From Aminivibrio sp. (GTDB lineage: Bacteria; Synergistota; Synergistia; Synergistales; Aminobacteriaceae), in NCBI RefSeq assembly GCF_016756745.1, contig NZ_JAESIH010000025.1, positions 62,001 through 126,000 of the forward strand: a stretch of 64,000 nucleotides of DNA, in the 5' to 3' direction. Below are positions 1-64,000 of the stretch, piece after piece; the first letter of the stretch is position 1, and each line of letters starts with the position of its first letter. The notes under the pieces are model-generated. The model was not told where the DNA came from and ran no database searches. It saw only the letters and a program-made list of their open reading frames with translations. The position numbers were made by a program, and so were the translations under genes.

Positions 1-2
1 AC

Positions 3-137
3 AGGACGGTGGTTGCCGCGTGGAGCGGATCCATTATCGGCGAAAATTTAGTCTACGCAGCGCCGGATCATCCTGAATACAAACGGTATCCTGTGCAGGC
101 CCTTCTCGTAGTCAGCCCCGAGGCGATTGCATGGTGA
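3..137 (+). CDS. brxF: BrxF, C-terminal end (partial)
   Basis: An open frame enters from the left edge and ends with TGA at 135-137, giving the last 44 residues of a protein whose start lies outside the window. The visible tail contains RTVVAAWSG and HPEYKRYP, which I recognise as the C-terminal signature of BrxF, the small P-loop ATPase that opens type 3 BREX operons. The next gene starts 31 bases downstream and is the expected partner brxC. The Walker A motif would be upstream and cannot be checked here. The family call rests on the tail motif plus gene order. Confidence 0.7.
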
Positions 138-168
138 ACCGGAAAGAACTCACAAGGGGGCAGACGCA

Positions 169-3100
169 ATGAAATACGGAGAGCTCATCCAGTTCGAGCC
201 CATTGAGACTACCATCCAGCTTCGGGACGCCGATAAGGCTTCAGCCGCGCAACATCTTGTTCAAACTTACGTCATCTCGGGGGAGATGGCCGAAAGGCTG
301 GTGAACCTTGTCATTCCCCAGCTTCAGTTCGATCATCCCATGGACAACAAGGGCCTGCTGGTTGTGGGCAACTACGGCACAGGCAAATCCCATCTCATGT
401 CGGTATTATCAGCCATTGCAGAAAACGATAGCCTGCTCCCGAACCTGAACGACAGAAACGTGGCTGCTGCGGCAGCCGGGATCTGCGGTCGCTTCAAGGT
501 TATCCGGACCGAGATAGGGGCCACCACAATGTCTCTCCGGGACATACTTGTCGCCGAACTGGAGGAACACCTGACAGCCATGGGCGTACCCTATTTATTC
601 CCGGCTGCTGACAAGGTGCCCAACAACAAACGTGCCTTCGAGGAAATGATGACGGCCTTCCACCAGGTTTTCCCCGATCACGGACTGCTTCTTCTGGTGG
701 ACGAACTGCTCGATTTCCTTCGCACTCGAAAGGACCAGGACCTGATACTCGACCTCAATTTTCTTCGGGAGGTCGGGGAGGTATGCAAAGACCTTCGTTT
801 CCGCTTTATCGCCGGTGTCCAGGAAGCCATTTTCGACAGTCCCCGTTTTTCTTTCGTGGCCGACAGTATCAGAAGGGTAAAGGACCGCTTCGAGCAGGTA
901 CTCATTGCCCGCAGGGACGTCAAGTTCGTGGTGGCCGAACGTCTGCTCAGGAAAACAGCCGAACAGCAGTCAAGGATTCGTGACCACCTGAAACCTTTTA
1001 CCAAATACTATGACCGCATGAACGAGCGCATGGACGAATTTGTCCGGCTCTTCCCCGTACACCCTGACTATATAGATACTTTCGAGCGTGTGACTGCCGT
1101 TGAAAAACGGGAAGTGCTCAAGACTCTGTCTCTGGCCATGAAGAAGATGCTTGACAAAAATGTGCCACAGGACGAGCCCGGCCTTATCGCCTTTGACAGC
1201 TATTGGAGCACCCTTCGAGAAAATGCCTCGTTCCGTGCCATTCCAGATATCCGGGCCGTCATCGACTGCAGCCAGGTGCTTGAATCCCGTATAGAGAGCG
1301 CTTTCCCGCGCAAACAATATAAACCTATGGCTCTGCGCCTTATCCATGCGTTGTCCGTGCACCGCCTAACCACCGGCGACATTTACGCCCCCATGGGAGC
1401 GTCCGCGGAAGAACTGCGCGACCGACTCTGCCTTTTCGATCCAATGATTGCCGAACTGGGCAGCGATGAACCGGACAAAGACCTGCAGACACATGTGGAA
1501 ACTGTTCTTCGGGAGATCCATAAAACGGTCAGCGGGCAATTCATCTCGTCCAACCAAGACAACCGCCAATATTACCTGGACCTTAAAAAAACAGACGACT
1601 ACGATGCCTTGATCGAAAAACGGGCCGAAAGTCTCAATGCCTCCCAGCTCGACCGATACTATTATGAAGCCCTTCGCCGTGTTATGGAGTGCACAGACCA
1701 GACCTACGTGACGGGCTACAAGATATGGCAGCACGAACTCGAATGGCTTGAACGCAAAGCGGCCCGCCTCGGGTATCTATTCTTCGGTGCTCCCAACGAA
1801 CGCTCCACCGCTGTGCCGCAGCGGGATTTCTATATCTACTTCATCCAGCCGAACGATCCTCCTCGGTTCAAAGACACGAAAGAACCGGATGAAGTCTTTT
1901 TCCGGCTGAAAGACATCGACGAAGAATTCCAGATCGCACTGAAAAGCTATACTGCCGCCCTGGACCTTTCCGCCACGTCATCGGGCAATGCCAAGGCCAC
2001 CTATGAATCCAAGGCCAACGGTTTCCTGAAGAAACTGGTCCAGTGGCTGCAGAAGAACATGACCAACGCTTTTGAGGTCACTTACCAGGGCCAAGCCCGG
2101 ACCATTGCCGAATGGGCAAAAGGCAAATCTATTCGGAATCTGTCCGGTGTGGCCCCCAATGAGACTATCAACTTCCGAGACCTGGTAAACACCATCGCCG
2201 GTATCTGCCTGGCGCCCCACTTTGAGAACCAGGCACCGGACTATCCCTTCTTTTCGATCCTTATCACCGGCAGCAACCGCGCCCAGGCGGCACAGGAGGC
2301 TCTGCGGGCAATTGCCGGCCAGAGCCGCACCAAGCAGGCCACATCCGTTCTTGATGCTCTGGAACTGCTCGACGGCGAGAAGCTGGATCCCTACAAATCC
2401 AAATACGTTAGGATTATTCTTGACGCAGTCAAGGCCAAACCTCACGGACAGGTGATAAACCGCAGCGAAATAATTCAGAGTGACCACGGTGTAGAGTACA
2501 TGAACACCGGAGGTTCCCGCCTCGAGCCCGAATGGGTGACTGTTCTGGCGGCGGCACTGGTGTACTCGGGGGATATCGTCCTCGCTATCCCGGGCAGGAA
2601 ATTCGACGCAACCGGGCTTCAGCAGCTCGCTGCGTCCGGCATGGATGAACTGGTCCGGTTTAAACATCTGGAGCAGCCGAAGGACTGGAATATTCCCGCC
2701 CTCACTGCGCTGTTCAAACTGCTTGACATGCCCCCGGGCCTGGTACAGCTGGTCACCCAGGGGAAAGACGATCCGGTACAGAACCTGCAGCAGTCAGTGG
2801 GCAAGGTTATCAAGCGCATTGTCATGGCACAGCAGGCCCTGCGTGAAGGGCTCTCCTTCTGGGGGCTTGATCTGGCTTCCGTGTCACGGACAGCGAGCGG
2901 AGGATCGGATGACGACCGTCAAAACCGGAACGTGCAGCTGGAAAACGCGAAAACGTTCTTTGAGTCGCTCCAGGCCTATTCTTCCCCGGGAAAGTTGAAG
3001 AACTTCAGCTACAGTGTTCCCGACGTTCAGGGCCATGGCAATGCCGTGAAGACTCTCGATGAACTGGACGCTCTGCGCGAATTCATAATGGGAAACGGAA

Positions 3101-3927
3101 CGACGGTGTTCTGGCTCTCTGACGCGGAGAGGGCGTTGCCTCCGGATCACGACTGGGTAGACCGCATGAGGACGATCCGGCAGGATGTGCTAGATATCCT
3201 CAAGAAAGCAAACCCGGCAGAACTCGCTTCACAATCCCGCAGCATCAGTTCACAGCTTCAGGGATTGAAAAAAGAGTACATTACTGCCTATATGGGGCTT
3301 CATACCAGGGCGAGACTGGGCGTCAAGGACGACAATCGCAAGGCGGGATTGCTCAACGATCAACGCCTGCAAACCCTGCTCAAGTTGGCCGGTATCGAAC
3401 TGATGCCCCGGCAGCAGCTCACAGAATTCCAGAACCGGCTGGTCGAGCTGAAAAGCTGTTTTGCCCTGACAGAGAAAGATCTTGACGCTACACCTGTCTG
3501 CCCTCATTGCGGTTTCAGGCCGTCAGTAGAAACTAATGTACACGCTGGATCTCAGTTGATAGACCAGCTGGACGATCAGCTTGAGGCCTTGATAACGAAC
3601 TGGACATCTGTAATCCTCAAAAACCTCGGTGATCCCGTCACCCGAGCCAACATGGAACTGCTGAAAGCTGACGATCGTGAGAAACTAAAGATTTTCATCA
3701 AAACAAAAGAACTGCCCGAACCTCTTGACAATAACTTTCTCCATGCTCTGAAGGAAGTTCTCTCCGGCTTGGTCAGGGTCACCGTAAAATCACAGGAGCT
3801 GCAGCAGGCCCTGCAGGTTGAAGGCGGACCGGCTACACCGGCGGAAATGAAAAAACGCTTTGAGGAGTATCTAGAACAGCTCACCAGGGGAAAAGATCCT
3901 GCAAAGGTGCGGATTGTCATGGAATAA
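169..3927 (+). CDS. brxC: BREX type 3 ATPase BrxC (DUF6079)
   Basis: This 1252-residue protein is the large ATPase of the BREX defence complex and is thought to act with the methyltransferase and PglZ on phage and host DNA in the cytoplasm. A Walker A motif GNYGTGKS lies at residues 67-74 and a Walker B segment LLLLVDEL has its acidic pair at about D178-E179. A single CPHCG motif lies near the C-terminus. An ATG at 169 was chosen because the run AAGGGGG lies 8 bases upstream; an open frame extends up to a TTG at 127 but overlaps the brxF stop. Size and motifs fit the BrxC/PglY family. It is the second gene of the operon, and a long hairpin separates it from the methyltransferase gene. Confidence 0.85.
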
Positions 3928-3929
3928 GA

Positions 3930-3980
3930 GTGACTTCGCGGGTGACCAACTCTGCCGAGCTTGGTCACCTGCGAAGTGAC
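3930..3980. repeat. Long inverted repeat between brxC and pglX
   Basis: The arms 3930-3949 and 3961-3980 match at 18 of 20 positions around an 11-base loop. There is no following T run, so it is not a classical terminator. It lies 3 bases after the brxC stop and 32 bases before the methyltransferase start, so it could affect expression of the downstream genes or be a mobile palindromic repeat. Confidence 0.75.
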
Positions 3981-4012
3981 CAAGCTGAGACACAAGACGA
4001 AAGCGAAGGATT

Positions 4013-6832
4013 ATGAAGATGAAAGAAAACAGTTTGTTCGACTCGCTGCTTGAAGAGCCGCAGAAGCCCTCCGATCCGGTGACTTGTCTCGGCATGACTT
4101 TCGAGAACGACGAGGCCCGCCGTGCCCACTTTACCGAGGAACTGCGCAAGAAGCTGCAAGACCCTGAGTTCCGCAAGATCGAAGGCTTTCCCATCGGCAG
4201 CGACGAGGACATCCTGAACCTGAGTGATCCGCCGTACTAAACCGCCTGCCCGAATCCGTGGATCGCCGACTTCATCGCCGAGTGGGAGGCGCAGAAGCCG
4301 GAGCAGCCCGAAGCTTACCACTATCACCGGGAACCCTTTGCCGTCGATGTGAGCGAGGGGAAAACGCACCCATTATACAAGGCGCATTCATATCATGCCA
4401 AAGTACCTCACAGGGCCGTAATGCATTATATCCTTCATTATACTCAACCAGGCGACCTCGTTTTAGATGGGTTCTGTGGTAGTGGTATGGTAGGAATAGC
4501 TGCACAGATGTGTGATGACCGAAACGAAATCCTTTCGCTTGGATACAAAGTTGAAAAGAATGGGGATATAGAGTTTGCAGGCGAAAATGTACTAAATAAA
4601 TCGGCAAATTCCTCTAAAATTGGATATAGACACTCGATAATAAGTGATTTGGGTGTTTCTGCAACAAATATTGCAGCAAATTATTTGCTGCCATTTGATA
4701 TTCCTGGTTTCGAAGCTAAGGCACGAAAAATACTCAAAGATTTAAAAGAAGATCTTGGATGGATGTATCAAACATATCATATCGATGGAAAAACAAAATG
4801 CCAAATAGAGTACACGGTCTGGAGCGAGCTATTTTCTTGTCCAGAATGCGGCGGGGAAATTGTTTTTACAGAACAGGCATATGATGAAGAGAGTCAGATG
4901 GTTTCAAAAAACATAATATGTAATCATTGTGGAGCTAATGCAAAGAACAAGCAAGCCTTAGATCTGATGTTTGAGACAAGGATAGAGAATGGTGTTTTCA
5001 TCGAAAAGCCAAAAAGAATTCCAGTTTTAATCAAATATAAGTATGGTAAATCAACTTTCGAAAAAAAACCAGATCAGCATGATGCAGACGTATTGAAAAA
5101 AATCGAGGCAATGCCCATGCCTGATGTAGTTCCATTCATACCTATTCCTGAAATGCAGATGGCGAATGTAGGTCGGATGAAAACAACTAAAATTAGTCAT
5201 ATTCATTTACTATTCCTACCGAGGGTACTTCATTCAATGAGTTATATCTGGAAAGCCGTATCACTTGAGAAGAACTCTCGTATCAGGCAACAATTATATT
5301 ATCTATTCGAGCAGGGAATATGGACAAGCTCTATTTGTAATTCATATAGACCAGCTGGTTTTTCGCAAGTCTCTCAGTATATGAAGGGAGTGTATTATGT
5401 TCCTTCTCAACATTCAGAATTGAGTCCATGGTATGTCCATGAAGGAAAGTTGAAAAGACTTACCAAAGTATTTTCAAGCCAACCTCGCTCACTTGGAACT
5501 ACAGTAATTTCAACAGCAAGCTCAACAAGTATTCATTGTCCAAATGATTCTATAGATTACATTTTTACAGATCCACCTTTTGGTGAGAATATCTATTATT
5601 CAGACCTGAATTTCCTTATTGAGGCATGGTTAGGAGTTTTTACAAATCCAGCTAAAGAAGCAATTATTGATAAGGTTAAAGAAAAAAAATTATCTGATTA
5701 TCAATCACTTATGGAGCAATGCTTTAGCGAATATTTCAGAGTTTTAAAGCCGGGCCGCTGGATAACAATCGAGTTTTCCAATACAAAAGCATCTGTCTGG
5801 AACAGTATCCAAACAGCTATTGCAAATGCTGGCTTTATTGTAGCCAGTGTTTCAGCCCTCGATAAAAAACAAGGTACTTTTCAAGCAGTTAATACACCCA
5901 CAGCCGTCAAACAAGACCTCGTTATCTCGGCCTACAAACCCAACGGCGGCTTTGAAGATCGCTTTCAGAAAGAGGCACAAACGGAAGAAGGCGTTTGGGA
6001 CTTTGTTCGTACACACTTGAAGTATTTGCCGGTCACCAAGCAACAGGGAACCTTGCTACAGTTCGTCCCGGAACGTGATCCACGCATCCTGTTCGACCAG
6101 ATGGTAGCCTACTACGTCCGAAAAGGCTACCCCGTGCCGATCTCCAGCCAGGAGTTCCAGATTGGGCTGTCGCAACGTTTCATCGAGCGCGACGGCATGT
6201 TTTTCCTGCCGGATCAGGTGGCCGAATACGACCGCAAGAAGATGACCTCGGGTGAACTCAAGCAGATGTCTATGTTCGTCTCCGACGAGGCATCCGCCAT
6301 CCAATGGCTCCGCCAGCTCATCAAGGAAAAGCCCCAGACCTTCTCCGACATCAATCCGCAGTTTATGCAACAACTTGGCGGCTGGAGCAAGAACGAGGCC
6401 CAGCTCGACCTGCGCGAACTGCTGAACCAGAACTTCCTCTGCTACGACGGCAAAGGCCCTGTGCCCGAGCAAATCCACGCCTACCTCTCCACCAACTGGA
6501 AGGAACTGCGCAACCTGCCAAAGGATGCCCCGGCGCTGGTGACCAAGGCCCGCGACCGCTGGTACGTACCCGATCCCAACAAGTCGGGCGACCTGGAGAA
6601 ACTACGCGAGAAGGCTCTGCTCAAGGAGTTCGAGGAATACAAAGAGGTCAAAAAGAAACTCAAGGTCTTCCGCCTCGAAGCTGTCCGTGCCGGTTTTAAG
6701 AAAGCTTGGCAGGAACGGGATTACGTCACCATAATTTCTGTGGCTGAAAAGATCCCCAATAATGTTCTGGAAGAAGACCCCAAACTGCTCATGTGGTATG
6801 ACCAGGCAGTTACTCGTTTGGGTGAGGATTGA
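4013..6832 (+). pseudogene. pglX: BREX type 3 adenine methyltransferase PglX, interrupted by TAA
   Basis: The frame from the ATG at 4013 to the TGA at 6830-6832 would encode about 939 residues of an N6-adenine DNA methyltransferase that marks host DNA in BREX. An in-frame TAA at 4238-4240 cuts it. The first piece ends in DPPY and the reading continues after the stop as TACPNPWIADF; the family normally reads DPPYYTACPNP, so the TAA stands where the second Tyr codon is expected. The second piece could restart at a GTG at 4349 (827 residues). It carries the cofactor motif FCGSGM (about residue 154 of the restored protein), a four-cysteine zinc-ribbon-like segment (CPEC and CNHC) and DPPFGEN (about residue 520). 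The middle, roughly 4370-5885, is much richer in A+T than both ends, as if recombined in. A sequencing error at the TAA is possible. Confidence 0.8.
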
Positions 6833-6835
6833 GAT

Positions 6836-7915
6836 ATGCCGAAAGTCAAGAGGGAAGTTACAGAGTTTAAAAGACGTGCCATCAATTCCTTAGTGCTTAG
6901 TGTCGAGTTGTTTAACCGACCTCATGAACAGGGCCGTGCTGAAGGTGTTCTGATTCTTATGCATCACGCATTTGAAATGTTACTAAAAGCAATCATAAAA
7001 GACAAAACAGGTACTGTTCACATAAAGGGTGGGAAATACTCGTATAGTTTTGATAAATGTTTGGAAATGACGGAGAATTCGCTCAAAACGCTTTCGGCCG
7101 ATGAGCGTGCAACTTTGTCCATTCTCGATGCACATCGAGACACTGCGATTCACTACTACCAAGAAGTATCAGAAGACCTGCTTTATCTACAAGCACAGGC
7201 TGGAGTTACTCTTTTTGGCGATCTGCTTAATCGAGTTTTCAATGAGAATCTTGCTGATTGTATCCCAGATCGTGTGCTGCCAGTTTCGACTCGTCCCCCG
7301 AAAGATCTGAAAGTGTTAATTGATTGTGAACTAAGACAGGTCGATCAACTATTACTAGTGGGGAGCCGCAAAGGGATTCAAGCAGCGGCGAGATTACGAT
7401 CGATCCTTGCGTTAGCCACTGCAACACGTGATGATTCAGAGCGGGTTTCTGAAGGTGAACTCAGAAATGCCATCAGGAGGAGACGGCGGGGAGATGACTG
7501 GAAATTAATTTTGCCTGAGGTCGCCCAACTGAAGTTAGAAACCCAAGGAAACGGAATTCCGATTTTCCTTCGAATCAAGAAAGATGCTGACCTTGCTGTT
7601 CGTCTAGCCAAGGACGGTGAGACGGTCGTTGGAGCTTTGATCAAGCAAGAATATGACTGGCTTGATAAATACAACCTAACTGTTACTGACATCGCTAAAA
7701 AAGTTAAACTTTCTATTCCAAAGGTGCGAGCCTATTTGTTTGAATTGGATATATGGACAAATCCTGAAATGTACGGTGAAAAGAAGATCAAGGCTCAAAT
7801 TTATAAACGCTATACCAAGAAGACATTGGAGGCAATACGTGAAATACTAACACGGATTCCTGTTGAGGCTGTTTGGGAAAAATTTGGTAAAAGAGCGATG
7901 GGTAAAGAAAAATGA
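6836..7915 (+). CDS. HEPN-fold DUF3644 family protein
   Basis: A 359-residue soluble protein encoded 3 bases after the methyltransferase stop. Its N-terminal third resembles DUF3644 proteins, with the helix segment LILMHHAFEMLLKAII and then HRDTAIHYY, in which R101-x4-H106 fits the R-x4-6-H RNase motif of HEPN domains. The C-terminal part has a possible helix-turn-helix near VTDIAKKVKLSIPKVRAYL. HEPN proteins are common in defence loci as RNases that attack host or phage RNA, so an abortive-infection role is a reasonable inference. It is not one of the six usual type 3 BREX genes. Its stop overlaps the start of brxHII, so it is part of the same transcription unit, and its lower G+C content than brxC suggests a separate origin. 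Confidence 0.7.
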   Translation: MPKVKREVTEFKRRAINSLVLSVELFNRPHEQGRAEGVLILMHHAFEMLLKAIIKDKTGTVHIKGGKYSYSFDKCLEMTENSLKTLSADERATLSILDAHRDTAIHYYQEVSEDLLYLQAQAGVTLFGDLLNRVFNENLADCIPDRVLPVSTRPPKDLKVLIDCELRQVDQLLLVGSRKGIQAAARLRSILALATATRDDSERVSEGELRNAIRRRRRGDDWKLILPEVAQLKLETQGNGIPIFLRIKKDADLAVRLAKDGETVVGALIKQEYDWLDKYNLTVTDIAKKVKLSIPKVRAYLFELDIWTNPEMYGEKKIKAQIYKRYTKKTLEAIREILTRIPVEAVWEKFGKRAMGKEK

Positions 7916-10800
7916 TGGCATGGTATTACACCCCAGGCCACAAACAACTCTGCCAAATTATTGAGGAAAAAAGCCTCTGGGGACAGACAATGTGCCGTGT
8001 CTGGCTGCCAAACCAGGACACGATAGTTCGTGTGCCCCGTTCCGCCTTGCGGCCATTGAATGTAGATTTGTATCCGGAGGTCGAAGCGAACCGTATTGCC
8101 TATGTTTCCTCAGCGGCCAAAGTGGCTGATGTGCTCGAAGGCTCTGCCGGAGCTTCTGACGGTACTATTTTACTGGCACCCATGGAGTCTAACGTCATCC
8201 CGCTGCCCCATCAGCTCCAGGCCTTGTCCCGTGCCATCTCGGGAGACCGTGTGCGCTATCTTCTTGCCGACGAGGTAGGGCTCGGCAAGACCATAGAAGC
8301 AGGCCTTGTCATGCGGGAACTCAAACTGCGCGGTTTGGTGCGCCGCACTCTTGTTGTTGCGCCGAAGGGGCTGGCCACCCAGTGGGTAGCAGAGATGCAG
8401 ACCCATTTCAACGAACAGTTCCAGCTCGTGCTGGGAGAAGACATTACCACGTTGCAGCGTATGGCTTCTGGTGCAGAAAATAGAGGTTCTGCATGGTCCT
8501 TGTTTGACCAGGTCATTGTATCCCTTGATTCCGTTAAACCTGTAGAAAAACGGCGTGGCTGGACGAAAGAACGAATTGCCGCATACAACCGAAATCGTTT
8601 CGAGGATCTTCTCACTGCAGGTTGGGATTTAGTGGTGGTGGATGAAGCGCACCGGCTGGGCGGAAGTACCGATCAGGTTGCCCGCTACAAGCTTGGAAAG
8701 GGGCTTGCGGAGGCGGCCCCTTATGTACTGTTGCTTTCTGCCACGCCTCACCAGGGAAAGACTGACGCTTTTCATAGGTTGATGAATCTGTTGGATGAGG
8801 AAGCCTTTCCTGACATGGACAGCGTCTCCTGTGAACGGGTGGCCCCCTATGTCATCCGCACCGAGAAGCGAAGGGCCATCGATGCAGAAGGCAAACCCCT
8901 TTTTAAACCCCGACGCACCCAGATGATTCCCGTGGCATGGGAAAACCGCCATCACCTGCAGAAAGCTCTCTACGAGGCTGTGACCGAGTACGTGCGCGAA
9001 GGTTACAACCAGGCCCTGCGGGAAAAGAAACGGCACATCGGGTTTCTAATGATCCTTATGCAGCGCCTGGTGGTTTCCAGCACCCGGGCTATTCGCACCA
9101 CGCTGGAACGGCGCCTTTCCGTTCTCAGAGGTGGAGAAGCGCAGGCCGGCATGCGCTTGGCAGAGTTTGAGAATGGCCCGGAAAAAGCGGAGGATTACGA
9201 TGAACTGTACGACATGGATGGACAGGAGCTGCTTGATGAGCTGCTGAAATCCCAAATTTCGGCCCTGCAGAGTGAAATGATCCATGTGGAAACCCTGTTG
9301 GATGCGGCAGTTCGCTGTGAACAGGCTGGATCCGACGCAAAGGCAGAGGCATTGATTGAGTGGGTTTATCAACTTCAGGCCGAGGAAAACGAACCGGACC
9401 TGAAAGTATTGGTCTTTACAGAATTTGTCCCTACACAGCAGATGCTGAAAGAGTTTCTTGAAGCCCGTGGAATTCCGGTTGTCGCTCTGAATGGTTCCAT
9501 GGACATGGAAGAAAGAAAAGAAGTCCAGGATGCCTTCCGGAAAACGCACCGCGTCCTCGTTTCTACCGACGCGGGCGGCGAAGGCCTGAATCTGCAGTTT
9601 GCCCACGTGATCATCAACTATGATCTTCCCTGGAATCCAATGCGCCTTGAACAGAGGATAGGCCGTGTCGACCGTATCGGACAGCCTAGGATGGTAAGGG
9701 CGGTTAATTTCGTTATTGAAGATTCAGTGGAATTCCGTGTTCGCGAAGTGCTGGAGCAGAAATTATCGGTGATCTTCAATGAGTTCGGCATCGACAAGAC
9801 AGGAGATGTGCTCGATTCCGCCCAGGCTGGTGAATTGTTCGAGGATGTATTCGCGTCGGCTATTCTTAACCCGGAAAATATCGAAGCCTCTGTCGATCAA
9901 ACGGTGGAGCGGATACGGGATGAGATCCGGCAGACTCGAGAAACATCATTTTTTTATGGCATTTCGGAGGAAGTTGATGTGCAGGCAGCTGAGCGGCTGC
10001 GGTCCCATCCCTTGCCATACTGGATTGAACAGATGACGGTCGGTTATCTGAATTCATCCGGTGGGTTGGCGAAGCGCAAGCGCTCCTGGTGGGATCTCCG
10101 ATGGCCGGATGGTGTTGAAATGCGCAAGTGCGTATTCAATGCCCGGGATGCTGACCGCCTGACAGATGCGTCACTGATTAATCTGGAGAACGCCCGTATT
10201 CGGGGACTGGTTTTGAACCTTCATCAAATTACCATGGGTCAGCCCTTGCCCTGCGTTGCGGTAAACGGCCTGCCGCCAGGTATTTCGGGTTTTTGGGGAT
10301 TGTTTGAGATACGGCTCCAGGCGGGGGGGTACACGAAAACGCAGTTCCTCCGTATCCCTATGGTGCGGCGAAGCTACCTCAGTGTCTTTCTGAGTGAAGA
10401 TAGGACGCTTTTTCTGCCCACGGCACGGCATATTTGGGATGCCCTTGTGAGTGGGGAAATCCGGATGGGTTCAGCACTTGATCAGGATCAATCCATTGCT
10501 GCCCACAGGCATTTGCATGAGGCTGCTGAACAGGCAGGCCGTGAGGTGTTCGAAGCCATGAAACATGCACACCTTCTTTCAGTAGATCGAGAGGAAGAAC
10601 GCGGAATGGTTTCTTTTGTCTCCCGCCGGAAGGCCATTGAACGGATAGGCCTGCCGGAAGTGAGGCAATTCAGGCTGTTCCGCTGTGACGCAGACGAAGC
10701 TGAATGGAGACGTGAGCTGCAATCAGCCCGCGAACTTCTGCCAGAAATCAGACCGCTGCTGATGCTTGGGATAATTGAGGTTTCCAAATGCAGTTTATAA
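7912..10800 (+). CDS. brxHII: BREX SNF2-like helicase BrxHII
   Basis: A 962-residue superfamily 2 DNA helicase/translocase of the SNF2/RapA type. The Walker A motif ADEVGLGKT has its lysine at K126, the DEAH box is D244-H247, and motif III reads SATPHQGKTD. The C-terminal helicase domain carries STDAGGEGLNLQ and QRIGRVDRIGQ, the arginine-finger motif VI. BrxHII is the expected fourth core gene of type 3 BREX and probably moves along DNA for the methylation/restriction complex. The ATG overlaps the stop of the HEPN gene by four bases. The last 13 bases overlap the following SIR2 gene, which indicates translational coupling. All motifs look intact. Confidence 0.85.
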   Translation: MMAWYYTPGHKQLCQIIEEKSLWGQTMCRVWLPNQDTIVRVPRSALRPLNVDLYPEVEANRIAYVSSAAKVADVLEGSAGASDGTILLAPMESNVIPLPHQLQALSRAISGDRVRYLLADEVGLGKTIEAGLVMRELKLRGLVRRTLVVAPKGLATQWVAEMQTHFNEQFQLVLGEDITTLQRMASGAENRGSAWSLFDQVIVSLDSVKPVEKRRGWTKERIAAYNRNRFEDLLTAGWDLVVVDEAHRLGGSTDQVARYKLGKGLAEAAPYVLLLSATPHQGKTDAFHRLMNLLDEEAFPDMDSVSCERVAPYVIRTEKRRAIDAEGKPLFKPRRTQMIPVAWENRHHLQKALYEAVTEYVREGYNQALREKKRHIGFLMILMQRLVVSSTRAIRTTLERRLSVLRGGEAQAGMRLAEFENGPEKAEDYDELYDMDGQELLDELLKSQISALQSEMIHVETLLDAAVRCEQAGSDAKAEALIEWVYQLQAEENEPDLKVLVFTEFVPTQQMLKEFLEARGIPVVALNGSMDMEERKEVQDAFRKTHRVLVSTDAGGEGLNLQFAHVIINYDLPWNPMRLEQRIGRVDRIGQPRMVRAVNFVIEDSVEFRVREVLEQKLSVIFNEFGIDKTGDVLDSAQAGELFEDVFASAILNPENIEASVDQTVERIRDEIRQTRETSFFYGISEEVDVQAAERLRSHPLPYWIEQMTVGYLNSSGGLAKRKRSWWDLRWPDGVEMRKCVFNARDADRLTDASLINLENARIRGLVLNLHQITMGQPLPCVAVNGLPPGISGFWGLFEIRLQAGGYTKTQFLRIPMVRRSYLSVFLSEDRTLFLPTARHIWDALVSGEIRMGSALDQDQSIAAHRHLHEAAEQAGREVFEAMKHAHLLSVDREEERGMVSFVSRRKAIERIGLPEVRQFRLFRCDADEAEWRRELQSARELLPEIRPLLMLGIIEVSKCSL

Positions 10801-13800
10801 CAAACGGCCCTGAAATCCCTGATAGTCTTTTGCATGCACATGAAGAAGGGCAAGTGGTGTTCTTCTGCGGGGCAGGTATATCTTACCCTGCGGGCCTGCC
10901 TGGTTATGAAGGATTGGTTAACGAGATCTATAAACGATTGGGAACTAGCTTTAATGATCTTGAAGAAACTGCTATGGATAATGGTCAATATGATGTTGCA
11001 TTGAATTTGTTAGAGCAAAGAATTCCAGGGCAGAGATTTGCTGTTCGTAAAGCTTTGGCACAAATACTGAAACCGAAATTGCGCCGCAAAGGGGCCAAAG
11101 AAATTCAAATGGCCTTGCTGCAACTTGCCCGTAACCGGGAAGGAGCATTACGGCTTGTTACTACAAATTTCGATCGTATCTTCGAACACGTGATCAAACA
11201 AACCAAACAGTCCTGTTGTGTTTATTCCGCCCCACTTCTCCCCATTCCCAAGAATAGTCGATGGAATGGACTGGTCCATTTACACGGTTTACTTCCCGTC
11301 TCCCCAGATGAAGGCGCGTTAAACCACCTTGTACTGACCAGTGGTGATTTTGGCCTTGCCTATCTCACCGAGGGATGGGGCGCTCGCTTCGTTAGCGACC
11401 TTCTCAGCAACTATGTGGTTTGTTTCGTCGGCTACAGCATTGGTGATAGGGTGCTCCGCTATATTATGGATGCTTTGGATGCGGATCGGATGATGGGTCA
11501 GGTGACACCTCAGGCCTATGCTTTTGTTCCATGCGAGCCAGGAAAGGAAAAGGTTGTAGAAAAGGATTGGAAGGCCAAAGGCGTTACGCCTATAATTTAT
11601 AAAATACCGGGAGGTTCCCAAGATCATTTAGTGTTGCGCGATACGTTAAGAGTCTGGGCAGAAACCTACCGTGACGGAATTTTTGGGAAAGAACGTATTG
11701 TTGTAGAGCATGCCCTGACTCGGCCTTCGGCAAGCACACAGCAAGATGACTACGTAGGGCGAATGCTCTGGGCCCTCTCTGACGATTCCGGGCTCCCAGC
11801 GAAGCGTTTTGCGGAGCATAACCCCGTACCTTCAATAGAATGGCTTTCTGAGTTCTCAAAGGAATGTTTTCAATGCGAAGACTTATCCAGATTCGGTATC
11901 CCCGCATGCCCACCGATTAAATGTAATGAGTTACGCTTTAGCCTTATCGACCGGCCGACACCTTATACCCTTGCTCCAAAGATGGCGGTTGTAAGCAGGC
12001 AACACGGGAGTAGTTGGGATATGAAAATGAGTCAGATTGCCCACTGGTTGACTCGGCATCTCAATAATCCTCAATTGGTTCTCTGGCTAGTGAAACAAAG
12101 CGGGGAACTCCATGAAAACATGGTAAGGATTATAAATGAGGAATTAGATTACCTTGTAAGCTTGGAACGTGAAAAAAATAAGAAAAAACTAGATGAGATT
12201 CGCGCAAATGCACCGAATTCAATACCCGATGCAAGGATGCGTGTTTTATGGCGAATCTTGTTAACAGACCGTGTCAAAGTGAAGCGTAATCTTGGAATTA
12301 CTCGATGGATTAATAGCTTCAAACGTGACGGTATGAATACTTTTTTACGGATGGAACTGCGGGAATTACTTTCGCCGATGATTATCTTGAAAGAACATTT
12401 TCGTTTGAGAGATGAAAATGAAACATTGGAGTCTCAATCGTCTTTAAGGCAATTAGTGGATTGCGAATTGGTCCTTGCAGCAGATGATGTTTCCATTTTT
12501 TTGAGAGATCTTGTAGATGAAAAGGGTTGGCAGGAAGCATTGCCCACGCTGATGGAAGATTTCCAGCACTTATTGTTCGACGCCTTATGTTTAAAACGCG
12601 AAATAGGGAAAGCCTATGAGCAAAAGGACCGGTCTTATTTAGATTTGCCATCCATCAGCCCACATGAGCAAAACTATGGATTTCGCAACTGGGTTTTTTT
12701 GATTGAACTGCTTCGAGATGCGTGGTGTGCGGTTAAAAAAATAAACCCATTGCGTGCTGCCCAAACAGCGAAAGAATGGTTTCAATTGCCGTTTCCGACA
12801 TTCAAACGATTGGCTTTTTATGCTGCAAGCCAAGGTGATCTGATCACTCCAGAAGATTGGGTGGATTGGTTGCTTATTGATGATGCCTGGTGGCTCTGGT
12901 CCGTTGAAACGCAACGGGAAGTTTATAGACTTTTCGTTCTAAAAGGAAAATCTCTTTCTTCCTGGTCACAGGAACGACTGGAAAATGCTATCCTGCTCGG
13001 GCCGCCCCGAAGGATGTTCCGGGATGACATTGAACCTGATTGTTGGCAGGAAATAGTTGATCACTCTGTATGGAGGCACCTGGCAAAGTTGGAAGCATCT
13101 GGTCTCCGTATGGGAGATGAAGCGCGAAATCGATTGGTTGATTTGTCGGTAGCTTACCCCTTTCTACAATTGGCTGCAAACGAAAGCGATGAATTTTCTA
13201 TATGGATGAGCGGATCGTGGGAAACGGATTTCGAAGAGAAAAAAGAAATTACTTTCGCGCCGCGAAAAAGAAGTGAGTTGGTCCAATGGCTGCAAACTAC
13301 ACCAGTCGATAACGATCGATTTTATAAGGACACCTGGGGCGATACCTGTCGTACGAGGTTCTTTCATAGCATTTTTGCATTGTGTGATATTGCAAAGAAG
13401 AAAATTTGGCCAAAAGACCGTTGGCGTGAAGCACTTCGGGTATGGAGTCAAGAGGGGTTAGTCTTACGGTCCTGGCACTATGGTGCACCGTTGGTCCAAG
13501 AAATGCCTGATGATGTGTTGCAGGAGATATTGCATAGTGTCACATGGTGGTTAAGAGAGGTTTCCGAAACAATTGAGAAACACCAGGATATCCTGTTGAA
13601 TCTATGCAAACGTATTTTGAATCTCCCATTAGAAGCTGGTTCTAACATAATACGAGAAGAGAAATCTCTGAGTGAACCTGTAACTGATGCGATCAATCAT
13701 CCTATAGGTCACGTAACGGAAGCACTGCTCAACATTTTGTTCAAACGTAAGCCTAATGACTCTGATTGTTTACCGGATGATATTAAACCCATTTTTACAC

Positions 13801-14612
13801 AACTATGTGAAGTCCGATCCGACCTGTTCCGTCATGGCAGAGTGATATTGGCATCCAGGTTGATCGCGCTCTTTCGCGTTGATCGATCCTGGACAGAACG
13901 TCATTTACTTCCTTTGTTCCAATGGGCAGATGATCATGAGGAAGCAAAGGCAGTATGGGAGGGGTTTCTTTGGTCTCCACGCCTGTATCAACCGCTTCTG
14001 ATTGCCTTCAAGTCTCAGTTCCTAGAAACGGTGAATTACTATGACGAACTAGGAGAGCATTGCCGCCAGTTCGTGGCATTTCTAACATATACTGCGCTTC
14101 ACGCGGTAGAAGGGTATTCAACTGGAGATTTCCAATCAGCTTTTCAAATGCTGCAAAGGGAAGGGTTAGAATATGCTGCTCAAACCCTGGCACAGGCGAT
14201 GGAAGGTGCAGGTGAGCAAAAAGAGGAGTATTGGAATAATCGTATTCGGCCATTCTGGCACAATATTTGGCCTAAGTCGCGTGACCTTATTTCCGGTAGT
14301 ATTGCAGAATCATTTGCCCGAATGATCATCGCTGCCCGAAACGAGTTCCCTTCGGCTCTGGAAACAGTCTACGATTGGCTATATTCGATTGACGACTTAC
14401 ATTTTATCCTGCATCTTTTAAAAGAATCTGGTTTGTGTAAGCAGTTCCCAAAGGATGCACTACATTTTTTAGACGCTTTTGATAACGTCCAATCATGGAA
14501 TCTTCAGGATTTGAAGGAGTGTCTCGAATCTATTGTCGAAGCAAATTCGGTTTTAAAGAAAGACCACCGTTACGAAAGGCTGATGGAGTGTGTTAGAAGA
14601 GGTGCGCTATGA
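10788..14612 (+). CDS. SIR2-domain defence protein inserted in BREX operon
   Basis: A 1274-residue protein with an N-terminal SIR2-like domain. It shows GAGIS at residues 28-32, TTNFD with N127 and D129, the HG pair at H166, and VGYSIGD further on, all typical of the bacterial SIR2_2 group. In characterised defence proteins of this group the domain is an NADase that starves the infected cell of NAD+. The remaining roughly 1000 residues are a helical region that I do not recognise; similar architectures have been named DUF4020. The gene overlaps brxHII by 13 bases and pglZ by 4, so it is embedded in the operon although it is not a standard BREX gene. Its coding sequence is less G+C-rich than brxC or pglZ. 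A toxic effector role linked to BREX is inference. Confidence 0.75.
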   Translation: MQFITNGPEIPDSLLHAHEEGQVVFFCGAGISYPAGLPGYEGLVNEIYKRLGTSFNDLEETAMDNGQYDVALNLLEQRIPGQRFAVRKALAQILKPKLRRKGAKEIQMALLQLARNREGALRLVTTNFDRIFEHVIKQTKQSCCVYSAPLLPIPKNSRWNGLVHLHGLLPVSPDEGALNHLVLTSGDFGLAYLTEGWGARFVSDLLSNYVVCFVGYSIGDRVLRYIMDALDADRMMGQVTPQAYAFVPCEPGKEKVVEKDWKAKGVTPIIYKIPGGSQDHLVLRDTLRVWAETYRDGIFGKERIVVEHALTRPSASTQQDDYVGRMLWALSDDSGLPAKRFAEHNPVPSIEWLSEFSKECFQCEDLSRFGIPACPPIKCNELRFSLIDRPTPYTLAPKMAVVSRQHGSSWDMKMSQIAHWLTRHLNNPQLVLWLVKQSGELHENMVRIINEELDYLVSLEREKNKKKLDEIRANAPNSIPDARMRVLWRILLTDRVKVKRNLGITRWINSFKRDGMNTFLRMELRELLSPMIILKEHFRLRDENETLESQSSLRQLVDCELVLAADDVSIFLRDLVDEKGWQEALPTLMEDFQHLLFDALCLKREIGKAYEQKDRSYLDLPSISPHEQNYGFRNWVFLIELLRDAWCAVKKINPLRAAQTAKEWFQLPFPTFKRLAFYAASQGDLITPEDWVDWLLIDDAWWLWSVETQREVYRLFVLKGKSLSSWSQERLENAILLGPPRRMFRDDIEPDCWQEIVDHSVWRHLAKLEASGLRMGDEARNRLVDLSVAYPFLQLAANESDEFSIWMSGSWETDFEEKKEITFAPRKRSELVQWLQTTPVDNDRFYKDTWGDTCRTRFFHSIFALCDIAKKKIWPKDRWREALRVWSQEGLVLRSWHYGAPLVQEMPDDVLQEILHSVTWWLREVSETIEKHQDILLNLCKRILNLPLEAGSNIIREEKSLSEPVTDAINHPIGHVTEALLNILFKRKPNDSDCLPDDIKPIFTQLCEVRSDLFRHGRVILASRLIALFRVDRSWTERHLLPLFQWADDHEEAKAVWEGFLWSPRLYQPLLIAFKSQFLETVNYYDELGEHCRQFVAFLTYTALHAVEGYSTGDFQSAFQMLQREGLEYAAQTLAQAMEGAGEQKEEYWNNRIRPFWHNIWPKSRDLISGSIAESFARMIIAARNEFPSALETVYDWLYSIDDLHFILHLLKESGLCKQFPKDALHFLDAFDNVQSWNLQDLKECLESIVEANSVLKKDHRYERLMECVRRGAL

Positions 14613-16624
14613 ACCCTTGTCTATCAGGTTTAAATGGTTGGCGAGAATTTGTACTCAAAGAATTCGTGCCGGGGATTAGCAAGCTGATCCTTGTTGCAGA
14701 CCCCGATGATCTTCTGACAGAGGAAAAACTGGCGTTTGGGCTTCAGGAGCGGGGATTCGACCTTATCGAGTTCAATGACCCGGTGGAATTTCGGTTCGCC
14801 TTTGAATCGAGATATCGCTCTATCTGGGACCAGGGAAAAGAGGCCAATTTGACGGTGGTTCTCCGCCTGCAGGCTTCCGAGCTTGGTTCACTGCCGTACG
14901 ATCTGCTCGAGGCAGGCCGTAAGCTTTCGTTCAGCCTTGGGACACTCTTTCCCAACTTGAGCTGCCCTGTGGTAGAGAAGCTTGACCGAAGCCTTCTCGA
15001 CACTCTCTTTGAGGCTCAGCAGAAGTCATCTCCGGATCGTATGGGGGAAAACGCCACTAAGGATTTCATTCTCCGTTCCGTGTTCGGCATTGCCGCAGAG
15101 CTTATCGGAGATGATGTGGAACTGCTTCGGGCATTGCTTCGGTTGCATTATGGAAAGTCGCAGATCCCGCAGATATTGGCGGAACGAGTTATACAGGTCC
15201 TCAGAAGTCACAAAGAATTTATTGACTGGCCGCTTGAGGAAATCGTCCCGGACGGCGAAGCGTTCTTTGCCTTTTTGCAGGAACGCTGGCCTCTCTTTTT
15301 ATCCAGAATTGGCGCTTTAGGCCGTGCAGGAGAAGAATTGGCGAAATCCGGCTTCAGGTATAGCGGCCCCGATCATCTTCCCTTTGATCATCAGGATGTG
15401 AGGATATATATCGACAACCTGTTCCTTGAGGGGAAACTAATCCCCGTTGAGGTTGAAGGTATTGATTATGATCCTGGATCGTGGTTTCGAAGCGGCATTA
15501 TTACGACCGGTGTGGACGATGAAGAACTGCGTATCGTCCGCCTGTTTGATATGGTTGAGCAAAATCTGCCTACAGCAGAGGCACGACACTCCGAATGGGC
15601 CGTCTTCGCACTGAAATGGGCAGAGCTTTCTTCCCTGGTTTTCTGCCGGAGCAACGATGAACATCAGACTAGGCTCAGGAAAATTGGTGAGGCGTTGAAC
15701 ACGAATTTTGCCGGTTGGCTGACAGGGCACTATTCCAACCTGGTGAATCTGCCGCCTACGAATCCTGCCATGGTGCACCATGTACCCCGCCGCCTGGCCC
15801 GTGATATTGAGGATTCCGCCGACAGTCGTATTGCGCTGATAGTGATCGATGGTCTTTCGCTTGACCAGTGGGTCACTATGCGCTCGTCTCTGCAAAAGCA
15901 GGATCCGGAATTTCTCATGCGCGAATTTGCTGTTTTTGCATGGATTCCCACGCTGACCCCTGTTTCGAGACAGTCAATTTTTTCCGGAAAGCCGCCACTT
16001 TATTTCCCGTCGTCTATACACTCAACGAATAGTGAGGCGAATCTTTGGAAACAGTTTTGGGAGGGGCATGATTTATCCAGAATGGATGTTGTGTACCAGC
16101 GGGGACTTGGAGATGGCGATGCATCCGCTCTTCTCGATGCTGTAATCCAGCCCGGGAAGACCAGGGTAGTGGGGCTCGTCGTGGACAAGATCGATAAGAT
16201 CATGCACGGCATGCAGCTCGGTTCGGCTGGAATGCACAACCAGGTAAAGCAGTGGTGCCAGGGCGGATTCCTTGCTGAATTGGTACGGATGCTGCTGGAT
16301 TACAGGTTTGATGTTTGGCTGACCGCAGACCATGGCAGTATTCAATGCGAAGGAAGAGGCCGCCCCTCTGAGGGCGTTATTGCCGAGACTAGAGGCGAGC
16401 GGGTTCGGGTGTATCCCACACCGGAACTTCGGTCCAGGGTTGCCTCGTTGTTCCCGTTTGCCCACGAGTGGGATCCGACAGGCTTGCCGGCGGACTATTT
16501 TCCCCTGGTGGCCTGCGGATTTGATGCATTCGTGAATCCGGGAGAGATGATTGTAGGGCACGGAGGTATTTCAGTCGAGGAAGTCATCGTGCCCTTTGTA
16601 AAGATAGAAAAGAGGACGCGTTGA
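14609..16624 (+). CDS. pglZ: BREX PglZ-domain protein
   Basis: A 671-residue protein of the PglZ family, an alkaline-phosphatase-superfamily fold found in all BREX systems. The fold's metal-site signatures are present: IVIDG with D414, the nucleophile region PTLTPVSRQSIFSG, and TADHG with D574-H575. The N-terminal 400 residues are helical and without recognised motifs. PglZ is needed for both methylation and phage exclusion in studied BREX systems, though its chemistry is unsettled. The ATG overlaps the stop of the SIR2 gene (ATGA). Its own TGA shares one base with the start of brxA. Length and motifs are those of type 3 PglZ. Confidence 0.85.
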   Translation: MNPCLSGLNGWREFVLKEFVPGISKLILVADPDDLLTEEKLAFGLQERGFDLIEFNDPVEFRFAFESRYRSIWDQGKEANLTVVLRLQASELGSLPYDLLEAGRKLSFSLGTLFPNLSCPVVEKLDRSLLDTLFEAQQKSSPDRMGENATKDFILRSVFGIAAELIGDDVELLRALLRLHYGKSQIPQILAERVIQVLRSHKEFIDWPLEEIVPDGEAFFAFLQERWPLFLSRIGALGRAGEELAKSGFRYSGPDHLPFDHQDVRIYIDNLFLEGKLIPVEVEGIDYDPGSWFRSGIITTGVDDEELRIVRLFDMVEQNLPTAEARHSEWAVFALKWAELSSLVFCRSNDEHQTRLRKIGEALNTNFAGWLTGHYSNLVNLPPTNPAMVHHVPRRLARDIEDSADSRIALIVIDGLSLDQWVTMRSSLQKQDPEFLMREFAVFAWIPTLTPVSRQSIFSGKPPLYFPSSIHSTNSEANLWKQFWEGHDLSRMDVVYQRGLGDGDASALLDAVIQPGKTRVVGLVVDKIDKIMHGMQLGSAGMHNQVKQWCQGGFLAELVRMLLDYRFDVWLTADHGSIQCEGRGRPSEGVIAETRGERVRVYPTPELRSRVASLFPFAHEWDPTGLPADYFPLVACGFDAFVNPGEMIVGHGGISVEEVIVPFVKIEKRTR

Positions 16625-17376
16625 TGGGCAAAAGGCATGAATCTATCGGCATCAAGCAGGTGATCCGGTTTGAGTGGATGCAGAAAACAGTCAATCTGCT
16701 GCTGGCCGGGCTTGATGCTAAAAAAATCCGACAGGAATTGCATGAGTTCCTCGCTGACAAAAAAGGGAACGGTTCAAAAGGGGAGCGGAGTGACCAGACC
16801 CGGACATTTGCTGTCAACAATCTGATGAAGATATGGGTTTCTCCTGAATCAGAACTGATGCCTCTGCGGGATGCATCGCTTTCCTTTATGAGGGAAAACT
16901 CGTCAATGGCTCTTGCTGTTCACTGGGGAATGATTTCAGCAGTCTATCCTTTCTGGTTCAACGTCGCTCGTCAGACAGGTCGTCTGTTGGCCTTGCAGGA
17001 GCAAGTGACCCAGATGCAGATCATAGGCCGCATGAAGGAGCAGTATGGTGACCGGCAGACCGTTAGTCGCTATGCGAAATATGTCCTCCGTTCCTTTGTA
17101 GCGTGGGGGGTACTGAAAGACTCCAAGACCAAAGGCTGTTATGAGAAAGCACCTGTGTTGTGCATTACAGATGGAAACCAGGCAATCCTCATGCTTGAAT
17201 CTGCACTTATGGCTGCCCCGGAGGCCAAGGGCATTTTGAGGTTGCTCCTGAATAATCCTGCTTTTTTCCCATTCCGGTTTCCGGAAATAGCCGGCGACTT
17301 TGTTTCCAGGCACAACAGCAGAATCGAAGTGGTTCGCTACGGACTGGATGAAGAGTTGCTGAAGCTGAGGGATTAG
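16624..17376 (+). CDS. brxA: BrxA-like protein (DUF1819)
   Basis: A 250-residue basic, mainly helical protein at the end of the operon, where type 3 BREX carries brxA. Known BrxA proteins bind DNA and belong to DUF1819. No catalytic motif is visible. The ATG at 16624 overlaps the pglZ stop by one base (TGATG); a TTG one codon earlier is less likely. The identification relies mostly on position, size and general character (an opening region with IKQVIRFEW, and paired helices), so it is less certain than pglZ. Confidence 0.65.
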   Translation: MGKRHESIGIKQVIRFEWMQKTVNLLLAGLDAKKIRQELHEFLADKKGNGSKGERSDQTRTFAVNNLMKIWVSPESELMPLRDASLSFMRENSSMALAVHWGMISAVYPFWFNVARQTGRLLALQEQVTQMQIIGRMKEQYGDRQTVSRYAKYVLRSFVAWGVLKDSKTKGCYEKAPVLCITDGNQAILMLESALMAAPEAKGILRLLLNNPAFFPFRFPEIAGDFVSRHNSRIEVVRYGLDEELLKLRD

Positions 17377-17387
17377 AAGAGCCGGCA

Positions 17388-17420
17388 TTAAATGCTGAGC
17401 ATTTAAAAAAACGATTTTTT
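17388..17420 (+). terminator. Terminator-like hairpins after brxA
   Basis: AAATGC/GCATTT around a TGA loop is followed by a second small A6/T7 hairpin ending in a T run. It lies 11 bases after brxA and would end the BREX transcript. Confidence 0.55.
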
Positions 17421-17429
17421 TAGCAAAAA

Positions 17430-17574
17430 GATGGAAAATGAATTTTTTTCGCCTTCTCTTGCTCATCTTGAGACAAGTCGCGCCTTCTGCAGCATTAGTC
17501 ATGTCCCCTTTAACAACCCTGTCCAGGACCGCCGATCTCGTCGCTTCTTTCAGGCTCAAAAAATCACTCCTCAT
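17430..17574 (-). pseudogene. Transposase N-terminal remnant
   Basis: On the minus strand an ATG at 17574 opens MRSDFLSLKEATRSAVLDR followed by a segment like TCLKMSKRR. This resembles the helix-turn-helix start of an ISNCY-type transposase. Homology stops at about 17430 and the rest of the gene is missing. It marks the right border of the BREX locus as a site of past insertion or exchange. Confidence 0.5.
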
Positions 17575-17689
17575 CGTCCTTATAGAGCAGATAAAATTTA
17601 GATCTCTATTACCGGGTAATTGATCCCTGTCCGGTTTCAGGTATGAAATTATCACTGTCTCGTAACAAATTTCTGTTTCCGTAAAGTCG

Positions 17690-17718
17690 TTGTTTTTTTA
17701 TTTTGTTTTTGGTATAGT
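17690..17718 (+). promoter_or_regulatory. Promoter of the IclR/amidohydrolase operon
   Basis: A -35 box TTGTTT at 17690-17695 and a -10 box TATAGT at 17713-17718 are separated by 17 bases in a very A+T-rich stretch. Transcription would start near 17725 and run into the regulator gene. Confidence 0.6.
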
Positions 17719-17732
17719 GTCATTAAATAGAC

Positions 17733-17751
17733 TATGAAACAAAGTTTCATA
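17733..17751. promoter_or_regulatory. Palindromic operator, probably for the IclR protein
   Basis: TATGAAAC-AAA-GTTTCATA is a perfect 8-base inverted repeat just downstream of the predicted transcription start and 19 bases before the IclR start codon. IclR-family regulators bind such palindromes, and a repressor here would block its own operon. Confidence 0.6.
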
Positions 17752-17770
17752 ATATAAAACTAGGTGGATT

Positions 17771-18556
17771 ATGGAAGAAAAAAAATACAAATTAAAATTA
17801 TTGGAAAAAACGTCTGAGATTTTTGCCTGTTTTGATTTGAGTCATCCAAAGTTGACATTTTCTGAAATCCTAAAACTTAAACCAAATCTGGATAGGACCG
17901 CAGTGTACAGAATTCTAATTAACTTACATGAACTGGGTTTTTTGGAACTTGATAAGAAAACCAACTCATTTTCAATCGGTGCAGAAATATACCGGCTTGC
18001 TTACATAGGCATTCGTAGTTTTGAGCTACGAGAAGTTATTAATCCTTTTATCAATAAATTAAGAGATGAAACGAAGGAGACTGTGATTGTTAACGTCGTG
18101 CAGAACAATCATGGAGTATGCATTGAGAGGATTCAAGGAATACACAATATCTCCATTACAGCTAATCCTGGAAGAGTCGTCCCGTTGCTCCGAGGGGCGA
18201 GTGGAAAAATTTTGGCTGCGCACTTGCCACATGAAGAGTTGAGAAAAATCTATGAAAAAGAGAAAGATTCTCTGAGAGGAAAAAGTTTTGAAAGCGTTCT
18301 TGAAGAGATGGGGCAAATAAGAAAGAAAGGTTATGACACTACTTTTGCAGATCTAGATCCTGATACCGCTGGGGTTTCATTTCCAATATTTGCCAATAAT
18401 ATGGAGGTGATTGCCGGGGTAAGCGTTATAGGTCCAGTTTTTCGTTTCACGCCAGATGCATTAGAGAACATTGTGAGTAGGACTCGAGTTTGCGTTTCCA
18501 ATATTTCAGAAAAACTCAAATATATTTTGATAGGGGGCAACAAAGGCAATGTATGA
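17771..18556 (+). CDS. IclR-family transcriptional regulator
   Basis: A 261-residue regulator. The N-terminal 75 residues form a winged helix-turn-helix (LTFSEILKLKPNLDRTAVYR), and the rest is the IclR effector domain, with RIQGIHNISI, the conserved PLLRGASGKILAA stretch and a closing GVSFPIF...AGVSVIGP region. IclR proteins bind a small metabolite and control nearby catabolic genes. The gene has a clear Shine-Dalgarno sequence (TAGGTGG) and overlaps the amidohydrolase gene by 8 bases, so it is co-transcribed with its probable target. The palindrome just upstream suggests autoregulation. The ligand is presumably the ureide-like substrate of the operon (inference). Confidence 0.85.
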   Translation: MEEKKYKLKLLEKTSEIFACFDLSHPKLTFSEILKLKPNLDRTAVYRILINLHELGFLELDKKTNSFSIGAEIYRLAYIGIRSFELREVINPFINKLRDETKETVIVNVVQNNHGVCIERIQGIHNISITANPGRVVPLLRGASGKILAAHLPHEELRKIYEKEKDSLRGKSFESVLEEMGQIRKKGYDTTFADLDPDTAGVSFPIFANNMEVIAGVSVIGPVFRFTPDALENIVSRTRVCVSNISEKLKYILIGGNKGNV

Positions 18557-19928
18557 TCTTGTTTTAAAGGGAGGAAAAATCTGTACTGCGCATGATTCCT
18601 ATTTTGCTGATATTGGAGTCGTGGATGGAAAAATCATAGAAATTACAAATTGCATTGATTTTTCAAATGCAAGAGAAGTGGTTGATGCGGCTGGACTTTT
18701 GGTGCTTCCTGGGGTATGGCATACACACTGCCATTTCAGGGATCCGGGGGTCACAAACAAAGAGGATTTCGAATCTGGGTCTAAGCTTGCTGCAGCTGGA
18801 GGAATTACCTTTGTTATTGATATGACAAATAATGAACCTGCGCCAGCAACTGTTGAAACCTTTCTCGATAAGAAAAAAAATGCAGAAAGTAAAAGCCATG
18901 TTGATTTTGGATTGTACGGAGCTGGTCTTCACCCGGATCAGGTAAAAAGCCTGTTTGATCTTGGAGCTATTGGAATTAAGGTTTTCAACACAAGGCACCC
19001 GAAAGACGTATATCCTTATATTTCTACACTTGGGGTAGTCGACCACGGGGTGCTATATGAAATTTTTGAAGAAACGGCTAAAACCGGGCTTGTCTGTGCT
19101 GTACACCATGACGACTCTGACTGGGTAAAAAGGATGGTTTACAGAGACTACATAGACAAGGGGAACATAAATGCAGCTGCATACGTGGATGCCTTTGCAA
19201 AGGGGTACATGTACGGTCATGGGATGGTTTCAGGGCTTGCAAGCTCACTTTACCTCGCAAAAATCGCTGGGGTAAGGCTCTACGTTCTCCATGTAGGGGT
19301 CATGCCAGATGGTGCATACGACCTAATCGATTTTGCAAAGAGTTCCGGACAGCCTGTGTACGCAGAGCTTGAGGCGTGCTCCTTCCTTATTGACAGGGCA
19401 ATGGCTGAGAAATTGGGTCCTCGTACATATGTCCACGGAAGAAATATTCCGAGAGCCAGAGATGCCTTGAATAATGGGCCGTGTGATGTTCTTGTTCTTG
19501 AACATGCCCCTCACCATAAAGATGAGGTTGCAAAAGGCTGGGATGACAACTTTGGAGCTCCTTTAGGAGTAATAGGAGCGCAAGAATTTTTCCCCATGAT
19601 GCTCAATGAAGTAAACAACGGAACCCTTACACTTGAAAGATTGATCTACCTCACTTCAGAAAATCCATCAAAAATTTTTGGAATTTACCCGAGAAAAGGA
19701 ATTATTGCTGTAGGTTCAGATGCCGATTTCACAATAGTTGATATGAATAGAGAACACGTACTGTCTTCCGAGGAATCTCTTTCCAGATCAGGCTGGACTT
19801 CCTTCGATGGAGTCAAGGTCAAGGGAATGCCTGTTTTTACTGTAGTAAGAGGAAATGTGGTTATGGAAAAAGGCGTTGTTAAAGGGGCTCGTGGTTTTGG
19901 GAAAATGATATCTCCGAAAAAACAATAA
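18549..19928 (+). CDS. Hydantoinase/allantoinase-like amidohydrolase
   Basis: A 459-residue cytoplasmic metal-dependent amidohydrolase of the dihydroorotase/allantoinase/hydantoinase group, which opens cyclic ureides. Binuclear metal-site features are visible: H58 and H60 in HTHCHFRDPG, a candidate carboxylated lysine K144 in GIKVF, histidines in CAVHHDD and VLHVG, and EHAPHH near residue 318. In allantoinase and dihydroorotase the last motif reads DHAPH with a catalytic Asp; here it is Glu318, so the activity may differ. The C-terminal beta segment (SDADFTIVD, VRGNVVMEKG) is typical of the family. The gene is coupled to the IclR regulator and followed by a small membrane protein and a symporter, which suggests uptake and hydrolysis of an imported ureide, imide or lactam. 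The substrate is not known. Confidence 0.8.
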   Translation: MYDLVLKGGKICTAHDSYFADIGVVDGKIIEITNCIDFSNAREVVDAAGLLVLPGVWHTHCHFRDPGVTNKEDFESGSKLAAAGGITFVIDMTNNEPAPATVETFLDKKKNAESKSHVDFGLYGAGLHPDQVKSLFDLGAIGIKVFNTRHPKDVYPYISTLGVVDHGVLYEIFEETAKTGLVCAVHHDDSDWVKRMVYRDYIDKGNINAAAYVDAFAKGYMYGHGMVSGLASSLYLAKIAGVRLYVLHVGVMPDGAYDLIDFAKSSGQPVYAELEACSFLIDRAMAEKLGPRTYVHGRNIPRARDALNNGPCDVLVLEHAPHHKDEVAKGWDDNFGAPLGVIGAQEFFPMMLNEVNNGTLTLERLIYLTSENPSKIFGIYPRKGIIAVGSDADFTIVDMNREHVLSSEESLSRSGWTSFDGVKVKGMPVFTVVRGNVVMEKGVVKGARGFGKMISPKKQ

Positions 19929-19945
19929 TCAAGGGAGGTAAAAAG

Positions 19946-20071
19946 ATGAGCATACCGTTTGGTCCCATTTATCCTTATACATTTGGCACCTGGGTTGGTG
20001 TGGGTTTTTGGTGGCTTTTGATTGGATCAGTGATTGTTTCAATAATCATCACTGTTAAAACCAAGGATTAA
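19946..20071 (+). CDS. Small (41 aa) membrane protein preceding symporter
   Basis: ATG at 19946 follows a strong ribosome site (AAGGGAGGT) and opens 41 codons ending in TAA. The product has one hydrophobic helix (VGVGFWWLLIGSVIVSIIIT) and ends in KTKD. It lies between the amidohydrolase and the sodium-solute symporter. Small subunits preceding SSS transporters are known (YhdT/DUF997 proteins before PanF-like permeases), and another such pair occurs at 37.2-38.9 kb in this window. A role as a symporter accessory subunit is inferred from position and topology. Confidence 0.7.
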   Translation: MSIPFGPIYPYTFGTWVGVGFWWLLIGSVIVSIIITVKTKD

Positions 20072-20100
20072 GTTATTCAGCTTAAGGAAGGAGAATGATC

Positions 20101-21579
20101 ATGGCAAACCATACAATGTACTGGATTGCTCTAGCGGTTTATCTCTTGGCCACCATTCTTATAGGATATATTGCTTATAAAAAAAGCCTTACTCTCGAGG
20201 ATTTTTATTTGGGTGGACGAAATATCGGGCCATGGGCACTTGCGTTTACTTACGTAGCTACATGGAACAGTGCTGTTACCTATATCGGGTTTCCAGGAAC
20301 AGCATATAAGTTTGGAATGGCAATGGTTGCAAGTGGCGTACTGAGCGCTATTTTTGCAGGATTCTGCGGTTGGCTTTTGCTGGCACAAAGGCTGAAATTT
20401 CAGTCAAAAAAACTCGAAGCTCTTACTGTTCCTGAATATATCGAGCTTCGCTATAAAAGCCATGGCGCTAGAGTCTTATCCACCATTGCGATAATCATTT
20501 TTACTTGTGTCTATCTCGTTGCCCAGTATGCAGGAGTAGGATACATAATGCAGTTGTATCTTGGTCTTCCATATGGTGTCAGCATTGCAATAATGGCAAT
20601 TGTCATGGCATTATACACTGCAATCGGGGGATATCTGGCTGTTGTATGGACAGATCTCCTGAGCGGAATAATAATGACCCTTCTCTCAGCTTTTCTGTTT
20701 GTTTTCTGTCTTGACAAGTTTGGTGGATGGACCGCCATTTTCCAGGCTTCTGCGGAAGCCATGGGGCCAAAGTTTAATGAGGTACCAGGTTTGATGGGCC
20801 CCTTGGCATTTACTTATCTTGCTTTTTATACACTGGGAGCCCTTGGTTCTCCTCAGCTGGTTGTAAGGTTTTTCAGCTTTAAGGATAAAAGGGTGTGGCG
20901 CTATTCCCTTGTTCTTATGGCTGTTGTATTAGCACTTCAGACTCCAATGATGGCTTTTACCGGTATTGCGGCAAGAGTTGCTGAATTTAAGGGACTTATA
21001 CCTGCTGGAGTTATCGGGGCTAACACAGATTACACTATGCCCGCATTCATGATTCATGTCGCACCTACAATTGCGAGTGTACTATTCCTCGTTGCCGTCG
21101 TAGCTGCTTCAATGTCCACTGCAAATTCCATACTTCTTGTTGCAGGAACGGCTTTTGCACGGGATTTTCTGCAAAAGGGAATCAGGTTGAACATTACGGA
21201 TGATCAGGTTAAAAAGATTACGTCAATCGCGGTTCTTGTTATTACTTTCGTTACAGCATTTGCATCTATGAGGAAACTTCCAATGGTCGTTCTCCTTTCC
21301 GCCATGCAGCTGACTATATGTGGAGCAGCTTTTATGCCCAGTCTAATATTCGGTGTTTGGTGGAAAGAAGGAACAAAAGCTGGCTGTGTTTCATCCATTG
21401 TGGTCGGTATTTTAGTTCCGATATTGCTCTTTACACTTCTCAAGCCTTACAATGTTTTTGGGCATCCTTTCTGGCCCTCACTCATCTCTTCATTTTTAAC
21501 GTACTATTTCGTCAGCAAGGCTACCATTAAACTGCCTCAGGAACATGTAGAGTCCCTGTTTGCATTTGAAAAAAATTAA
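20101..21579 (+). CDS. Sodium:solute symporter (SSS family)
   Basis: A 492-residue integral membrane protein with about 13 predicted transmembrane segments. SSS features include DFYLGGRNIGPWALAFTYVAT near the N-terminus, TVPEYIELRY, IGGYLAVVWTDLLSG and a late VAVVAASMSTANSILL helix that belongs to the sodium-binding region. Such carriers import substrates with Na+. ATG at 20101 is preferred over ATG at 20095 because the ribosome site AAGGAAGGAG ends only one base before the latter. The partner genes suggest that it brings in the substrate of the amidohydrolase. A strong terminator follows. Confidence 0.85.
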   Translation: MANHTMYWIALAVYLLATILIGYIAYKKSLTLEDFYLGGRNIGPWALAFTYVATWNSAVTYIGFPGTAYKFGMAMVASGVLSAIFAGFCGWLLLAQRLKFQSKKLEALTVPEYIELRYKSHGARVLSTIAIIIFTCVYLVAQYAGVGYIMQLYLGLPYGVSIAIMAIVMALYTAIGGYLAVVWTDLLSGIIMTLLSAFLFVFCLDKFGGWTAIFQASAEAMGPKFNEVPGLMGPLAFTYLAFYTLGALGSPQLVVRFFSFKDKRVWRYSLVLMAVVLALQTPMMAFTGIAARVAEFKGLIPAGVIGANTDYTMPAFMIHVAPTIASVLFLVAVVAASMSTANSILLVAGTAFARDFLQKGIRLNITDDQVKKITSIAVLVITFVTAFASMRKLPMVVLLSAMQLTICGAAFMPSLIFGVWWKEGTKAGCVSSIVVGILVPILLFTLLKPYNVFGHPFWPSLISSFLTYYFVSKATIKLPQEHVESLFAFEKN

Positions 21580-21613
21580 ATAAAACTAAATAGCAATAAA
21601 TAATGGTATAGGG

Positions 21614-21661
21614 AAAATATGGGGAAATATCTATTAGCCATAGATAATTCCCCATATTTTT
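21614..21661 (+). terminator. Rho-independent terminator after symporter
   Basis: AAAATATGGGGAA pairs with TTCCCCATATTTT around an inner TATCTAT/ATAGATA helix and is followed by further T residues. It ends the IclR operon. Confidence 0.8.
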
Positions 21662-21825
21662 TGTGTTTTGAGGGTGATTGGGTACACCGGAGTAAATTGA
21701 GCCACCGTTCCGATGAAGTGGAGCCGGCCTTCCGACGGGAGAGCCATATGCATATTCAGAACCTTCTCATAAGATGGATGAACGCGTTGCACGCCGGGAC
21801 GTGAATCCATCTACAGGAGGTAGTC

Positions 21826-21905
21826 ATGACAGACTATCGGGAGATACTTCGGCTGAACCATCAGGGAAAAAGCGGCAACGGTGCTTGAGGATTGTGCCTC
21901 TCTTC
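21826..21905 (+). pseudogene. istA start fragment of the older IS21-like element
   Basis: ATG at 21826 follows AGGAGG and reads MTDYREILRLNHQGKS, the usual opening of IS21-family IstA transposases. It stops after 20 codons, and its sequence is then cut by the younger IS at 21906. Confidence 0.6.
21898..21905. repeat. Left copy of IS21 target duplication
   Basis: CTCTCTTC stands immediately left of the IS21 tip and recurs exactly at 24388-24395. Confidence 0.85.
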
Positions 21906-22073
21906 TGTTTGTTGCAAAATAGAAAGGGACAAAGTTGCAAAGTAAAATTCCTCACTATTGCATCGGGGGAATCCCCGGAATTGCAAAAGGGCCATTGAAA
22001 GCATGAACCCATGCCCTGTACCCTTTGAGTGTTATCCAGACACTTCAGGGGGAGGGAACGGAGGATGCTGACA

Positions 22074-23594
22074 ATGACCCGGATCAATGATATCAGAAAA
22101 GCCTATTTCGAGAATGGCTGCACCATCAGCGCCATCGCGGCAAGGTTCGGCATCGACCGCAAGACCGCGAGGAAGTACATCGAGAAAGAGGACTTCAACG
22201 AACCGCCTCCGGCCCAGCCGGCAGCAAGCCGGTGGCCCAAGCTCGAGCCCTGGCGGAAGCAGATCGACGAATGGCTCGAGGGCGACGTGAAGGCAAGGAG
22301 GAAACAGCGCCACACGGCCAAGCGGGTGTACGACCGCCTGTGTACGGAGGTGAAGGACTTCGGATGCTCCTACCGTACAGTGGCCTCCTACGTGAAGGAG
22401 AAGAAGTACCAGATCTATTCGGGTGTTCGCGCCGCATTACCTTTGGAGCACAAGGCGGGAGAAGCCCAGGTGGACTTCGGCAGCGCCGACTTTTACGAAA
22501 ACGGAAGGCTCTGTTCGGGGAAGTACCTCAACGTCTCCTTCCCCTACAGCAATGCCGGCTACCTCCAGCTCTTCAGGGGAGAGAACCGGGAATGCCTCTT
22601 CGAGGGCCTGAAGGCAGTCTTCGAACACATAGGAGGAGTACCTCCGCGGCTGTGGTTCGACAACATGTCCACCGTCGTGGCCCAGGTACTCAAGGAAGGA
22701 AAGCGGGATCTGTGCGAACCCTTCCTCCGCTTCAAGGAACACCACGGGTTCGAGGCGGCCTTCTGCAACGTGAACGCCGGACACGAAAAGGGGAACGTGG
22801 AAAACAAGGTCGGCTACCACAGGCGCAACCTCCTGGTCCCCGTCCCCCGGTTCGAGGATCTCGAGCAGTACAACAGGGAACTCCTCCGCCTCTCGGAGGA
22901 GGACCATTGCCGGGAACACTACAAGAGAAACAGCACCATCGAGACCTTGCACCGGCAGGACAAAGAAAACCTTCACCCCCTGCCGTCGGCGGAATTCGAC
23001 TGTGCAGGCTACGAAACGGTGAAAACGGACATCTGGGGCAAGTTCCGGCTCGGCGGAGTTCATACGTACTCCACCTCCCCCAAATACGCCGGAGGGAGGG
23101 TTCTTGTCAGGATATCAGCGAACAGCATCACTCCCCTGGACGAGAACCACCGCCCCGTAACGGAGCACCGAAGGCTGTACGGCCCCGGGAAGCAGGAGGC
23201 CATGGACTGGCTGCCCTACCTCACCCAGCTCTCCCGCAGCCCCGGAGCCCTGAAGTACTCCGGAATCTGGACCATGCTGCCGGAGGAACTGCACGCCTTT
23301 CTGGACGGCAAGGACAAAAGCGGGCAGAGGAATGTCCTGAGAACCCTTGCCATTCTCAGCGAACGGGACGGATTTGAAAGAGCCGTGAAAAGCGTGTCCG
23401 AGGCAGTGCGGCGGGGAGTGGAAGACCTTGACAGCCTGGTGGTCCTTCATGACCACCTTCACAGGGAACACCCCGCCGACCGGATGCAGATTGACGAAAC
23501 GAAGCAGCCTGGAATCCCGAGGCTTCCCGAAGTGCACTTCACGCTCTCAGCCTATGCAGACCTTATTCCCGGAGGAGGAAGGCTGCCGTGCTGA
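22074..23594 (+). CDS. istA: IS21-family transposase IstA
   Basis: A 506-residue transposase. An N-terminal helix-turn-helix (CTISAIAARFGIDRKTARKYI) is followed by a DDE integrase core, seen as AQVDFGSADFY, LWFDNMSTVV and, for the glutamate, NAGHEKGNVENKVGYHRRN. ATG at 22074 lies 9 bases after GGAGG; an upstream ATG at 22065 touches that site and is less likely. It works with IstB for transposition. High G+C and no frameshift indicate an intact gene. Confidence 0.9.
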   Translation: MTRINDIRKAYFENGCTISAIAARFGIDRKTARKYIEKEDFNEPPPAQPAASRWPKLEPWRKQIDEWLEGDVKARRKQRHTAKRVYDRLCTEVKDFGCSYRTVASYVKEKKYQIYSGVRAALPLEHKAGEAQVDFGSADFYENGRLCSGKYLNVSFPYSNAGYLQLFRGENRECLFEGLKAVFEHIGGVPPRLWFDNMSTVVAQVLKEGKRDLCEPFLRFKEHHGFEAAFCNVNAGHEKGNVENKVGYHRRNLLVPVPRFEDLEQYNRELLRLSEEDHCREHYKRNSTIETLHRQDKENLHPLPSAEFDCAGYETVKTDIWGKFRLGGVHTYSTSPKYAGGRVLVRISANSITPLDENHRPVTEHRRLYGPGKQEAMDWLPYLTQLSRSPGALKYSGIWTMLPEELHAFLDGKDKSGQRNVLRTLAILSERDGFERAVKSVSEAVRRGVEDLDSLVVLHDHLHREHPADRMQIDETKQPGIPRLPEVHFTLSAYADLIPGGGRLPC

Positions 23595-24319
23595 AGGACG
23601 AACTGCTCGCATGCTGCAAAAGACTCCGGCTGAGCCGGAACCTGGCGGACAACAGCGAACTTGTGGAGGCGGACAGCAGGGAGGAATACCTCCTCAGCCT
23701 TCTGAAACTTGAAATCGGGCACAGGGAAAAGGGCAGACGGGACCGCCTCATCAAGGCGGCCGGGTTCACCAGCTGGAAGACCTTTGACGGCTTTCACTTC
23801 GACGACGTCAAGCTCCCGTCGGGAGTCACTCCCGACTACCTGGCCAAAGCCCGTTTCGTGGAGGAGAAGAAGAACCTCATCCTGTACGGCAACGTGGGAA
23901 CCGGAAAGACCCACTTAGCCACGGCCATAGGGATCGAGGCATGCAGACTCGGAATGAGCACCGGTTTTTACCGGACGGCCAATCTGGTCAACCGCCTCTC
24001 CGAAGCCAGGAAGACGGGGAAACTGGGGAAGCTTCTGGCGGCACTCGGCAAACTTGACCTGCTGATCTGCGACGAATGGGGGTACGTCCCGCTGGACAGG
24101 GAGGCGGCCCAGCTTCTCTTCCAGGTAATCTCGGACAGCTACGAAAGAAGGAGCGTGATAATCACCACAAACCTGGAATTCAGCCGATGGGTGGGAATCT
24201 TCTACGATGAGCAGATGACGGCGGCGATGATAGACCGTCTGGTGCACCACAGTTACCTGCTGCTTTTTGATGGCCCGAGCAACCGGGTGAGAGACTCTTT
24301 GATGCGCAGGGGGGTGTGA
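23588..24319 (+). CDS. istB: IS21-family helper ATPase IstB
   Basis: A 243-residue DnaC-like AAA+ ATPase with Walker A GNVGTGKTHLA and Walker B LDLLICDEWG, followed by the sensor stretch SVIITTNLEFSRW. It selects target DNA and stimulates IstA. The start is GTG at 23588, overlapping the end of istA, with AGGAGGAAGG upstream. It appears intact. Confidence 0.9.
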   Translation: MLKDELLACCKRLRLSRNLADNSELVEADSREEYLLSLLKLEIGHREKGRRDRLIKAAGFTSWKTFDGFHFDDVKLPSGVTPDYLAKARFVEEKKNLILYGNVGTGKTHLATAIGIEACRLGMSTGFYRTANLVNRLSEARKTGKLGKLLAALGKLDLLICDEWGYVPLDREAAQLLFQVISDSYERRSVIITTNLEFSRWVGIFYDEQMTAAMIDRLVHHSYLLLFDGPSNRVRDSLMRRGV

Positions 24320-24387
24320 AAAATTCCCCACCCCCCTGCTGGGGAAAAATCTTTGCAACTTCGAGGATTTCCCTCTTGCAAAATACA

Positions 24388-24395
24388 CTCTCTTC
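24388..24395. repeat. Right copy of IS21 target duplication
   Basis: CTCTCTTC repeats the octamer at 21898-21905 exactly. Confidence 0.85.
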
Positions 24396-24502
24396 GCCTT
24401 GACTTGACCGACTCCATGCCGGCGCGCCGGGTGGTGTCTCTTTATGTGCGTGCCGGTGGCTCTAACACTCCACGCGGGTGGTTCAGTTTCGCCGTGTTTT
24501 CA

Positions 24503-24620
24503 ATTTTGCGAAACGCGTTTTTTAAAAAGCCACTTGCTCGCAGATATGAGAGCCGCCTCCGCGCTTAAACAGAGCCATCGGCGCGAGGTTCTTGAGCCAC
24601 CCCTTTGGACTGCATCGTCA
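24503..24620 (-). repeat. Solo IS end with GTGGCTCT-type repeats, copy 3
   Basis: Read in reverse complement, this stretch contains spaced GGCTC repeats, then CATATCTGCGAGCAAG and a tip like AAAAAACGCGTTTCGCA. The same arrangement occurs at 51980-52092 and, shorter, at 47358-47446. No transposase is attached. The rest of the gap to 24817 shows nothing I can identify beyond a weak hairpin near 24710-24745. Confidence 0.55.
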
Positions 24621-24817
24621 TAGGTTGTAAACTCCCTGATTTGAATTCGTACGCAATAATCCGGCATGCGTTCAAATTGTAGGGATAATGGCCCCCCTCG
24701 GGAAGAGATCGGCCAACTCCCTTCAGGGAGATTTGCCGGCTCTTTTTCAGGACACCAGTGGCTCTGGTTTTGAAGAAAGTCGGCTTTCTCACAGTGGGCT
24801 AAGAAGCACTGTCACTG

Positions 24818-26242
24818 TTAAATCGAGTTTTGCACCTTCGCTGAATGTATGACTTCCCCTATTTTTTCCACACCCTTTGCAATTTCGGAAAAACTTAGAT
24901 GAGCATATCCCAGGATAATTTCGTTAACATGACGTCCATGATTCTGGAAGGAAAAGTCCTCAACGGGATAGACCGTTACGCCATTTGCTGTAATTTTGCG
25001 GACAAGGTCTTCGGTAAAAACAACATTATGGAACGAAACAAGCACGTGAAGTCCTGCGGTTTGTCCCTTGATTTCAAATTCGCCTGGAAAACGGGCATTG
25101 AGTTCGGAAATTAGATATTTTCGTTTTTGATTATAAATTTTATTCATTTTTGCAGTGTGTTTTTCCAACCGTCCGCTGTTGATGAATTCATGTAAAACGT
25201 GTTGTGACAAAGATTCCGAGTGGAGGTCGGTGTTCATTCTATATGCTTTATACCGGGGGATAAGGCTGTCGGGCAAAAGCATGAAACCAAGGCGAAGAGC
25301 AGGGGTCAAAATCTTGCTGAACGAACAGACATAGATCACCCGGTCAGGGTTAAGTTCATAAAGGGAGCTTATTGGTGTTCCTTCAAATCGGAATGTGCTT
25401 CCGTTACCGTAGTCGCTTTCTATTACATAGCAATCATTATCGGAAGCATACTGGACAATCGCCTGTCTTCTTTGAATGGGCAGTATGCTTCCCAGGGGGT
25501 ATTGGTGAGAAGGAGTAGTGTAAATTAAGGAAATGTTGGGATCGCTTATCAGAAACGATGTGTTCATTCCTTTATCATCCGCCTCGATTCCTGCGAGAGA
25601 AAAACCGGCAGAGGCAAAGATATTCAGAATGCTGGGATGGATCGGATCTTCCACCAGTACCTTATTTTTGCTTTTGTAGAGAATTTTAGAAATGAGAGCC
25701 AGCCCCTGGGTAGCCCCGGATATGATCATTACATTTTTGGGGTCGCACTCAATCCCTCTTGTTCTGAATAAGTACTTTGATATACTCTCTCTCAGTTCCC
25801 ACACACCCGCAAAGTTGCAGTAGCGGAATGCTGACAGGGGAAGAGAACCGCATATTTTACTGTAGAGCTTTCCCCATTCTTTTTGCGGAAAGAGAGAGAA
25901 ATCCGGGATTCCGGATCGGAAATCGATAGTTTCTTCCTTCGTATCAAAAGGGGCAGATAGAGCAGCGCGGTCTTTCTTGTACATCCTTTTCTGCTGTTTT
26001 GCAATTCCTGTAGCAACAACGGTTCCTGAGCCTTGTTTCCCCTCAAGGAATCCTTCGGCAACCAGCTGACTGTAGACTTCAAGGACGGTATTTCTTGAGA
26101 CATCCAGTTTTTTTGAAAGATCTCTTGAAGAGGGCAGCCTTTCACCTGGTGCTGCCTTCCCTTCCAGGATTATTTCTTTGACGTAAGAATACAATTGTCG
26201 CTTCAAAGAAGTACCGCTATTTTTCTCCAGGCCTTTCCACAC
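24818..26242 (-). CDS. MocR/PdxR-type GntR regulator with aminotransferase domain
   Basis: A 474-residue regulator. Its N-terminal GntR winged helix (PGERLPSSRDLSKKLDVSR) is fused to a fold-type I aminotransferase-like domain containing ISGATQGLALIS, DPIHPSILNIF and the PLP-lysine motif CSFSKILTPALRLGF. MocR proteins use PLP, often with an amino compound, to sense metabolites and switch neighbouring genes. GTG at 26242 is chosen because GGAG lies 7 bases before it; another GTG at 26251 overlaps that site. It is divergent from the dehydrogenase/TRAP/Grd genes and is their probable regulator. An amine-sensing regulator fits a pathway that cleaves a C-N bond (inference). Confidence 0.85.
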   Translation of the reverse strand: MWKGLEKNSGTSLKRQLYSYVKEIILEGKAAPGERLPSSRDLSKKLDVSRNTVLEVYSQLVAEGFLEGKQGSGTVVATGIAKQQKRMYKKDRAALSAPFDTKEETIDFRSGIPDFSLFPQKEWGKLYSKICGSLPLSAFRYCNFAGVWELRESISKYLFRTRGIECDPKNVMIISGATQGLALISKILYKSKNKVLVEDPIHPSILNIFASAGFSLAGIEADDKGMNTSFLISDPNISLIYTTPSHQYPLGSILPIQRRQAIVQYASDNDCYVIESDYGNGSTFRFEGTPISSLYELNPDRVIYVCSFSKILTPALRLGFMLLPDSLIPRYKAYRMNTDLHSESLSQHVLHEFINSGRLEKHTAKMNKIYNQKRKYLISELNARFPGEFEIKGQTAGLHVLVSFHNVVFTEDLVRKITANGVTVYPVEDFSFQNHGRHVNEIILGYAHLSFSEIAKGVEKIGEVIHSAKVQNSI

Positions 26243-26256
26243 AATAATCACTCCTG

Positions 26257-26288
26257 AAAGTGGCTCCCCAATAAAAAGATAAAAGTGG
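26257..26288. promoter_or_regulatory. Possible MocR operator direct repeats
   Basis: AAAGTGG occurs at 26257-26263 and again at 26282-26288, 25 bases apart, in the divergent region next to the regulator start. MocR proteins often bind direct repeats. The repeats are short and could be chance. Confidence 0.25.
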
Positions 26289-26796
26289 TGCTTTAAAAAC
26301 CAATTTCAAATGGTAAGGTAATGGCGATAGATGGAAAACGACTCACTTCATGATCGCCACAGAGTGGAACTTTGACAGCAGTCCGATGCGAGGTGACCGT
26401 CACTTTCATTTCAGACAGTGTATCGGGTCACAACAAAATCTTTCATTCCGTGCTTTTAAACTGCACATCAGAGAGAAATACCTCACGCAGAATTCGTCAA
26501 TCACTTTTTTCCGAATAAAAAAAAGAGACATCAAGTGGACTGCCCTGTTAATTATACATGCCGGCAATGGTCACCGGAGACGGAACGGGAGCCACACGGA
26601 ACTGAAAAGAAACTGGTCCTGAGGTTCAAAGAAAAGAAACGTGAAGGGAGTGAGTGGAAAAATGTAAACCGCTTCTTTCCTGGAGTTTCGAAATACCGTT
26701 TCTTGATTGAGAAAAGGCTGTCAGGCATCAAATTTGGCTCATGGAAACCTAACGACAGGAGGAAGAACCTCTATCGAGGGCATTCATACTTACATC
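26289..26796. other. Divergent intergenic region between mocR and dehydrogenase
   Basis: About 500 bases without a convincing gene. Short open frames here lack ribosome sites and family resemblance. Promoters for the rightward operon should lie here, but I see no strong -35/-10 pair. An AGGAGG near 26759 is not followed by a start codon in the proper frame. Confidence 0.5.
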
Positions 26797-27906
26797 ATGG
26801 TAGAAAATACAACGCGAGCTTTCGGCTGTCCTTTGAGATATATTCAGGGCTACGGTGAATTCAGTAATCTGGCATCGTATACTGCGAAATTTGGAAAAGC
26901 ATGCTTCATAATCGATGGTTTTCTTTTTGAAGAATTGAACGCGCGCTTGAAGGCTGTTTATAAGGACGACTCCGGGATTTTCCTTTCAGTGTGTTTCAAG
27001 GGGGAGTGCTGGGACGGCGAGATTGAACGTATCGCGAAGATCGCCAGGGGAAATGGAATTTCCGTAATTGTAGGGGTCGGCGGAGGAAAAACGCTGGATA
27101 CGGCCAAGCTGTGTGCCGATGAATTGGGGCTTCCCGTCATTATTGTTCCTTCTTCTGCATCAAATGATGCTCCAGTAAGCGAGATCGCGGTTCTCTATAC
27201 CGAGAGCGGAGAATACATCGGCTCAAGGAAAATGAAGCGGAATGCGGAACTCGTTCTTGTAGACAGTGAAATAATTGCAAAATCACCCCGGAGACTCTTT
27301 GTAGCCGGAATGGGCGACGCCCTTGCAACTTGGTTTGAAGCCAGGGCAAACGAAGCTTCCGACTCTCCCAATTACGTCGGTCAGGGATATAAGCGCTGCA
27401 AAATCGGCATGGCCATTGCAGAAACGTGCCACGAGACGCTCTTTAATGACGGTAAAAAAGCCTTGATGGCTCTCGAAAGAGGAGCTATCACTGAAGCAGT
27501 TGAAAACGTAATCGAAGCCAACATCCTCATGAGCGGGCTCGGGTTTCAAAATACCGGGCTGGCCACGGCCCATGGAATTCATTCCGGTCTTACCGCAGTT
27601 CCTTCTACTCACAAATACCTCCATGGTGAAAAAGTTGCTTTCGGAATAGTCTGCCAGATGATTCTCGAAAACAGTCCTGAAGAAGAGATTGATGAAGTCA
27701 TGGCCTTCATGGTCGAAATCGGTCTCCCTGTAACTCTGGCCCAATTGGACGTTGAAGCTACCCACGAGAATATTTCTGCCATCGCTTCCAAGACAGTTCA
27801 AAATCCCCTGATACATCACGAACCTTTCAAGATTACCGGTGAACTTGTGTACAGCGCAATTCTTGCGGCAGATCAGCTTGGCCGCAGGTATCTCGAAAAC
27901 AATTGA
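26797..27906 (+). CDS. Glycerol-dehydrogenase-like iron/zinc alcohol dehydrogenase
   Basis: A 369-residue NAD-dependent dehydrogenase of the GldA group (iron-containing alcohol dehydrogenase superfamily). The nucleotide site VGVGGGKTLDTAK is near residues 90-105. Metal ligands are seen as the Asp in GMGDALATWFEA and the two histidines in TAHGIHSGL and STHKYLHGE. GldA enzymes oxidise glycerol and related vicinal diols or amino alcohols to ketones. ATG at 26797 gives the usual family length; its ribosome site is weak. It precedes the TRAP and glycine-reductase-like genes on the same strand, so its substrate may be a hydroxy-amine fed to the reductase (inference). Confidence 0.8.
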   Translation: MVENTTRAFGCPLRYIQGYGEFSNLASYTAKFGKACFIIDGFLFEELNARLKAVYKDDSGIFLSVCFKGECWDGEIERIAKIARGNGISVIVGVGGGKTLDTAKLCADELGLPVIIVPSSASNDAPVSEIAVLYTESGEYIGSRKMKRNAELVLVDSEIIAKSPRRLFVAGMGDALATWFEARANEASDSPNYVGQGYKRCKIGMAIAETCHETLFNDGKKALMALERGAITEAVENVIEANILMSGLGFQNTGLATAHGIHSGLTAVPSTHKYLHGEKVAFGIVCQMILENSPEEEIDEVMAFMVEIGLPVTLAQLDVEATHENISAIASKTVQNPLIHHEPFKITGELVYSAILAADQLGRRYLENN

Positions 27907-27978
27907 TTCAAGGGACAGGCATCACAGCTGTTGAAGATGATTTACGTTTTCAGATTCTATCTTGAAGGAGGAGTAGTA

Positions 27979-28989
27979 ATGAAGCGTTCTTTTCGTATCC
28001 TGATGATGTGTTTGGCAATTTTCTGTTCTTTCTCGTTGCTCAGCGGAGTGGCCGGTGCGGCAGATAAACCGCTGTCACTTGAGTTTGGCCACATCCAGAA
28101 TCCCGGGCATTCTCTGGCCATCGCACCTGAAGAATTTAAAGCCATGGTTGAAGAGCGGTCGAACGGCAGAGTCGTGGTCAATATTTATCCCTCGAGCCAG
28201 CTTGGTACCGCCCGCGAGATGATGGAGCAGGTTTCCATGGGCACCCTTGACATGACCTGCTGTGACACTGCGGACTGGGCATCAGCCCTCAACATCCCGA
28301 AGCTTGCGGTATTCAATCTTCCCTTCCTGACGAAAAACCTTGCGACTCAGGCTACTCTCATTCGGACAATAGTCCCTGAAGAAGTGCCGGCAATGATAGA
28401 AGGGGCCGGTGTCCGCCTTCTCATGACCTATTCCAATGGTATTCGTCAGCCCCTGCTGAAGCACAAGCCGCTCAACAGCCTTGATGACATTAAGGGGCTC
28501 AAAATGCGTACTGCGGAAACTGCCATGTATGTGGACCTTTGGAATGCTCTTGGGGCAAGCACCGTGACCTCTGCCTGGAGCGAAGCATACACGCTCCTCC
28601 AGCAGGGAGTGGCGGATGCTCTTGAAGCAGACGTAACCGGTCTTGTGAACCAGAATATGCAGGAAGTCGGAAAGTACCTCTCAAAAATAGGCCATCTGGG
28701 CGCGATCTACTGTGTGTTCATTAATGAAGACAAGTGGAATTCCATTCCTGAAGATCTCCAGAAGATAATCCAGGAGGCGGCCCTGGAAAGCCAGGAGAAG
28801 CAGCTTCTTGGACGGCAGGCTTCTGACGATGCAGCCGAGCAGGTCATGGTCAAGGCCGGAGTTGTCATCAACGAAGTCAGCCCCGAGGAACGCAACAGGA
28901 TGAAAGATGCCTGCAAGGCAATCTACGAGAAATACGAAAAAATGGGACTTGGTGAACTTATCAACCGTATGCTTGCACTGAACTCCTAA
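27979..28989 (+). CDS. dctP: TRAP transporter substrate-binding protein DctP
   Basis: A 336-residue periplasmic binding protein. A signal peptide (MKRSFRILMMCLAIF to SGVAGAA) is followed by the DctP fold with HIQNPGHSLAIAPEEF, IYPSSQLGTAREMMEQV, a MRTAET ligand-arginine motif and AWSEAYTLLQQGVADALEAD. It binds a solute, usually an organic acid, for the DctQM permease. The start is supported by GAAGGAGG seven bases upstream. It begins 72 bases after the dehydrogenase gene. A strong hairpin follows the gene and probably keeps binding-protein levels above those of the permease. Confidence 0.9.
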   Translation: MKRSFRILMMCLAIFCSFSLLSGVAGAADKPLSLEFGHIQNPGHSLAIAPEEFKAMVEERSNGRVVVNIYPSSQLGTAREMMEQVSMGTLDMTCCDTADWASALNIPKLAVFNLPFLTKNLATQATLIRTIVPEEVPAMIEGAGVRLLMTYSNGIRQPLLKHKPLNSLDDIKGLKMRTAETAMYVDLWNALGASTVTSAWSEAYTLLQQGVADALEADVTGLVNQNMQEVGKYLSKIGHLGAIYCVFINEDKWNSIPEDLQKIIQEAALESQEKQLLGRQASDDAAEQVMVKAGVVINEVSPEERNRMKDACKAIYEKYEKMGLGELINRMLALNS

Positions 28990-29010
28990 TACGGACAAAG
29001 AATCTGCCTG

Positions 29011-29055
29011 AAAAGTGTGCGCATAATGACAGCCTATGCGCACACTTTTCTTTTT
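29011..29055 (+). terminator. Attenuating hairpin between dctP and dctQ
   Basis: AAAAGTGTGCGCATA (29011-29025) pairs perfectly with 29035-29049 around a 9-base loop and is followed by CTTTTT. It looks like an intrinsic terminator inside the operon, allowing partial read-through to dctQM. Confidence 0.8.
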
Positions 29056-29071
29056 GAAAGGGCTGAATCGC

Positions 29072-29563
29072 ATGAATAAGCTTCTAAAAATAGACCGGTT
29101 CATTGAAACCGCGCAAGTTCTGTTCTGTGCCCTGATGTTTACCTTAATACTCATTTTCGGGAGCATACAGGTTTTCGGGCGCTCGATTTTTAGCGCTGCT
29201 CCTCCCTGGACCGAGGAAGCCATGCGCTTTTGCGGGATCTATCTCACTCTGATAGGCTCCGCCCTCACGGTCCGGGTAGATGGCCACGTATCGGTGGACA
29301 TTCTCATCGAACATATGAAAAGTCACAAAGTCAGGGCAGCGTTGTATCTGTTCTCCAGGCTCCTCTGCGTTGTCTTTCTCATTCTCTTTTTTCCCGGTTC
29401 CATTACTCTGGTTGAGAAAAGCACGCGGTCCCTGGGAGCCGCAATCCGTATCCCGTACTCGTATATTTACGCAGTTGTACCAGTGGGTATTTTGATGATG
29501 CTTTGCTCCTATGCCAGCGCTATTCCCCAGTTTACAAGGCAATATCTCAAGGGGGAAAGATAA
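29072..29563 (+). CDS. dctQ: TRAP transporter small permease DctQ
   Basis: A 163-residue protein with four hydrophobic segments and the DctQ-type motif PPWTEEAMRF after the second. ATG at 29072 follows AAAGGG; an earlier in-frame start at 29036 falls inside the attenuator hairpin. It forms the membrane complex with DctM, whose ATG directly follows this stop. Confidence 0.85.
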   Translation: MNKLLKIDRFIETAQVLFCALMFTLILIFGSIQVFGRSIFSAAPPWTEEAMRFCGIYLTLIGSALTVRVDGHVSVDILIEHMKSHKVRAALYLFSRLLCVVFLILFFPGSITLVEKSTRSLGAAIRIPYSYIYAVVPVGILMMLCSYASAIPQFTRQYLKGER

Positions 29564-30847
29564 ATGCTCACAATAGCGATTATTGGCCTGTTGGTTTTTC
29601 TTGCATTGGGCGTGCCAGTGAGCTTTGCCATAGGGCTCGGCGGACTTCTGGCCATTCTTTTTGGAAGCAACTTACCAGGCTTTATGGCCGTGCAGCAGAT
29701 GATCCGCGGAATGAACTCCTTTGCTCTTATGGCGGGGCCTCTTTTTATCCTTGCGGGGGAAATAATGGGGGCTGCGAACCTTTCAAAGCTGATTCTGGAC
29801 TTTTGCCGCTCCGTTATTTCCTGGACCAAAGGCGGCCTGGGGATGGTCTCAGTAATGGCAAACATGATTTTTGCCGGCATTTCAGGATCCGGGGCTGCAA
29901 CCATGAGCGCCATCGGTTCCCTGACCGTGCCTGAACTGAAAAAATCCGGCTATCACAGGTCCTTCGTGGCTTCTCTCATTGCCGGTTCCGGCGCTCTTGG
30001 CCCTATCATCCCCCCCAGCACCAACATGATAGTGTATGCCTCTTTGACCGGTTTCTCTACGGGAAAACTTTTTATCGGAGGTATTGTACCGGGAATCATT
30101 ATCGGCCTTTGCCTTATGGGAATGTGTTACTGGTATGCCAATAAATACAAGGTTGATCTTGGTACCGGTACGTTCGACATACGGCTTGTCTGGAAAACCT
30201 TCAAAAAAGCCTTTTTCGCCCTTATCATGCCTTTTATCATTATCGGGGGCGTCACTTCGGGCTTTTTTACCGCTACAGAGTCCGGAATAATAGCCTGCCT
30301 GTACGGTTTGGTTTGCGGATTTTTCATTTACCGTACTCTTCAGTTGAGAGACCTCTATACGATTTTCAAAAGAGCGACAGCCTCTTCGGCAATGCTCATG
30401 ATGCTCATGGGTATGGCAAATATATATTCATACATTTTTGCCCGTGAAAATCTTGCTGGACACATTAAGGACCTGATGACTTCAATCTCCACAAACCCGA
30501 CAGTAGTGGTGCTCATCATTATTGGCATAATGCTTGTCATCGGCTGTTTCATGGAAACCCTCGCAGCTACGGCGGTTATTTTGCCGATCGTCTATCCGAT
30601 CATAACCAACCTGGGTGTTGACCCACTCATGTTCGCTGTGCTCTATTCCATTGCCACCGTCGTTGGCGCCCTAACACCGCCTGTGGGGCTCTATCTCTTT
30701 ATGTCGATGAACATCGCCGAAGCGACCTTCCAGGAAGCGATACGGTACAGCGCACCGGTCATCCTGATCATTTTGGCAACAATGGGTCTGATTGTGCTTT
30801 TCCCTCAGCTCGTTACATTTCTTCCGAACCTGCTGATGGGGGCTTAA
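29564..30847 (+). CDS. dctM: TRAP transporter large permease DctM
   Basis: A 427-residue membrane protein with about 12 segments, the channel-forming subunit of the sodium-driven TRAP carrier. Characteristic stretches are PLFILAGEIM, FAGISGSGAATMSAIG, IIPPSTNMIVY and TPPVGLYLFM. It starts on the base after the dctQ stop. With DctP and DctQ it should import the substrate of the glycine-reductase-like enzyme encoded just downstream. Confidence 0.9.
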   Translation: MLTIAIIGLLVFLALGVPVSFAIGLGGLLAILFGSNLPGFMAVQQMIRGMNSFALMAGPLFILAGEIMGAANLSKLILDFCRSVISWTKGGLGMVSVMANMIFAGISGSGAATMSAIGSLTVPELKKSGYHRSFVASLIAGSGALGPIIPPSTNMIVYASLTGFSTGKLFIGGIVPGIIIGLCLMGMCYWYANKYKVDLGTGTFDIRLVWKTFKKAFFALIMPFIIIGGVTSGFFTATESGIIACLYGLVCGFFIYRTLQLRDLYTIFKRATASSAMLMMLMGMANIYSYIFARENLAGHIKDLMTSISTNPTVVVLIIIGIMLVIGCFMETLAATAVILPIVYPIITNLGVDPLMFAVLYSIATVVGALTPPVGLYLFMSMNIAEATFQEAIRYSAPVILIILATMGLIVLFPQLVTFLPNLLMGA

Positions 30848-30878
30848 GTTTGAAATAGCAAGAAAAGGAGCTGGACAA

Positions 30879-32183
30879 ATGAAACTCACCCTTGAAACAG
30901 TCAGGATAAAGGACCTGCAATTTGGCAGCGATACGTGTCTAAAAAACGGGGTTCTCTACGTCAATAAGGATGACATCATCTCAATTGCTGAGAGTGAACC
31001 GGTATTCAATACACTGAAAATAGACATCGCCCGCCCCGGAGACAGCACGAGGATAATTAACGTTGTCGACGTTATCCAGCCCAGATGTAAAGTCTCAGAC
31101 GGTATCGATTGGCCGGGGGTCCTTACGGAAGAATACGACATAGCGGGCAAAGGCGTAACACGAATCGTTGAAGGAATGGGAATCGTGCTATGCCAGAATA
31201 ACACGTACTGGTCCCGCAAGTGGGGTTCATTTGACATGAGCGGGCCCTGTGCTTCGATCAATCCTTTTGCAAAAATGCCTGAACTTGTCATAGAGCCTCT
31301 CGCCCCTGAGGGAGCAGATTTCCGGGAGTACCGGGAAGCGGTTCGGCGCATAGGTTTTAAAACGAGCGTTCTTCTCGCAAAAGCGACAATGGGGGCTGAA
31401 CCCGACGAAGTTGAAGTGCTGGACAATGAAACCAGCTATCCAGGATTGCCAAGGATTGCCTATTCATACCAGATTTACTCAAAACAGTACGATACTCAAA
31501 ATTACCGGGAACCGATGTTCTATGGGAATGCTGTTCCTGATATCCTGCCCATCGTTGTCCAGCCAACGGAAATACTTGATGGCGCTATTGCACATTGTGG
31601 AGGTTTCCGCTGCGTTACTACCTATGAAATTCAAAATCACCCGGTAATCCTGGAACTTATGCGTCGTCATGGAAAAGAATTGAACTTTGCCGGAGTGCTG
31701 GTAACCGTTACATCGGTCGAAGCAAAACACCGGTCACTGGTTTCCAAGATGGCGGCGAACATCTTGAAGGAAACTTTACGGGCAGACGGACTTATCGTCA
31801 CCAAAGGCGTTGGTGGTGCATCAACTCTTTGTGTGGGTGCCATCGCCAGCGAAGCAGAGAAACTTGGAATTAAGTCTGTGCCCATCATCCAGATACTGAA
31901 TGGAAAAAGCAATCTCAGTGTTGAATGCCTTATCAGTGAGCCGAATGTCGATTCAATCGTCTGTTCTGGTACCTACTATCACAACTTCAAACTCCCGCCG
32001 GTAGACCTCCTTCTTGGAGGCCCTGAGGACGCCCTCTATCTTAGCGGTGATGATGGCGTTATCGGTGGGCACAAAATCGCGACCGGAAATCCGGCTAAGG
32101 GAGAAGTCTGGTCTACCTATATGAAGCAAGTCGGCCTGATGAGCCAGGTTGGAGCTTCTTTCGGCAAAGCGGTCGATTATTGA
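30879..32183 (+). CDS. Glycine/sarcosine/betaine-reductase-like component B, GrdE-type subunit
   Basis: A 434-residue homologue of GrdE/GrdG/GrdI, the substrate-binding subunit of component B. In the characterised enzyme the precursor is cleaved before a cysteine (Cys242 in the glycine enzyme), making a carbonyl group that holds the amino substrate. Here ILDGAIAHCGGFRCVTTYE has cysteines at 240 and 245 at the equivalent place, and downstream HPVILELMRRHGKELNFAGV and LPPVDLLLGG match the family. The residues around the cysteine differ from glycine-type GrdE, so the substrate may be different. AAAGGAG precedes the ATG. It follows dctM by 31 bases and precedes the selenoprotein gene by 19. Confidence 0.85.
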   Translation: MKLTLETVRIKDLQFGSDTCLKNGVLYVNKDDIISIAESEPVFNTLKIDIARPGDSTRIINVVDVIQPRCKVSDGIDWPGVLTEEYDIAGKGVTRIVEGMGIVLCQNNTYWSRKWGSFDMSGPCASINPFAKMPELVIEPLAPEGADFREYREAVRRIGFKTSVLLAKATMGAEPDEVEVLDNETSYPGLPRIAYSYQIYSKQYDTQNYREPMFYGNAVPDILPIVVQPTEILDGAIAHCGGFRCVTTYEIQNHPVILELMRRHGKELNFAGVLVTVTSVEAKHRSLVSKMAANILKETLRADGLIVTKGVGGASTLCVGAIASEAEKLGIKSVPIIQILNGKSNLSVECLISEPNVDSIVCSGTYYHNFKLPPVDLLLGGPEDALYLSGDDGVIGGHKIATGNPAKGEVWSTYMKQVGLMSQVGASFGKAVDY

Positions 32184-32202
32184 AAAATGTGGAGGTAGGA
32201 CT

Positions 32203-33513
32203 ATGAACGGCAAAAAATGGAGAGTCGTCTGTTTCATCAATCAGTTTTTCGGCCAGATCGGCGGAGAAGATATGGCCCACGTAGGTTTCAGCGTGAAGAA
32301 CGAAGCTGTCGGCCCTGCCAAACTTTTTGAGACCCTGATGAAAGATGAATGTGAAGTGGTGGGAACGGTCATCTGCGGCGATAATTATTTCGCTGAAAAC
32401 ACGGAAACTGCTGTTGGGGAAGGTGTTGAACTTGTAAAAAACCTCGAGCCCGACCTGTTTATCGCAGGCCCCGCGTTCAATGCCGGTCGATATGGAATCA
32501 GCTGCGGAAATATGGTTTCGGCTGTTGGTAAAACCCTAGGTATTCCCACCGTCACGGCCATGTATCCTGAAAACCCTGCAGTAGAGCTTTTTCGCAAGGA
32601 CACCTATATTGTAAAAACAGGCATAATGTCGTCAGAACTAAGAAAAACTGCGCCCCAGATGGTCAGCATTGGGCTTCGTCTGCTTCGTCAGGAGCCCATC
32701 GGCAGCGCGATGTCCGAGGGCTATATCATCCGGGATATTATCCTCAACGAGGAGCAGGAAGAAAATGCAGCGGTGCGCGCAATAAATATGGTGCTGAAGA
32801 AAATTAAGGGAGATCCCTTCGAGAGTGAACTGCTGCCTCCCAATTTTGACATAGTGGAGCCTGCACAGCCCGTCTCCGATCTCAAAAAAGTCAAATTGGC
32901 TCTTGTATCGGACGGTGGACTTATCCCGGAATCAAATCCCGATAAGCTCAAGCCGAATGGAAGTACTACCTGGGGGCAATACAACTGGGAGAGCCTCATT
33001 GGGGAAAAGCATTTCGTTATCCATAGCGGGTATGACGGAACATCGGTTCTCGAATTGCCTTACCGCCTTTTCCCTTGGGATGCGCTGCAGGAGTTGGTAA
33101 AAGAAGGCAGGCTTGGTTCACTGGATACGGATGTTTTTGTAGCCTGCGGTAATTGTGCATCGGTAGCCGCCTCACAGGAGAAGGGACGCCGGATTGCAGA
33201 GGCCCTGGAAAAGAGAGGTGTCACTGCGGCCATTTTGACATCCACCTGAGGAACAAGTACTCGTTGCGGTGCAACGATTGCAAAAGAGATTGAAAGAGCG
33301 GGAATTCCGGTAACCCAGATCTGTGCTGTTGTGGACATCGCGAAGTCTGTGGGGGCTTCCAGAATACTGCGTGGGTTTGCAATTACATGCCCGGTGGGAA
33401 ATCCCACCCTGGGAGAAGCCGATGAAAAAAGACTCCGGCGCCGCTATGTGGAAAAAGCCCTGGAAATGCTTGCCAGGCCAGGACAGAGGGGCATGGTTGA
33501 AGACCTGATCTAG
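32203..33513 (+). CDS. GrdB/GrdF/GrdH-type selenoprotein, TGA read as selenocysteine
   Basis: The selenoprotein subunit of component B. Reading stops at TGA 33247-33249 if decoded normally, but the frame continues to TAG at 33511-33513 and gives 436 residues, the standard GrdB length. Around the TGA the protein reads ILTST-U-GTSTRCGA, matching the conserved UGTxTRCG site; selenocysteine is residue 349. A hairpin suitable as a bacterial SECIS follows at 33262-33276. The C-terminal part continues with family features (PVTQICAVV, ITCPVGNP). ATG at 32203 is preceded by GGAGGTAGG. The enzyme would reductively split a C-N bond and pass the product as a selenoether to selenoprotein A. GrdA, GrdC and GrdD are not in this window and must be elsewhere. 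Confidence 0.92.
33262..33276 (+). promoter_or_regulatory. Candidate SECIS hairpin for selenocysteine insertion
   Basis: CGTTGC-GGT-GCAACG forms a perfect six-pair stem. The loop G is about 18 bases after the TGA, within the range used by bacterial SelB-dependent SECIS elements. It lies inside the coding sequence, as expected in bacteria. Confidence 0.75.
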
Positions 33514-33552
33514 GAGAAACAACTTTTTTCAGAAAGAATGAGGGAAATTACG

Positions 33553-35076
33553 ATGAGAAAAAAGCTCTTGGGAATTGACCTTGGTACCGGAGGCTGCAAG
33601 ACAACGTTCATCGATCTGGACGGAAATATTTGTGCTTCCTCGTTTAAGGAATACCCGTCAGAGCATCACAGGCCCGGATGGTCGGAACAGGATCCCTCCC
33701 TTTGGATAAACGCTCTGCTGGATACCGTGAAAGATTGCAAATCGCAAATGTCAGACGGCTTTTCCGGTGTAATCTGCCTGGCCGTCACCGCTTCGACCCA
33801 CAACGCTGTCCTGCTGGACAAGCACGGCGAAGTCATTCGCAGATGCATCATGTGGAACGACCAGCGAAGCGGAAGCCAGTGCGAAAGCCTGAAACAGCAG
33901 TACGACGAAACTATCTTCAGGATTGGCATGCAGCGTCCAACACCTACGTGGACCTTGCCTCAGCTTATGTGGGTGAGGGAGAACGAACCGGAAAACTATG
34001 CCAAGATAGACAGGATCATGTTCACAAAGGACTATGTACGTTCCTGGCTGACCGGTGATTTTTGCACCGACGTGGTGGATGCCCAGGGAAGCCTCCTGTA
34101 TGATGCCAGGGAAATGAAATGGTCACCCGAACTATGCGGAATGATAGGACTTCCCCTTCATACACTGCCGGAAATCAGGCTATCAAAAGAAATAGTCGGC
34201 CATGTACAGGCTGAAGCTGCCCGTCTTACAGGCCTGCCTGAAGGACTTCCTGTCATTGCCGGGTGTTCCGATACGGCCGCCGAGGATTTTAGCGCCGGTG
34301 CAACCAAGGTGGGGCAGATAATAGTAAAACTCGCGACGGCGGGGAACGTGAACGTTGTTGCAGACATGCCCAATCCCCACAGCAAGACATTTACCTATCC
34401 CTACTCGATAGAAGGGCTGTGGTACACCGTTACCGCTACCAACAGCTGTGCTTCGGCCTACCGCTGGCTCCGTGATAGTCTTTACTGCGGTGACAAGGCA
34501 GCCTGCGAGAAAAATGGAGAAGAAGTTTACCGTTTGATGGATGAGGAGGCTTCCAGCGTTCCTCTCGGGGCAAGGGGACTTATATTCCACCCGTTCCTTC
34601 TCGGGGAGCGATGCCCCTATTTTAACCCCAAAGCCAGAGGAGATTTCTTCGGCCTGAGCATGGTTCATTCAAGGCCGCATTTTGCGAGGGCATTGCTTGA
34701 AGGAGTGGCTTTCAGTCTTTATGACTGTCTACAGGTTCTTGCAGATTTCAACAGGAACCTCGAAGATATTGCAATTATTGGCGGTGGAGCAAAGAGTCCT
34801 CTCTGGAGTCAGATAATATGCGATGTTTTCGGCCTTGAAGTGAAATTTCCCAGAAATGCTGAATCCTCCTACGGCGGGGCTCTCCTTGCGGGCGTAGGAG
34901 CGGGAGTATTTCAATCAGAATATGAGGCTGCAGAAAAATGCATCAAAATGAATAAAACGTATGTGCCGAACATGGAGAATCACGAGAAATATCTGAAATA
35001 CTATAAGATCTATAAAGAAATTGCGGACGCATCCTTCCCGATTTGGGAGAACCTCGCTCAAATAGCAAATGAGTAA
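33553..35076 (+). CDS. FGGY-family carbohydrate kinase (xylulokinase-like)
   Basis: A 507-residue ATP-dependent sugar/polyol kinase. The N-terminal phosphate loop is GIDLGTGGCKTTFIDLDG, the substrate region includes SEQDPSLW and IMWNDQRS, and the second ATPase domain shows IAGCSDTAAEDFSAGA and AIIGGGAKSPLWSQI. It resembles xylulokinases in length and motifs. ATG at 33553 has GAGGGA seven bases upstream; ATG at 33538 lacks a site. It is the last gene of the operon, just before a strong terminator. Together with the GldA-like enzyme it implies that a polyol or ketose is formed or consumed. A link to the Grd-type cleavage product is inference. Confidence 0.85.
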   Translation: MRKKLLGIDLGTGGCKTTFIDLDGNICASSFKEYPSEHHRPGWSEQDPSLWINALLDTVKDCKSQMSDGFSGVICLAVTASTHNAVLLDKHGEVIRRCIMWNDQRSGSQCESLKQQYDETIFRIGMQRPTPTWTLPQLMWVRENEPENYAKIDRIMFTKDYVRSWLTGDFCTDVVDAQGSLLYDAREMKWSPELCGMIGLPLHTLPEIRLSKEIVGHVQAEAARLTGLPEGLPVIAGCSDTAAEDFSAGATKVGQIIVKLATAGNVNVVADMPNPHSKTFTYPYSIEGLWYTVTATNSCASAYRWLRDSLYCGDKAACEKNGEEVYRLMDEEASSVPLGARGLIFHPFLLGERCPYFNPKARGDFFGLSMVHSRPHFARALLEGVAFSLYDCLQVLADFNRNLEDIAIIGGGAKSPLWSQIICDVFGLEVKFPRNAESSYGGALLAGVGAGVFQSEYEAAEKCIKMNKTYVPNMENHEKYLKYYKIYKEIADASFPIWENLAQIANE

Positions 35077-35115
35077 AAGCAAGGCCCCGTCAAAACGACG
35101 GGGCCTTTGCTTTAT
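35076..35115 (+). terminator. Terminator of the Grd/kinase operon
   Basis: AAAGCAAGGCCCCGTC pairs with GACGGGGCCTTTGCTTT around an AAA-type loop and starts at the kinase stop codon. It is a strong G+C-rich stem with a short T tail. Confidence 0.85.
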
Positions 35116-35129
35116 CTCTTGCCAAACCA

Positions 35130-35254
35130 ACCAGTCCTGGCCCCAAAAGCAGATGGCAGATTGGGTGTTTTTTCGCAGAAAAGATTTCCTCTGGGGGAGG
35201 CGCATTCCCACTAGACATAGCGGCTTCGGAAACACTGCGGTTATCCGGTATGGA
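35130..35254 (-). repeat. IS end repeat, copy 1
   Basis: This stretch (around TTTTTTCGCAGAAAAGATTT and GCGCATTCCCACTAGACATA) is repeated with moderate divergence at 39915-40036. It directly adjoins a truncated transposase gene and is probably the end of that element after an internal deletion. Confidence 0.6.
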
Positions 35255-35556
35255 AACCGATAAAGGATAGCCTGAACATCGCAGAAGACCTCTTTTTTGT
35301 AGAGGCTGAGACGGACAAGTTTCACGATCTCCTCGATTTCATCAGGCGTTCTGTTTGCGCAGTTTTTCAGACGCCGTGATGAGTCCTTGCTCCATAGTTC
35401 ATCGTTGTCATGGTGCTCCTGGCGTTTTAGCCACTTGTAGAGCCAGGCTTTCGATTTGTCGAGTGAAGCGCAGATGGATTCAGGCTTTTCGCCATTACGA
35501 AAACGTTGAACGGCCAGAATTCTCTGCTGCTCATCCTTATTTTTCACGGGTTCCAC
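35255..35556 (-). pseudogene. Truncated transposase, helix-turn-helix part only
   Basis: From ATG at 35556 the minus strand reads MEPVKNKDEQQRILAVQRF, then SICASLDKSKAWLYKWLKR, a transposase-type helix-turn-helix. It ends after EIVKLVRLSLYKKEVFC, where intact relatives would go on to an integrase core. Beyond about 35255 the frame runs into the repeat and the kinase terminator and is meaningless. The element lost its catalytic part. Confidence 0.65.
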
Positions 35557-35704
35557 CTCGGTAATATTAGGATACCCATGAAGATGAAGCGAAATCGGAA
35601 CTATAGCAAGAAATACTTTTATAAAGGATGTCCCGGCACAAAAATCAGTCTACAATCTCTTAGCATTCAAAAAGTATTTATTTCTGTGTAAAGTGATCTG
35701 TGAG

Positions 35705-35756
35705 AATAAACGGACGGAACGGCCAAGTGTGAATCGGCCGCTCCGTCCGTTTATTT
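35705..35756 (-). terminator. Terminator of the amidase gene
   Basis: AATAAACGGACGGA pairs with TCCGTCCGTTTATT with an inner CGGCC/GGCCG helix, immediately after the amidase stop. The A/T-rich flanks make it usable in both directions. The 35557-35704 stretch holds nothing else I can identify. Confidence 0.8.
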
Positions 35757-35757
35757 G

Positions 35758-37041
35758 CTATTTGCAGAACTGCTGCTTTACCATTTCCCAAAGCCCGTTT
35801 TTTTCCAGGACGGTTTTGGTCAGCAACAGTGTCAGAAAGACCGTGCCCGAAGTTCGACCGATGGAGACTTCACCGCAGACCGTCGCCAGATTTTTGATTT
35901 CATCCGCCGGAAGGCCTGTCAGTTTCGCAGCTCTTTCCACCGCGCTCTCTATGGCCAGGTTTAGGTTTTGTCCGGTGCCGACCACCTGGACGGGGAATCT
36001 TTTTTCCATCTGGCCTGGTTCCTTTTGCAAAAGGACGGTAGCGGTGGTGTACTCTGCTTCGGAAAACGGCTGGAATCGCTTATCCACCAAGTCGGCCCGG
36101 GGTATGATAACCGGCCCTTCGAGGGCCAGCCCCTTGATGACCTTGACCCGAAGCGTGACCCGGGCGCTGATGTCGAGGGTATGGCCAGCCAGTTCTCCGT
36201 TCCCCTGGGTAAGATGGACGTCGCCGAGATAGATTCCGGCTCCCTTTATCTTTACAGGTGAAAGAATCACGCAGCCCTCGCTGACGGTGTTGATGTCCAT
36301 GTGGGCGTCGGTGATGTCCGATACTGTGACGGTTTCGAAGAGTCTCGTTTTGTTGAGAGAATCAATGAGGTCACCCGAATTTTTTGATGAGGGCATGGCC
36401 TTTGCGGGGGAGCAGCCTATATTCCCTATCATGGGGCAGGAGCGGATGATCATGTCTTCGATATCCGACTTTGCGAGTATGGTCGCCAGGTTCTGCTGCG
36501 ATCCATGGGGGAGATAGACCTCGCCCCTTTCGGTTTTCCTTGCCGCTTCCTGTGCCATTTCAGCAGGCAGGCTCACAGCTATTTTTGTCGCATCATCTAT
36601 TGCGACGGTGTAGCCATTTGCAATATCCTGAGGAATGATGCTCTGTCCGCATTCGCTGCATTTGACCGCCTCGGGCCCGATACCTTTTAGAACCGTCTTC
36701 GGGTAATATGTGCCGCAGGAGGGGCACTTGGCATGGAGTGAGGGGTCCTTATCGAAGTTTTCGGGGATTTTTCTGCCCGTTCCTGAGGCCGCATAGTCGG
36801 AAAGGACTTCAATGCGTTCCACGAACAGGGCTACAGTATCGCCGGGCTCGGTTCCCGCGACCTCAACGGGGCAGGTCACTTCGTGTCCGCTTTTTAGATG
36901 GGGCGTTATCATGGGGCCCCAGCATCCCGGAGGGGTTTCTGCAATGAGCACGTCTCCATCGTGCACTTTACCGCACATTTCTGAGGATCCGCCTACGATA
37001 TCGGTGTATTTTTCGACAGTATAGGAGTTCTTGGAATTCAT
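35758..37041 (-). CDS. Acetamidase/formamidase-like amidohydrolase (FmdA/AmdA)
   Basis: A 427-residue member of the acetamidase/formamidase family, which releases ammonia from short amides. Family features are PPGCWGPMITPHLKSG, the GDTVALFVERIEV strand, GNIGCSPA, GDVHLTQGNGELAG and a closing AVERAAKLTGLPADEI. It contains an extra four-cysteine segment (CPSCGTYYP and CSECGQSI), probably a small zinc ribbon, near residues 105-135. ATG at 37041 is the best start for family alignment, although GGGAGG is 14 bases upstream. It lies downstream of the symporter gene and is divided from it by a terminator, so it may have its own promoter. The substrate is unknown; an imported amide or lactam is likely. 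Confidence 0.75.
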   Translation of the reverse strand: MNSKNSYTVEKYTDIVGGSSEMCGKVHDGDVLIAETPPGCWGPMITPHLKSGHEVTCPVEVAGTEPGDTVALFVERIEVLSDYAASGTGRKIPENFDKDPSLHAKCPSCGTYYPKTVLKGIGPEAVKCSECGQSIIPQDIANGYTVAIDDATKIAVSLPAEMAQEAARKTERGEVYLPHGSQQNLATILAKSDIEDMIIRSCPMIGNIGCSPAKAMPSSKNSGDLIDSLNKTRLFETVTVSDITDAHMDINTVSEGCVILSPVKIKGAGIYLGDVHLTQGNGELAGHTLDISARVTLRVKVIKGLALEGPVIIPRADLVDKRFQPFSEAEYTTATVLLQKEPGQMEKRFPVQVVGTGQNLNLAIESAVERAAKLTGLPADEIKNLATVCGEVSIGRTSGTVFLTLLLTKTVLEKNGLWEMVKQQFCK

Positions 37042-37080
37042 GGCGATGAGGTTTTCCTCCCTTGGACGTTCTTGATAGAA

Positions 37081-37113
37081 AAGGGTGAACCCCTGAGCAG
37101 AAAGTTCACCCTT
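37081..37113 (-). terminator. Terminator between symporter and amidase genes
   Basis: AAGGGTGAAC and GTTCACCCTT form a perfect 10-pair stem. On the minus strand it is followed by TTTTC. It would end or reduce transcription from the symporter gene. Confidence 0.7.
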
Positions 37114-37165
37114 TTCCATTGCGTGTGTTATCGAAAGTTCTGTTCAGTGCCTCTTGTATCGGACG

Positions 37166-38626
37166 CTATTCGAAAATCTTTGCCATAAACGTGCTGTCGT
37201 TGGGTTTCGTGACCTTACTTACGACCACCATGACCACGGCAGAAACCACTAGGCCCCAGACCAGGGGGTTGAAGCCGAGGGGGTTCGGATTGGACTGCGC
37301 GTAGAGGACGAGAAGGGTAATGAACCCTGAGATCATGGACAGGAGTCCTCCCATGGGGGTGCCGCCCTTCCAGAAGAACCCGAGGATGATGGGGACAGTG
37401 AACGACGCTGCGAAGCCGGAAATAGCAAACATGACGATGTCCTGCAGGAACTTTGGCGGGTTGAACGACAGGACCATGACTATTGCGCTTATTGCAACTG
37501 TCGCGATATAGCTTGTCGTCTTGATCGCCTTTTCGCTGGCGTTGGGGTTGAAGTTCCGCTGGTAGATGTCCTTCATTATCGCTCCGCTGGTGGAGATGAT
37601 GAGCGAAGACACCGTGGACATGACTGCTGCTAAGGGCGCCGAAAGCAGTATGCCTGCCATGACGTTACCGGAATATTGGAGCACTATGGTAGGGAAGATT
37701 CTGTCAGGAACATCGATCTGGGGTATAAGCGCCCGGGCTGCAAGGGCACTCACAAACAGTGACATGAACCACACCAGGGTGATCAGGCTGATGAGGGCTC
37801 CTGCCCGTTTCAGGGACATCATGTTCTTGACGGTGAAAATCCTTGTGACCACGTGAGGCTGTGCCATAACGGCAACGCCGAGGATGAAGAACGTTGAGAA
37901 CGCTGTGGGAAGGGGAAGGAAGTTCTTCGGTCCCGGGGGTGTGATAAGGTTGGGGTCAAGTTGAGCCAGCTGGCGGGTGATCTCGGGTAAACCACCAGCT
38001 GCTTTTACCATTATGAACGCGATAACAACGGATCCTCCCAGCATAACGATGCCCTGGAGAAGGGTGTTGTACGCCACGCCGCGGATACCGCCGATGGTGG
38101 TATAGAGGCCCACTATCACGGCGAAGGAGATTATTGCCCACATGTAGGGGATGCCGATGAATGTCTCGAGAATGCGTGCAGCGGCGATATACTGGGACAC
38201 CATGTAGGCGACGCCGAAGACAAGGATTGAGAGTGCGGCGATGATGCCCATAAGCCGGCTCTGGAACCGTTCAACGAAGAGGTCAGGGAGAGTGACGCAG
38301 TTGTGTTCGGCTGCGAAACGGGAGATCCTCCGGCCGATGGCAAGCATTCCGATCATGCCGAGAACGCCTGCGCCTGCCTGCCAGAGGAGAGCGGTCCATC
38401 CCATGGAGTAGTAGACTGCGGGTGTTCCGATAAAGGTTCCGCCGCTCGTCCATGAGGTCGCCCACATAAAGGCCACGATCCAGGGACCGAAAGACCGCCC
38501 GGCGACGTAATATTCCTCGGAAAAGTTCTTTGCGTTCTTCCGCCTGTAGTACGCATAGACCGAAATACCGATGAGAACCACGAAGTAGCATGCGAATACC
38601 ATAAGAGTGACTGGAGATGCCTGCAT
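37166..38626 (-). CDS. Sodium:solute symporter, PanF-like
   Basis: A 486-residue carrier with about 13 membrane segments and SSS signatures: EEYYVAGRSFGPWIVAFMWA, TLPDLFVERF, TTIGGIRGVAYNTLLQG and AAVMSTVSSLIISTSGAI. It resembles the pantothenate permease branch, whose members need a small YhdT-type partner; that partner is encoded immediately upstream with a one-base overlap (TAATG). The operon also has an IclR regulator upstream and an amidase downstream, so the transported solute is probably an amide or carboxylate used as a nitrogen or carbon source. Confidence 0.85.
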   Translation of the reverse strand: MQASPVTLMVFACYFVVLIGISVYAYYRRKNAKNFSEEYYVAGRSFGPWIVAFMWATSWTSGGTFIGTPAVYYSMGWTALLWQAGAGVLGMIGMLAIGRRISRFAAEHNCVTLPDLFVERFQSRLMGIIAALSILVFGVAYMVSQYIAAARILETFIGIPYMWAIISFAVIVGLYTTIGGIRGVAYNTLLQGIVMLGGSVVIAFIMVKAAGGLPEITRQLAQLDPNLITPPGPKNFLPLPTAFSTFFILGVAVMAQPHVVTRIFTVKNMMSLKRAGALISLITLVWFMSLFVSALAARALIPQIDVPDRIFPTIVLQYSGNVMAGILLSAPLAAVMSTVSSLIISTSGAIMKDIYQRNFNPNASEKAIKTTSYIATVAISAIVMVLSFNPPKFLQDIVMFAISGFAASFTVPIILGFFWKGGTPMGGLLSMISGFITLLVLYAQSNPNPLGFNPLVWGLVVSAVVMVVVSKVTKPNDSTFMAKIFE

Positions 38627-38901
38627 TATTTTTCATCTCCTTCCATGACGAAGAAACCGTAGACTATGGTGAGCAGGACCATCAGGATCCAGGGGATGAC
38701 GACTCCGAAAAGAATCCATGAGGGAATCCCCCAGATAATGGTGATTTCCTCAACCGGTTTGTTGTATCCCAGGAAGTATGAGATCGCGCATGACAAAAGG
38801 ATGTAGATCATCGTTGTCGAAAAGGCGAATTTAAATTCTTTCAAAGACAATGCGTAAGTGCTTTTTACCTGCTCCTTTGGCATTTTTTGCAATGAAGCCA
38901 C
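38626..38901 (-). CDS. YhdT/DUF997-like small membrane subunit
   Basis: A 91-residue protein with two hydrophobic helices (TTMIYILLSCAISYFLGY and the region around FGVVIPWILMVLLTIVYGFF). This is the architecture of YhdT/DUF997 proteins that sit in front of PanF-like symporters. The start is taken as GTG at 38901, which lies right at a GAGAGGG ribosome site; TTG at 38892 is better spaced and possible. The stop overlaps the symporter ATG. It is probably an obligate symporter subunit. Confidence 0.75.
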   Translation of the reverse strand: MASLQKMPKEQVKSTYALSLKEFKFAFSTTMIYILLSCAISYFLGYNKPVEEITIIWGIPSWILFGVVIPWILMVLLTIVYGFFVMEGDEK

Positions 38902-38914
38902 CCCTCTCTTTTTT

Positions 38915-39730
38915 TCAATGCTGTTCCTTTGTGCTCGAGACCACTGAACTCGTCCACTCTGAAAAAAGGGAGTCCTTTAGGGGAGCTCCCATTTTCAGTG
39001 ATATGGACCTGGCACAATCAACGGATAGGTTGATCATTCGACAAAGTTCCTTTCCGCTGATAGTGAACTTCAATCCCGCCAGGGCCAATCCGGCCACAAC
39101 CTGTCCGATGTTGTCAAAGATTGGTGCACCGATTGCGAGTACCCCTTTATCAACTTCTTCGTCACTCAGTGAATACCCCCTTTCGCGGATTATTTTTGCT
39201 TCTTGGAGCATTTGATTCCAGGTTTTTGTATTTTCCGTAAACAGTTGTTCGGTATTCCTGGTAATACTTATAATCTGTTCTTCTGGAAGATAGGCGAAAA
39301 CAGCCTTTGCAGCAGCCCCGCTGTTGTAGGGTATTACTTTTCCGATGTCACAATAAAAGCGTACGTTTTCAGAACCATCAACCCTATCGATAAAAACGAG
39401 ATGGGTTTCCTTCCTAAGGGCAAAAGTCACGGTTTTTCCAGATTGCTGGGCAAGATTTTGCAGGAATGGATGAGCTACATCCTTTAAATTTAAATTTTTC
39501 AGGAAAAATGCTCCAAGTTCGAGGACTCGAGAATCGAGGCTATATTTTTTCGTGTCTGGATTTAGGTCAACAAGATGGCGTTCACGGAGGGAAAGAAGGA
39601 TCTTATACACTGTGCTCTTATTAATTCCAGTAGCACGGCTTATTTCAGTAAGACCAAGTTCATTTCGCTGATTATCAATCCACGCAAAGAGAACGTTTAA
39701 TACGTTTTCAGCTGAATGTAGAAGTTCCAA
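38915..39730 (-). CDS. IclR-family transcriptional regulator
   Basis: A 271-residue regulator with an N-terminal winged helix (LGLTEISRATGINKSTVYKIL) and an IclR effector domain (VIPYNSGAAAKAVFA, then GYSLSDEEVDKGVLAIGAPIFD). TTG at 39730 is preferred as the start because GAGGTGAT lies five bases upstream; an open frame extends further to 39760. It is followed by the YhdT/symporter genes on the same strand after 13 bases, so it is co-transcribed with the transport genes it probably controls. It differs clearly in sequence from the IclR protein at 17.8 kb. Confidence 0.85.
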   Translation of the reverse strand: MELLHSAENVLNVLFAWIDNQRNELGLTEISRATGINKSTVYKILLSLRERHLVDLNPDTKKYSLDSRVLELGAFFLKNLNLKDVAHPFLQNLAQQSGKTVTFALRKETHLVFIDRVDGSENVRFYCDIGKVIPYNSGAAAKAVFAYLPEEQIISITRNTEQLFTENTKTWNQMLQEAKIIRERGYSLSDEEVDKGVLAIGAPIFDNIGQVVAGLALAGLKFTISGKELCRMINLSVDCARSISLKMGAPLKDSLFSEWTSSVVSSTKEQH

Positions 39731-39745
39731 TTCGATCACCTCGAT

Positions 39746-39762
39746 GGTTGTATATAGCAACC
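39746..39762. promoter_or_regulatory. Possible IclR operator
   Basis: GGTTG-TATATAG-CAACC lies just upstream of the IclR start, at the 5' end of its message. The arms are only five bases, so this is a weak candidate. Confidence 0.3.
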
Positions 39763-39914
39763 CATATTTCCATAGGACAACCTTATTCTATTTTCCACAA
39801 ATCCTATTGTCAAGCCTAAATCCGCAGGTGCGCCCCCTACTGAAAGTAGAAATGTAGTCAAACGGGGAAATGAACAATTCTTGTGCCCCCGTTCCGTTTT
39901 TTTCTTTTTATGTC

Positions 39915-40036
39915 CTGGTCCCGAAATGTGGATGACAGATGGAGTTTTTTTCGCAGAAAGGATTTCCTGGGAGAGGCGCATTCCCACTAGACATATCGTC
40001 TGCGGACACATTGCGGATATGCGGGTTGGAAACCAT
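39915..40036 (+). repeat. IS end repeat, copy 2
   Basis: A second copy of the sequence at 35130-35254, with GCAGAAAGGATTTCCTGGG and GCGCATTCCCACTAGACATA. No transposase gene is attached. It is debris of the same element family. Confidence 0.6.
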
Positions 40037-40085
40037 TGTTGCATCGACACGGAACTTTCACCGATCTATCAGTGTCGATGCAACA
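40037..40085. repeat. Perfect 14-base inverted repeat
   Basis: TGTTGCATCGACAC at 40037-40050 is mirrored exactly at 40072-40085 around a 21-base loop. It adjoins the IS end repeat. The remaining stretch to 40256 shows no gene; it should contain the promoter of the next gene but no clear boxes are seen. Confidence 0.7.
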
Positions 40086-40256
40086 AATTTTTGAAGCGAT
40101 CCGCCAGGTGGCGCAGTTTATGGAATGTTTTTTCGTACCCTTTGGAAAAACAGAGGCAATTACTGTTAAGTGAACATGGAACCAATTATATTGTTTGGTG
40201 AAGGTGGGCTCCATTAACATAAGATTATTAAGCGTTAAAAATTGGGAGGTTTTACG

Positions 40257-41348
40257 ATGACAGAGAGAAGGATAACCGATATCGGGGACGGCATTGTCTT
40301 GATTGACAACAGTAGACTGTGGCATTTCTATGCCTCCACCGGTTTTACTGGAGACCACGAGAAAGTTATTGAAGAGGCGGAAAAAAAAGGTGAGCACAAT
40401 ATTTATATTTGCCGGTCGTCAGAGAACGTGTTCAGGCTTGAGGCTGTCGAGGGGGATGTGAATAAGGTTGCCAGAAACGAGACGGCCATTCTGATAGGCC
40501 CTGAAGTCCTTTCCCTGAAAGAGAAGGAAATCGACGTATTCAATACGGATCTTTTCCATTGGGACCTGGTTGTCGGGATTGCTCCGGAAGGCGGGGAGAC
40601 TCTGGCTCATCGTATTGTCAAGTCTGCCAGAAATATGTCGGAGGAGGAGCGGAAAAAAATCCCGTTTCACCTTTTCTCTTACGAAATACTGGCCATGGAA
40701 GACAGTGCCGGATTCTCCGTTGCCCTGATGATGGCTCTGGAAGGAGTCTTTCCTCCGGAGATGATAAATGAGAAAGTTATTGATATCGACCCTAACGGAC
40801 GGATACTGTTCCATCTCTATGATTACGAGGATTATAGAGAATATATTATCCGAAATTTCTTTACGAGAGAACGGCTGATAAATTCCGGCAACGGATGGGG
40901 GGACAATCTTGCTTATTGGACTGTCGTGGATGGGACTCTTCCAGAAAAATATACGTATGAGCCGGAAATACTGGAAAAATACAGCAGTCGTGGTGATCCG
41001 CTACTGAATGCTATTATAGCAAACAAGCCCGACTTTGTAAGGAACTTCCCGGTGGAATCCATGACGGCAGAACAACTAGAAGACCTGATGAACACGAAAA
41101 TATTCTGGAACGAAAACGAGGAAACCTTCAAGGCTGTTCTCGTAGCGAAGGACAAGTATCCCAAAGACGAGATAACAGCGATCTTCTGGCTTATAGAAAA
41201 AGATGATCAAAAACAACGGGCGGCGGAGCTTTTTTACGAAATCGAGTTTCCTGAGCTGTCCAGGGAGAATGTTCAGGCAATACGGGAAGTTCACCTGAAT
41301 TACTTTAAAAACGAATGTTTATTTCTGGAGCCTGGGGACATACTGTAA
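40257..41348 (+). CDS. Unrecognised protein, tandem paralogue 1
   Basis: A 363-residue acidic, apparently soluble protein that I do not recognise: no signal peptide, membrane helix or catalytic motif is evident. ATG at 40257 follows GGAGG. It is clearly related to the next gene along its whole length. Shared stretches include HFYAS near residue 30, RKIPFHLFS, a VFPPEM segment, FPVESM, and a C-terminal block (AIFWLIEKDD, then a FYEIEFPEL-type helix). A third, truncated relative lies at 47058-47267. Repetition next to a mobile element suggests a locally expanded accessory family. Immunity, antitoxin or cell-contact roles are possible but unsupported. Confidence 0.75.
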   Translation: MTERRITDIGDGIVLIDNSRLWHFYASTGFTGDHEKVIEEAEKKGEHNIYICRSSENVFRLEAVEGDVNKVARNETAILIGPEVLSLKEKEIDVFNTDLFHWDLVVGIAPEGGETLAHRIVKSARNMSEEERKKIPFHLFSYEILAMEDSAGFSVALMMALEGVFPPEMINEKVIDIDPNGRILFHLYDYEDYREYIIRNFFTRERLINSGNGWGDNLAYWTVVDGTLPEKYTYEPEILEKYSSRGDPLLNAIIANKPDFVRNFPVESMTAEQLEDLMNTKIFWNENEETFKAVLVAKDKYPKDEITAIFWLIEKDDQKQRAAELFYEIEFPELSRENVQAIREVHLNYFKNECLFLEPGDIL

Positions 41349-41369
41349 GATCCAACCGGAGGTTTGGAG

Positions 41370-42605
41370 ATGATGGGAAAGACAGCAGAAACAGAATCTT
41401 CATCTGCTGATGAGGATTCCGGGCGACTGACAACAACCGGGAAAGGATCGGTTGTGCCATCTGCTCATCCCGCAGAGAGGGCGGCTGTCGCTGCTGAAAT
41501 GTACGGTTTGGTTGTTAAAATTTGGCCGAGCCACTGCCATTTTTATGCTTCCGCTGATTTTTACGGGAGCCACCGCGCCGTCATTGAACAGGCAAAGACA
41601 ATCGACGGGTTTGAAATTTTCCTCTGCCGTCCGTCGGAGAACGAGAACGGCTTCCTCCTCGAGCCGGTGGAGGGAGATTGGGAAGAGCTTATTACCGGCG
41701 ATACATCGGTAGAAATAACTCCCAAAGTCCTTCTCTGGAGGCAGGAAGAGGCCAAACGATCCCTCTTTACTCACTATCATTTTGATGACAGGCCCAGGGA
41801 TGGAGAGACCTTCGCCCATTTCATCGCGGAAACCGCTCTTTTCGTCAGCGAGGATGAACGGAGAAAAATCCCCTTTCACCTGTTTTCCCGGGAGATTCTC
41901 TCTTTGAGGGACATCGCCGGATGCTCGGTAGCCGTAGTGATGGCGGCCAACGATGTTTTCCCGCCGGAGATGCTGAGTGATGACAACATCGGTACGGATC
42001 CCCAGGTGCCCTTTTACCTGCTTTTTTACAGCAGGACCGACGGTGGCGACGTCGACGGTTTCGACAGGAAGCCTGACGAAAAAATTCTCACAAAGGAACG
42101 CCTGGTGAATCCTTTAAATGCCGGAGACAGGTGGAGCGGTACCGGCCTTGCCATCCCGGCGGCCCTGAGCGGCCGCATTCCGGAATCGCTCCGATACGCC
42201 CCCGACATCCTGCAGATAAAGGCGTGGGTGGGATGGTCGGTGCTGGAAATCCTTATTGAAAATGACCCTGATTACATACGAAGCTTTCCTGTGGAATCAA
42301 TGGCCCCTGAAGTGCTGGGGACCGAAGTGAACCTTTATTTAGAGAGGGAGCACGGGTACAGGGGCCGACCTTTGAGGGACATCCTTGCAGAGGCGGGTAT
42401 TTTCCCCGGGGACGAGACCGAGGCGATGTTCTGGCTTATAGGTGACGACGAGAAAAGAGTCCGGACTGCGGAGCGGTTTTATCGGGTTGAATATCCAGAG
42501 CTGTACGAAGAGACGATCCGGTTTATACGGGAGATTCACCTGAAGCATCTGAAGGCCGCGGAAATATCGGAAGAACCGGATTTCACGGAGCGGTATATAT
42601 TGTAA
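41370..42605 (+). CDS. Unrecognised protein, tandem paralogue 2
   Basis: A 411-residue acidic protein related to the preceding gene, with 21 bases between them. It has an extra N-terminal stretch of about 45 residues rich in Ser, Thr and Ala before the shared core. Common features are HCHFYASADFYG, SEDERRKIPFHLFSREIL, NDVFPPEML, FPVESMAPEVL and a C-terminal EAMFWLIGDDEKRVRTAERFY. ATG at 41370 is preceded by GGAGGTTTGG. It is richer in G+C than paralogue 1, which argues against a very recent duplication. The function is unknown. Confidence 0.75.
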   Translation: MMGKTAETESSSADEDSGRLTTTGKGSVVPSAHPAERAAVAAEMYGLVVKIWPSHCHFYASADFYGSHRAVIEQAKTIDGFEIFLCRPSENENGFLLEPVEGDWEELITGDTSVEITPKVLLWRQEEAKRSLFTHYHFDDRPRDGETFAHFIAETALFVSEDERRKIPFHLFSREILSLRDIAGCSVAVVMAANDVFPPEMLSDDNIGTDPQVPFYLLFYSRTDGGDVDGFDRKPDEKILTKERLVNPLNAGDRWSGTGLAIPAALSGRIPESLRYAPDILQIKAWVGWSVLEILIENDPDYIRSFPVESMAPEVLGTEVNLYLEREHGYRGRPLRDILAEAGIFPGDETEAMFWLIGDDEKRVRTAERFYRVEYPELYEETIRFIREIHLKHLKAAEISEEPDFTERYIL

Positions 42606-42627
42606 CGTTTCAACAGAAGGTTTTGTG

Positions 42628-42702
42628 ATGGTGGAGAAAACAAAGAACAAGGATGGTATTTTCTGCTTGGTAATTTACCTTGACCGGAATGACCACTACT
42701 AA
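42628..42702 (+). pseudogene. Possible short or broken gene after paralogue 2
   Basis: ATG at 42628 follows GAAGG and opens 24 codons (MVEKTKNKDGIFCLVIYLD, then RNDHY) ending in TAA. The same frame continues for another 18 codons (DFSRFDEEEDCV) to TGA. It may be the start of a third paralogue destroyed by rearrangement or a small broken gene. Evidence is thin. From 42703 to 43061 I see nothing else that I can name. Confidence 0.25.
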
Positions 42703-43061
42703 GACTTTTCACGTTTTGATGAGGAGGAAGATTGCGTCATATCCTCCGTTTTTAAATGAGAGGTCTGTAAGACCAGAACTTTGCATTTGCCTTTTCCATC
42801 TTTAATATGGTGGTGGATGGAGGGGTGACCTATCTCGGATTCACGACACTTTGGATTTTCTGTAGATGCGATCCAGCCTAGTACTCCGAGGAGTGACATT
42901 ACCGGGGAAAGTAATTTTCATCATTTCCAGATATGGATTCTATTTCCGAGATATTCTTTCGGAGCGGGAATTCCCATGCAGGTAAATCTTAATCAATGAG
43001 CGGCAATGAAGAGGGAAAACGGACTGTTCTTTTAGAAGCCCGTATTTTTTTCAAACATAAA

Positions 43062-43090
43062 ACCCGGAACTGAAAAATCCAGTTCCGGGT
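43062..43090 (-). terminator. Terminator downstream of the HNH gene
   Basis: ACCCGGAACTG pairs with CAGTTCCGGGT around a 7-base loop. On the minus strand it is followed by TTTTATGTTT. It would end the leftward transcript of the RAMP-like and HNH genes. Confidence 0.75.
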
Positions 43091-43229
43091 CAACCATGCC
43101 AATCCGAGACGATGCGCGCCCGGCCTAGCCATTTGTCGCCGAGTCCATGGGATGTCGGGGCGAGTTCTGCCGAGTTCCGGAATCTCAAAAGCGAGACCCG
43201 GTAGAATGAGAAGCTCGCTTCAGCTTCGA

Positions 43230-43517
43230 TTATTCCCAGGTTTTCGATCTCCAGTTCTCGTCGATGATTCCAAGCCGGAGACCTTTTCCGACTAACCCCC
43301 GATGCCGTTTGTCAAGGCGCAGGGTATGGCATTTGGGGCAAAGTACTCTCAGGTTGCGGATTTTGTTTGTTCCGTTTTTCCCCGAGTGAATATGATCGAT
43401 ATGGCAGCGAAAGAGGGAAAGTTCCTTTCCGCAGTGAGAGCATTTTCCGTTGCAGCGAATCCATACAATTTTCCGTAGCTCCAGCCATATCGTTCTAGGC
43501 GGACGTCTTTTCGGCAT
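43230..43517 (-). CDS. HNH endonuclease-like protein
   Basis: A 95-residue basic protein with a zinc-supported HNH motif. CSHCG and CPKCH provide four cysteines, with CHIDHIHSGKNG and IRNLRVLC between them. HNH proteins cleave DNA and occur in phages, introns and defence modules. ATG at 43517 lies 23 bases inside the end of the preceding gene, so the two are translationally coupled. The domain is nearly the whole protein, so specificity must come from elsewhere or from its short N-terminus. Confidence 0.8.
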   Translation of the reverse strand: MPKRRPPRTIWLELRKIVWIRCNGKCSHCGKELSLFRCHIDHIHSGKNGTNKIRNLRVLCPKCHTLRLDKRHRGLVGKGLRLGIIDENWRSKTWE

Positions 43518-44127
43518 CGGAAATGTACACAGATTCTTCGATTTTTTCAACCCGGAACCGTCCTGATCCTATGGACCGGCTGTCTCCCAGTCCTACAAGA
43601 TTTCCAGCGTCGTGGATGATGGAGCGCATGGCGATTTTGGACACCAGGGTATTATCGAAGACAAGGGAAAAACTGCATTTCCACCCGCTGGAACAGGCAA
43701 CCCTGTAGCGGACGTTTTTCCCACGGGTTGTGGGATTCCGGACTCCGCAAACATCAATATAGACATCCTTATCCTTGGCATTATGAAACGCTTCGGGAGT
43801 AACAAACATTTCCTCGGGAATAAAGCGGTCCACCAGAATTTCTTCGTCCAAAATCTGCAGCGTGGCCGCCACGCTTCTCTGCAGTGTCCCTTTTCCTTCC
43901 CGCGTAAACCGTGCTGCATCGCGCAGGCAGCTGAAAAGATAGCTGCCCTTTACGAAAAGCCGGCGTTCCGGAGTGGCCAGTACTGTCTGCTTCCACTCAT
44001 CCGGATTATTGCCGGCAGAACCGGTTTTTCGCTTTTTCTCCCCCGTCAGCATGCTGACCGAAAACGCGTTCCACAGGAGGGGACGGGTGCCCTCAATCCA
44101 TGACTTGAGAATCACCATGTTGGACAC
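43495..44127 (-). CDS. RAMP/Cas7-like protein of a mobile element
   Basis: A 210-residue protein. The N-terminal IEGTRPLLWNAFSVSM and C-terminal VGLGDSRSIGSGRFRVEK resemble a group of phage and mobile-element proteins of about 200 residues that look like the RAMP (ferredoxin-like, glycine-rich loop) fold of CRISPR Cas7/Cas5. GTG at 44127 has AAGGAG nine bases upstream. There are no other cas genes or CRISPR repeats in the window. It is coupled to an HNH gene and lies next to relaxase genes, so it belongs to the integrated element. Nucleic-acid binding is the reasonable inference; the actual role is unknown. Confidence 0.5.
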   Translation of the reverse strand: MSNMVILKSWIEGTRPLLWNAFSVSMLTGEKKRKTGSAGNNPDEWKQTVLATPERRLFVKGSYLFSCLRDAARFTREGKGTLQRSVAATLQILDEEILVDRFIPEEMFVTPEAFHNAKDKDVYIDVCGVRNPTTRGKNVRYRVACSSGWKCSFSLVFDNTLVSKIAMRSIIHDAGNLVGLGDSRSIGSGRFRVEKIEESVYISDAEKTSA

Positions 44128-44323
44128 AAAACTTCACTCCTTTCAAGCTTGTTCTCCTGCTTACGGAACCATTATAGCTTATAGGGCTTTATGTGTAAAT
44201 AGTGTCGTTATTTCTTCTATGATAAACTTTTAATATGCAACAGAGCGTTAGCAACACTCTTGCCTTTGTGACTTCCAGAAAATGGGGAAAAATCCTTACG
44301 GAAATGAGAGGAAGGTACATGCA

Positions 44324-44491
44324 ATGGGACAGCGTACAAGTCCTTTATTGACTTTCGTTATTGACCAGGAATTACTGGAAAGACTCGACGATTTTCGTTT
44401 CGAACAAAGGTTCCAGTCCCGGGCGCAGGCGATCCGCTGGCTTCTGGAATGGGCTCTGGACAATGGAGCGACCCCGGAAGAGAAAGACTGA
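44324..44491 (+). CDS. Ribbon-helix-helix protein (CopG/Arc type)
   Basis: A 55-residue protein with the ribbon strand LLTFVIDQELLERLDDFRF followed by SRAQAIRWLLEWAL, the pattern of CopG/Arc repressors. ATG at 44324 lies eight bases after GAGAGGAAGG; an ATG at 44282 lacks a site. Such proteins act as relaxosome accessories or repressors at oriT in mobilisable elements. It is next to the candidate oriT and divergent from the RAMP-like gene. Confidence 0.75.
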   Translation: MGQRTSPLLTFVIDQELLERLDDFRFEQRFQSRAQAIRWLLEWALDNGATPEEKD

Positions 44492-44555
44492 CCCCCCTTT
44501 CCGCCTTTGCTTTCGGGGGATGCAAGGGGGCGAAGGCCCCCTGCCGAAAGGGAGT

Positions 44556-44579
44556 GTTGGCGCCAGCCAACGCACCCTT
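44556..44579. other. Candidate oriT (inverted repeat plus nic-like site)
   Basis: GTTGGC-GCCA-GCCAAC is followed directly by GCACCCTT. In MOBQ-type origins an inverted repeat precedes a nic region ending in GCGCCCT, and CAACGCACCCT matches AAATGCGCCCT at 8 of 11 positions. It lies between the ribbon-helix-helix gene and the relaxase gene. The whole gap 44492-44836 is G+C-rich, holds another hairpin (GGGGGC/GCCCCC at 44526-44541), and has no convincing gene. Confidence 0.45.
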
Positions 44580-44836
44580 GAGCCTTGCAGGGGCAAAAGA
44601 CGAAAAGCAAGCCCGCAGGAAAGGACCAGCGGACTTCAAGGAACACACGAGCTGCACCGGAAAAAGGTGATCGGAACGCAGGCAGGACCCCCTGCAAGGC
44701 CTTTCATTTCGCCTTGCGGTTCGGGGAAGAGCCGGGGAAAATTTACAGATAACGTAAATACTTGCGGGGTTGTTTCAGGGGTGGAAAACGGGCGTTCCCT
44801 ATTTTTCGGCAAGCGCGGCTGGAAAAGGCCGCTGGT

Positions 44837-45889
44837 TTAATTTCGTGAGATTTCGGGAGTGCTTTCCTTCAATTCAGCCTGTTCAATTTCCGCATCGTCC
44901 TCCCCAAGTTTCAGTGGAATTTCGGAGAGTTTTTTTGAAGGGATTTTCTCTGCGTCCCTTGATTGGAGGGCAAGAAAAAGACGATGGACGTCTTCTTCCC
45001 TGTAATTCAGGATCCTGCGAAGAGCGAGCTCTTTTCCGGACTCGTCCTTCAAAATCCAGGTATCTCGTTTCCCCCTCCGTATCCTGGAAATCGACCAGCC
45101 CTGCAACCCTATTACTTCTTCAAGCCGGGAAAAGGCGGCATCTTCCAAACGAAGGAGTCCACGAAGAATTCGTCGCGCCTCTTCCCGGGTCAGCTTCGCA
45201 ACGAGCCGTTTTGCCAGGGTCAGGTCCGCCTGGAGCTGCTCTTCCGGAGAGTGGAGCGGTTCTCCCCGCTCTGCCATGACGATTTTCTCCGGAGAAATAT
45301 GCCGCCGTTTCCCGGGTTTTGACACGGATTTCCAGTCGATTGGGTACCCTCTCTCCTGGAGCCATCCGCCCAGGGCCTCCCGCAGGGAAATCACTTCCCT
45401 GCGGATGGAAATCCTGTGTTTGTGTCCTTCATCGTTTCTTGGACGATAGGAAATATGAAGGTGGAGATTCTGGTCCCGTTCCTTCTTTCCGGAACCACCG
45501 GGCAATCCTTTGTGGAGGGACCACAGCACGTCCGTGGAATCCAGCCCGAGTTCCCGGACGAGAGTGGTGAGTGCATCCCTGATTTCTGCCTTCGCCATGC
45601 CGTCGAAGACCAGATTCGGCAGGGGCAGAAACAGGCGCACCTGGACGCAGGCATCATGGCGGGCTCTCCCCGCAGGAGTGTCGAGAGGGGAGAGCCCCGT
45701 TTCCATTTCTGCTATTTCTTTCCATCGATTGGCGGCTTCCCTGCGGTCGGATATTTCTCTATCTCTGCTTTCCATACCCCAAAGAAGACATTCCTTTTCC
45801 CTCGTGAGGTAGGAAGCATGAGCGGATGCCGAATGTACCGCCCGCACCCCGGAACAGAAGGACGAAAACCTCACGTAGGGTTTCCACAT
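44837..45889 (-). CDS. Relaxase/mobilisation nuclease (MobA/MobL-like)
   Basis: A 350-residue protein with N-terminal features of a relaxase. HASYLTREKE offers the candidate catalytic tyrosine, and NLHLHISYRPRNDEGH gives the histidine cluster that holds the metal ion. The C-terminal half (RREVISLREALGGWL, then SPEKIVMAERG) resembles MobA/MobL-type relaxases. It would nick oriT to start transfer of the element. ATG at 45889 lies two bases after the stop of the accessory gene, so the two form an operon. No conjugation pore genes are visible, so the element would depend on a helper. Confidence 0.65.
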   Translation of the reverse strand: MWKPYVRFSSFCSGVRAVHSASAHASYLTREKECLLWGMESRDREISDRREAANRWKEIAEMETGLSPLDTPAGRARHDACVQVRLFLPLPNLVFDGMAKAEIRDALTTLVRELGLDSTDVLWSLHKGLPGGSGKKERDQNLHLHISYRPRNDEGHKHRISIRREVISLREALGGWLQERGYPIDWKSVSKPGKRRHISPEKIVMAERGEPLHSPEEQLQADLTLAKRLVAKLTREEARRILRGLLRLEDAAFSRLEEVIGLQGWSISRIRRGKRDTWILKDESGKELALRRILNYREEDVHRLFLALQSRDAEKIPSKKLSEIPLKLGEDDAEIEQAELKESTPEISRN

Positions 45890-45891
45890 GA

Positions 45892-46293
45892 TTATGATTG
45901 ATTTGTCTCTGACGGGGGAACCGTGCCGCCCTGAGAGGCATCCTGGCCGGCAGGCGCCGCCTCTTTTTTTAGTTTTTCCGAAAGCGCTTTCGCCAGACCA
46001 ATGACAGTTTTTCCTGCCTTTTCCTTTGCCGCCTTTTTCGACTCCACCGTTGAATTTTTGCTTTTCTGCAGGGCGTCGATTTCAATGAACTGTTCGTAAA
46101 TCTGGAACTTCACATCCTCGTCGGAAATAGCGCCGAGAAGAGCGGTTCCGAGAAGGATCAGACCACGCGTCCGGCAGTTGCGCCGTTGCTCCAGTACTTC
46201 CTTTTCAAGCTGCAGAACCCATTTCCTTGCTTCTTCCAGGGCCTTCATCTTGCTGTCTCCGGTGATTACTATACGCACTTTTTTGCTTCCCAC
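45892..46293 (-). CDS. Mobilisation accessory protein (hypothetical)
   Basis: A 133-residue, strongly charged protein with a likely coiled coil (KALEEARKWVLQLEKEVLEQ) and a C-terminal Lys/Glu/Ala-rich tail. GTG at 46293 follows GGAGG by eight bases. It directly precedes the relaxase gene, a position typical of TraD/MobC-like helpers. I do not recognise a specific family. Confidence 0.6.
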   Translation of the reverse strand: MGSKKVRIVITGDSKMKALEEARKWVLQLEKEVLEQRRNCRTRGLILLGTALLGAISDEDVKFQIYEQFIEIDALQKSKNSTVESKKAAKEKAGKTVIGLAKALSEKLKKEAAPAGQDASQGGTVPPSETNQS

Positions 46294-46559
46294 GCTTACC
46301 GCCTCCAAAGAGAAATTGTGGTATTCGCATTTAACATAGCGGTTTGCATAGGGCTAAACAAAAAACGCGAGGATAAAAACGAGGGAACTTAAATGGCGAA
46401 AGGCGTGTTCTTCAAAATTGGCTGGGGGAGGGAGGTATGAAGCTCAACCCAAGTGACACGCCGGAAAACCAAAGGACCGTGGGATCGTTCATGTGTGCAC
46501 CTCGTTTCCTTCCGCGATGCGGTATACTTTGATTAAACCATCAACGGAGGTGTTCCCTT
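46294..46559. other. Intergenic region with a possible tiny gene
   Basis: ATG at 46437 follows an excellent ribosome site (GGGAGGGAGG) and opens 31 codons to TGA at 46532, starting MKLNPSDTPENQRTV. A 15-codon frame at 46393 precedes it. Neither has a recognisable product; a leader peptide or decayed gene is possible. Confidence 0.25.
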
Positions 46560-46754
46560 ATGTGTGCCTACAAGAAAAAGATGCATGCTATAGAAGTAAG
46601 CTCTGAAGCGGATGCCGAAATGGTTGTCATAACAGATACGGAAGATGTTGGAAACGGCGAATCGTCCGTTTTCATTCACATTGACCAGCTTGATATGGTT
46701 ATCCAGTGGCTCAAAGAAGCCAGAGAGGACATCATCAACAGTGAAATAGGCTAG
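46560..46754 (+). CDS. Small hypothetical protein, 64 aa
   Basis: ATG follows AACGGAGG with normal spacing. The acidic 64-residue product reads smoothly (IEVSSEADAEMVVITD, then FIHIDQLDMVIQWLKEA) and looks like a compact alpha/beta domain. I do not recognise it. It lies between the mobilisation genes and decayed sequence, oriented away from the relaxase. Confidence 0.55.
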   Translation: MCAYKKKMHAIEVSSEADAEMVVITDTEDVGNGESSVFIHIDQLDMVIQWLKEAREDIINSEIG

Positions 46755-46976
46755 GCCCTGACTGACAAACTCACTCCGGAGTCATCCCGGGGAATTGCTT
46801 ATTGTAGAATTTCTCAAGACCGTTCATGTCGTTTACCATTATTCCGGCGAATCCTGTACGGTCAGTTTTTTCTGACCAAACAAGCTGGACGTTTCTTACG
46901 GAGTACTGAATAACAACTTTTTGGAGAGGGAAAAGGAAGAGAAACATCTCCCTCTGAGCGTATGAGGGGAGCAAAG

Positions 46977-47000
46977 AAAAAAAATCCCCCTTCCGGGGGA
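46977..47000 (-). terminator. Terminator on the minus strand
   Basis: TCCCCC-TTCC-GGGGGA with an A8 run on its left forms an intrinsic terminator for leftward transcription. The 46755-47057 gap holds a short minus-strand frame (46771-46974) that I could not support as a gene. Confidence 0.65.
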
Positions 47001-47057
47001 CTGTAGATCTTGGGGCTGAGAAACAAATGTGCGAAAGAATTTTGACACTGCCAACCT

Positions 47058-47267
47058 TTGAGAGTCGCTTTTGCGGAGGCAGATAAATTTTCTGAGAACG
47101 AATCGGAAGCCATATTTTGGCTGACCCTGGACGAGGATGACGATAAAAGGATCCATGCGGCAGAAATCTTTTTTCAGCTGGAGTATCCGGATACGTATAA
47201 ACAATACATCCAGTCGTTACGAGCTATCTACAGAAAAAAACGTTCTACAGAGCTTATTTCACTTTAA
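47058..47267 (+). pseudogene. 3' fragment of a third paralogue
   Basis: The last 60 or so codons (SENESEAIFWLTLDEDDDKR, then AAEIFFQLEYPDTYKQYI) match the C-terminal ends of the proteins at 40257-41348 and 41370-42605. The remaining five sixths of the gene are absent. The fragment is separated from the intact copies by the mobilisation genes, so a rearrangement or insertion split the cluster. Confidence 0.7.
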
Positions 47268-47307
47268 AAGCTTGCAGGAGGTTGTGCAACGACAGAGAAA
47301 GTGTTTT

Positions 47308-47340
47308 TTGCAAGGGGGAAATCCCCCTTGCAATTTCTAT
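47308..47340 (+). terminator. Terminator after the paralogue fragment
   Basis: TTGCAAGGGGG and CCCCCTTGCAA form an 11-pair stem with an AAAT loop, followed by TTTCTATTTT. Confidence 0.8.
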
Positions 47341-47357
47341 TTTGCAAACAATTTTGC

Positions 47358-47446
47358 GACAGGTTATCAAGGTGCAGAGCCGCTCCTTTTCGGTGGAGTG
47401 GCTCTCAGAGAATCGCGCAGGTGGCTCTAGAAAAACGCGTTTTGCA
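47358..47446 (+). repeat. Solo IS end repeat, copy 1
   Basis: It starts GACAGGTTATCAAGGTGCAG, continues with GTGGCTCT-type repeats and ends AAAAACGCGTTTTGCA. The first 26 bases are identical to those at 51980. Its tip is joined directly to broken IS3 sequence, as if the element had inserted there. Confidence 0.65.
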
Positions 47447-47932
47447 TTCGTGGATCCGGCGGATGACCTTCACTAGCTTTTCCCTCTGCTTTTTTCGTTC
47501 CTTCCTGGCAGCGGAATTCTTTAGGCTAGTCATAGTAGCCGCTCCAGGATGTTTTGAGCCCCCTGCACATCTCCTCCACAGGATATTCCACGTGATCCCG
47601 TACAACCTCGTACTTCAGCGACTCTGAGGTTCTTTCGAGAAGATGGCCAAGGCTTTTTTTAGGATGTCACGCTTACGCCTGGTGAAGGCCAGTTCTTCCC
47701 GGAGAGCCTTGAGTTCTTCTTCCGGGGTGAGGACCTTGCCTCCGGACTGAGCAAAGGCGACGGCTCCCATTTCCTTTTTCTCCCACTTTCTCCAGGCATA
47801 AATCAGATCTACCCGAATTCCAAGGTCTTCGGCAACCTTAAAGGAAAGCTTCCCTTCCGCCACCAGCCGGAGCACTTCCTGCTTGAATTCAGGGTCGTAG
47901 TTCCGGCGTCTCTCTCCCTTTTTCCATGTGAG
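47447..47932 (-). pseudogene. IS3-family transposase remnant
   Basis: The minus strand carries most of an OrfA (FKVAEDLGIRVDLIYAWRKW, then the coiled coil LKALREELAFTRRKRDILKKA), followed by the beginning of OrfB (SLKYEVVRDHVEYPVEEMC, later VKVIRRIHE). OrfA lacks an in-phase start: the upstream ATG is one base out of frame. OrfB has a stop and frame changes and is cut off at 47446 by the repeat. It is not functional. From 47933 to 48047 nothing is recognised. Confidence 0.7.
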
Positions 47933-48047
47933 GCACCTCCAGTGGTGGAATCATTCCCCTTGTCGGGCCTTCATCTGTGTCCGTCAATTCCGGGGAAGGT
48001 CATTCAGCAAGGAAAGAGACGTTATGGGATACTCTTCAAATTACCTC

Positions 48048-51000
48048 CTAATTCATCCATGCGCTTGTAACTTCAGAGAATTCTCGAGGCGAAAAACATC
48101 TCTTTCGCCATTCTTCGACGATGCCTGGAACAGGCAAACCGCGTGCTCCGTATCGTGCCTGAAGTGTGGCTGCTAGGGTTGCTGCAGAACGGCGCATTTC
48201 CACTTTCTTTTCAAAGGTCAGAACTGAGTCGTCCTTGTCGTACGATGTTTCGCCAAGCAGTCGACCGAGTTGATGTTGTGCGGCTTCTTCCAGGACGCAC
48301 ATCTGCTGCTTTGCATAAAATTGACCTGACGTCTTCTTTAGAATGCGAACGACTATCGACATTGCCCGACTCGTGGAATGTCCAAAATGCCACGTAAGAT
48401 ATTGACTAAGCATCAAAAGCGGATCTGGTTCCACCGAACCGTCATCCGCATCCATATTTCCGAAAACAATCCTGGAGATAGCTTCGAGACCGTCTTTCTC
48501 TCGGTCCTCTATGTTCGAAATCAAGGATGATTTGATTCGATCAAAAACATCGAATTTTCGTTCTGGGAAAAGATGAAGGCATGCGGCCTCAGCCTCCAGA
48601 GTATGCAGGGAATGCTTCCGCATTTCTTCAAAAAGCCGACTGAGAGAATCCTTGATTTCTGCAGGAGAATCCGGGCTGAGCTTTGGGCCCACAACCTCGG
48701 CAAGCAGTGAGGCAATGGAAGCGAATCTCGCCCGAAATTCTTCAGGAATAGATCCGAACCACGCAGGTCCCCTTTCTTCCTTATCCAGCATGCTCTTGTC
48801 AGCATCCCACCACACAAGCAGTTTTTGCAATATCTCAACAGCATCTTCCCTCGTCCAGAAAATCTCTTCGCTGCTATTTGCTCCAAGGATTTCCGTCGCA
48901 AGAGGAATGCTTCCCCCCGTAATAGCAATACCACCTTTCTGCTTGTCCTTCTGAACCGGAAAAGAAGCAGCCGTAACATAGTTCCTGAAAAGTTTCGCAA
49001 GATCAACGCCTTCTGGATGCGGAAGGCTCAAAAAAACGAACTTATAAAAATCAGTGCCTTCCGGCAGACCATATTGGTCGGTCACTCTCCAGAGATCAGA
49101 TGCCAGTCTCTTGCTTTGTCCGGCATCGAGTAATTCCATCTTATGAAGCTGTATCAGGGAAGAAAGCGCCCAGCGTCTGCGCTCTGTATCCTCTAACCCG
49201 GTTTCATACAACAATTTTTCAATAAATTCCGGTTGAATATCTATTCTCTTCACAGCAAACGCAGGTTTTTGATTGAGATTGAACAATAGAAACGGATTTC
49301 TAAATTCATCCCTGATAATTGGATTATGGAGGCCTTCAGGAACCGGTATTTTCAGCAAGTCGGGAATATGGTTATATTGCTCTGTTTCTGACATTGAACT
49401 AAGAAGCCTTCTGACCAAGCTCTTAACGTTTCCGTATTTCCCCTTATCGGGGGAAGCATAGATTTCCGCAAGAAAAGAGAGGAGTTTGCCTTTCATGTCA
49501 CTCGAACACTTGCAGCATAGCCTCGAAATGACTTCTGGCAAAAGTCGGGCGAGACGTGTTCCAAAGTTGTTATTTCGAAAAACATCACCGGTGCGTATGT
49601 CATCCCGGCAATTGTCAAGCGTTTCCAGATAGCTTTGAATGAGCTGGTCCGCTTCTTTGTCGGTAAATTTATAAATTGATTCGCGGTTGAAGAGCTCGTC
49701 AGCGGCCTTCGTGTCTCCCAACCTGGCAAGCGTGGCGGCCGCCCAAAAGGAAGAAGACCGTGAAATACGCTGCAAACATCCCATAGCAGTTTTTGTTGCA
49801 AATGTATAATTTCCAAGATGAAACGGTATTCCTGCATCTTCGCAGAAGCGGAGGAAAGAGTACGCATTGAACAGCTCCTGATCAATGCCCCCCGTTGAGA
49901 ATGTCCGGGTAATCCGCCCTACGTCAAATTCATGCTTTTCCGAGATGCTTTTTCTCTGAATGGGTGGAGCACTCAGAGCCAGTTCAAACAGCTTCAATTC
50001 GCCCCATGGATCGCATTTGTAACCTTTTAATTTACTCCAACGATCTTGGAACTGCTTATTTTTATCTTGAAACTCACCCAAGTTGTTTCTTTGAAATGCA
50101 GCGGCGTTTTGAATATATTCTCCCAGAAGCATTGCGTTACTCTCTTGGGAAAACATGGAAAGATCAGGCCTTCCTTTCTTGCTATTGGTACTTTTTCTGA
50201 TCCTTTCAAGGGCACCTCTAACAAGAATTTCCGCTTGGTTAACCAAACCGATCTCAGCTAGTAAAGCCGCGCGCTTCACCATCCAATAAGGATGTGATTG
50301 GTTGGGTAGCCAATTTTCAAGTCTTTCTTTGACATTGGGCAAATCCAAGGTAAAAAGGCAGAAGAGAACACCTTCATAATTCAAAAATTCTTGTTGCTCC
50401 ACCGAAAATTGATCAGAAATTGCCTTGAGTCGTTTTTCTGCTTCCTTCCATTTTTTAAGAAGCCCTTCCTCACGGTAGAACCGAAGCATGGCAAGTGCTA
50501 GTGCTATCCATGCTTCCTTAATTTCCTTCCAGGGAAGGTTGCAGACCACCTCTGCCCCAGCGCGGGACAGGCGGTTTTTGGATGGATTGTCCTTATCGAA
50601 GGGGTAGCACCTTTCGAGAATTACTTCACATATCGTGGCAACTTCGGAGAAAAGCGGCAGCAAACACCGTTCAAGCCGCCAGATCAACTCGAACGTATAT
50701 TGGATATCCAATCCTGGGGGAAATTGATCCATACCCAGGGAATAATTGACCCAATCCTGTGTGTATTTCCAAAGTCTTTCGCGATTACTATTTGGCAGGA
50801 TCAGCCATCCCGGATAGTCTTGTCGCTGCTTCCGCCATTCTTCCGTGATTTTCTTTACCGCTTCGATGCGGTCCGCAGCCTGAGGGGGAGACATCATTTT
50901 TTGAGTAGTCTCAGGCCAGCCGGGTAATTTCGGTTCCTTCGTTTCCATAAAATCAAGAAACTTCTTTAAAGCCTGCTTGTGGTCATGCTTATCGATGCCA

Positions 51001-51785
51001 GAACAGCAAGACATATTGACAACCGTAATCCCACGTTTCACTAAAAGTTGTATCTTTGCTGACGACAGGTCAAAGGCTCCTAAAAGATATATTTTCTGCA
51101 TTTTGTCTCTGCCGAGATTATCGCGAATCCAGCCAAGCCACTGGAGAAAGTTCGGATCATCCCCGGAAAACCCTACCAGACACAACGTATTTTCCAGTAG
51201 AGACTGCTGGACGGTATTGACAAAAGGAGCATTATCATACGGATACCGCCGATAATCCTCCTCGGTGATGACAAAGGGGCGCTCGGATGGAAAGCTGCCG
51301 TGAAGCTTTACAATTCTTGGTTTGTCAGCGTAAGGGATATCCTCTGTATTGACAACGGGCCGATATCTCCTCGTCACTACTTTTGCGCTAGCCCGTTCAA
51401 GCAGGGTATCATAATTGGTCGTGAACACATCCACCCACGGTAATTCAAGAATCTGGACATGAAGATCGGATGGTTCGATAGTGAGATCAGGAATATTGTC
51501 TCGCAGCAAATTATCCAGCGCAGGCCGACCGAATGCTGCCTCCACCTCATCGGCCAGTCTCAAGACATTCAAATATTTCTTTTGGGTTGAATCAGGCTTT
51601 TCGCCACGTGCCTTCTGGAAAAAAAGGTCTCCCAACTGGTTCCAATCAGGAAATCCATCGCCCGCGTTCTTGCTGAAACCGGCGCCGACCATGACCGCGG
51701 CACGGTTAGACCAAAGGCGATCCGCAATTTCGTTCAGGTAGGGCCGTATGGATTCCGGCACATCAATATGGGATTCTTTGCTCAT
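48048..51785 (-). CDS. SIR2-domain anti-phage protein (DSR-like)
   Basis: A 1245-residue protein with an N-terminal SIR2 domain. It shows GAGFS at residues 34-38, TTNYD with N124 and D126, KLHGS with H162, and CLVGFSGDDPNFLQW, all typical of SIR2_2 defence proteins. The long C-terminal region is helical and resembles sensor regions of defence-associated sirtuins (DSR1/DSR2), which deplete NAD+ when they detect phage proteins. ATG at 51785 has GGAGGTAA just upstream. It is a single-gene unit on the mobile element, bounded by two direct repeats. It is only distantly similar to the SIR2 protein in the BREX operon, apart from the catalytic motifs. Confidence 0.75.
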   Translation of the reverse strand: MSKESHIDVPESIRPYLNEIADRLWSNRAAVMVGAGFSKNAGDGFPDWNQLGDLFFQKARGEKPDSTQKKYLNVLRLADEVEAAFGRPALDNLLRDNIPDLTIEPSDLHVQILELPWVDVFTTNYDTLLERASAKVVTRRYRPVVNTEDIPYADKPRIVKLHGSFPSERPFVITEEDYRRYPYDNAPFVNTVQQSLLENTLCLVGFSGDDPNFLQWLGWIRDNLGRDKMQKIYLLGAFDLSSAKIQLLVKRGITVVNMSCCSGIDKHDHKQALKKFLDFMETKEPKLPGWPETTQKMMSPPQAADRIEAVKKITEEWRKQRQDYPGWLILPNSNRERLWKYTQDWVNYSLGMDQFPPGLDIQYTFELIWRLERCLLPLFSEVATICEVILERCYPFDKDNPSKNRLSRAGAEVVCNLPWKEIKEAWIALALAMLRFYREEGLLKKWKEAEKRLKAISDQFSVEQQEFLNYEGVLFCLFTLDLPNVKERLENWLPNQSHPYWMVKRAALLAEIGLVNQAEILVRGALERIRKSTNSKKGRPDLSMFSQESNAMLLGEYIQNAAAFQRNNLGEFQDKNKQFQDRWSKLKGYKCDPWGELKLFELALSAPPIQRKSISEKHEFDVGRITRTFSTGGIDQELFNAYSFLRFCEDAGIPFHLGNYTFATKTAMGCLQRISRSSSFWAAATLARLGDTKAADELFNRESIYKFTDKEADQLIQSYLETLDNCRDDIRTGDVFRNNNFGTRLARLLPEVISRLCCKCSSDMKGKLLSFLAEIYASPDKGKYGNVKSLVRRLLSSMSETEQYNHIPDLLKIPVPEGLHNPIIRDEFRNPFLLFNLNQKPAFAVKRIDIQPEFIEKLLYETGLEDTERRRWALSSLIQLHKMELLDAGQSKRLASDLWRVTDQYGLPEGTDFYKFVFLSLPHPEGVDLAKLFRNYVTAASFPVQKDKQKGGIAITGGSIPLATEILGANSSEEIFWTREDAVEILQKLLVWWDADKSMLDKEERGPAWFGSIPEEFRARFASIASLLAEVVGPKLSPDSPAEIKDSLSRLFEEMRKHSLHTLEAEAACLHLFPERKFDVFDRIKSSLISNIEDREKDGLEAISRIVFGNMDADDGSVEPDPLLMLSQYLTWHFGHSTSRAMSIVVRILKKTSGQFYAKQQMCVLEEAAQHQLGRLLGETSYDKDDSVLTFEKKVEMRRSAATLAATLQARYGARGLPVPGIVEEWRKRCFSPREFSEVTSAWMN

Positions 51786-51979
51786 ATTTACCTCCCCCGG
51801 ATTTCCGGCAAACATGGCGGTATGGACTGCCCAGAGATTTTCAGCACGATTCTCGAACTACGCCACTGCATTGGCTGAAATCCTGCATTCTTCAATAAGG
51901 ACACTCTCTTCTTTCAATAAACATTTTCCCAAATATTACCATATATTTCTTTGAGGCTCGCATGTTTGCAGATCTTTTC

Positions 51980-52092
51980 GACAGGTTATCAAGGTGCAGA
52001 GCCGCTTTGTCCAAATGGGGTGGCTCTTACCCCGCGCGCCAGTGGCTCTTATATCTGCGAGCAAGCGTCTCTCTAAAAAAACGCGTTTTGCA
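51980..52092 (+). repeat. Solo IS end repeat, copy 2
   Basis: Same start as copy 1 (GACAGGTTATCAAGGTGCAG), with GTGGCTCTTA repeats, then TATCTGCGAGCAAG as in the copy at 24503, and the tip AAAAAACGCGTTTTGCA. It is in direct orientation with copy 1, 4.6 kb away, with the SIR2 gene between them. Confidence 0.65.
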
Positions 52093-52383
52093 TTTTACCT
52101 TTACCAAAGTTGAGGCTCACGTGAGAAGGCCGGGGAATACGGAATGAAGACCGGTAAAGGATGGTACGATTACCAGCAACAGAAGTAGTAAAGGAAGGAA
52201 CACGGTACAGGAGCATGTGGAGAAGTGTCGTTGAGGATCTAACCAAGCTCTCCATCTGGGTGTAGGAGCGAGAAGACCTTATTAAGATGCTGAAGAAGTG
52301 TTTCTTCACGTTCCACGTTTGGGCTGGAAGGGAAGGGGGAAGGTTTTCCGACCTAAGGGGAAATGGACCTGAATGAAGAAAAG
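52093..52383. other. Non-coding debris
   Basis: No intact frame. Pieces such as ERxDLIKMLKKC in one frame hint at a decayed transposase, but I cannot assign a family. Confidence 0.3.
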
Positions 52384-52419
52384 AACGGAGGAAAAGCGTG
52401 AGATCTCTTTCCCTCCGTT
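52384..52419 (-). terminator. Terminator of the integrase gene
   Basis: AACGGAGG and CCTCCGTT pair, with additional A/T pairs inside. On the minus strand the stem is followed by CTTTTCTTC. It lies 28 bases after the integrase stop. Confidence 0.55.
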
Positions 52420-52446
52420 TGGGTTTCCGGCCTTTTTTTTAGTTTC

Positions 52447-54522
52447 TCAGGAGATGTTGCGCCGCTTGACCATTTCAGCGAGGACCTTATCAGCCACTGT
52501 CTTCCAGTCCACTTCCAGCGCGTCGTATATCGATTTCATTTTGGGCGCCAGTTCAGAAGGAGAAAACTTGGATTCGTAGTGCGTTGTGGTATTTTTCGTG
52601 GCATCACTAGGCTCGTGGCCAAGAATTTCGGACGTATAGCATTTTTCTATCCCGATCGTTTTTCCGACGCTGGCGATGGTGTGACGGAAAGAGTGAAACA
52701 CTTTGACGCCCGTTTGACCGTTAGGGAATGTTTGGGCTGCGTCTTCGCCCAGTCTTTCCTTGACGTAAGTATTCCACCATCTTGCAGCGTTCCGCGAGAA
52801 GGAGGCTTTTGTTCCTCGCCCCTTGGTGAATCCCCAGATATTGTCCGTCTCTTCCTTTTCGATCATCAAGAATTGCATGATCCGAACAAGGGGTTCCGGT
52901 ACCGGGATGGTTCTTTTGGAAGCTTTGTTCTTCACCCGGGTTCCCATTTCAGCATTTTCGTCGATCCGCAGGCACAGGATACCGTCGGCAGTAAAAATAT
53001 CGCCCCGGCATAATTGCCCCAATTCTTCCGCCCGGGCGCCCGTCAATGCCCCGAAGAGAAAGTAGGCCGGCGTCCCGATGGCTTTTCCCCCCTTGAGCGA
53101 ATCTGTTACGAAGGTGCTGTCGAAAAGCTTCTGCAGGTCATCAGGGGAGTAGGTGAGACGGACAAATTTCTGTTCCTTGTCCGGAAGCACCACTTCTTTC
53201 TTCACTATGGAATAGGGGACTTTCAAAGCCCGGGGATAGAAATCGTGGCCCCTCTTCAGGATCATATTCAGCGCGGTGGTCCATTTTTCCACCGTAGCGT
53301 TGGAAATCTTCTCCTCTGGTATTTTCCCCCGGAGAAGTACATTGGGATCGAGATCCTCCATCTTTTGTCCCTGCCGGGCAGACAGCCGGGTATTGAAAAT
53401 ATCCATGAGTTCGGTGAGATGTTCCTTGGTTATTTCGGAAACTTTTCTGCCTTGGCCGAAATAGCGAAGAATGAATTTGAATTTCGACTCAAACTCTCCT
53501 CGGGTCTTTTCCGTCCAGCGAACTTCCTTCCGGGCTTTTGATGTAGTCTTCTCGGCAATAATTTCCTGTACGAGCGTTGCGATTTCCGGGTCTTCATAGT
53601 CCGGTCCTACAGTGGGAAGGGGTGTAGTATTATTCACTGAAACTGCCGGCGGCACTACCGGATGTTCGGATCTGTAGGCAATTTGTACGGATTCCGGCGG
53701 AAGAATGCCGTTGAGTTCCCTTAGGGCACGGTCGCAATTCGCCAGTGCGCCGGATACGAATTTTTGGGCGATCGACGGGAAATGCCTGTTTGTGTGGGGG
53801 ATGAGTTTCCGGACGTTGTAAAGGTCGGTAAAAGCTCTGGCCTTTAGTATGTTCCGGAAATTCTTCTTCCGGACAAGGAGATAGAGGGTCAGGTCCTCAA
53901 CCTCCATTGATATCCCGAGATTGTACCCTTCGACAATGCGGTGGTCGGATGCAAGGAGTTTTTTTTCAAGAAAGGCCCAGTCATTTGCGATGAGCAGCTC
54001 CACCATTAAGTCTATCTCTCGCTGGGAGAATTCCGTTTCAGGTGATTTTTCGGAGGTGACGGGGATGATTCTTCTTTTTCCCTCGAAAAGCTCCCAAAAG
54101 TTATTGTGCTGCTTTGTGTCACCGTAGACCTCGTTGATCGCTTCCTTTTCCGTCTCTTCGTCGGGAGTCAGATGAAGGGAGTGGTCACGGGCCAGGGCAA
54201 CCGACTCGACGGAGTCGTCCCAGGAAGGGTTGTACTTGTCGGTGAGAAGCAGGGCTTCCTCATGGAGCAATTTGACTCTTTCGTCTTTTTCTTCAGGCGT
54301 GAGATTCATGGGCAGAAAAATCAGTCCAGCGCGAAGGTATTCTCCTCTTTTTCGCGCGAGTTTGAGGTAGGGGGTTTTGAGGGAGAGCCGGATTTCCGAT
54401 TTGTTCCATAGGAATCGCTCCGTTTGAGGTATGACCCAGCGGAAATAATAAATATTCCCGCGGCGCTCGATGAATGGAACACCAGTTTGTAACACCAAGG
54501 GTGCTGTACGCTTTTGGCGCAC
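52447..54522 (-). CDS. Tyrosine recombinase/phage-type integrase
   Basis: A site-specific integrase of about 691 residues. The N-terminus (VPFIERRGNIYYFRWVIP) is of the DUF6538 type, the middle is a core-binding domain, and the C-terminal catalytic domain shows TGARAEELGQL (first Arg), FHSFRHTIASVGK (H-x-x-R) and THYES (candidate nucleophile Tyr) after LGHEPSD. It would insert the element by recombination at an att site. The start is uncertain: the open frame runs up into the tRNA gene, and GTG at 54522 or TTG at 54498 are plausible, both without a clear ribosome site. Its position directly beside the 3' end of tRNA-Ser is the classic arrangement for a tRNA-targeting element. Confidence 0.85.
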   Translation of the reverse strand: MRQKRTAPLVLQTGVPFIERRGNIYYFRWVIPQTERFLWNKSEIRLSLKTPYLKLARKRGEYLRAGLIFLPMNLTPEEKDERVKLLHEEALLLTDKYNPSWDDSVESVALARDHSLHLTPDEETEKEAINEVYGDTKQHNNFWELFEGKRRIIPVTSEKSPETEFSQREIDLMVELLIANDWAFLEKKLLASDHRIVEGYNLGISMEVEDLTLYLLVRKKNFRNILKARAFTDLYNVRKLIPHTNRHFPSIAQKFVSGALANCDRALRELNGILPPESVQIAYRSEHPVVPPAVSVNNTTPLPTVGPDYEDPEIATLVQEIIAEKTTSKARKEVRWTEKTRGEFESKFKFILRYFGQGRKVSEITKEHLTELMDIFNTRLSARQGQKMEDLDPNVLLRGKIPEEKISNATVEKWTTALNMILKRGHDFYPRALKVPYSIVKKEVVLPDKEQKFVRLTYSPDDLQKLFDSTFVTDSLKGGKAIGTPAYFLFGALTGARAEELGQLCRGDIFTADGILCLRIDENAEMGTRVKNKASKRTIPVPEPLVRIMQFLMIEKEETDNIWGFTKGRGTKASFSRNAARWWNTYVKERLGEDAAQTFPNGQTGVKVFHSFRHTIASVGKTIGIEKCYTSEILGHEPSDATKNTTTHYESKFSPSELAPKMKSIYDALEVDWKTVADKVLAEMVKRRNIS

Positions 54523-54572
54523 AGCGTGTATACCGTTTTTCTCTTCTGTTTCCAGTATTAAGGCATGATTAA

Positions 54573-54660
54573 TGGCGGAGAAGGAGGGATTCGAACCCAC
54601 GGAACCTCACGGTTCAGACGCTCTCCAAGCGCCCGCCTTCGACCACTCGGCCACTTCTCC
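54573..54660 (-). tRNA. tRNA-Ser (GGA anticodon)
   Basis: On the minus strand the acceptor GGAGAAG pairs with CTTCTCC, the anticodon loop is TTGGAGA, and there is a long variable arm and GTTCGAATCC in the T arm. CCA is encoded at the 3' end (54575-54573). It is the probable attachment site of the neighbouring element. Confidence 0.95.
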
Positions 54661-54727
54661 GCATACAACGGCGAACATTATATCACAGCTTTCCAAGATT
54701 GCCATACCTGGGAAACAGTTCTTCAGC

Positions 54728-54817
54728 TGGCGGAGAAGGTGGGATTCGAACCCACGGGGCAGCAAGCCGCCCAATTGATTTCGAGTCAATCCCCTTCGAC
54801 CACTCGGGCACTTCTCC
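54728..54817 (-). tRNA. tRNA-Ser (CGA anticodon)
   Basis: The same acceptor and T-arm sequences as the neighbouring serine tRNA, with anticodon loop CTCGAAA in a GATTGA/TCAATT stem and a long variable arm. The 3' CCA is encoded (54730-54728). It is 67 bases upstream of the other tRNA-Ser and probably co-transcribed. Confidence 0.95.
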
Positions 54818-54922
54818 GCACAGAAAAGAATTATACACGTTCACTTTCGGCTTGCCAAGTGCGGTTTCCTAAATCCGCAAATTTTTCAGGCAGCGGGAGT
54901 GTCGCCGGGCATAAGGTGAATT

Positions 54923-55009
54923 CGCCCTCCCCCAGGGGCGAAGAGATCTCGCTCCGCGCTCTTTGGCGCTCTTTGGCGCTCTTTGCGGAGGGATCCCCAG
55001 GGGAGGGCG
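54923..55009. repeat. Palindromic intergenic element with 10-base tandem repeats
   Basis: CGCCCTCCCCCAGGGG and CCCCAGGGGAGGGCG are near-perfect mirror arms around about 55 bases, which contain GCTCTTTGGC repeated two and a half times. It looks like a foldable intergenic repeat. No gene lies between the tRNAs and 55070. Confidence 0.6.
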
Positions 55010-55069
55010 GACAGTGCCAAGGGACGAGGAACCGACACGGATGTCGGTTTCACAAGCACGCCGTACTTT

Positions 55070-56101
55070 TCATTCGCTGTGATAGAGCTTCCGGTGTTCC
55101 CTGAACAGGGCGTAGTGTTTTTTGAGCATCTGTGGAATCGGGAGGTTGTAGGGACATTTGGGCAGGCATGCGCCGCACTCCACGCACAGGGGAAGCGTCT
55201 CGAGAGCCTGTGTCACGTACCCGCACGCCACTTGGGGGGACATGCGGGAGGCGAGCAGGGGGTAGGTCATGCCGAGGGTGATGGAAACTCCGTGGGGGCA
55301 GGGCTGGCAGTACTCGCATCTGCGGCAGAACTCCTTTCCCATAGTGTCGGCGATGGATTTCATGGTCCTGCGGTCTTGATCGGTCACGGCATTGGGAGAA
55401 TCGTAGAAAGAGGTCACCTGGTCGACGGATTCCACCGAGTCGTACCCCGGAATGGGCAGGATGTACGGATGTGACCTCAGGAACTTGAAGGCGAGAGGCG
55501 CGTCGCTGATGGCCCCGCCGGCAAAGGGCTTCATGGCAATGAAGGCGAGACCCATTTTTTGAGCGAGGGGGAGAAGAGACTCTGCCGCTCCTGTTTCGAT
55601 GAAATTGAACGGAAACTGGATGGAGACGAACTTGCCTGTGGAGATGGCCTTTACGGCCATGGGGATGCCGTGGGACGTGATGCCGATAAACCTGACCTTC
55701 CCCTGTCGTTGGGCCTCCAGAGCGGCGTCGAGGGCTCCGCCGGGAGCGATGATGGCCTGCCAGTCCTTTTCCTGGACGACCTGGTGAAACTGGAAGAGAT
55801 CGATATAGTCGGTCTTCATTCGCTTCAGGCTAAGGTCGATGTGCTCCGATACGCCTTTTCCGTCACGGTTCTTGCTCTTGGTAGCGATGAAGATTTTCTC
55901 CCTCACGCCGGACAGCGCCAATCCGAATTTTTCTTCGCTTCCCTCATAGGAATTCGCGGTATCAAAGAAGGTAATTCCTTTGTCGTAGGCCCTTTTGAGG
56001 ACCCTCACCGCTTCGTCCGTTGTGAGCCTGATGATGGGAATGCCGCCGAAGCCGAGTTCTGAAACGATGGCGCCTGTGCTGCCGAATGGAAGGTAGCGCA
56101 C
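55070..56101 (-). CDS. Aldo/keto reductase with C-terminal 4Fe-4S domain
   Basis: A 343-residue protein. The first 260 residues form an aldo/keto reductase barrel (GFGGIPI, FFDTANSYEGSEE with the catalytic Asp/Tyr, and KRMKTDYIDLFQFHQV). The C-terminus adds two cysteine clusters, CRRCEYCQPCPHG and CVECGACLPKCPY, which should bind iron-sulfur clusters. Such fusions are frequent in anaerobes and probably couple NAD(P)H and ferredoxin-type electrons, but substrates are mostly unknown. GTG at 56101 is chosen because GAAGGAG is nine bases upstream and the barrel starts there. It is a single-gene unit on the minus strand. Confidence 0.85.
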   Translation of the reverse strand: MRYLPFGSTGAIVSELGFGGIPIIRLTTDEAVRVLKRAYDKGITFFDTANSYEGSEEKFGLALSGVREKIFIATKSKNRDGKGVSEHIDLSLKRMKTDYIDLFQFHQVVQEKDWQAIIAPGGALDAALEAQRQGKVRFIGITSHGIPMAVKAISTGKFVSIQFPFNFIETGAAESLLPLAQKMGLAFIAMKPFAGGAISDAPLAFKFLRSHPYILPIPGYDSVESVDQVTSFYDSPNAVTDQDRRTMKSIADTMGKEFCRRCEYCQPCPHGVSITLGMTYPLLASRMSPQVACGYVTQALETLPLCVECGACLPKCPYNLPIPQMLKKHYALFREHRKLYHSE

Positions 56102-56204
56102 GATTACCAGCTCCTTCGAGAATAACAAGATTGTATTAAGGATACCAGAGATTCCACTTTTGAGAGAAGGCTGCATGCACTGTCAGGAACCTAAGGCGGG
56201 CACA

Positions 56205-56240
56205 GAAAAAAAAGGCTCCTCCCGTGGCGCCGGAGGAACC
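56205..56240 (-). terminator. Terminator of the ornithine aminotransferase gene
   Basis: GGTTCCTCCGG and GGAGGAGCC pair on the minus strand and are followed by a run of eight T residues. Confidence 0.85.
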
Positions 56241-56272
56241 CTTTCCTCATCATGTTCCGGACATTGGATTTT

Positions 56273-57496
56273 CTAGGCTTTCGCCTCTACGCCGCAGAAG
56301 ACCTCCGCCATCTTCCCGAGGGCGATGTCGATCTCCTGTTTTGTTATAATCAGTGGGGGAGCGAACCGGATGATCCAGTTGTGGGTCTCCTTGCAGAGAA
56401 GCCCTTTCTCCTTGAGGGCGGTGGTGTAGTTCCGGGCCTTGCCTGCGGATTCGTGAAGAACCACGCCGATAAGAAGGCCTTTCCCCCTGACCAGTTTGAT
56501 CTTTGGGGAGTTCAAAGCCCGGATTCCCTCCATGAAATAGGCTCCAAGTTCCGCGGAGCGTTCGGCCAGCTTCTCCTCGAAGAGCACGTCGATTGATGCG
56601 GATGCCACGGCGCAGGCAAGGGGGTTCCCTCCGAAGGTCGAACCGTGGGTCCCGGGAAGAAACACGCCAAGGACGTCCTTGTCGGCGGCGATGGCGGAGA
56701 CGGGCATCACTCCGCCGCCGAGCGCCTTGCCCATGATGATGATGTCGGGCGTGATCCCTTCGTGCTCGAAGGCGAAGGTCTTTCCCGTGCGGCAGAATCC
56801 CGTCTGGATTTCGTCAACTGCAAGGAGGATGTCGTTCTTCCGGGCAATGGATTCAAGTCCCTTGAGGAACCCTTCCCTCGGCACTACCACGCCGGCCTCT
56901 CCCTGAATGGGTTCTACAAGTATGCCGACAGTATTTTTATTTACGGCCTTTTCCACCGCTTCGAGATCGTCGTAGGGGACGACGACAAATCCCGGGGTGT
57001 AGGGGCCATAATTATCCTTTGCGTCGGGATCGACGGAGAAGGAGATGATGGTGACCGTTCTGCCGTGGAAATTCCCGGCGAAGACGATGATTTCAGCTTT
57101 GTCCTTTTCAACGCCCTTGACCATGTAACCCCATTTTCTCATGGTTTTGATGGCTGTTTCGACGGCTTCCGCACCGGTGTTCATGGGGAGTATCATTTCT
57201 TTCCCTGTTACACCGGAAAGTTTCTGGGCGAAGAGGGGCCACTTGTCGTTGAAGAAAGCCCTCGAGGTGAGCGTGAGGATATCGGCCTGGTCCTTGAGTG
57301 CCTTGATTATTTTTGGATGCCGATGTCCCTGGTTCACTGCCGAGTATGCCGAGAGCATGTCTATGTAACGGCGTCCTTCCGGGTCTTCGACCCAGATACC
57401 TTCAGCCTTTGAAATTACGACTTCCAGAGGATGGTAGTTGTGGGCACCGTATTCATGTTCCATTTTCATCAGTTCTTCTGATGTGTAGCGGGCCAT
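56273..57496 (-). CDS. rocD: Ornithine aminotransferase
   Basis: A 407-residue PLP-dependent class III aminotransferase that converts ornithine and 2-oxoglutarate to glutamate semialdehyde and glutamate. Features are ARYTSEELMKMEHEYGAHNY at the start, NTGAEAVETAIK, FHGRTVTIISFS, the Asp in LLAVDEIQTGFCRTG, the PLP lysine in IIMGKALGGGVMPVSA, and HGSTFGGNPLACAVA. The N-terminal motif and overall match point to ornithine rather than acetylornithine transferase. ATG at 57496 or 57499 follows GAGGTGA. The gene stands alone between two terminator-bounded units and serves arginine/ornithine fermentation. Confidence 0.9.
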   Translation of the reverse strand: MARYTSEELMKMEHEYGAHNYHPLEVVISKAEGIWVEDPEGRRYIDMLSAYSAVNQGHRHPKIIKALKDQADILTLTSRAFFNDKWPLFAQKLSGVTGKEMILPMNTGAEAVETAIKTMRKWGYMVKGVEKDKAEIIVFAGNFHGRTVTIISFSVDPDAKDNYGPYTPGFVVVPYDDLEAVEKAVNKNTVGILVEPIQGEAGVVVPREGFLKGLESIARKNDILLAVDEIQTGFCRTGKTFAFEHEGITPDIIIMGKALGGGVMPVSAIAADKDVLGVFLPGTHGSTFGGNPLACAVASASIDVLFEEKLAERSAELGAYFMEGIRALNSPKIKLVRGKGLLIGVVLHESAGKARNYTTALKEKGLLCKETHNWIIRFAPPLIITKQEIDIALGKMAEVFCGVEAKA

Positions 57497-57829
57497 CATG
57501 TCACCTCTTTCCAAGATTTCGATTCTTCGCTCCTGAAGTTCATTCTATTTGTTTTTATAGAAAGCAGTTTATTACAGGAACGAAAAGAATCCTACACTAT
57601 TCTCGCCCAAGGAGCCCTTTTTTTCAAGCTGCGGATTTAGTTCAGGATGGAAAGAACGGACTTCTCATGAGAGAAGGGAGGCAAAAGAGATGTAGAGGGC
57701 ATCGTTTTTTGATATACTGAAAGAAAAAGGGGTATTGCGCAATTTGTATTCCCTTTGAAAGGAGGGTGCAGGTTACAGCGCCGGCGGTGTTCCGTGTCCC
57801 ATACTTTTTCTGAAGGGAGTTGTTTTTTC
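57497..57829. promoter_or_regulatory. Divergent promoter region of rocD and tctC
   Basis: TATACT at 57713-57718 is a good -10 box for the tct operon, but a matching -35 is not evident. A CTTCTC/GAGAAG hairpin lies at 57661-57676. No gene is present. Confidence 0.4.
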
Positions 57830-58795
57830 ATGAGAAAGATGTCGCGAATACTGATATTTTCGGTCCTCTTCGTTTTTCTGGCCTCGGCTGCCTTTGCCGC
57901 CTTCCCTGAAAGAGCCGTTTCCGTCGTCTGCCCCTGGGGAGCGGGCGGCGGAACAGACAGGCTGACCCGTTTCATGGCGGCCCAGCTCGAGAAAGAACTC
58001 GGCAAGCCTTTCCCCGTCACAAACAAGACGGGCGGCAACGGCGCCGTCGGTCATTCGGCAGGAGCCTTTTCAAAACCGGACGGTTATACAATCACCATGG
58101 TGACCCTGGAACTGGCCACCATGCACTGGATGGGTCTGACAGAACTCACATATGCGGATTTCGACTACGTGATCCAGCTGAACCAGGACCCCGCCGGGGT
58201 GATGGTGAAGGCTGACGCTCCATGGAAGAACCTCGGTGAGCTTCTTGAAGCGGTGAAGGCTGATCCTGAAAAGTTCAAGTTCTCCGGAACTGCTGCCGGC
58301 GGTGTCTGGGACCTTGCAAGGATAGGGATGCTCGACAAGGCGGGCATCCCTGTCAATGCCGTCAGCTGGATCCCCACTACGGGAGCCGCTCCCTCGATCA
58401 TCGAGCTTCTTGGAGGTCACGTGGAAGTAATCACCTGCAGCCTTCCCGAAGCGGCCTCCCAGATTGCAGCCGGAGAAATACGCCCCCTGGCCATTATGGC
58501 CGATTCCCGGGACCCCGCTTTCCCGGATGTTCCGACACTGAAAGAAAGCGGCATCGACTGGTCGGCCGGAACGTGGCGGGGTTTTGCCGTCCCGAAGGGC
58601 ACTCCTGCCGAAGTAATCGATGTCCTGTACAACGCCATGAAAAAGATTACCGATTCCGACGAATACAAGGAGTTCATGGGCAAGAACGGCTTCGGGGTAA
58701 TGATCCGCGGTCCGAAAGAGTTCGCTGAATTCGTCCGCCGGCAGGATACTGACCTCAAGAACGTCATGGAACTGGGCGGCTATCTAAAAAAATAG
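57830..58795 (+). CDS. tctC: Tripartite tricarboxylate transporter binding protein TctC
   Basis: A 321-residue periplasmic solute-binding protein of the TctC/Bug family. It has a signal peptide (MRKMSRILIFSVLFVFLASA to AFA) and then PERAVSVVCPWGAGGGTDRLTR, the family's ligand loop, followed by TNKTGGNGAVGHSA and PDGYTITMVT. ATG at 57830 is preceded by AAGGGAG. It delivers a carboxylate-type solute to TctAB. A G+C-rich hairpin follows before tctB. The solute is unknown; the neighbouring dehydrogenases suggest a hydroxy- or polyol acid. Confidence 0.9.
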   Translation: MRKMSRILIFSVLFVFLASAAFAAFPERAVSVVCPWGAGGGTDRLTRFMAAQLEKELGKPFPVTNKTGGNGAVGHSAGAFSKPDGYTITMVTLELATMHWMGLTELTYADFDYVIQLNQDPAGVMVKADAPWKNLGELLEAVKADPEKFKFSGTAAGGVWDLARIGMLDKAGIPVNAVSWIPTTGAAPSIIELLGGHVEVITCSLPEAASQIAAGEIRPLAIMADSRDPAFPDVPTLKESGIDWSAGTWRGFAVPKGTPAEVIDVLYNAMKKITDSDEYKEFMGKNGFGVMIRGPKEFAEFVRRQDTDLKNVMELGGYLKK

Positions 58796-58812
58796 TTCCC
58801 TTACCAGGGAAA

Positions 58813-58846
58813 GCATCCCGCCGAATCCCGGCGGGATGCCCTTTCT
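58813..58846 (+). terminator. Attenuating hairpin between tctC and tctB
   Basis: GCATCCCGCCG pairs exactly with CGGCGGGATGC around a five-base loop and is followed by CCTTTCTT. It is a probable partial terminator that keeps binding-protein message above permease message. Confidence 0.75.
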
Positions 58847-58860
58847 TCCGGAGGCTGTCA

Positions 58861-59325
58861 ATGAAAAAAACTCTGAGAATCATCTTCGGCGTATCGCTGG
58901 TCCTTGTTTCCCTGTGGGTTATCCGTACAAGTTCCACATTTCCGGAGGCTGTATCTGCCGGAAAGAAAATCCCCGGCCCGGCATTTTTCCCGGTTCTTCT
59001 TTCCGTTGTGCTGATTCCCTGCGGGCTGTACCAGGTGGTTTCAGGCCTGAAGTCCGGGGAGGAAGCCTCCGGCAGGGGATGGGGCCCCGTAGGGGCGAAC
59101 GGGGTAATTGTAATACTTTCCCTTGCAGTATATGTTCAGCTTATGCAATGGATGGGATATGCTCTTTCCACCGTTCTTTTTTCCATGTTTCTCCTTCTCC
59201 GTCTCAGGGTAAGCGTGCTGAAAGCTTTCGCAGTGACATTCATTACAGTCGTTTTTATTCTTCTTGTCTTCGGCCGCGTCTTTCAAATTCAGCTCCCCCT
59301 CGGCGAGTTGGGACTTCCATGGTAG
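58861..59325 (+). CDS. tctB: Tripartite tricarboxylate transporter small subunit TctB
   Basis: A 154-residue protein with four hydrophobic segments, the usual TctB layout, including PGPAFFPVLLSVVLIPCGLY. CCGGAGG precedes the ATG. The order C-B-A and the short spacing (12 bases) to the large subunit support the assignment. Confidence 0.85.
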   Translation: MKKTLRIIFGVSLVLVSLWVIRTSSTFPEAVSAGKKIPGPAFFPVLLSVVLIPCGLYQVVSGLKSGEEASGRGWGPVGANGVIVILSLAVYVQLMQWMGYALSTVLFSMFLLLRLRVSVLKAFAVTFITVVFILLVFGRVFQIQLPLGELGLPW

Positions 59326-59337
59326 GAGGAGCCTGAT

Positions 59338-60819
59338 ATGTTCGAGGAAATACTCGCCGTTTTCCGCCCCGCCATTTTTTTCCCGTGGATCCTTTCCATG
59401 GCCTTCGGAGTCCTTATCGGAGGAACCCCCGGTCTGACGGCCACCATGGGGGTGGCCCTCATCATACCCGTAACCTATTACATGGAACCTCTCGCAGGAA
59501 TGGCCATGATTCTCGGCGTTTCCTTCACGTCCATCTTCACCGGTGACATACCGGCAACCCTCCTTCGGATTCCCGGGACCCCGGCTTCAGGAGCTGCGAC
59601 ACTCGACGGCTACGAGCTGACAAAACAGGGACGGGGAATGGAAGCCCTTTCCATTGACCTTCTCTGTTCCGCCATAGGGGGTTTCATCGGAATGCTCCTT
59701 CTTATGGCGGTCGCCCCTCCGCTGGCAAGATTTGCCCTCAAATTCACCAACTTCCAGTATTTCTGGCTCGGAATCTTCGGTCTGAGCATGAGCGCTGTTC
59801 TGAGCGCGGGAAGGCCCATCAACGGCGTTTTGTCCGCAACGCTCGGGCTTCTTGTTTCCACCGTCGGAATGGACATCACCACCGGTCTTCCCCGGTTCAC
59901 CGGGGGAAACATGGAACTTCTGGAAGGAATCGGGTTCATACCTGCCATGGTGGGACTCTTCGGCCTCTCAGAGGTGCTCAAGAATGTGGGAGACGCAAAG
60001 CTCCTCGGCACAAGCAGCATACCTGAATTCGGGCGCATCTCCCTTTGGGAAACCCTGAAGATTATTCTCCGGAACAAGCTGACCGTTTTAAAGGCCTCGA
60101 TTCTTGGCACGTGCGTCGGTGCCCTTCCCGGCGCCGGAGCCGACATTGCCGCATGGGTCGCCTACGGTATGGAGAAAAAGACATCCAAACACCCCGAAGA
60201 ATTCGGCAAGGGATCGATAAAGGGAGTCATTGCCCCAACGAGCGCCAACAATGCGGCCTTGGGAGGAACCTGGATTCCGGCCCTTGTCTTCGGCGTTCCC
60301 GGAGATTCGATCACGGCAATTGTCCTCGGGGCAATGCTTATGTACGGGCTGAGGCCGGGACCGCTCATTTTCCAGGAGAACCTGAAACTCGTTCACGGAA
60401 TTTTCGCGGTCGGACTGATTTCTCAGTTTCTTCTCATTCCGGTGGGGCTCATCGGGATTCGGGTTTTCGGAAAGATCCTGAGAATGCCCCGGAATATCGT
60501 CATGGTCATCGTGCTCATTTTCTCGGTCATCGGCTCCTACGCCATCAGAAACAGTTTCTTCGACATCTACATCATGGCCGCGTTCGGTGTTGCCGGTTTT
60601 TTCTTTGAATACCTCGATATTCCCCTGCCTCCGCTCATTCTCGCCATTATCCTGGGGCCGATGATAGAGGACAATCTGAGGGTGGGGCTTATCAAAACCC
60701 ACGGAGGGCTCGGCAAATTCATCTTTGACCCGATCTGCCTCACCCTGATTATTCTCATCTTTTTCGTCTTTTTCGGAGGTCCTGTCATGAAATTTTTCAG
60801 GAGGGGAAGAAAGGAGTAA
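59338..60819 (+). CDS. tctA: Tripartite tricarboxylate transporter large subunit TctA
   Basis: A 493-residue membrane protein of about 12 segments. TctA signatures are FGVLIGGTPGLTATMGVALI near the N-terminus, FTGDIPATLLRIPGTPASGA, the internal repeat GALPGAGADIAAWVAYG, and FGVPGDSITAIVLGAML. The ribosome site is AGGAGGAG. It forms the sodium- or proton-driven channel with TctB. A strong terminator follows. Confidence 0.9.
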   Translation: MFEEILAVFRPAIFFPWILSMAFGVLIGGTPGLTATMGVALIIPVTYYMEPLAGMAMILGVSFTSIFTGDIPATLLRIPGTPASGAATLDGYELTKQGRGMEALSIDLLCSAIGGFIGMLLLMAVAPPLARFALKFTNFQYFWLGIFGLSMSAVLSAGRPINGVLSATLGLLVSTVGMDITTGLPRFTGGNMELLEGIGFIPAMVGLFGLSEVLKNVGDAKLLGTSSIPEFGRISLWETLKIILRNKLTVLKASILGTCVGALPGAGADIAAWVAYGMEKKTSKHPEEFGKGSIKGVIAPTSANNAALGGTWIPALVFGVPGDSITAIVLGAMLMYGLRPGPLIFQENLKLVHGIFAVGLISQFLLIPVGLIGIRVFGKILRMPRNIVMVIVLIFSVIGSYAIRNSFFDIYIMAAFGVAGFFFEYLDIPLPPLILAIILGPMIEDNLRVGLIKTHGGLGKFIFDPICLTLIILIFFVFFGGPVMKFFRRGRKE

Positions 60820-60882
60820 TTTTCCTTTCCCTTTTATGGTGTGTCCGGGCAAGGGGTAAACGAAAAAATGTTCTGCCGCTCA

Positions 60883-60909
60883 AGATTCCCTTCGGGGAAT
60901 CTTTTTTTT
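60883..60909 (+). terminator. Terminator of the tctCBA operon
   Basis: AGATTCCC-TTCG-GGGAATCT with a UUCG-type loop and a run of T residues. Confidence 0.9.
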
Positions 60910-60931
60910 ATTTCGTCTCTTCTTTGCGTTA

Positions 60932-60959
60932 TTGCATTATCCATAGCATATGCTATCAT
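60932..60959 (+). promoter_or_regulatory. Promoter and palindromic operator before the SDR gene
   Basis: A -35 TTGCAT (60932-60937) and a -10 TATCAT (60954-60959) are 16 bases apart. The perfect palindrome ATAGCATATGCTAT at 60943-60956 overlaps spacer and -10, so a repressor bound there would block polymerase. No regulator gene is adjacent. Confidence 0.5.
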
Positions 60960-61019
60960 GCTAAAGTATTTTTTTGATGGTTCTTCGAAAAAGAATTCCT
61001 AAAGGAGTTTTCGACTGAC

Positions 61020-61790
61020 ATGACGGCATTTCTCGATCAATTTTCCCTCGCCGGCAAAACTGCGGTGGTGACCGGTGCGGGCCGAGGTCTTGGGAAGGGG
61101 TATTCTCTGGGGCTTGCCGCGGCAGGGGCTGCCGTGGTGTGCGCTGATATTGACGGAACGGCCGCCGAAAAAACGGCCGCAGAGATCCGCCTTTCCGGCG
61201 GAAGAGCCGAAGGTATCCGCCTAGACGTGACGAGACCAGACGAGGTCCGGGAGTGTTTTCGTTCGACGGCGGACAGGATGGGGAGTCTCGATATTCTTGT
61301 GAACAACGCGGGTGTGGAGGAGATCAATGATTTCCTTTCGGTGACGGAGGAACAGTACGACAAGATCATGGCCGTCAACCTCAGGGGAGTGTTTTTCTGC
61401 GCCCAGGCTGCGGCACGGATCATGGTAACGCAGGGCCGGGGGAAAATAGTGAACATCGGTTCTCTCGGCAGTGCCATAGGCCTGGCGAAGTCCTCCGTGT
61501 ACTGCGGAACCAAGGGCGGAGTAGTGCAAATCACGAAGGCCATGGCTATCGAACTGGCACGATCGAACATCCAGGTGAACGCCATGGGGCCCGGATACTT
61601 CAGAACACCCATGACCGAGCCCTTCTTCCTCGACCCGGATCACAAGCGGTGGATCGAGGAGCGCATTCCGGCGGGGAGGGTGGGGACTGCCGAAGATCTC
61701 CTGGGTACGCTCGTGTTTCTCTGCAGTTCCGCCTCGAACTATCTTACAGGGCAGATTATCTATATTGATGGTGGCTGGCTCGCGAGTTGA
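61020..61790 (+). CDS. Short-chain dehydrogenase/reductase
   Basis: A 256-residue classical SDR with NAD(P) site VVTGAGRGLGKG, then NNAGVEE and the catalytic S148-Y161-K165 (NIGSLGS and SVYCGTK). The C-terminal LTGQIIYIDGGW is typical of gluconate-5-dehydrogenase and 3-oxoacyl-reductase-like enzymes. It heads an operon with a HisD-like dehydrogenase 21 bases downstream, so it probably works in stepwise oxidation of a polyol or hydroxy acid rather than in fatty-acid synthesis. AAAGGAG lies 12 bases before the ATG. Confidence 0.85.
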   Translation: MTAFLDQFSLAGKTAVVTGAGRGLGKGYSLGLAAAGAAVVCADIDGTAAEKTAAEIRLSGGRAEGIRLDVTRPDEVRECFRSTADRMGSLDILVNNAGVEEINDFLSVTEEQYDKIMAVNLRGVFFCAQAAARIMVTQGRGKIVNIGSLGSAIGLAKSSVYCGTKGGVVQITKAMAIELARSNIQVNAMGPGYFRTPMTEPFFLDPDHKRWIEERIPAGRVGTAEDLLGTLVFLCSSASNYLTGQIIYIDGGWLAS

Positions 61791-61811
61791 CCTTCCGGAA
61801 GGAGCAGGAAA

Positions 61812-63098
61812 ATGATCGTTTTAAAGGAAGCGAAAAAAAGAGGAGCGGAAGGAACCGAGTCGGTAGAGAAGACGGTGAGGGACATCCTCAAGGATGTCCG
61901 GTCGGGTGGCGACGAGGCCGTCAGGAATTACACGGAAAAATTCGACGGTTTCCGGCCCGCTTCACTGCGGGTTGACGAAAAAACAGTCCGGGAAGCTTAC
62001 AGCAAAGTGTCCCAGGAAATGGTGGAAACCCTGCAGTTCGCGGCCCGGAGAATCCGCGATTTCGCCGTGAAACAGAAGGAGTGCATGAAAGAACTCCGCT
62101 GGGAAATTTCCCCCGGCGTTGTCCTCGGGCACAGGCTCATTCCCGTGGCTTCCTGCGGGTGCTATGTTCCCGCAGGAAGATACCCCCTTCCGTCGTCGGC
62201 ACTGATGTCGGCCATTCCGGCAAAGGTGGCGGGTGTGAAACGCATAGCGGCCTGTTCACCGGCGAGCAGGGGGCAGGAGGGTATTCACCCCGCCGTTCTC
62301 GTGGCCATGGATATTGCCGGCGTGGACGAAATCTACTGCATGGGGGGAGCCCAGGCCGTGGGAGCCTTCGCTTTCGGCACGGAAACTCTGGAACCGGTGG
62401 ATATAATCACAGGGCCCGGAAACCGCTATGTGACGGAAGCAAAACGCCAGGTGAGCGGGTCCGTGGGAATCGATATGCTTGCCGGCCCGAGCGAGGTGGT
62501 CATCATTGCCGACGGTTCGGCACCCCCCGAATGGGTGGCGGCCGACGCTCTCGCCCGGTGCGAGCATGATCCGAACTCGTGGACGGTTATCGTGACCACC
62601 AGCAGGAAACTTGCGGAGAAGACCGCCGAAGAGATTCTCCGGCAGGCTGAGGGTCTTCCCACGGGAAAGGCTGCTCTCGAAGCATGGCAGAACAATGGAA
62701 GGATCCTGCTGGCCGATTCCCTGGAGGAAGCCGTGAAAATCGCCGACGGTATCGCCCCGGAACACCTCCAGGTAATGACCGAAAACAGCTTGGAAACCGC
62801 GGAAAAACTGACTAATTTCGGTTCACTTTTTATCGGCCCCTATGCCCCGGTTGCGTTTGGGGACTATGTTTCCGGCCCGAACCACATTTTGCCGACCGCC
62901 CGGTGCGCACGGTTTTCCAATGGAGTGTACGCCGGAACCTTTATAAAGGTCAGCTCCTACCAGGAAATCACCCGCGAGGGCGCATATTCCCTGGCAGAAA
63001 AATGCGCCGCTTTCGCCGACATGGAGGGGCTTTTCGGCCATAAGCGGTCCGCGGAGCTTCGGAAAAAAGACGGCGTGAGCGACAGGAAAGAAGAATGA
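61812..63098 (+). CDS. HisD-like dehydrogenase, probably catabolic
   Basis: A 428-residue relative of histidinol dehydrogenase, which oxidises an alcohol to a carboxylic acid in two NAD-dependent steps. Conserved parts are ITGPGNRYVTEAKR, IDMLAGPSEVVIIAD, the catalytic pair E317-H318 in APEHLQ, and GPNHILPT. In E. coli HisD, Gln259 and His262 bind zinc; here the corresponding residues are R249 and H252 (ALARCEHDP), so one ligand is missing. No other histidine-biosynthesis gene is nearby. Pairing with an SDR recalls catabolic HisD relatives such as sulfopropanediol dehydrogenase (HpsN). AAGGAG precedes the ATG, and the stop overlaps the next gene. Confidence 0.75.
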   Translation: MIVLKEAKKRGAEGTESVEKTVRDILKDVRSGGDEAVRNYTEKFDGFRPASLRVDEKTVREAYSKVSQEMVETLQFAARRIRDFAVKQKECMKELRWEISPGVVLGHRLIPVASCGCYVPAGRYPLPSSALMSAIPAKVAGVKRIAACSPASRGQEGIHPAVLVAMDIAGVDEIYCMGGAQAVGAFAFGTETLEPVDIITGPGNRYVTEAKRQVSGSVGIDMLAGPSEVVIIADGSAPPEWVAADALARCEHDPNSWTVIVTTSRKLAEKTAEEILRQAEGLPTGKAALEAWQNNGRILLADSLEEAVKIADGIAPEHLQVMTENSLETAEKLTNFGSLFIGPYAPVAFGDYVSGPNHILPTARCARFSNGVYAGTFIKVSSYQEITREGAYSLAEKCAAFADMEGLFGHKRSAELRKKDGVSDRKEE

Positions 63099-64000
63099 TA
63101 GCACCCGCCCTTTCCCTGAACGGGATCTCAAAAATATATCCCGGAACGGTCGCCCTTGACCGGGTGTCCTTTGAGGTCTACCCCGGTGAAGTCCACGGGC
63201 TCATCGGTAAAAACGGGGCGGGGAAGTCCACCCTTGTGGGAATTCTCGCAGGTCTTATTGAACCGACGGAAGGGACTATTTCCCTGGGAGGCCGTTCATT
63301 CCGCTCTCTTTCCCGTGTCCGGGCAAAGAGGGAAGGAGTGGCCATCGTTCCCCAGGAGCCGGAACTGATCCTGGATCTTTCGGTGGCGGAAAACCTTTTT
63401 CTCGGGGAACTTCCCTCCCGAAAAGGCATTCTGGACAGGAAAACAATGCGCGCCGGAGCCGAAGAAGCCCTTTCAGCCTACGGAATCGGCATAAACGCCG
63501 ACCTCCTGGCGGGAGATCTTTCCCTGAGCGAAAGGCAGTTACTGCTCATACTGAAATCCTGCGTGGTGGAAGACGCACCCATCGTCGTCCTCGACGAGTC
63601 TTCCGCACCGCTCAGCGGCAAGGATGCCCGGATCCTCAGGAAAATCGTCGAGGATCTGCGCTCCCGGGGAAAGGCAATAGTGTACATCTCCCATCATATC
63701 GACGAGCTGCTCGACATCTGCGACAGGCTGACTGTCCTGCGGGACGGGAAAACAGTGGCAGTGAGCGAGAGGGCTTCCATGGACCACAAATCTCTTTCAG
63801 AGCTCATCATAGGAGAAGAAACGGCCTTCTCCGGGGGGCGCCATGAAGACGCCCCGCCTCCGGGGGAGGAAATTCTCAGGGTCGAAGGGCTTTCCAAGTG
63901 GGGGACGTTCGGGAATATTTCCTTTTCCCTGAGGCGGGGAGAGATCCTGGGACTTGCCGGGCTCCGGGGAAGCGGGAGGACAGAACTGCTGAAGGCTCTC
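63095..64000 (+). CDS. Sugar-type ABC transporter ATPase (partial)
   Basis: The first 302 residues of a tandem-domain ABC ATPase of the ribose/xylose (RbsA/XylG) type; the gene continues beyond the window. Domain 1 shows Walker A GLIGKNGAGKST, signature LSLSERQLL in place of the usual LSGGQ, Walker B IVVLDESSAPL and the H-loop ISHH. Domain 2 begins at LRVEGLSKWGTF, with GLAGLRGSGRTELL as its P-loop. It overlaps hisD by four bases (ATGA). It probably imports the compound oxidised by the SDR and HisD-like enzymes. Confidence 0.85.
   Translation, partial: MIAPALSLNGISKIYPGTVALDRVSFEVYPGEVHGLIGKNGAGKSTLVGILAGLIEPTEGTISLGGRSFRSLSRVRAKREGVAIVPQEPELILDLSVAENLFLGELPSRKGILDRKTMRAGAEEALSAYGIGINADLLAGDLSLSERQLLLILKSCVVEDAPIVVLDESSAPLSGKDARILRKIVEDLRSRGKAIVYISHHIDELLDICDRLTVLRDGKTVAVSERASMDHKSLSELIIGEETAFSGGRHEDAPPPGEEILRVEGLSKWGTFGNISFSLRRGEILGLAGLRGSGRTELLKAL

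Follow-up and report, generated by a model that had tools for sequence, protein, structure and literature searches.

Results

Gene content of the operon

The window, by which we mean the whole 64,000-nucleotide stretch of Aminivibrio sp. DNA analysed here, carries on one strand genes for a GldA-type dehydrogenase, a DctPQM TRAP carrier, GrdE-type and GrdB-type component B subunits and an FGGY kinase, with a divergent MocR regulator. Every gene named in the initial annotation was found:

24818–26251, minus strand: MocR/GntR-family regulator with an aminotransferase domain, divergent from the operon and outside 26797–35076
26797–27906, plus strand: GldA-type glycerol dehydrogenase (NCBIfam/Pfam match; motifs)
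27931–28989, plus strand: DctP, TRAP solute-binding protein, which probably starts at the ATG at 27979
29036–29563, plus strand: DctQ, small TRAP permease (weak NCBIfam match)
29564–30847, plus strand: DctM, large TRAP permease (NCBIfam/Pfam match)
30879–32183, plus strand: GrdE-type component B subunit of a new clade (PF09338, tree)
32203–33513, plus strand: GrdB-type selenoprotein of a new clade, Sec349 (PF07355, TIGR01918, tree)
33247–33249, plus strand: in-frame TGA, the selenocysteine codon of grdB; the frame continues beyond it
33257–33281, plus strand: SECIS-like hairpin just 3′ of the Sec codon (−11.1 kcal/mol, z −2.1)
33538–35076, plus strand: FGGY carbohydrate kinase forming a distinct clade (FGGY_N/C)

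The grdB reading frame is broken by the TGA, resumes as ...ILTST-U-GTSTRCG... and ends at the TAG at 33511–33513. A tRNA-Sec lies elsewhere in the same genome (74.5 bits, above the cut-off). The Sec codon had gone unmentioned in the initial annotation.

GrdE and GrdB form a separate clade

Component B enzymes are known for few substrates, namely glycine, sarcosine, betaine and fluoroacetate. Both proteins belong to the superfamily, with scores of 401 bits for PF07355, 268 for PF09338 and 442 for TIGR01918 (cut-offs 22, 22 and 65), and both fall below every curated equivalog cut-off. GrdB reached 413 bits against glycine reductase GrdB (TIGR01917, cut-off 602) and 409 against betaine reductase GrdH (NF040795, cut-off 775). 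Of the sarcosine reductase GrdF/GrdG models, NF040794 was the top-scoring NCBIfam entry for GrdB (460 bits), far under the cut-off of 800, and NF040793 gave 205 bits against a cut-off of 780. The best NCBIfam match of GrdE was fluoroacetate reductase FarE (NF053623), at 206 bits with a cut-off of 675, whereas the true FarE proteins of loci L036 and L103 scored 825 and 731 bits. In both the GrdE tree and the GrdB tree, whose references included GrdG/GrdF of Peptoclostridium acidaminophilum, annotated as a sarcosine reductase, the proteins of this operon and its relatives (hereafter the cassette) formed a separate clade with 100% support. The initial annotation had staked its proposal on the pair falling outside the glycine, sarcosine and betaine clades; the trees place it outside all three, the sarcosine clade being that of L149, and outside the fluoroacetate type as well. 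In the papers searched, no prior description of this operon or component B type was found.

Conserved residues also set the cassette apart. The post-Sec motif is UGTSTRCG in 10/10 members, as against the canonical UGTCTRCG, with serine at the first cysteine, so that cassette GrdB lacks the UxxCxxC motif after Sec. The UxxC cysteine is likewise missing from FarB of the two Synergistales genomes examined, and UxxCxxC is therefore not universal in the superfamily. Residues G178, T319 and N386 of GrdB, invariant or almost so in all other types examined, are replaced in all ten members, with the substitutions G178D, T319A and N386S. A PDB search found no sequence relative of GrdB. In GrdE, the processing loop reads [HPL]CGGFRC where others have GNCVSAC. 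Its Cys240 (codon 31596–31598) is kept in ten of ten members and the second cysteine in nine, but the position is shifted two residues towards the N terminus and lacks the Asn in front of it; the retained cysteine is compatible with a pyruvoyl group but does not prove one. The EEGxGNPD motif has been lost.

The P. acidaminophilum sarcosine reductase has the same two-subunit plan with Sec at the same position, but its GrdE is only 33% identical, its motifs UGTCTRCG and GNCVAPC are not kept in the cassette, and its operon has neither dehydrogenase nor kinase. Fluoroacetate reductase FarE/FarB of Cloacibacillus resembles the cassette in being a GrdE/GrdB pair from Synergistota that has a dedicated carrier, and FarE groups with the cassette in the GrdE tree, through long branches. 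Unlike that of cassette GrdE, the FarE processing loop is free of cysteine, and the Far locus has an MFS carrier and a radical-SAM gene where the cassette has GldA, TRAP and kinase.

The cassette recurs in two phyla

The GrdE/GrdB clade is present at loci in Synergistota and Bacillota and is rare (1/394 and 1/392 genomes). On every contig that extends far enough to show it, an FGGY kinase of the same clade adjoins GrdE/GrdB. Among 183 genomes of the order, this kinase clade (59–83% identity) occurs in exactly five, the same five that have the GrdE clade, the next best kinase being 36% identical. Several carriers of the clade are apparently gut bacteria.

The adjacency of dehydrogenase and kinase proposed in the initial annotation held, on contigs of sufficient length, for the kinase clade and for a dehydrogenase, but not for GldA as such, which is sometimes joined or replaced by a short-chain (SDR) or iron-type (Fe-ADH) enzyme. 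The importer role is similarly kept while its kind is swapped, between TRAP and branched-chain-type ABC systems. A MocR orthologue (78%) occupies the same position in L004; an RpiR-type regulator is found instead between grdB and the kinase in six other loci and just before the kinase in L011. For the SDR of L007, no close relative was found on plasmids.

This variation in transporters, regulators and dehydrogenases is what would be expected if an unrelated polyol operon merely lay next to a diverged component B that acts on a known substrate. We strongly disfavour such an accident, given that the same set occurs in two phyla, that the kinase clade is confined to those five genomes with GrdE, and that the GrdE/GrdB clade lies outside all known substrate types. 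The grouping exceeds chance, because orthologous neighbourhoods recur across the two phyla.

GrdA is encoded elsewhere in the genome

As first annotated, the operon has no copy of grdA, grdC, grdD or grdX. We found grdA (PF04723) twice elsewhere in the same genome, once within a full grdE-A-B-C-D cluster on contig C68, in which GrdC and GrdD were assigned from gene order and length alone. This glycine reductase (GrdB 42% and GrdE 33% identical to those of the cassette) differs in having its own GrdA, GrdC, GrdD and an AGCS-type symporter, and no dehydrogenase or kinase; it probably supplies GrdA. GrdA was present in 9/9 relatives' genomes tested. That presence is not specific to the cassette, because every cassette genome carries other component B genes, and we accordingly rejected the cassette as the sole component B of some genomes.

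Alternatively, a new N-substituted glycine (R-NH-CH2-COO−) might undergo canonical component B chemistry: the pair would cleave off its carboxymethyl group, acetyl phosphate would form through GrdA, GrdC and GrdD, and GldA, SDR and kinase would degrade the released amino-polyol R. Characterized component B enzymes are all known to act on X-CH2-COO− (PMC10838667), a zwitterionic acid would suit both the TRAP and the branched-chain-type importers, and the GrdE loop cysteine is kept. However, the replaced GrdB residues G178, T319 and N386 and the lost EEGxGNPD motif of GrdE argue against it. In Ohessyouella L007, a grdD fragment immediately precedes the cassette and would fit this chemistry, but we rejected it as proof of acetyl-phosphate formation because the contig ends there and the fragment may be part of an adjacent cluster. 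Overall, we regard an N-substituted glycine as a rather unlikely substrate.

Dehydrogenase, importer and kinase in relation to a proposed polyol-type substrate

GldA scored 429 bits against the glycerol dehydrogenase subfamily NF006941 (cut-off 336), and inspection revealed the metal and diol motifs SNDAP, GDAL, HGIH and LHGE. For DctP, the best solved relative was the isethionate-binding protein IseP at 143 bits, followed by another at 127. With the roles of ligand residues taken from PMC11668362, two ligand arginines are kept in DctP, whereas a conserved Asn is replaced by Asp in 8/8 orthologues.

The match to IseP raised a sulfonate route, in which GldA would make a ketone from 2,3-dihydroxypropanesulfonate or a similar compound and selenium would displace sulfite. 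Equivalents of Arg156, Arg177 and Trp200 of IseP are kept, but its sulfonate contacts Tyr153 and Asn217 correspond to Asn and Asp in DctP, and this residue comparison weakens the isethionate/DHPS idea. Moreover, the lead of IseP over other TRAP proteins is small, and no sulfite-handling gene was noticed in gene listings of the cassette neighbourhoods. A sulfonate substrate thus seems very improbable.

The kinase passes the cut-off for xylulokinase XylB (TIGR01312, 398 bits against 380) and may therefore be an ordinary pentulose kinase, which would count against our main reading. At the position of Met77 in E. coli XylB this kinase has Thr, and its nearest relatives lie outside xylose operons. 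Instead, the nearest kinases without Grd partners (42–44% identical, with shared motifs) lie in alphaproteobacterial operons of Roseibium, Labrenzia, Paracoccus and Shinella, made up of genes for LacI, alkyl-DHAP-synthase-like flavoenzyme, FGGY kinase, sugar ABC importer, GldA and SDR. These sister operons have the same dehydrogenase-plus-kinase set as the cassette but no GrdE/GrdB, and their carriers differ. In a plasmid collection, the flavoenzyme appeared in only ten records at E<1e-60, with the kinase adjacent in the neighbourhoods read.

One cassette, Synergistaceae L009, encodes a 45% identical relative of the Mesorhizobium flavoenzyme. The GlcD-like protein of this locus, initially read as a 2-hydroxyacid dehydrogenase, scored 183 against glcD (cut-off 568); comparison with solved structures favours alkyl-DHAP synthase, although its GlcF and Etf neighbours make that assignment tentative. 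Because the nearest Grd-free kinases sit with GldA, SDR and this flavoenzyme, the sister operons point to a glycerol-like backbone with chemistry beside a ketone. Counting against our main reading, the GldA of the window is closer in sequence to ordinary annotated glycerol dehydrogenases (43–47% identical) than to its alphaproteobacterial counterparts in the sister operons (38%).

Discussion

On balance, we lean towards a horizontally spread catabolic operon built around an undescribed substrate-specific component B, through which a polyol-bearing compound would be imported, oxidized, cleaved by selenium chemistry and phosphorylated. We infer the following steps. The TRAP carrier would import a compound that has a polyol part and is anionic, through a carboxylate or in some other way, and GldA, which in relatives is joined or replaced by an SDR or Fe-ADH, would turn a hydroxyl into a ketone with NAD+. 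In GrdE–GrdB, selenium would displace a group beside the carbonyl and pass the carbon fragment to GrdA from the host's glycine-reductase cluster, which would release it in reduced form; the FGGY kinase may phosphorylate the polyol fragment, either ahead of the cleavage or following it, for entry into central metabolism. NADH from the dehydrogenase could pay for the reduction, and the route would therefore be roughly redox-neutral.

The order proposed in the initial annotation, from import through carbonyl formation and reductive cleavage to polyol phosphorylation, fits all the evidence, but that fit does not extend to its amine leaving group, acyl phosphate or carbon skeleton. Most likely, the substrate has a glycerol-like backbone (X-CH2-CHOH-CH2OH): GldA, together with the alkyl-DHAP-synthase-like protein found in the sister operons, leads us to favour a three-carbon glycerol-type part over a longer amino-ketose. 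Cleavage beside a ketone would yield no acyl phosphate. We tentatively suggest, as a possibility well short of a favoured one, a new reaction class: Se-dependent reductive cleavage of a C–N, C–O or C–S bond beside a ketone, not a carboxylate, of a glyceryl unit, in which the dehydrogenase makes the ketone, the kinase takes the remaining hydroxymethyl and no acyl phosphate forms. This would be an anaerobic selenium counterpart of a putative alphaproteobacterial flavoenzyme route, in which an alkyl-DHAP-synthase-like protein would act on a similar kind of intermediate. Against our main reading, the operon members could instead serve to process both halves of a canonical X-CH2-COO− substrate.

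Nearly intact across two phyla, the operon looks like a new breakdown route for a polyol-bearing compound. A further, sharply bounded component B type linked with both a dehydrogenase and a sugar kinase would widen the scope of selenium-based reductive cleavage, and one shared by Synergistota and Bacillota would point to an overlooked substrate. The pair of operons, with Grd proteins in anaerobes and an alkyl-DHAP-synthase-like flavoenzyme in alphaproteobacteria, can be used for finding that compound.

The operon and its selenoprotein

Gene reading and family scans confirmed the operon reported in the initial annotation, and the scans bore out the gene names given there:

24818-26251, minus strand: MocR-type regulator, divergent from the operon (gene reading)
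26797-35076, plus strand: GldA, DctP, DctQ, DctM, GrdE, GrdB and FGGY kinase, in this order (gene reading)

GrdB is a selenoprotein: TGA at 33247-33249 breaks the frame, which resumes up to TAG at 33511-33513. A SECIS-like hairpin falls within the first 35 bases from this TGA (-11.1 kcal/mol; 5 of 200 shuffles were equally good), and a tRNA-Sec scored above its cut-off in the same genome.

GrdE and GrdB form a separate component B clade

Scored against NCBIfam models, cassette GrdB reached 460 bits with sarcosine GrdF (cut-off 800), 413 with glycine GrdB (602) and 409 with betaine GrdH (775), and cassette GrdE reached 206 bits with fluoroacetate FarE (675) and 205 with sarcosine GrdG (780); the general model TIGR01918 was the only one of these passed. 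Cassette members formed a single clade in trees of 49 GrdB proteins (support 100/99) and 57 GrdE proteins (100/100), and including the annotated Peptoclostridium acidaminophilum sarcosine reductase left all four groups (cassette, sarcosine, betaine and fluoroacetate) intact. Scores of 825 and 731, against a cut-off of 675, confirmed the fluoroacetate rows of the tree. The separate clade and the scores under the specific cut-offs place the pair outside the known types. The cassette and fluoroacetate groups were joined in the GrdE tree, a joining made unsafe by long branches. Three further GrdE/GrdB pairs (L032, L091 and L102), also on long branches, lay within none of the known groups and are possibly more undescribed component B types.

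The motif at Sec in GrdB is UGTSTRCG in all ten cassette members, versus UGTCTRCG in glycine, sarcosine and betaine types, and G178, T319 and N386, nearly invariant in other types, are Asp, Ala and Ser (10 of 10). Cassette GrdE has TKGVGGAST where glycine and betaine types have EEGxGNPD, and [HPL]CGGFRC instead of GNCVSAC in the processing loop, with the first loop cysteine kept in ten of ten members and the second in nine. Betaine and fluoroacetate GrdE-type subunits have zero cysteines in this loop, in agreement with PMC10838667. Judged by sequence, the retained cysteines make a pyruvoyl group in cassette GrdE, and hence an amine substrate, possible.

The kinase is conserved with GrdE and GrdB

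Scanning 84,980 species recovered nine loci, eight of them in the close clade and two of these eight sharing one MAG. Within the order, the GrdE clade was present in 5 of 183 genomes, namely this one and four others at 76-87% identity (next best 38%), and the kinase clade (59-83% identity; next kinase 36%) was confined to the same five. Two further searches of Bacillota orders found the GrdE clade in 1 of 394 and 1 of 392 genomes. Clade hosts are Synergistaceae, another Synergistales family, Flavonifractor, Lawsonibacter, Ohessyouella, a Lachnospiraceae MAG and an Eubacteriales MAG; the Ohessyouella species name suggests a cockroach-gut isolate.

The usual gene order is (GldA) (SDR) DctPQM GrdE GrdB (RpiR) FGGY. 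An SDR takes the place of GldA in L007 (Ohessyouella) and L008, the latter beginning at a contig edge, and both genes are present in L006 and L043. In the Synergistaceae cassette L009 the downstream side carries Fe-ADH, cupin and TRAP genes and the upstream side a GlcD-GlcF-EtfB-EtfA set, and in L011 a branched-chain-type ABC importer replaces TRAP. The RpiR regulator adjoins the kinase in seven loci, and its SIS phosphosugar-sensing domain gave a Pfam match in L007.

Possible partner subunits are encoded elsewhere in the genome

The genome contains three GrdB genes and two grdA genes, with the following loci on other contigs:

Contig C68: complete glycine reductase cluster grdE-A-B-C-D (grdC and grdD by order and length) with an AGCS-type symporter (by reading the sequence)
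Contig C39: betaine-type pair adjoining an apparent BCCT-type carrier (by reading the sequence)
Contig C65 (L051), 9830-10276: second grdA, an orphan lacking a grdB partner, with a 2-amino-3-ketobutyrate ligase-like gene nearby

The cassette could thus draw on GrdA encoded elsewhere in the same genome, and on GrdC and GrdD should these also be required. All nine cassette genomes that were tested encode GrdA, and all of them have other component B genes too. One relative likewise has a second grdA, on L074, and a C-terminal part of grdD lies at the contig start immediately upstream of the Ohessyouella cassette (L007, 3-512).

Probable horizontal spread of the cassette, and its neighbouring genes

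G+C is 48-51% in the cassette and 44% in the MocR gene, versus 59-61% in three other regions of the genome, and the cassette is absent from four genomes of the same genus. An IS21 element and a transposase-like fragment flank it:

22029-24319: IS21 transposase with its helper, on the upstream side
34915-35556, opposite strand to the kinase: helix-turn-helix (HTH_23) transposase-like fragment, downstream, overlapping the kinase 3' end

Together with the nesting of Bacillota among Synergistota in the GrdB tree, these features suggest that the cassette spread by horizontal transfer.

Right after the operon are genes for an FmdA/AmdA amidase, a sodium symporter and an IclR regulator (35758-39760, minus strand), resembled by an IclR, amidohydrolase and symporter set at 17771-21579. 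The window also holds a BREX-type defence cluster (BrxC, PglXI, BrxHI, PglZ; 127-16624) that encloses a Dsr1 gene and a candidate PDC-S19, a Dsr2 (SIR2-type) defence protein (48048-51815; 1439 bits), and tripartite tricarboxylate transporter genes accompanied by an SDR and a homologue of histidinol dehydrogenase (57755-63098). HisD-like enzymes can be sulfopropanediol dehydrogenases.

Kinase relatives point to a possible glyceryl-unit route

The nearest kinases in plasmid records (42-44% identity) come from Roseibium, Labrenzia, Paracoccus, Shinella, Sinorhizobium and Mesorhizobium. In the first four genera the operon comprises LacI, an FAD oxidoreductase, the kinase, a sugar ABC importer, GldA (annotated in Shinella as iron-containing alcohol dehydrogenase) and SDR, a dehydrogenase and kinase set like that of the cassette but without Grd. 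The Mesorhizobium flavoenzyme, which adjoins its kinase, shares 45% identity with the GlcD-like protein of L009; a relative at E<1e-60 occurs in only ten records across the whole plasmid collection, every one from a genus with this operon. For the L009 and Roseibium proteins, the top matches among solved structures were alkyl-dihydroxyacetone-phosphate synthases, at 157 and 184 bits respectively, versus about 116-119 bits for lactate and hydroxyacid dehydrogenases, and the HHH motif aligned in the Roseibium protein.

Alkyl-dihydroxyacetone-phosphate synthase forms and cleaves a C1 bond in a dihydroxyacetone phosphate unit, beside the C2 ketone, and GldA oxidizes C2 in terminal diols. These chemistries, with the kinase, fit a glyceryl-unit route via a ketone and a phosphate. 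The dehydrogenase would convert X-CH2-CHOH-CH2OH to X-CH2-CO-CH2OH, which the kinase would phosphorylate before X is lost; in the anaerobes that carry the cassette, GrdE-GrdB would remove X reductively as the last step.

Systems found in the open-access literature act on glycine, sarcosine, betaine, proline and fluoroacetate, and no operon of this kind was found there. The carriers named in a figure legend of a Synergistota grdB survey are SLC6, putP, opuD and MFS, with no TRAP or kinase operon among them in that legend (PMC10838667). The initial proposal that the cassette encodes an undescribed pathway holds up well.
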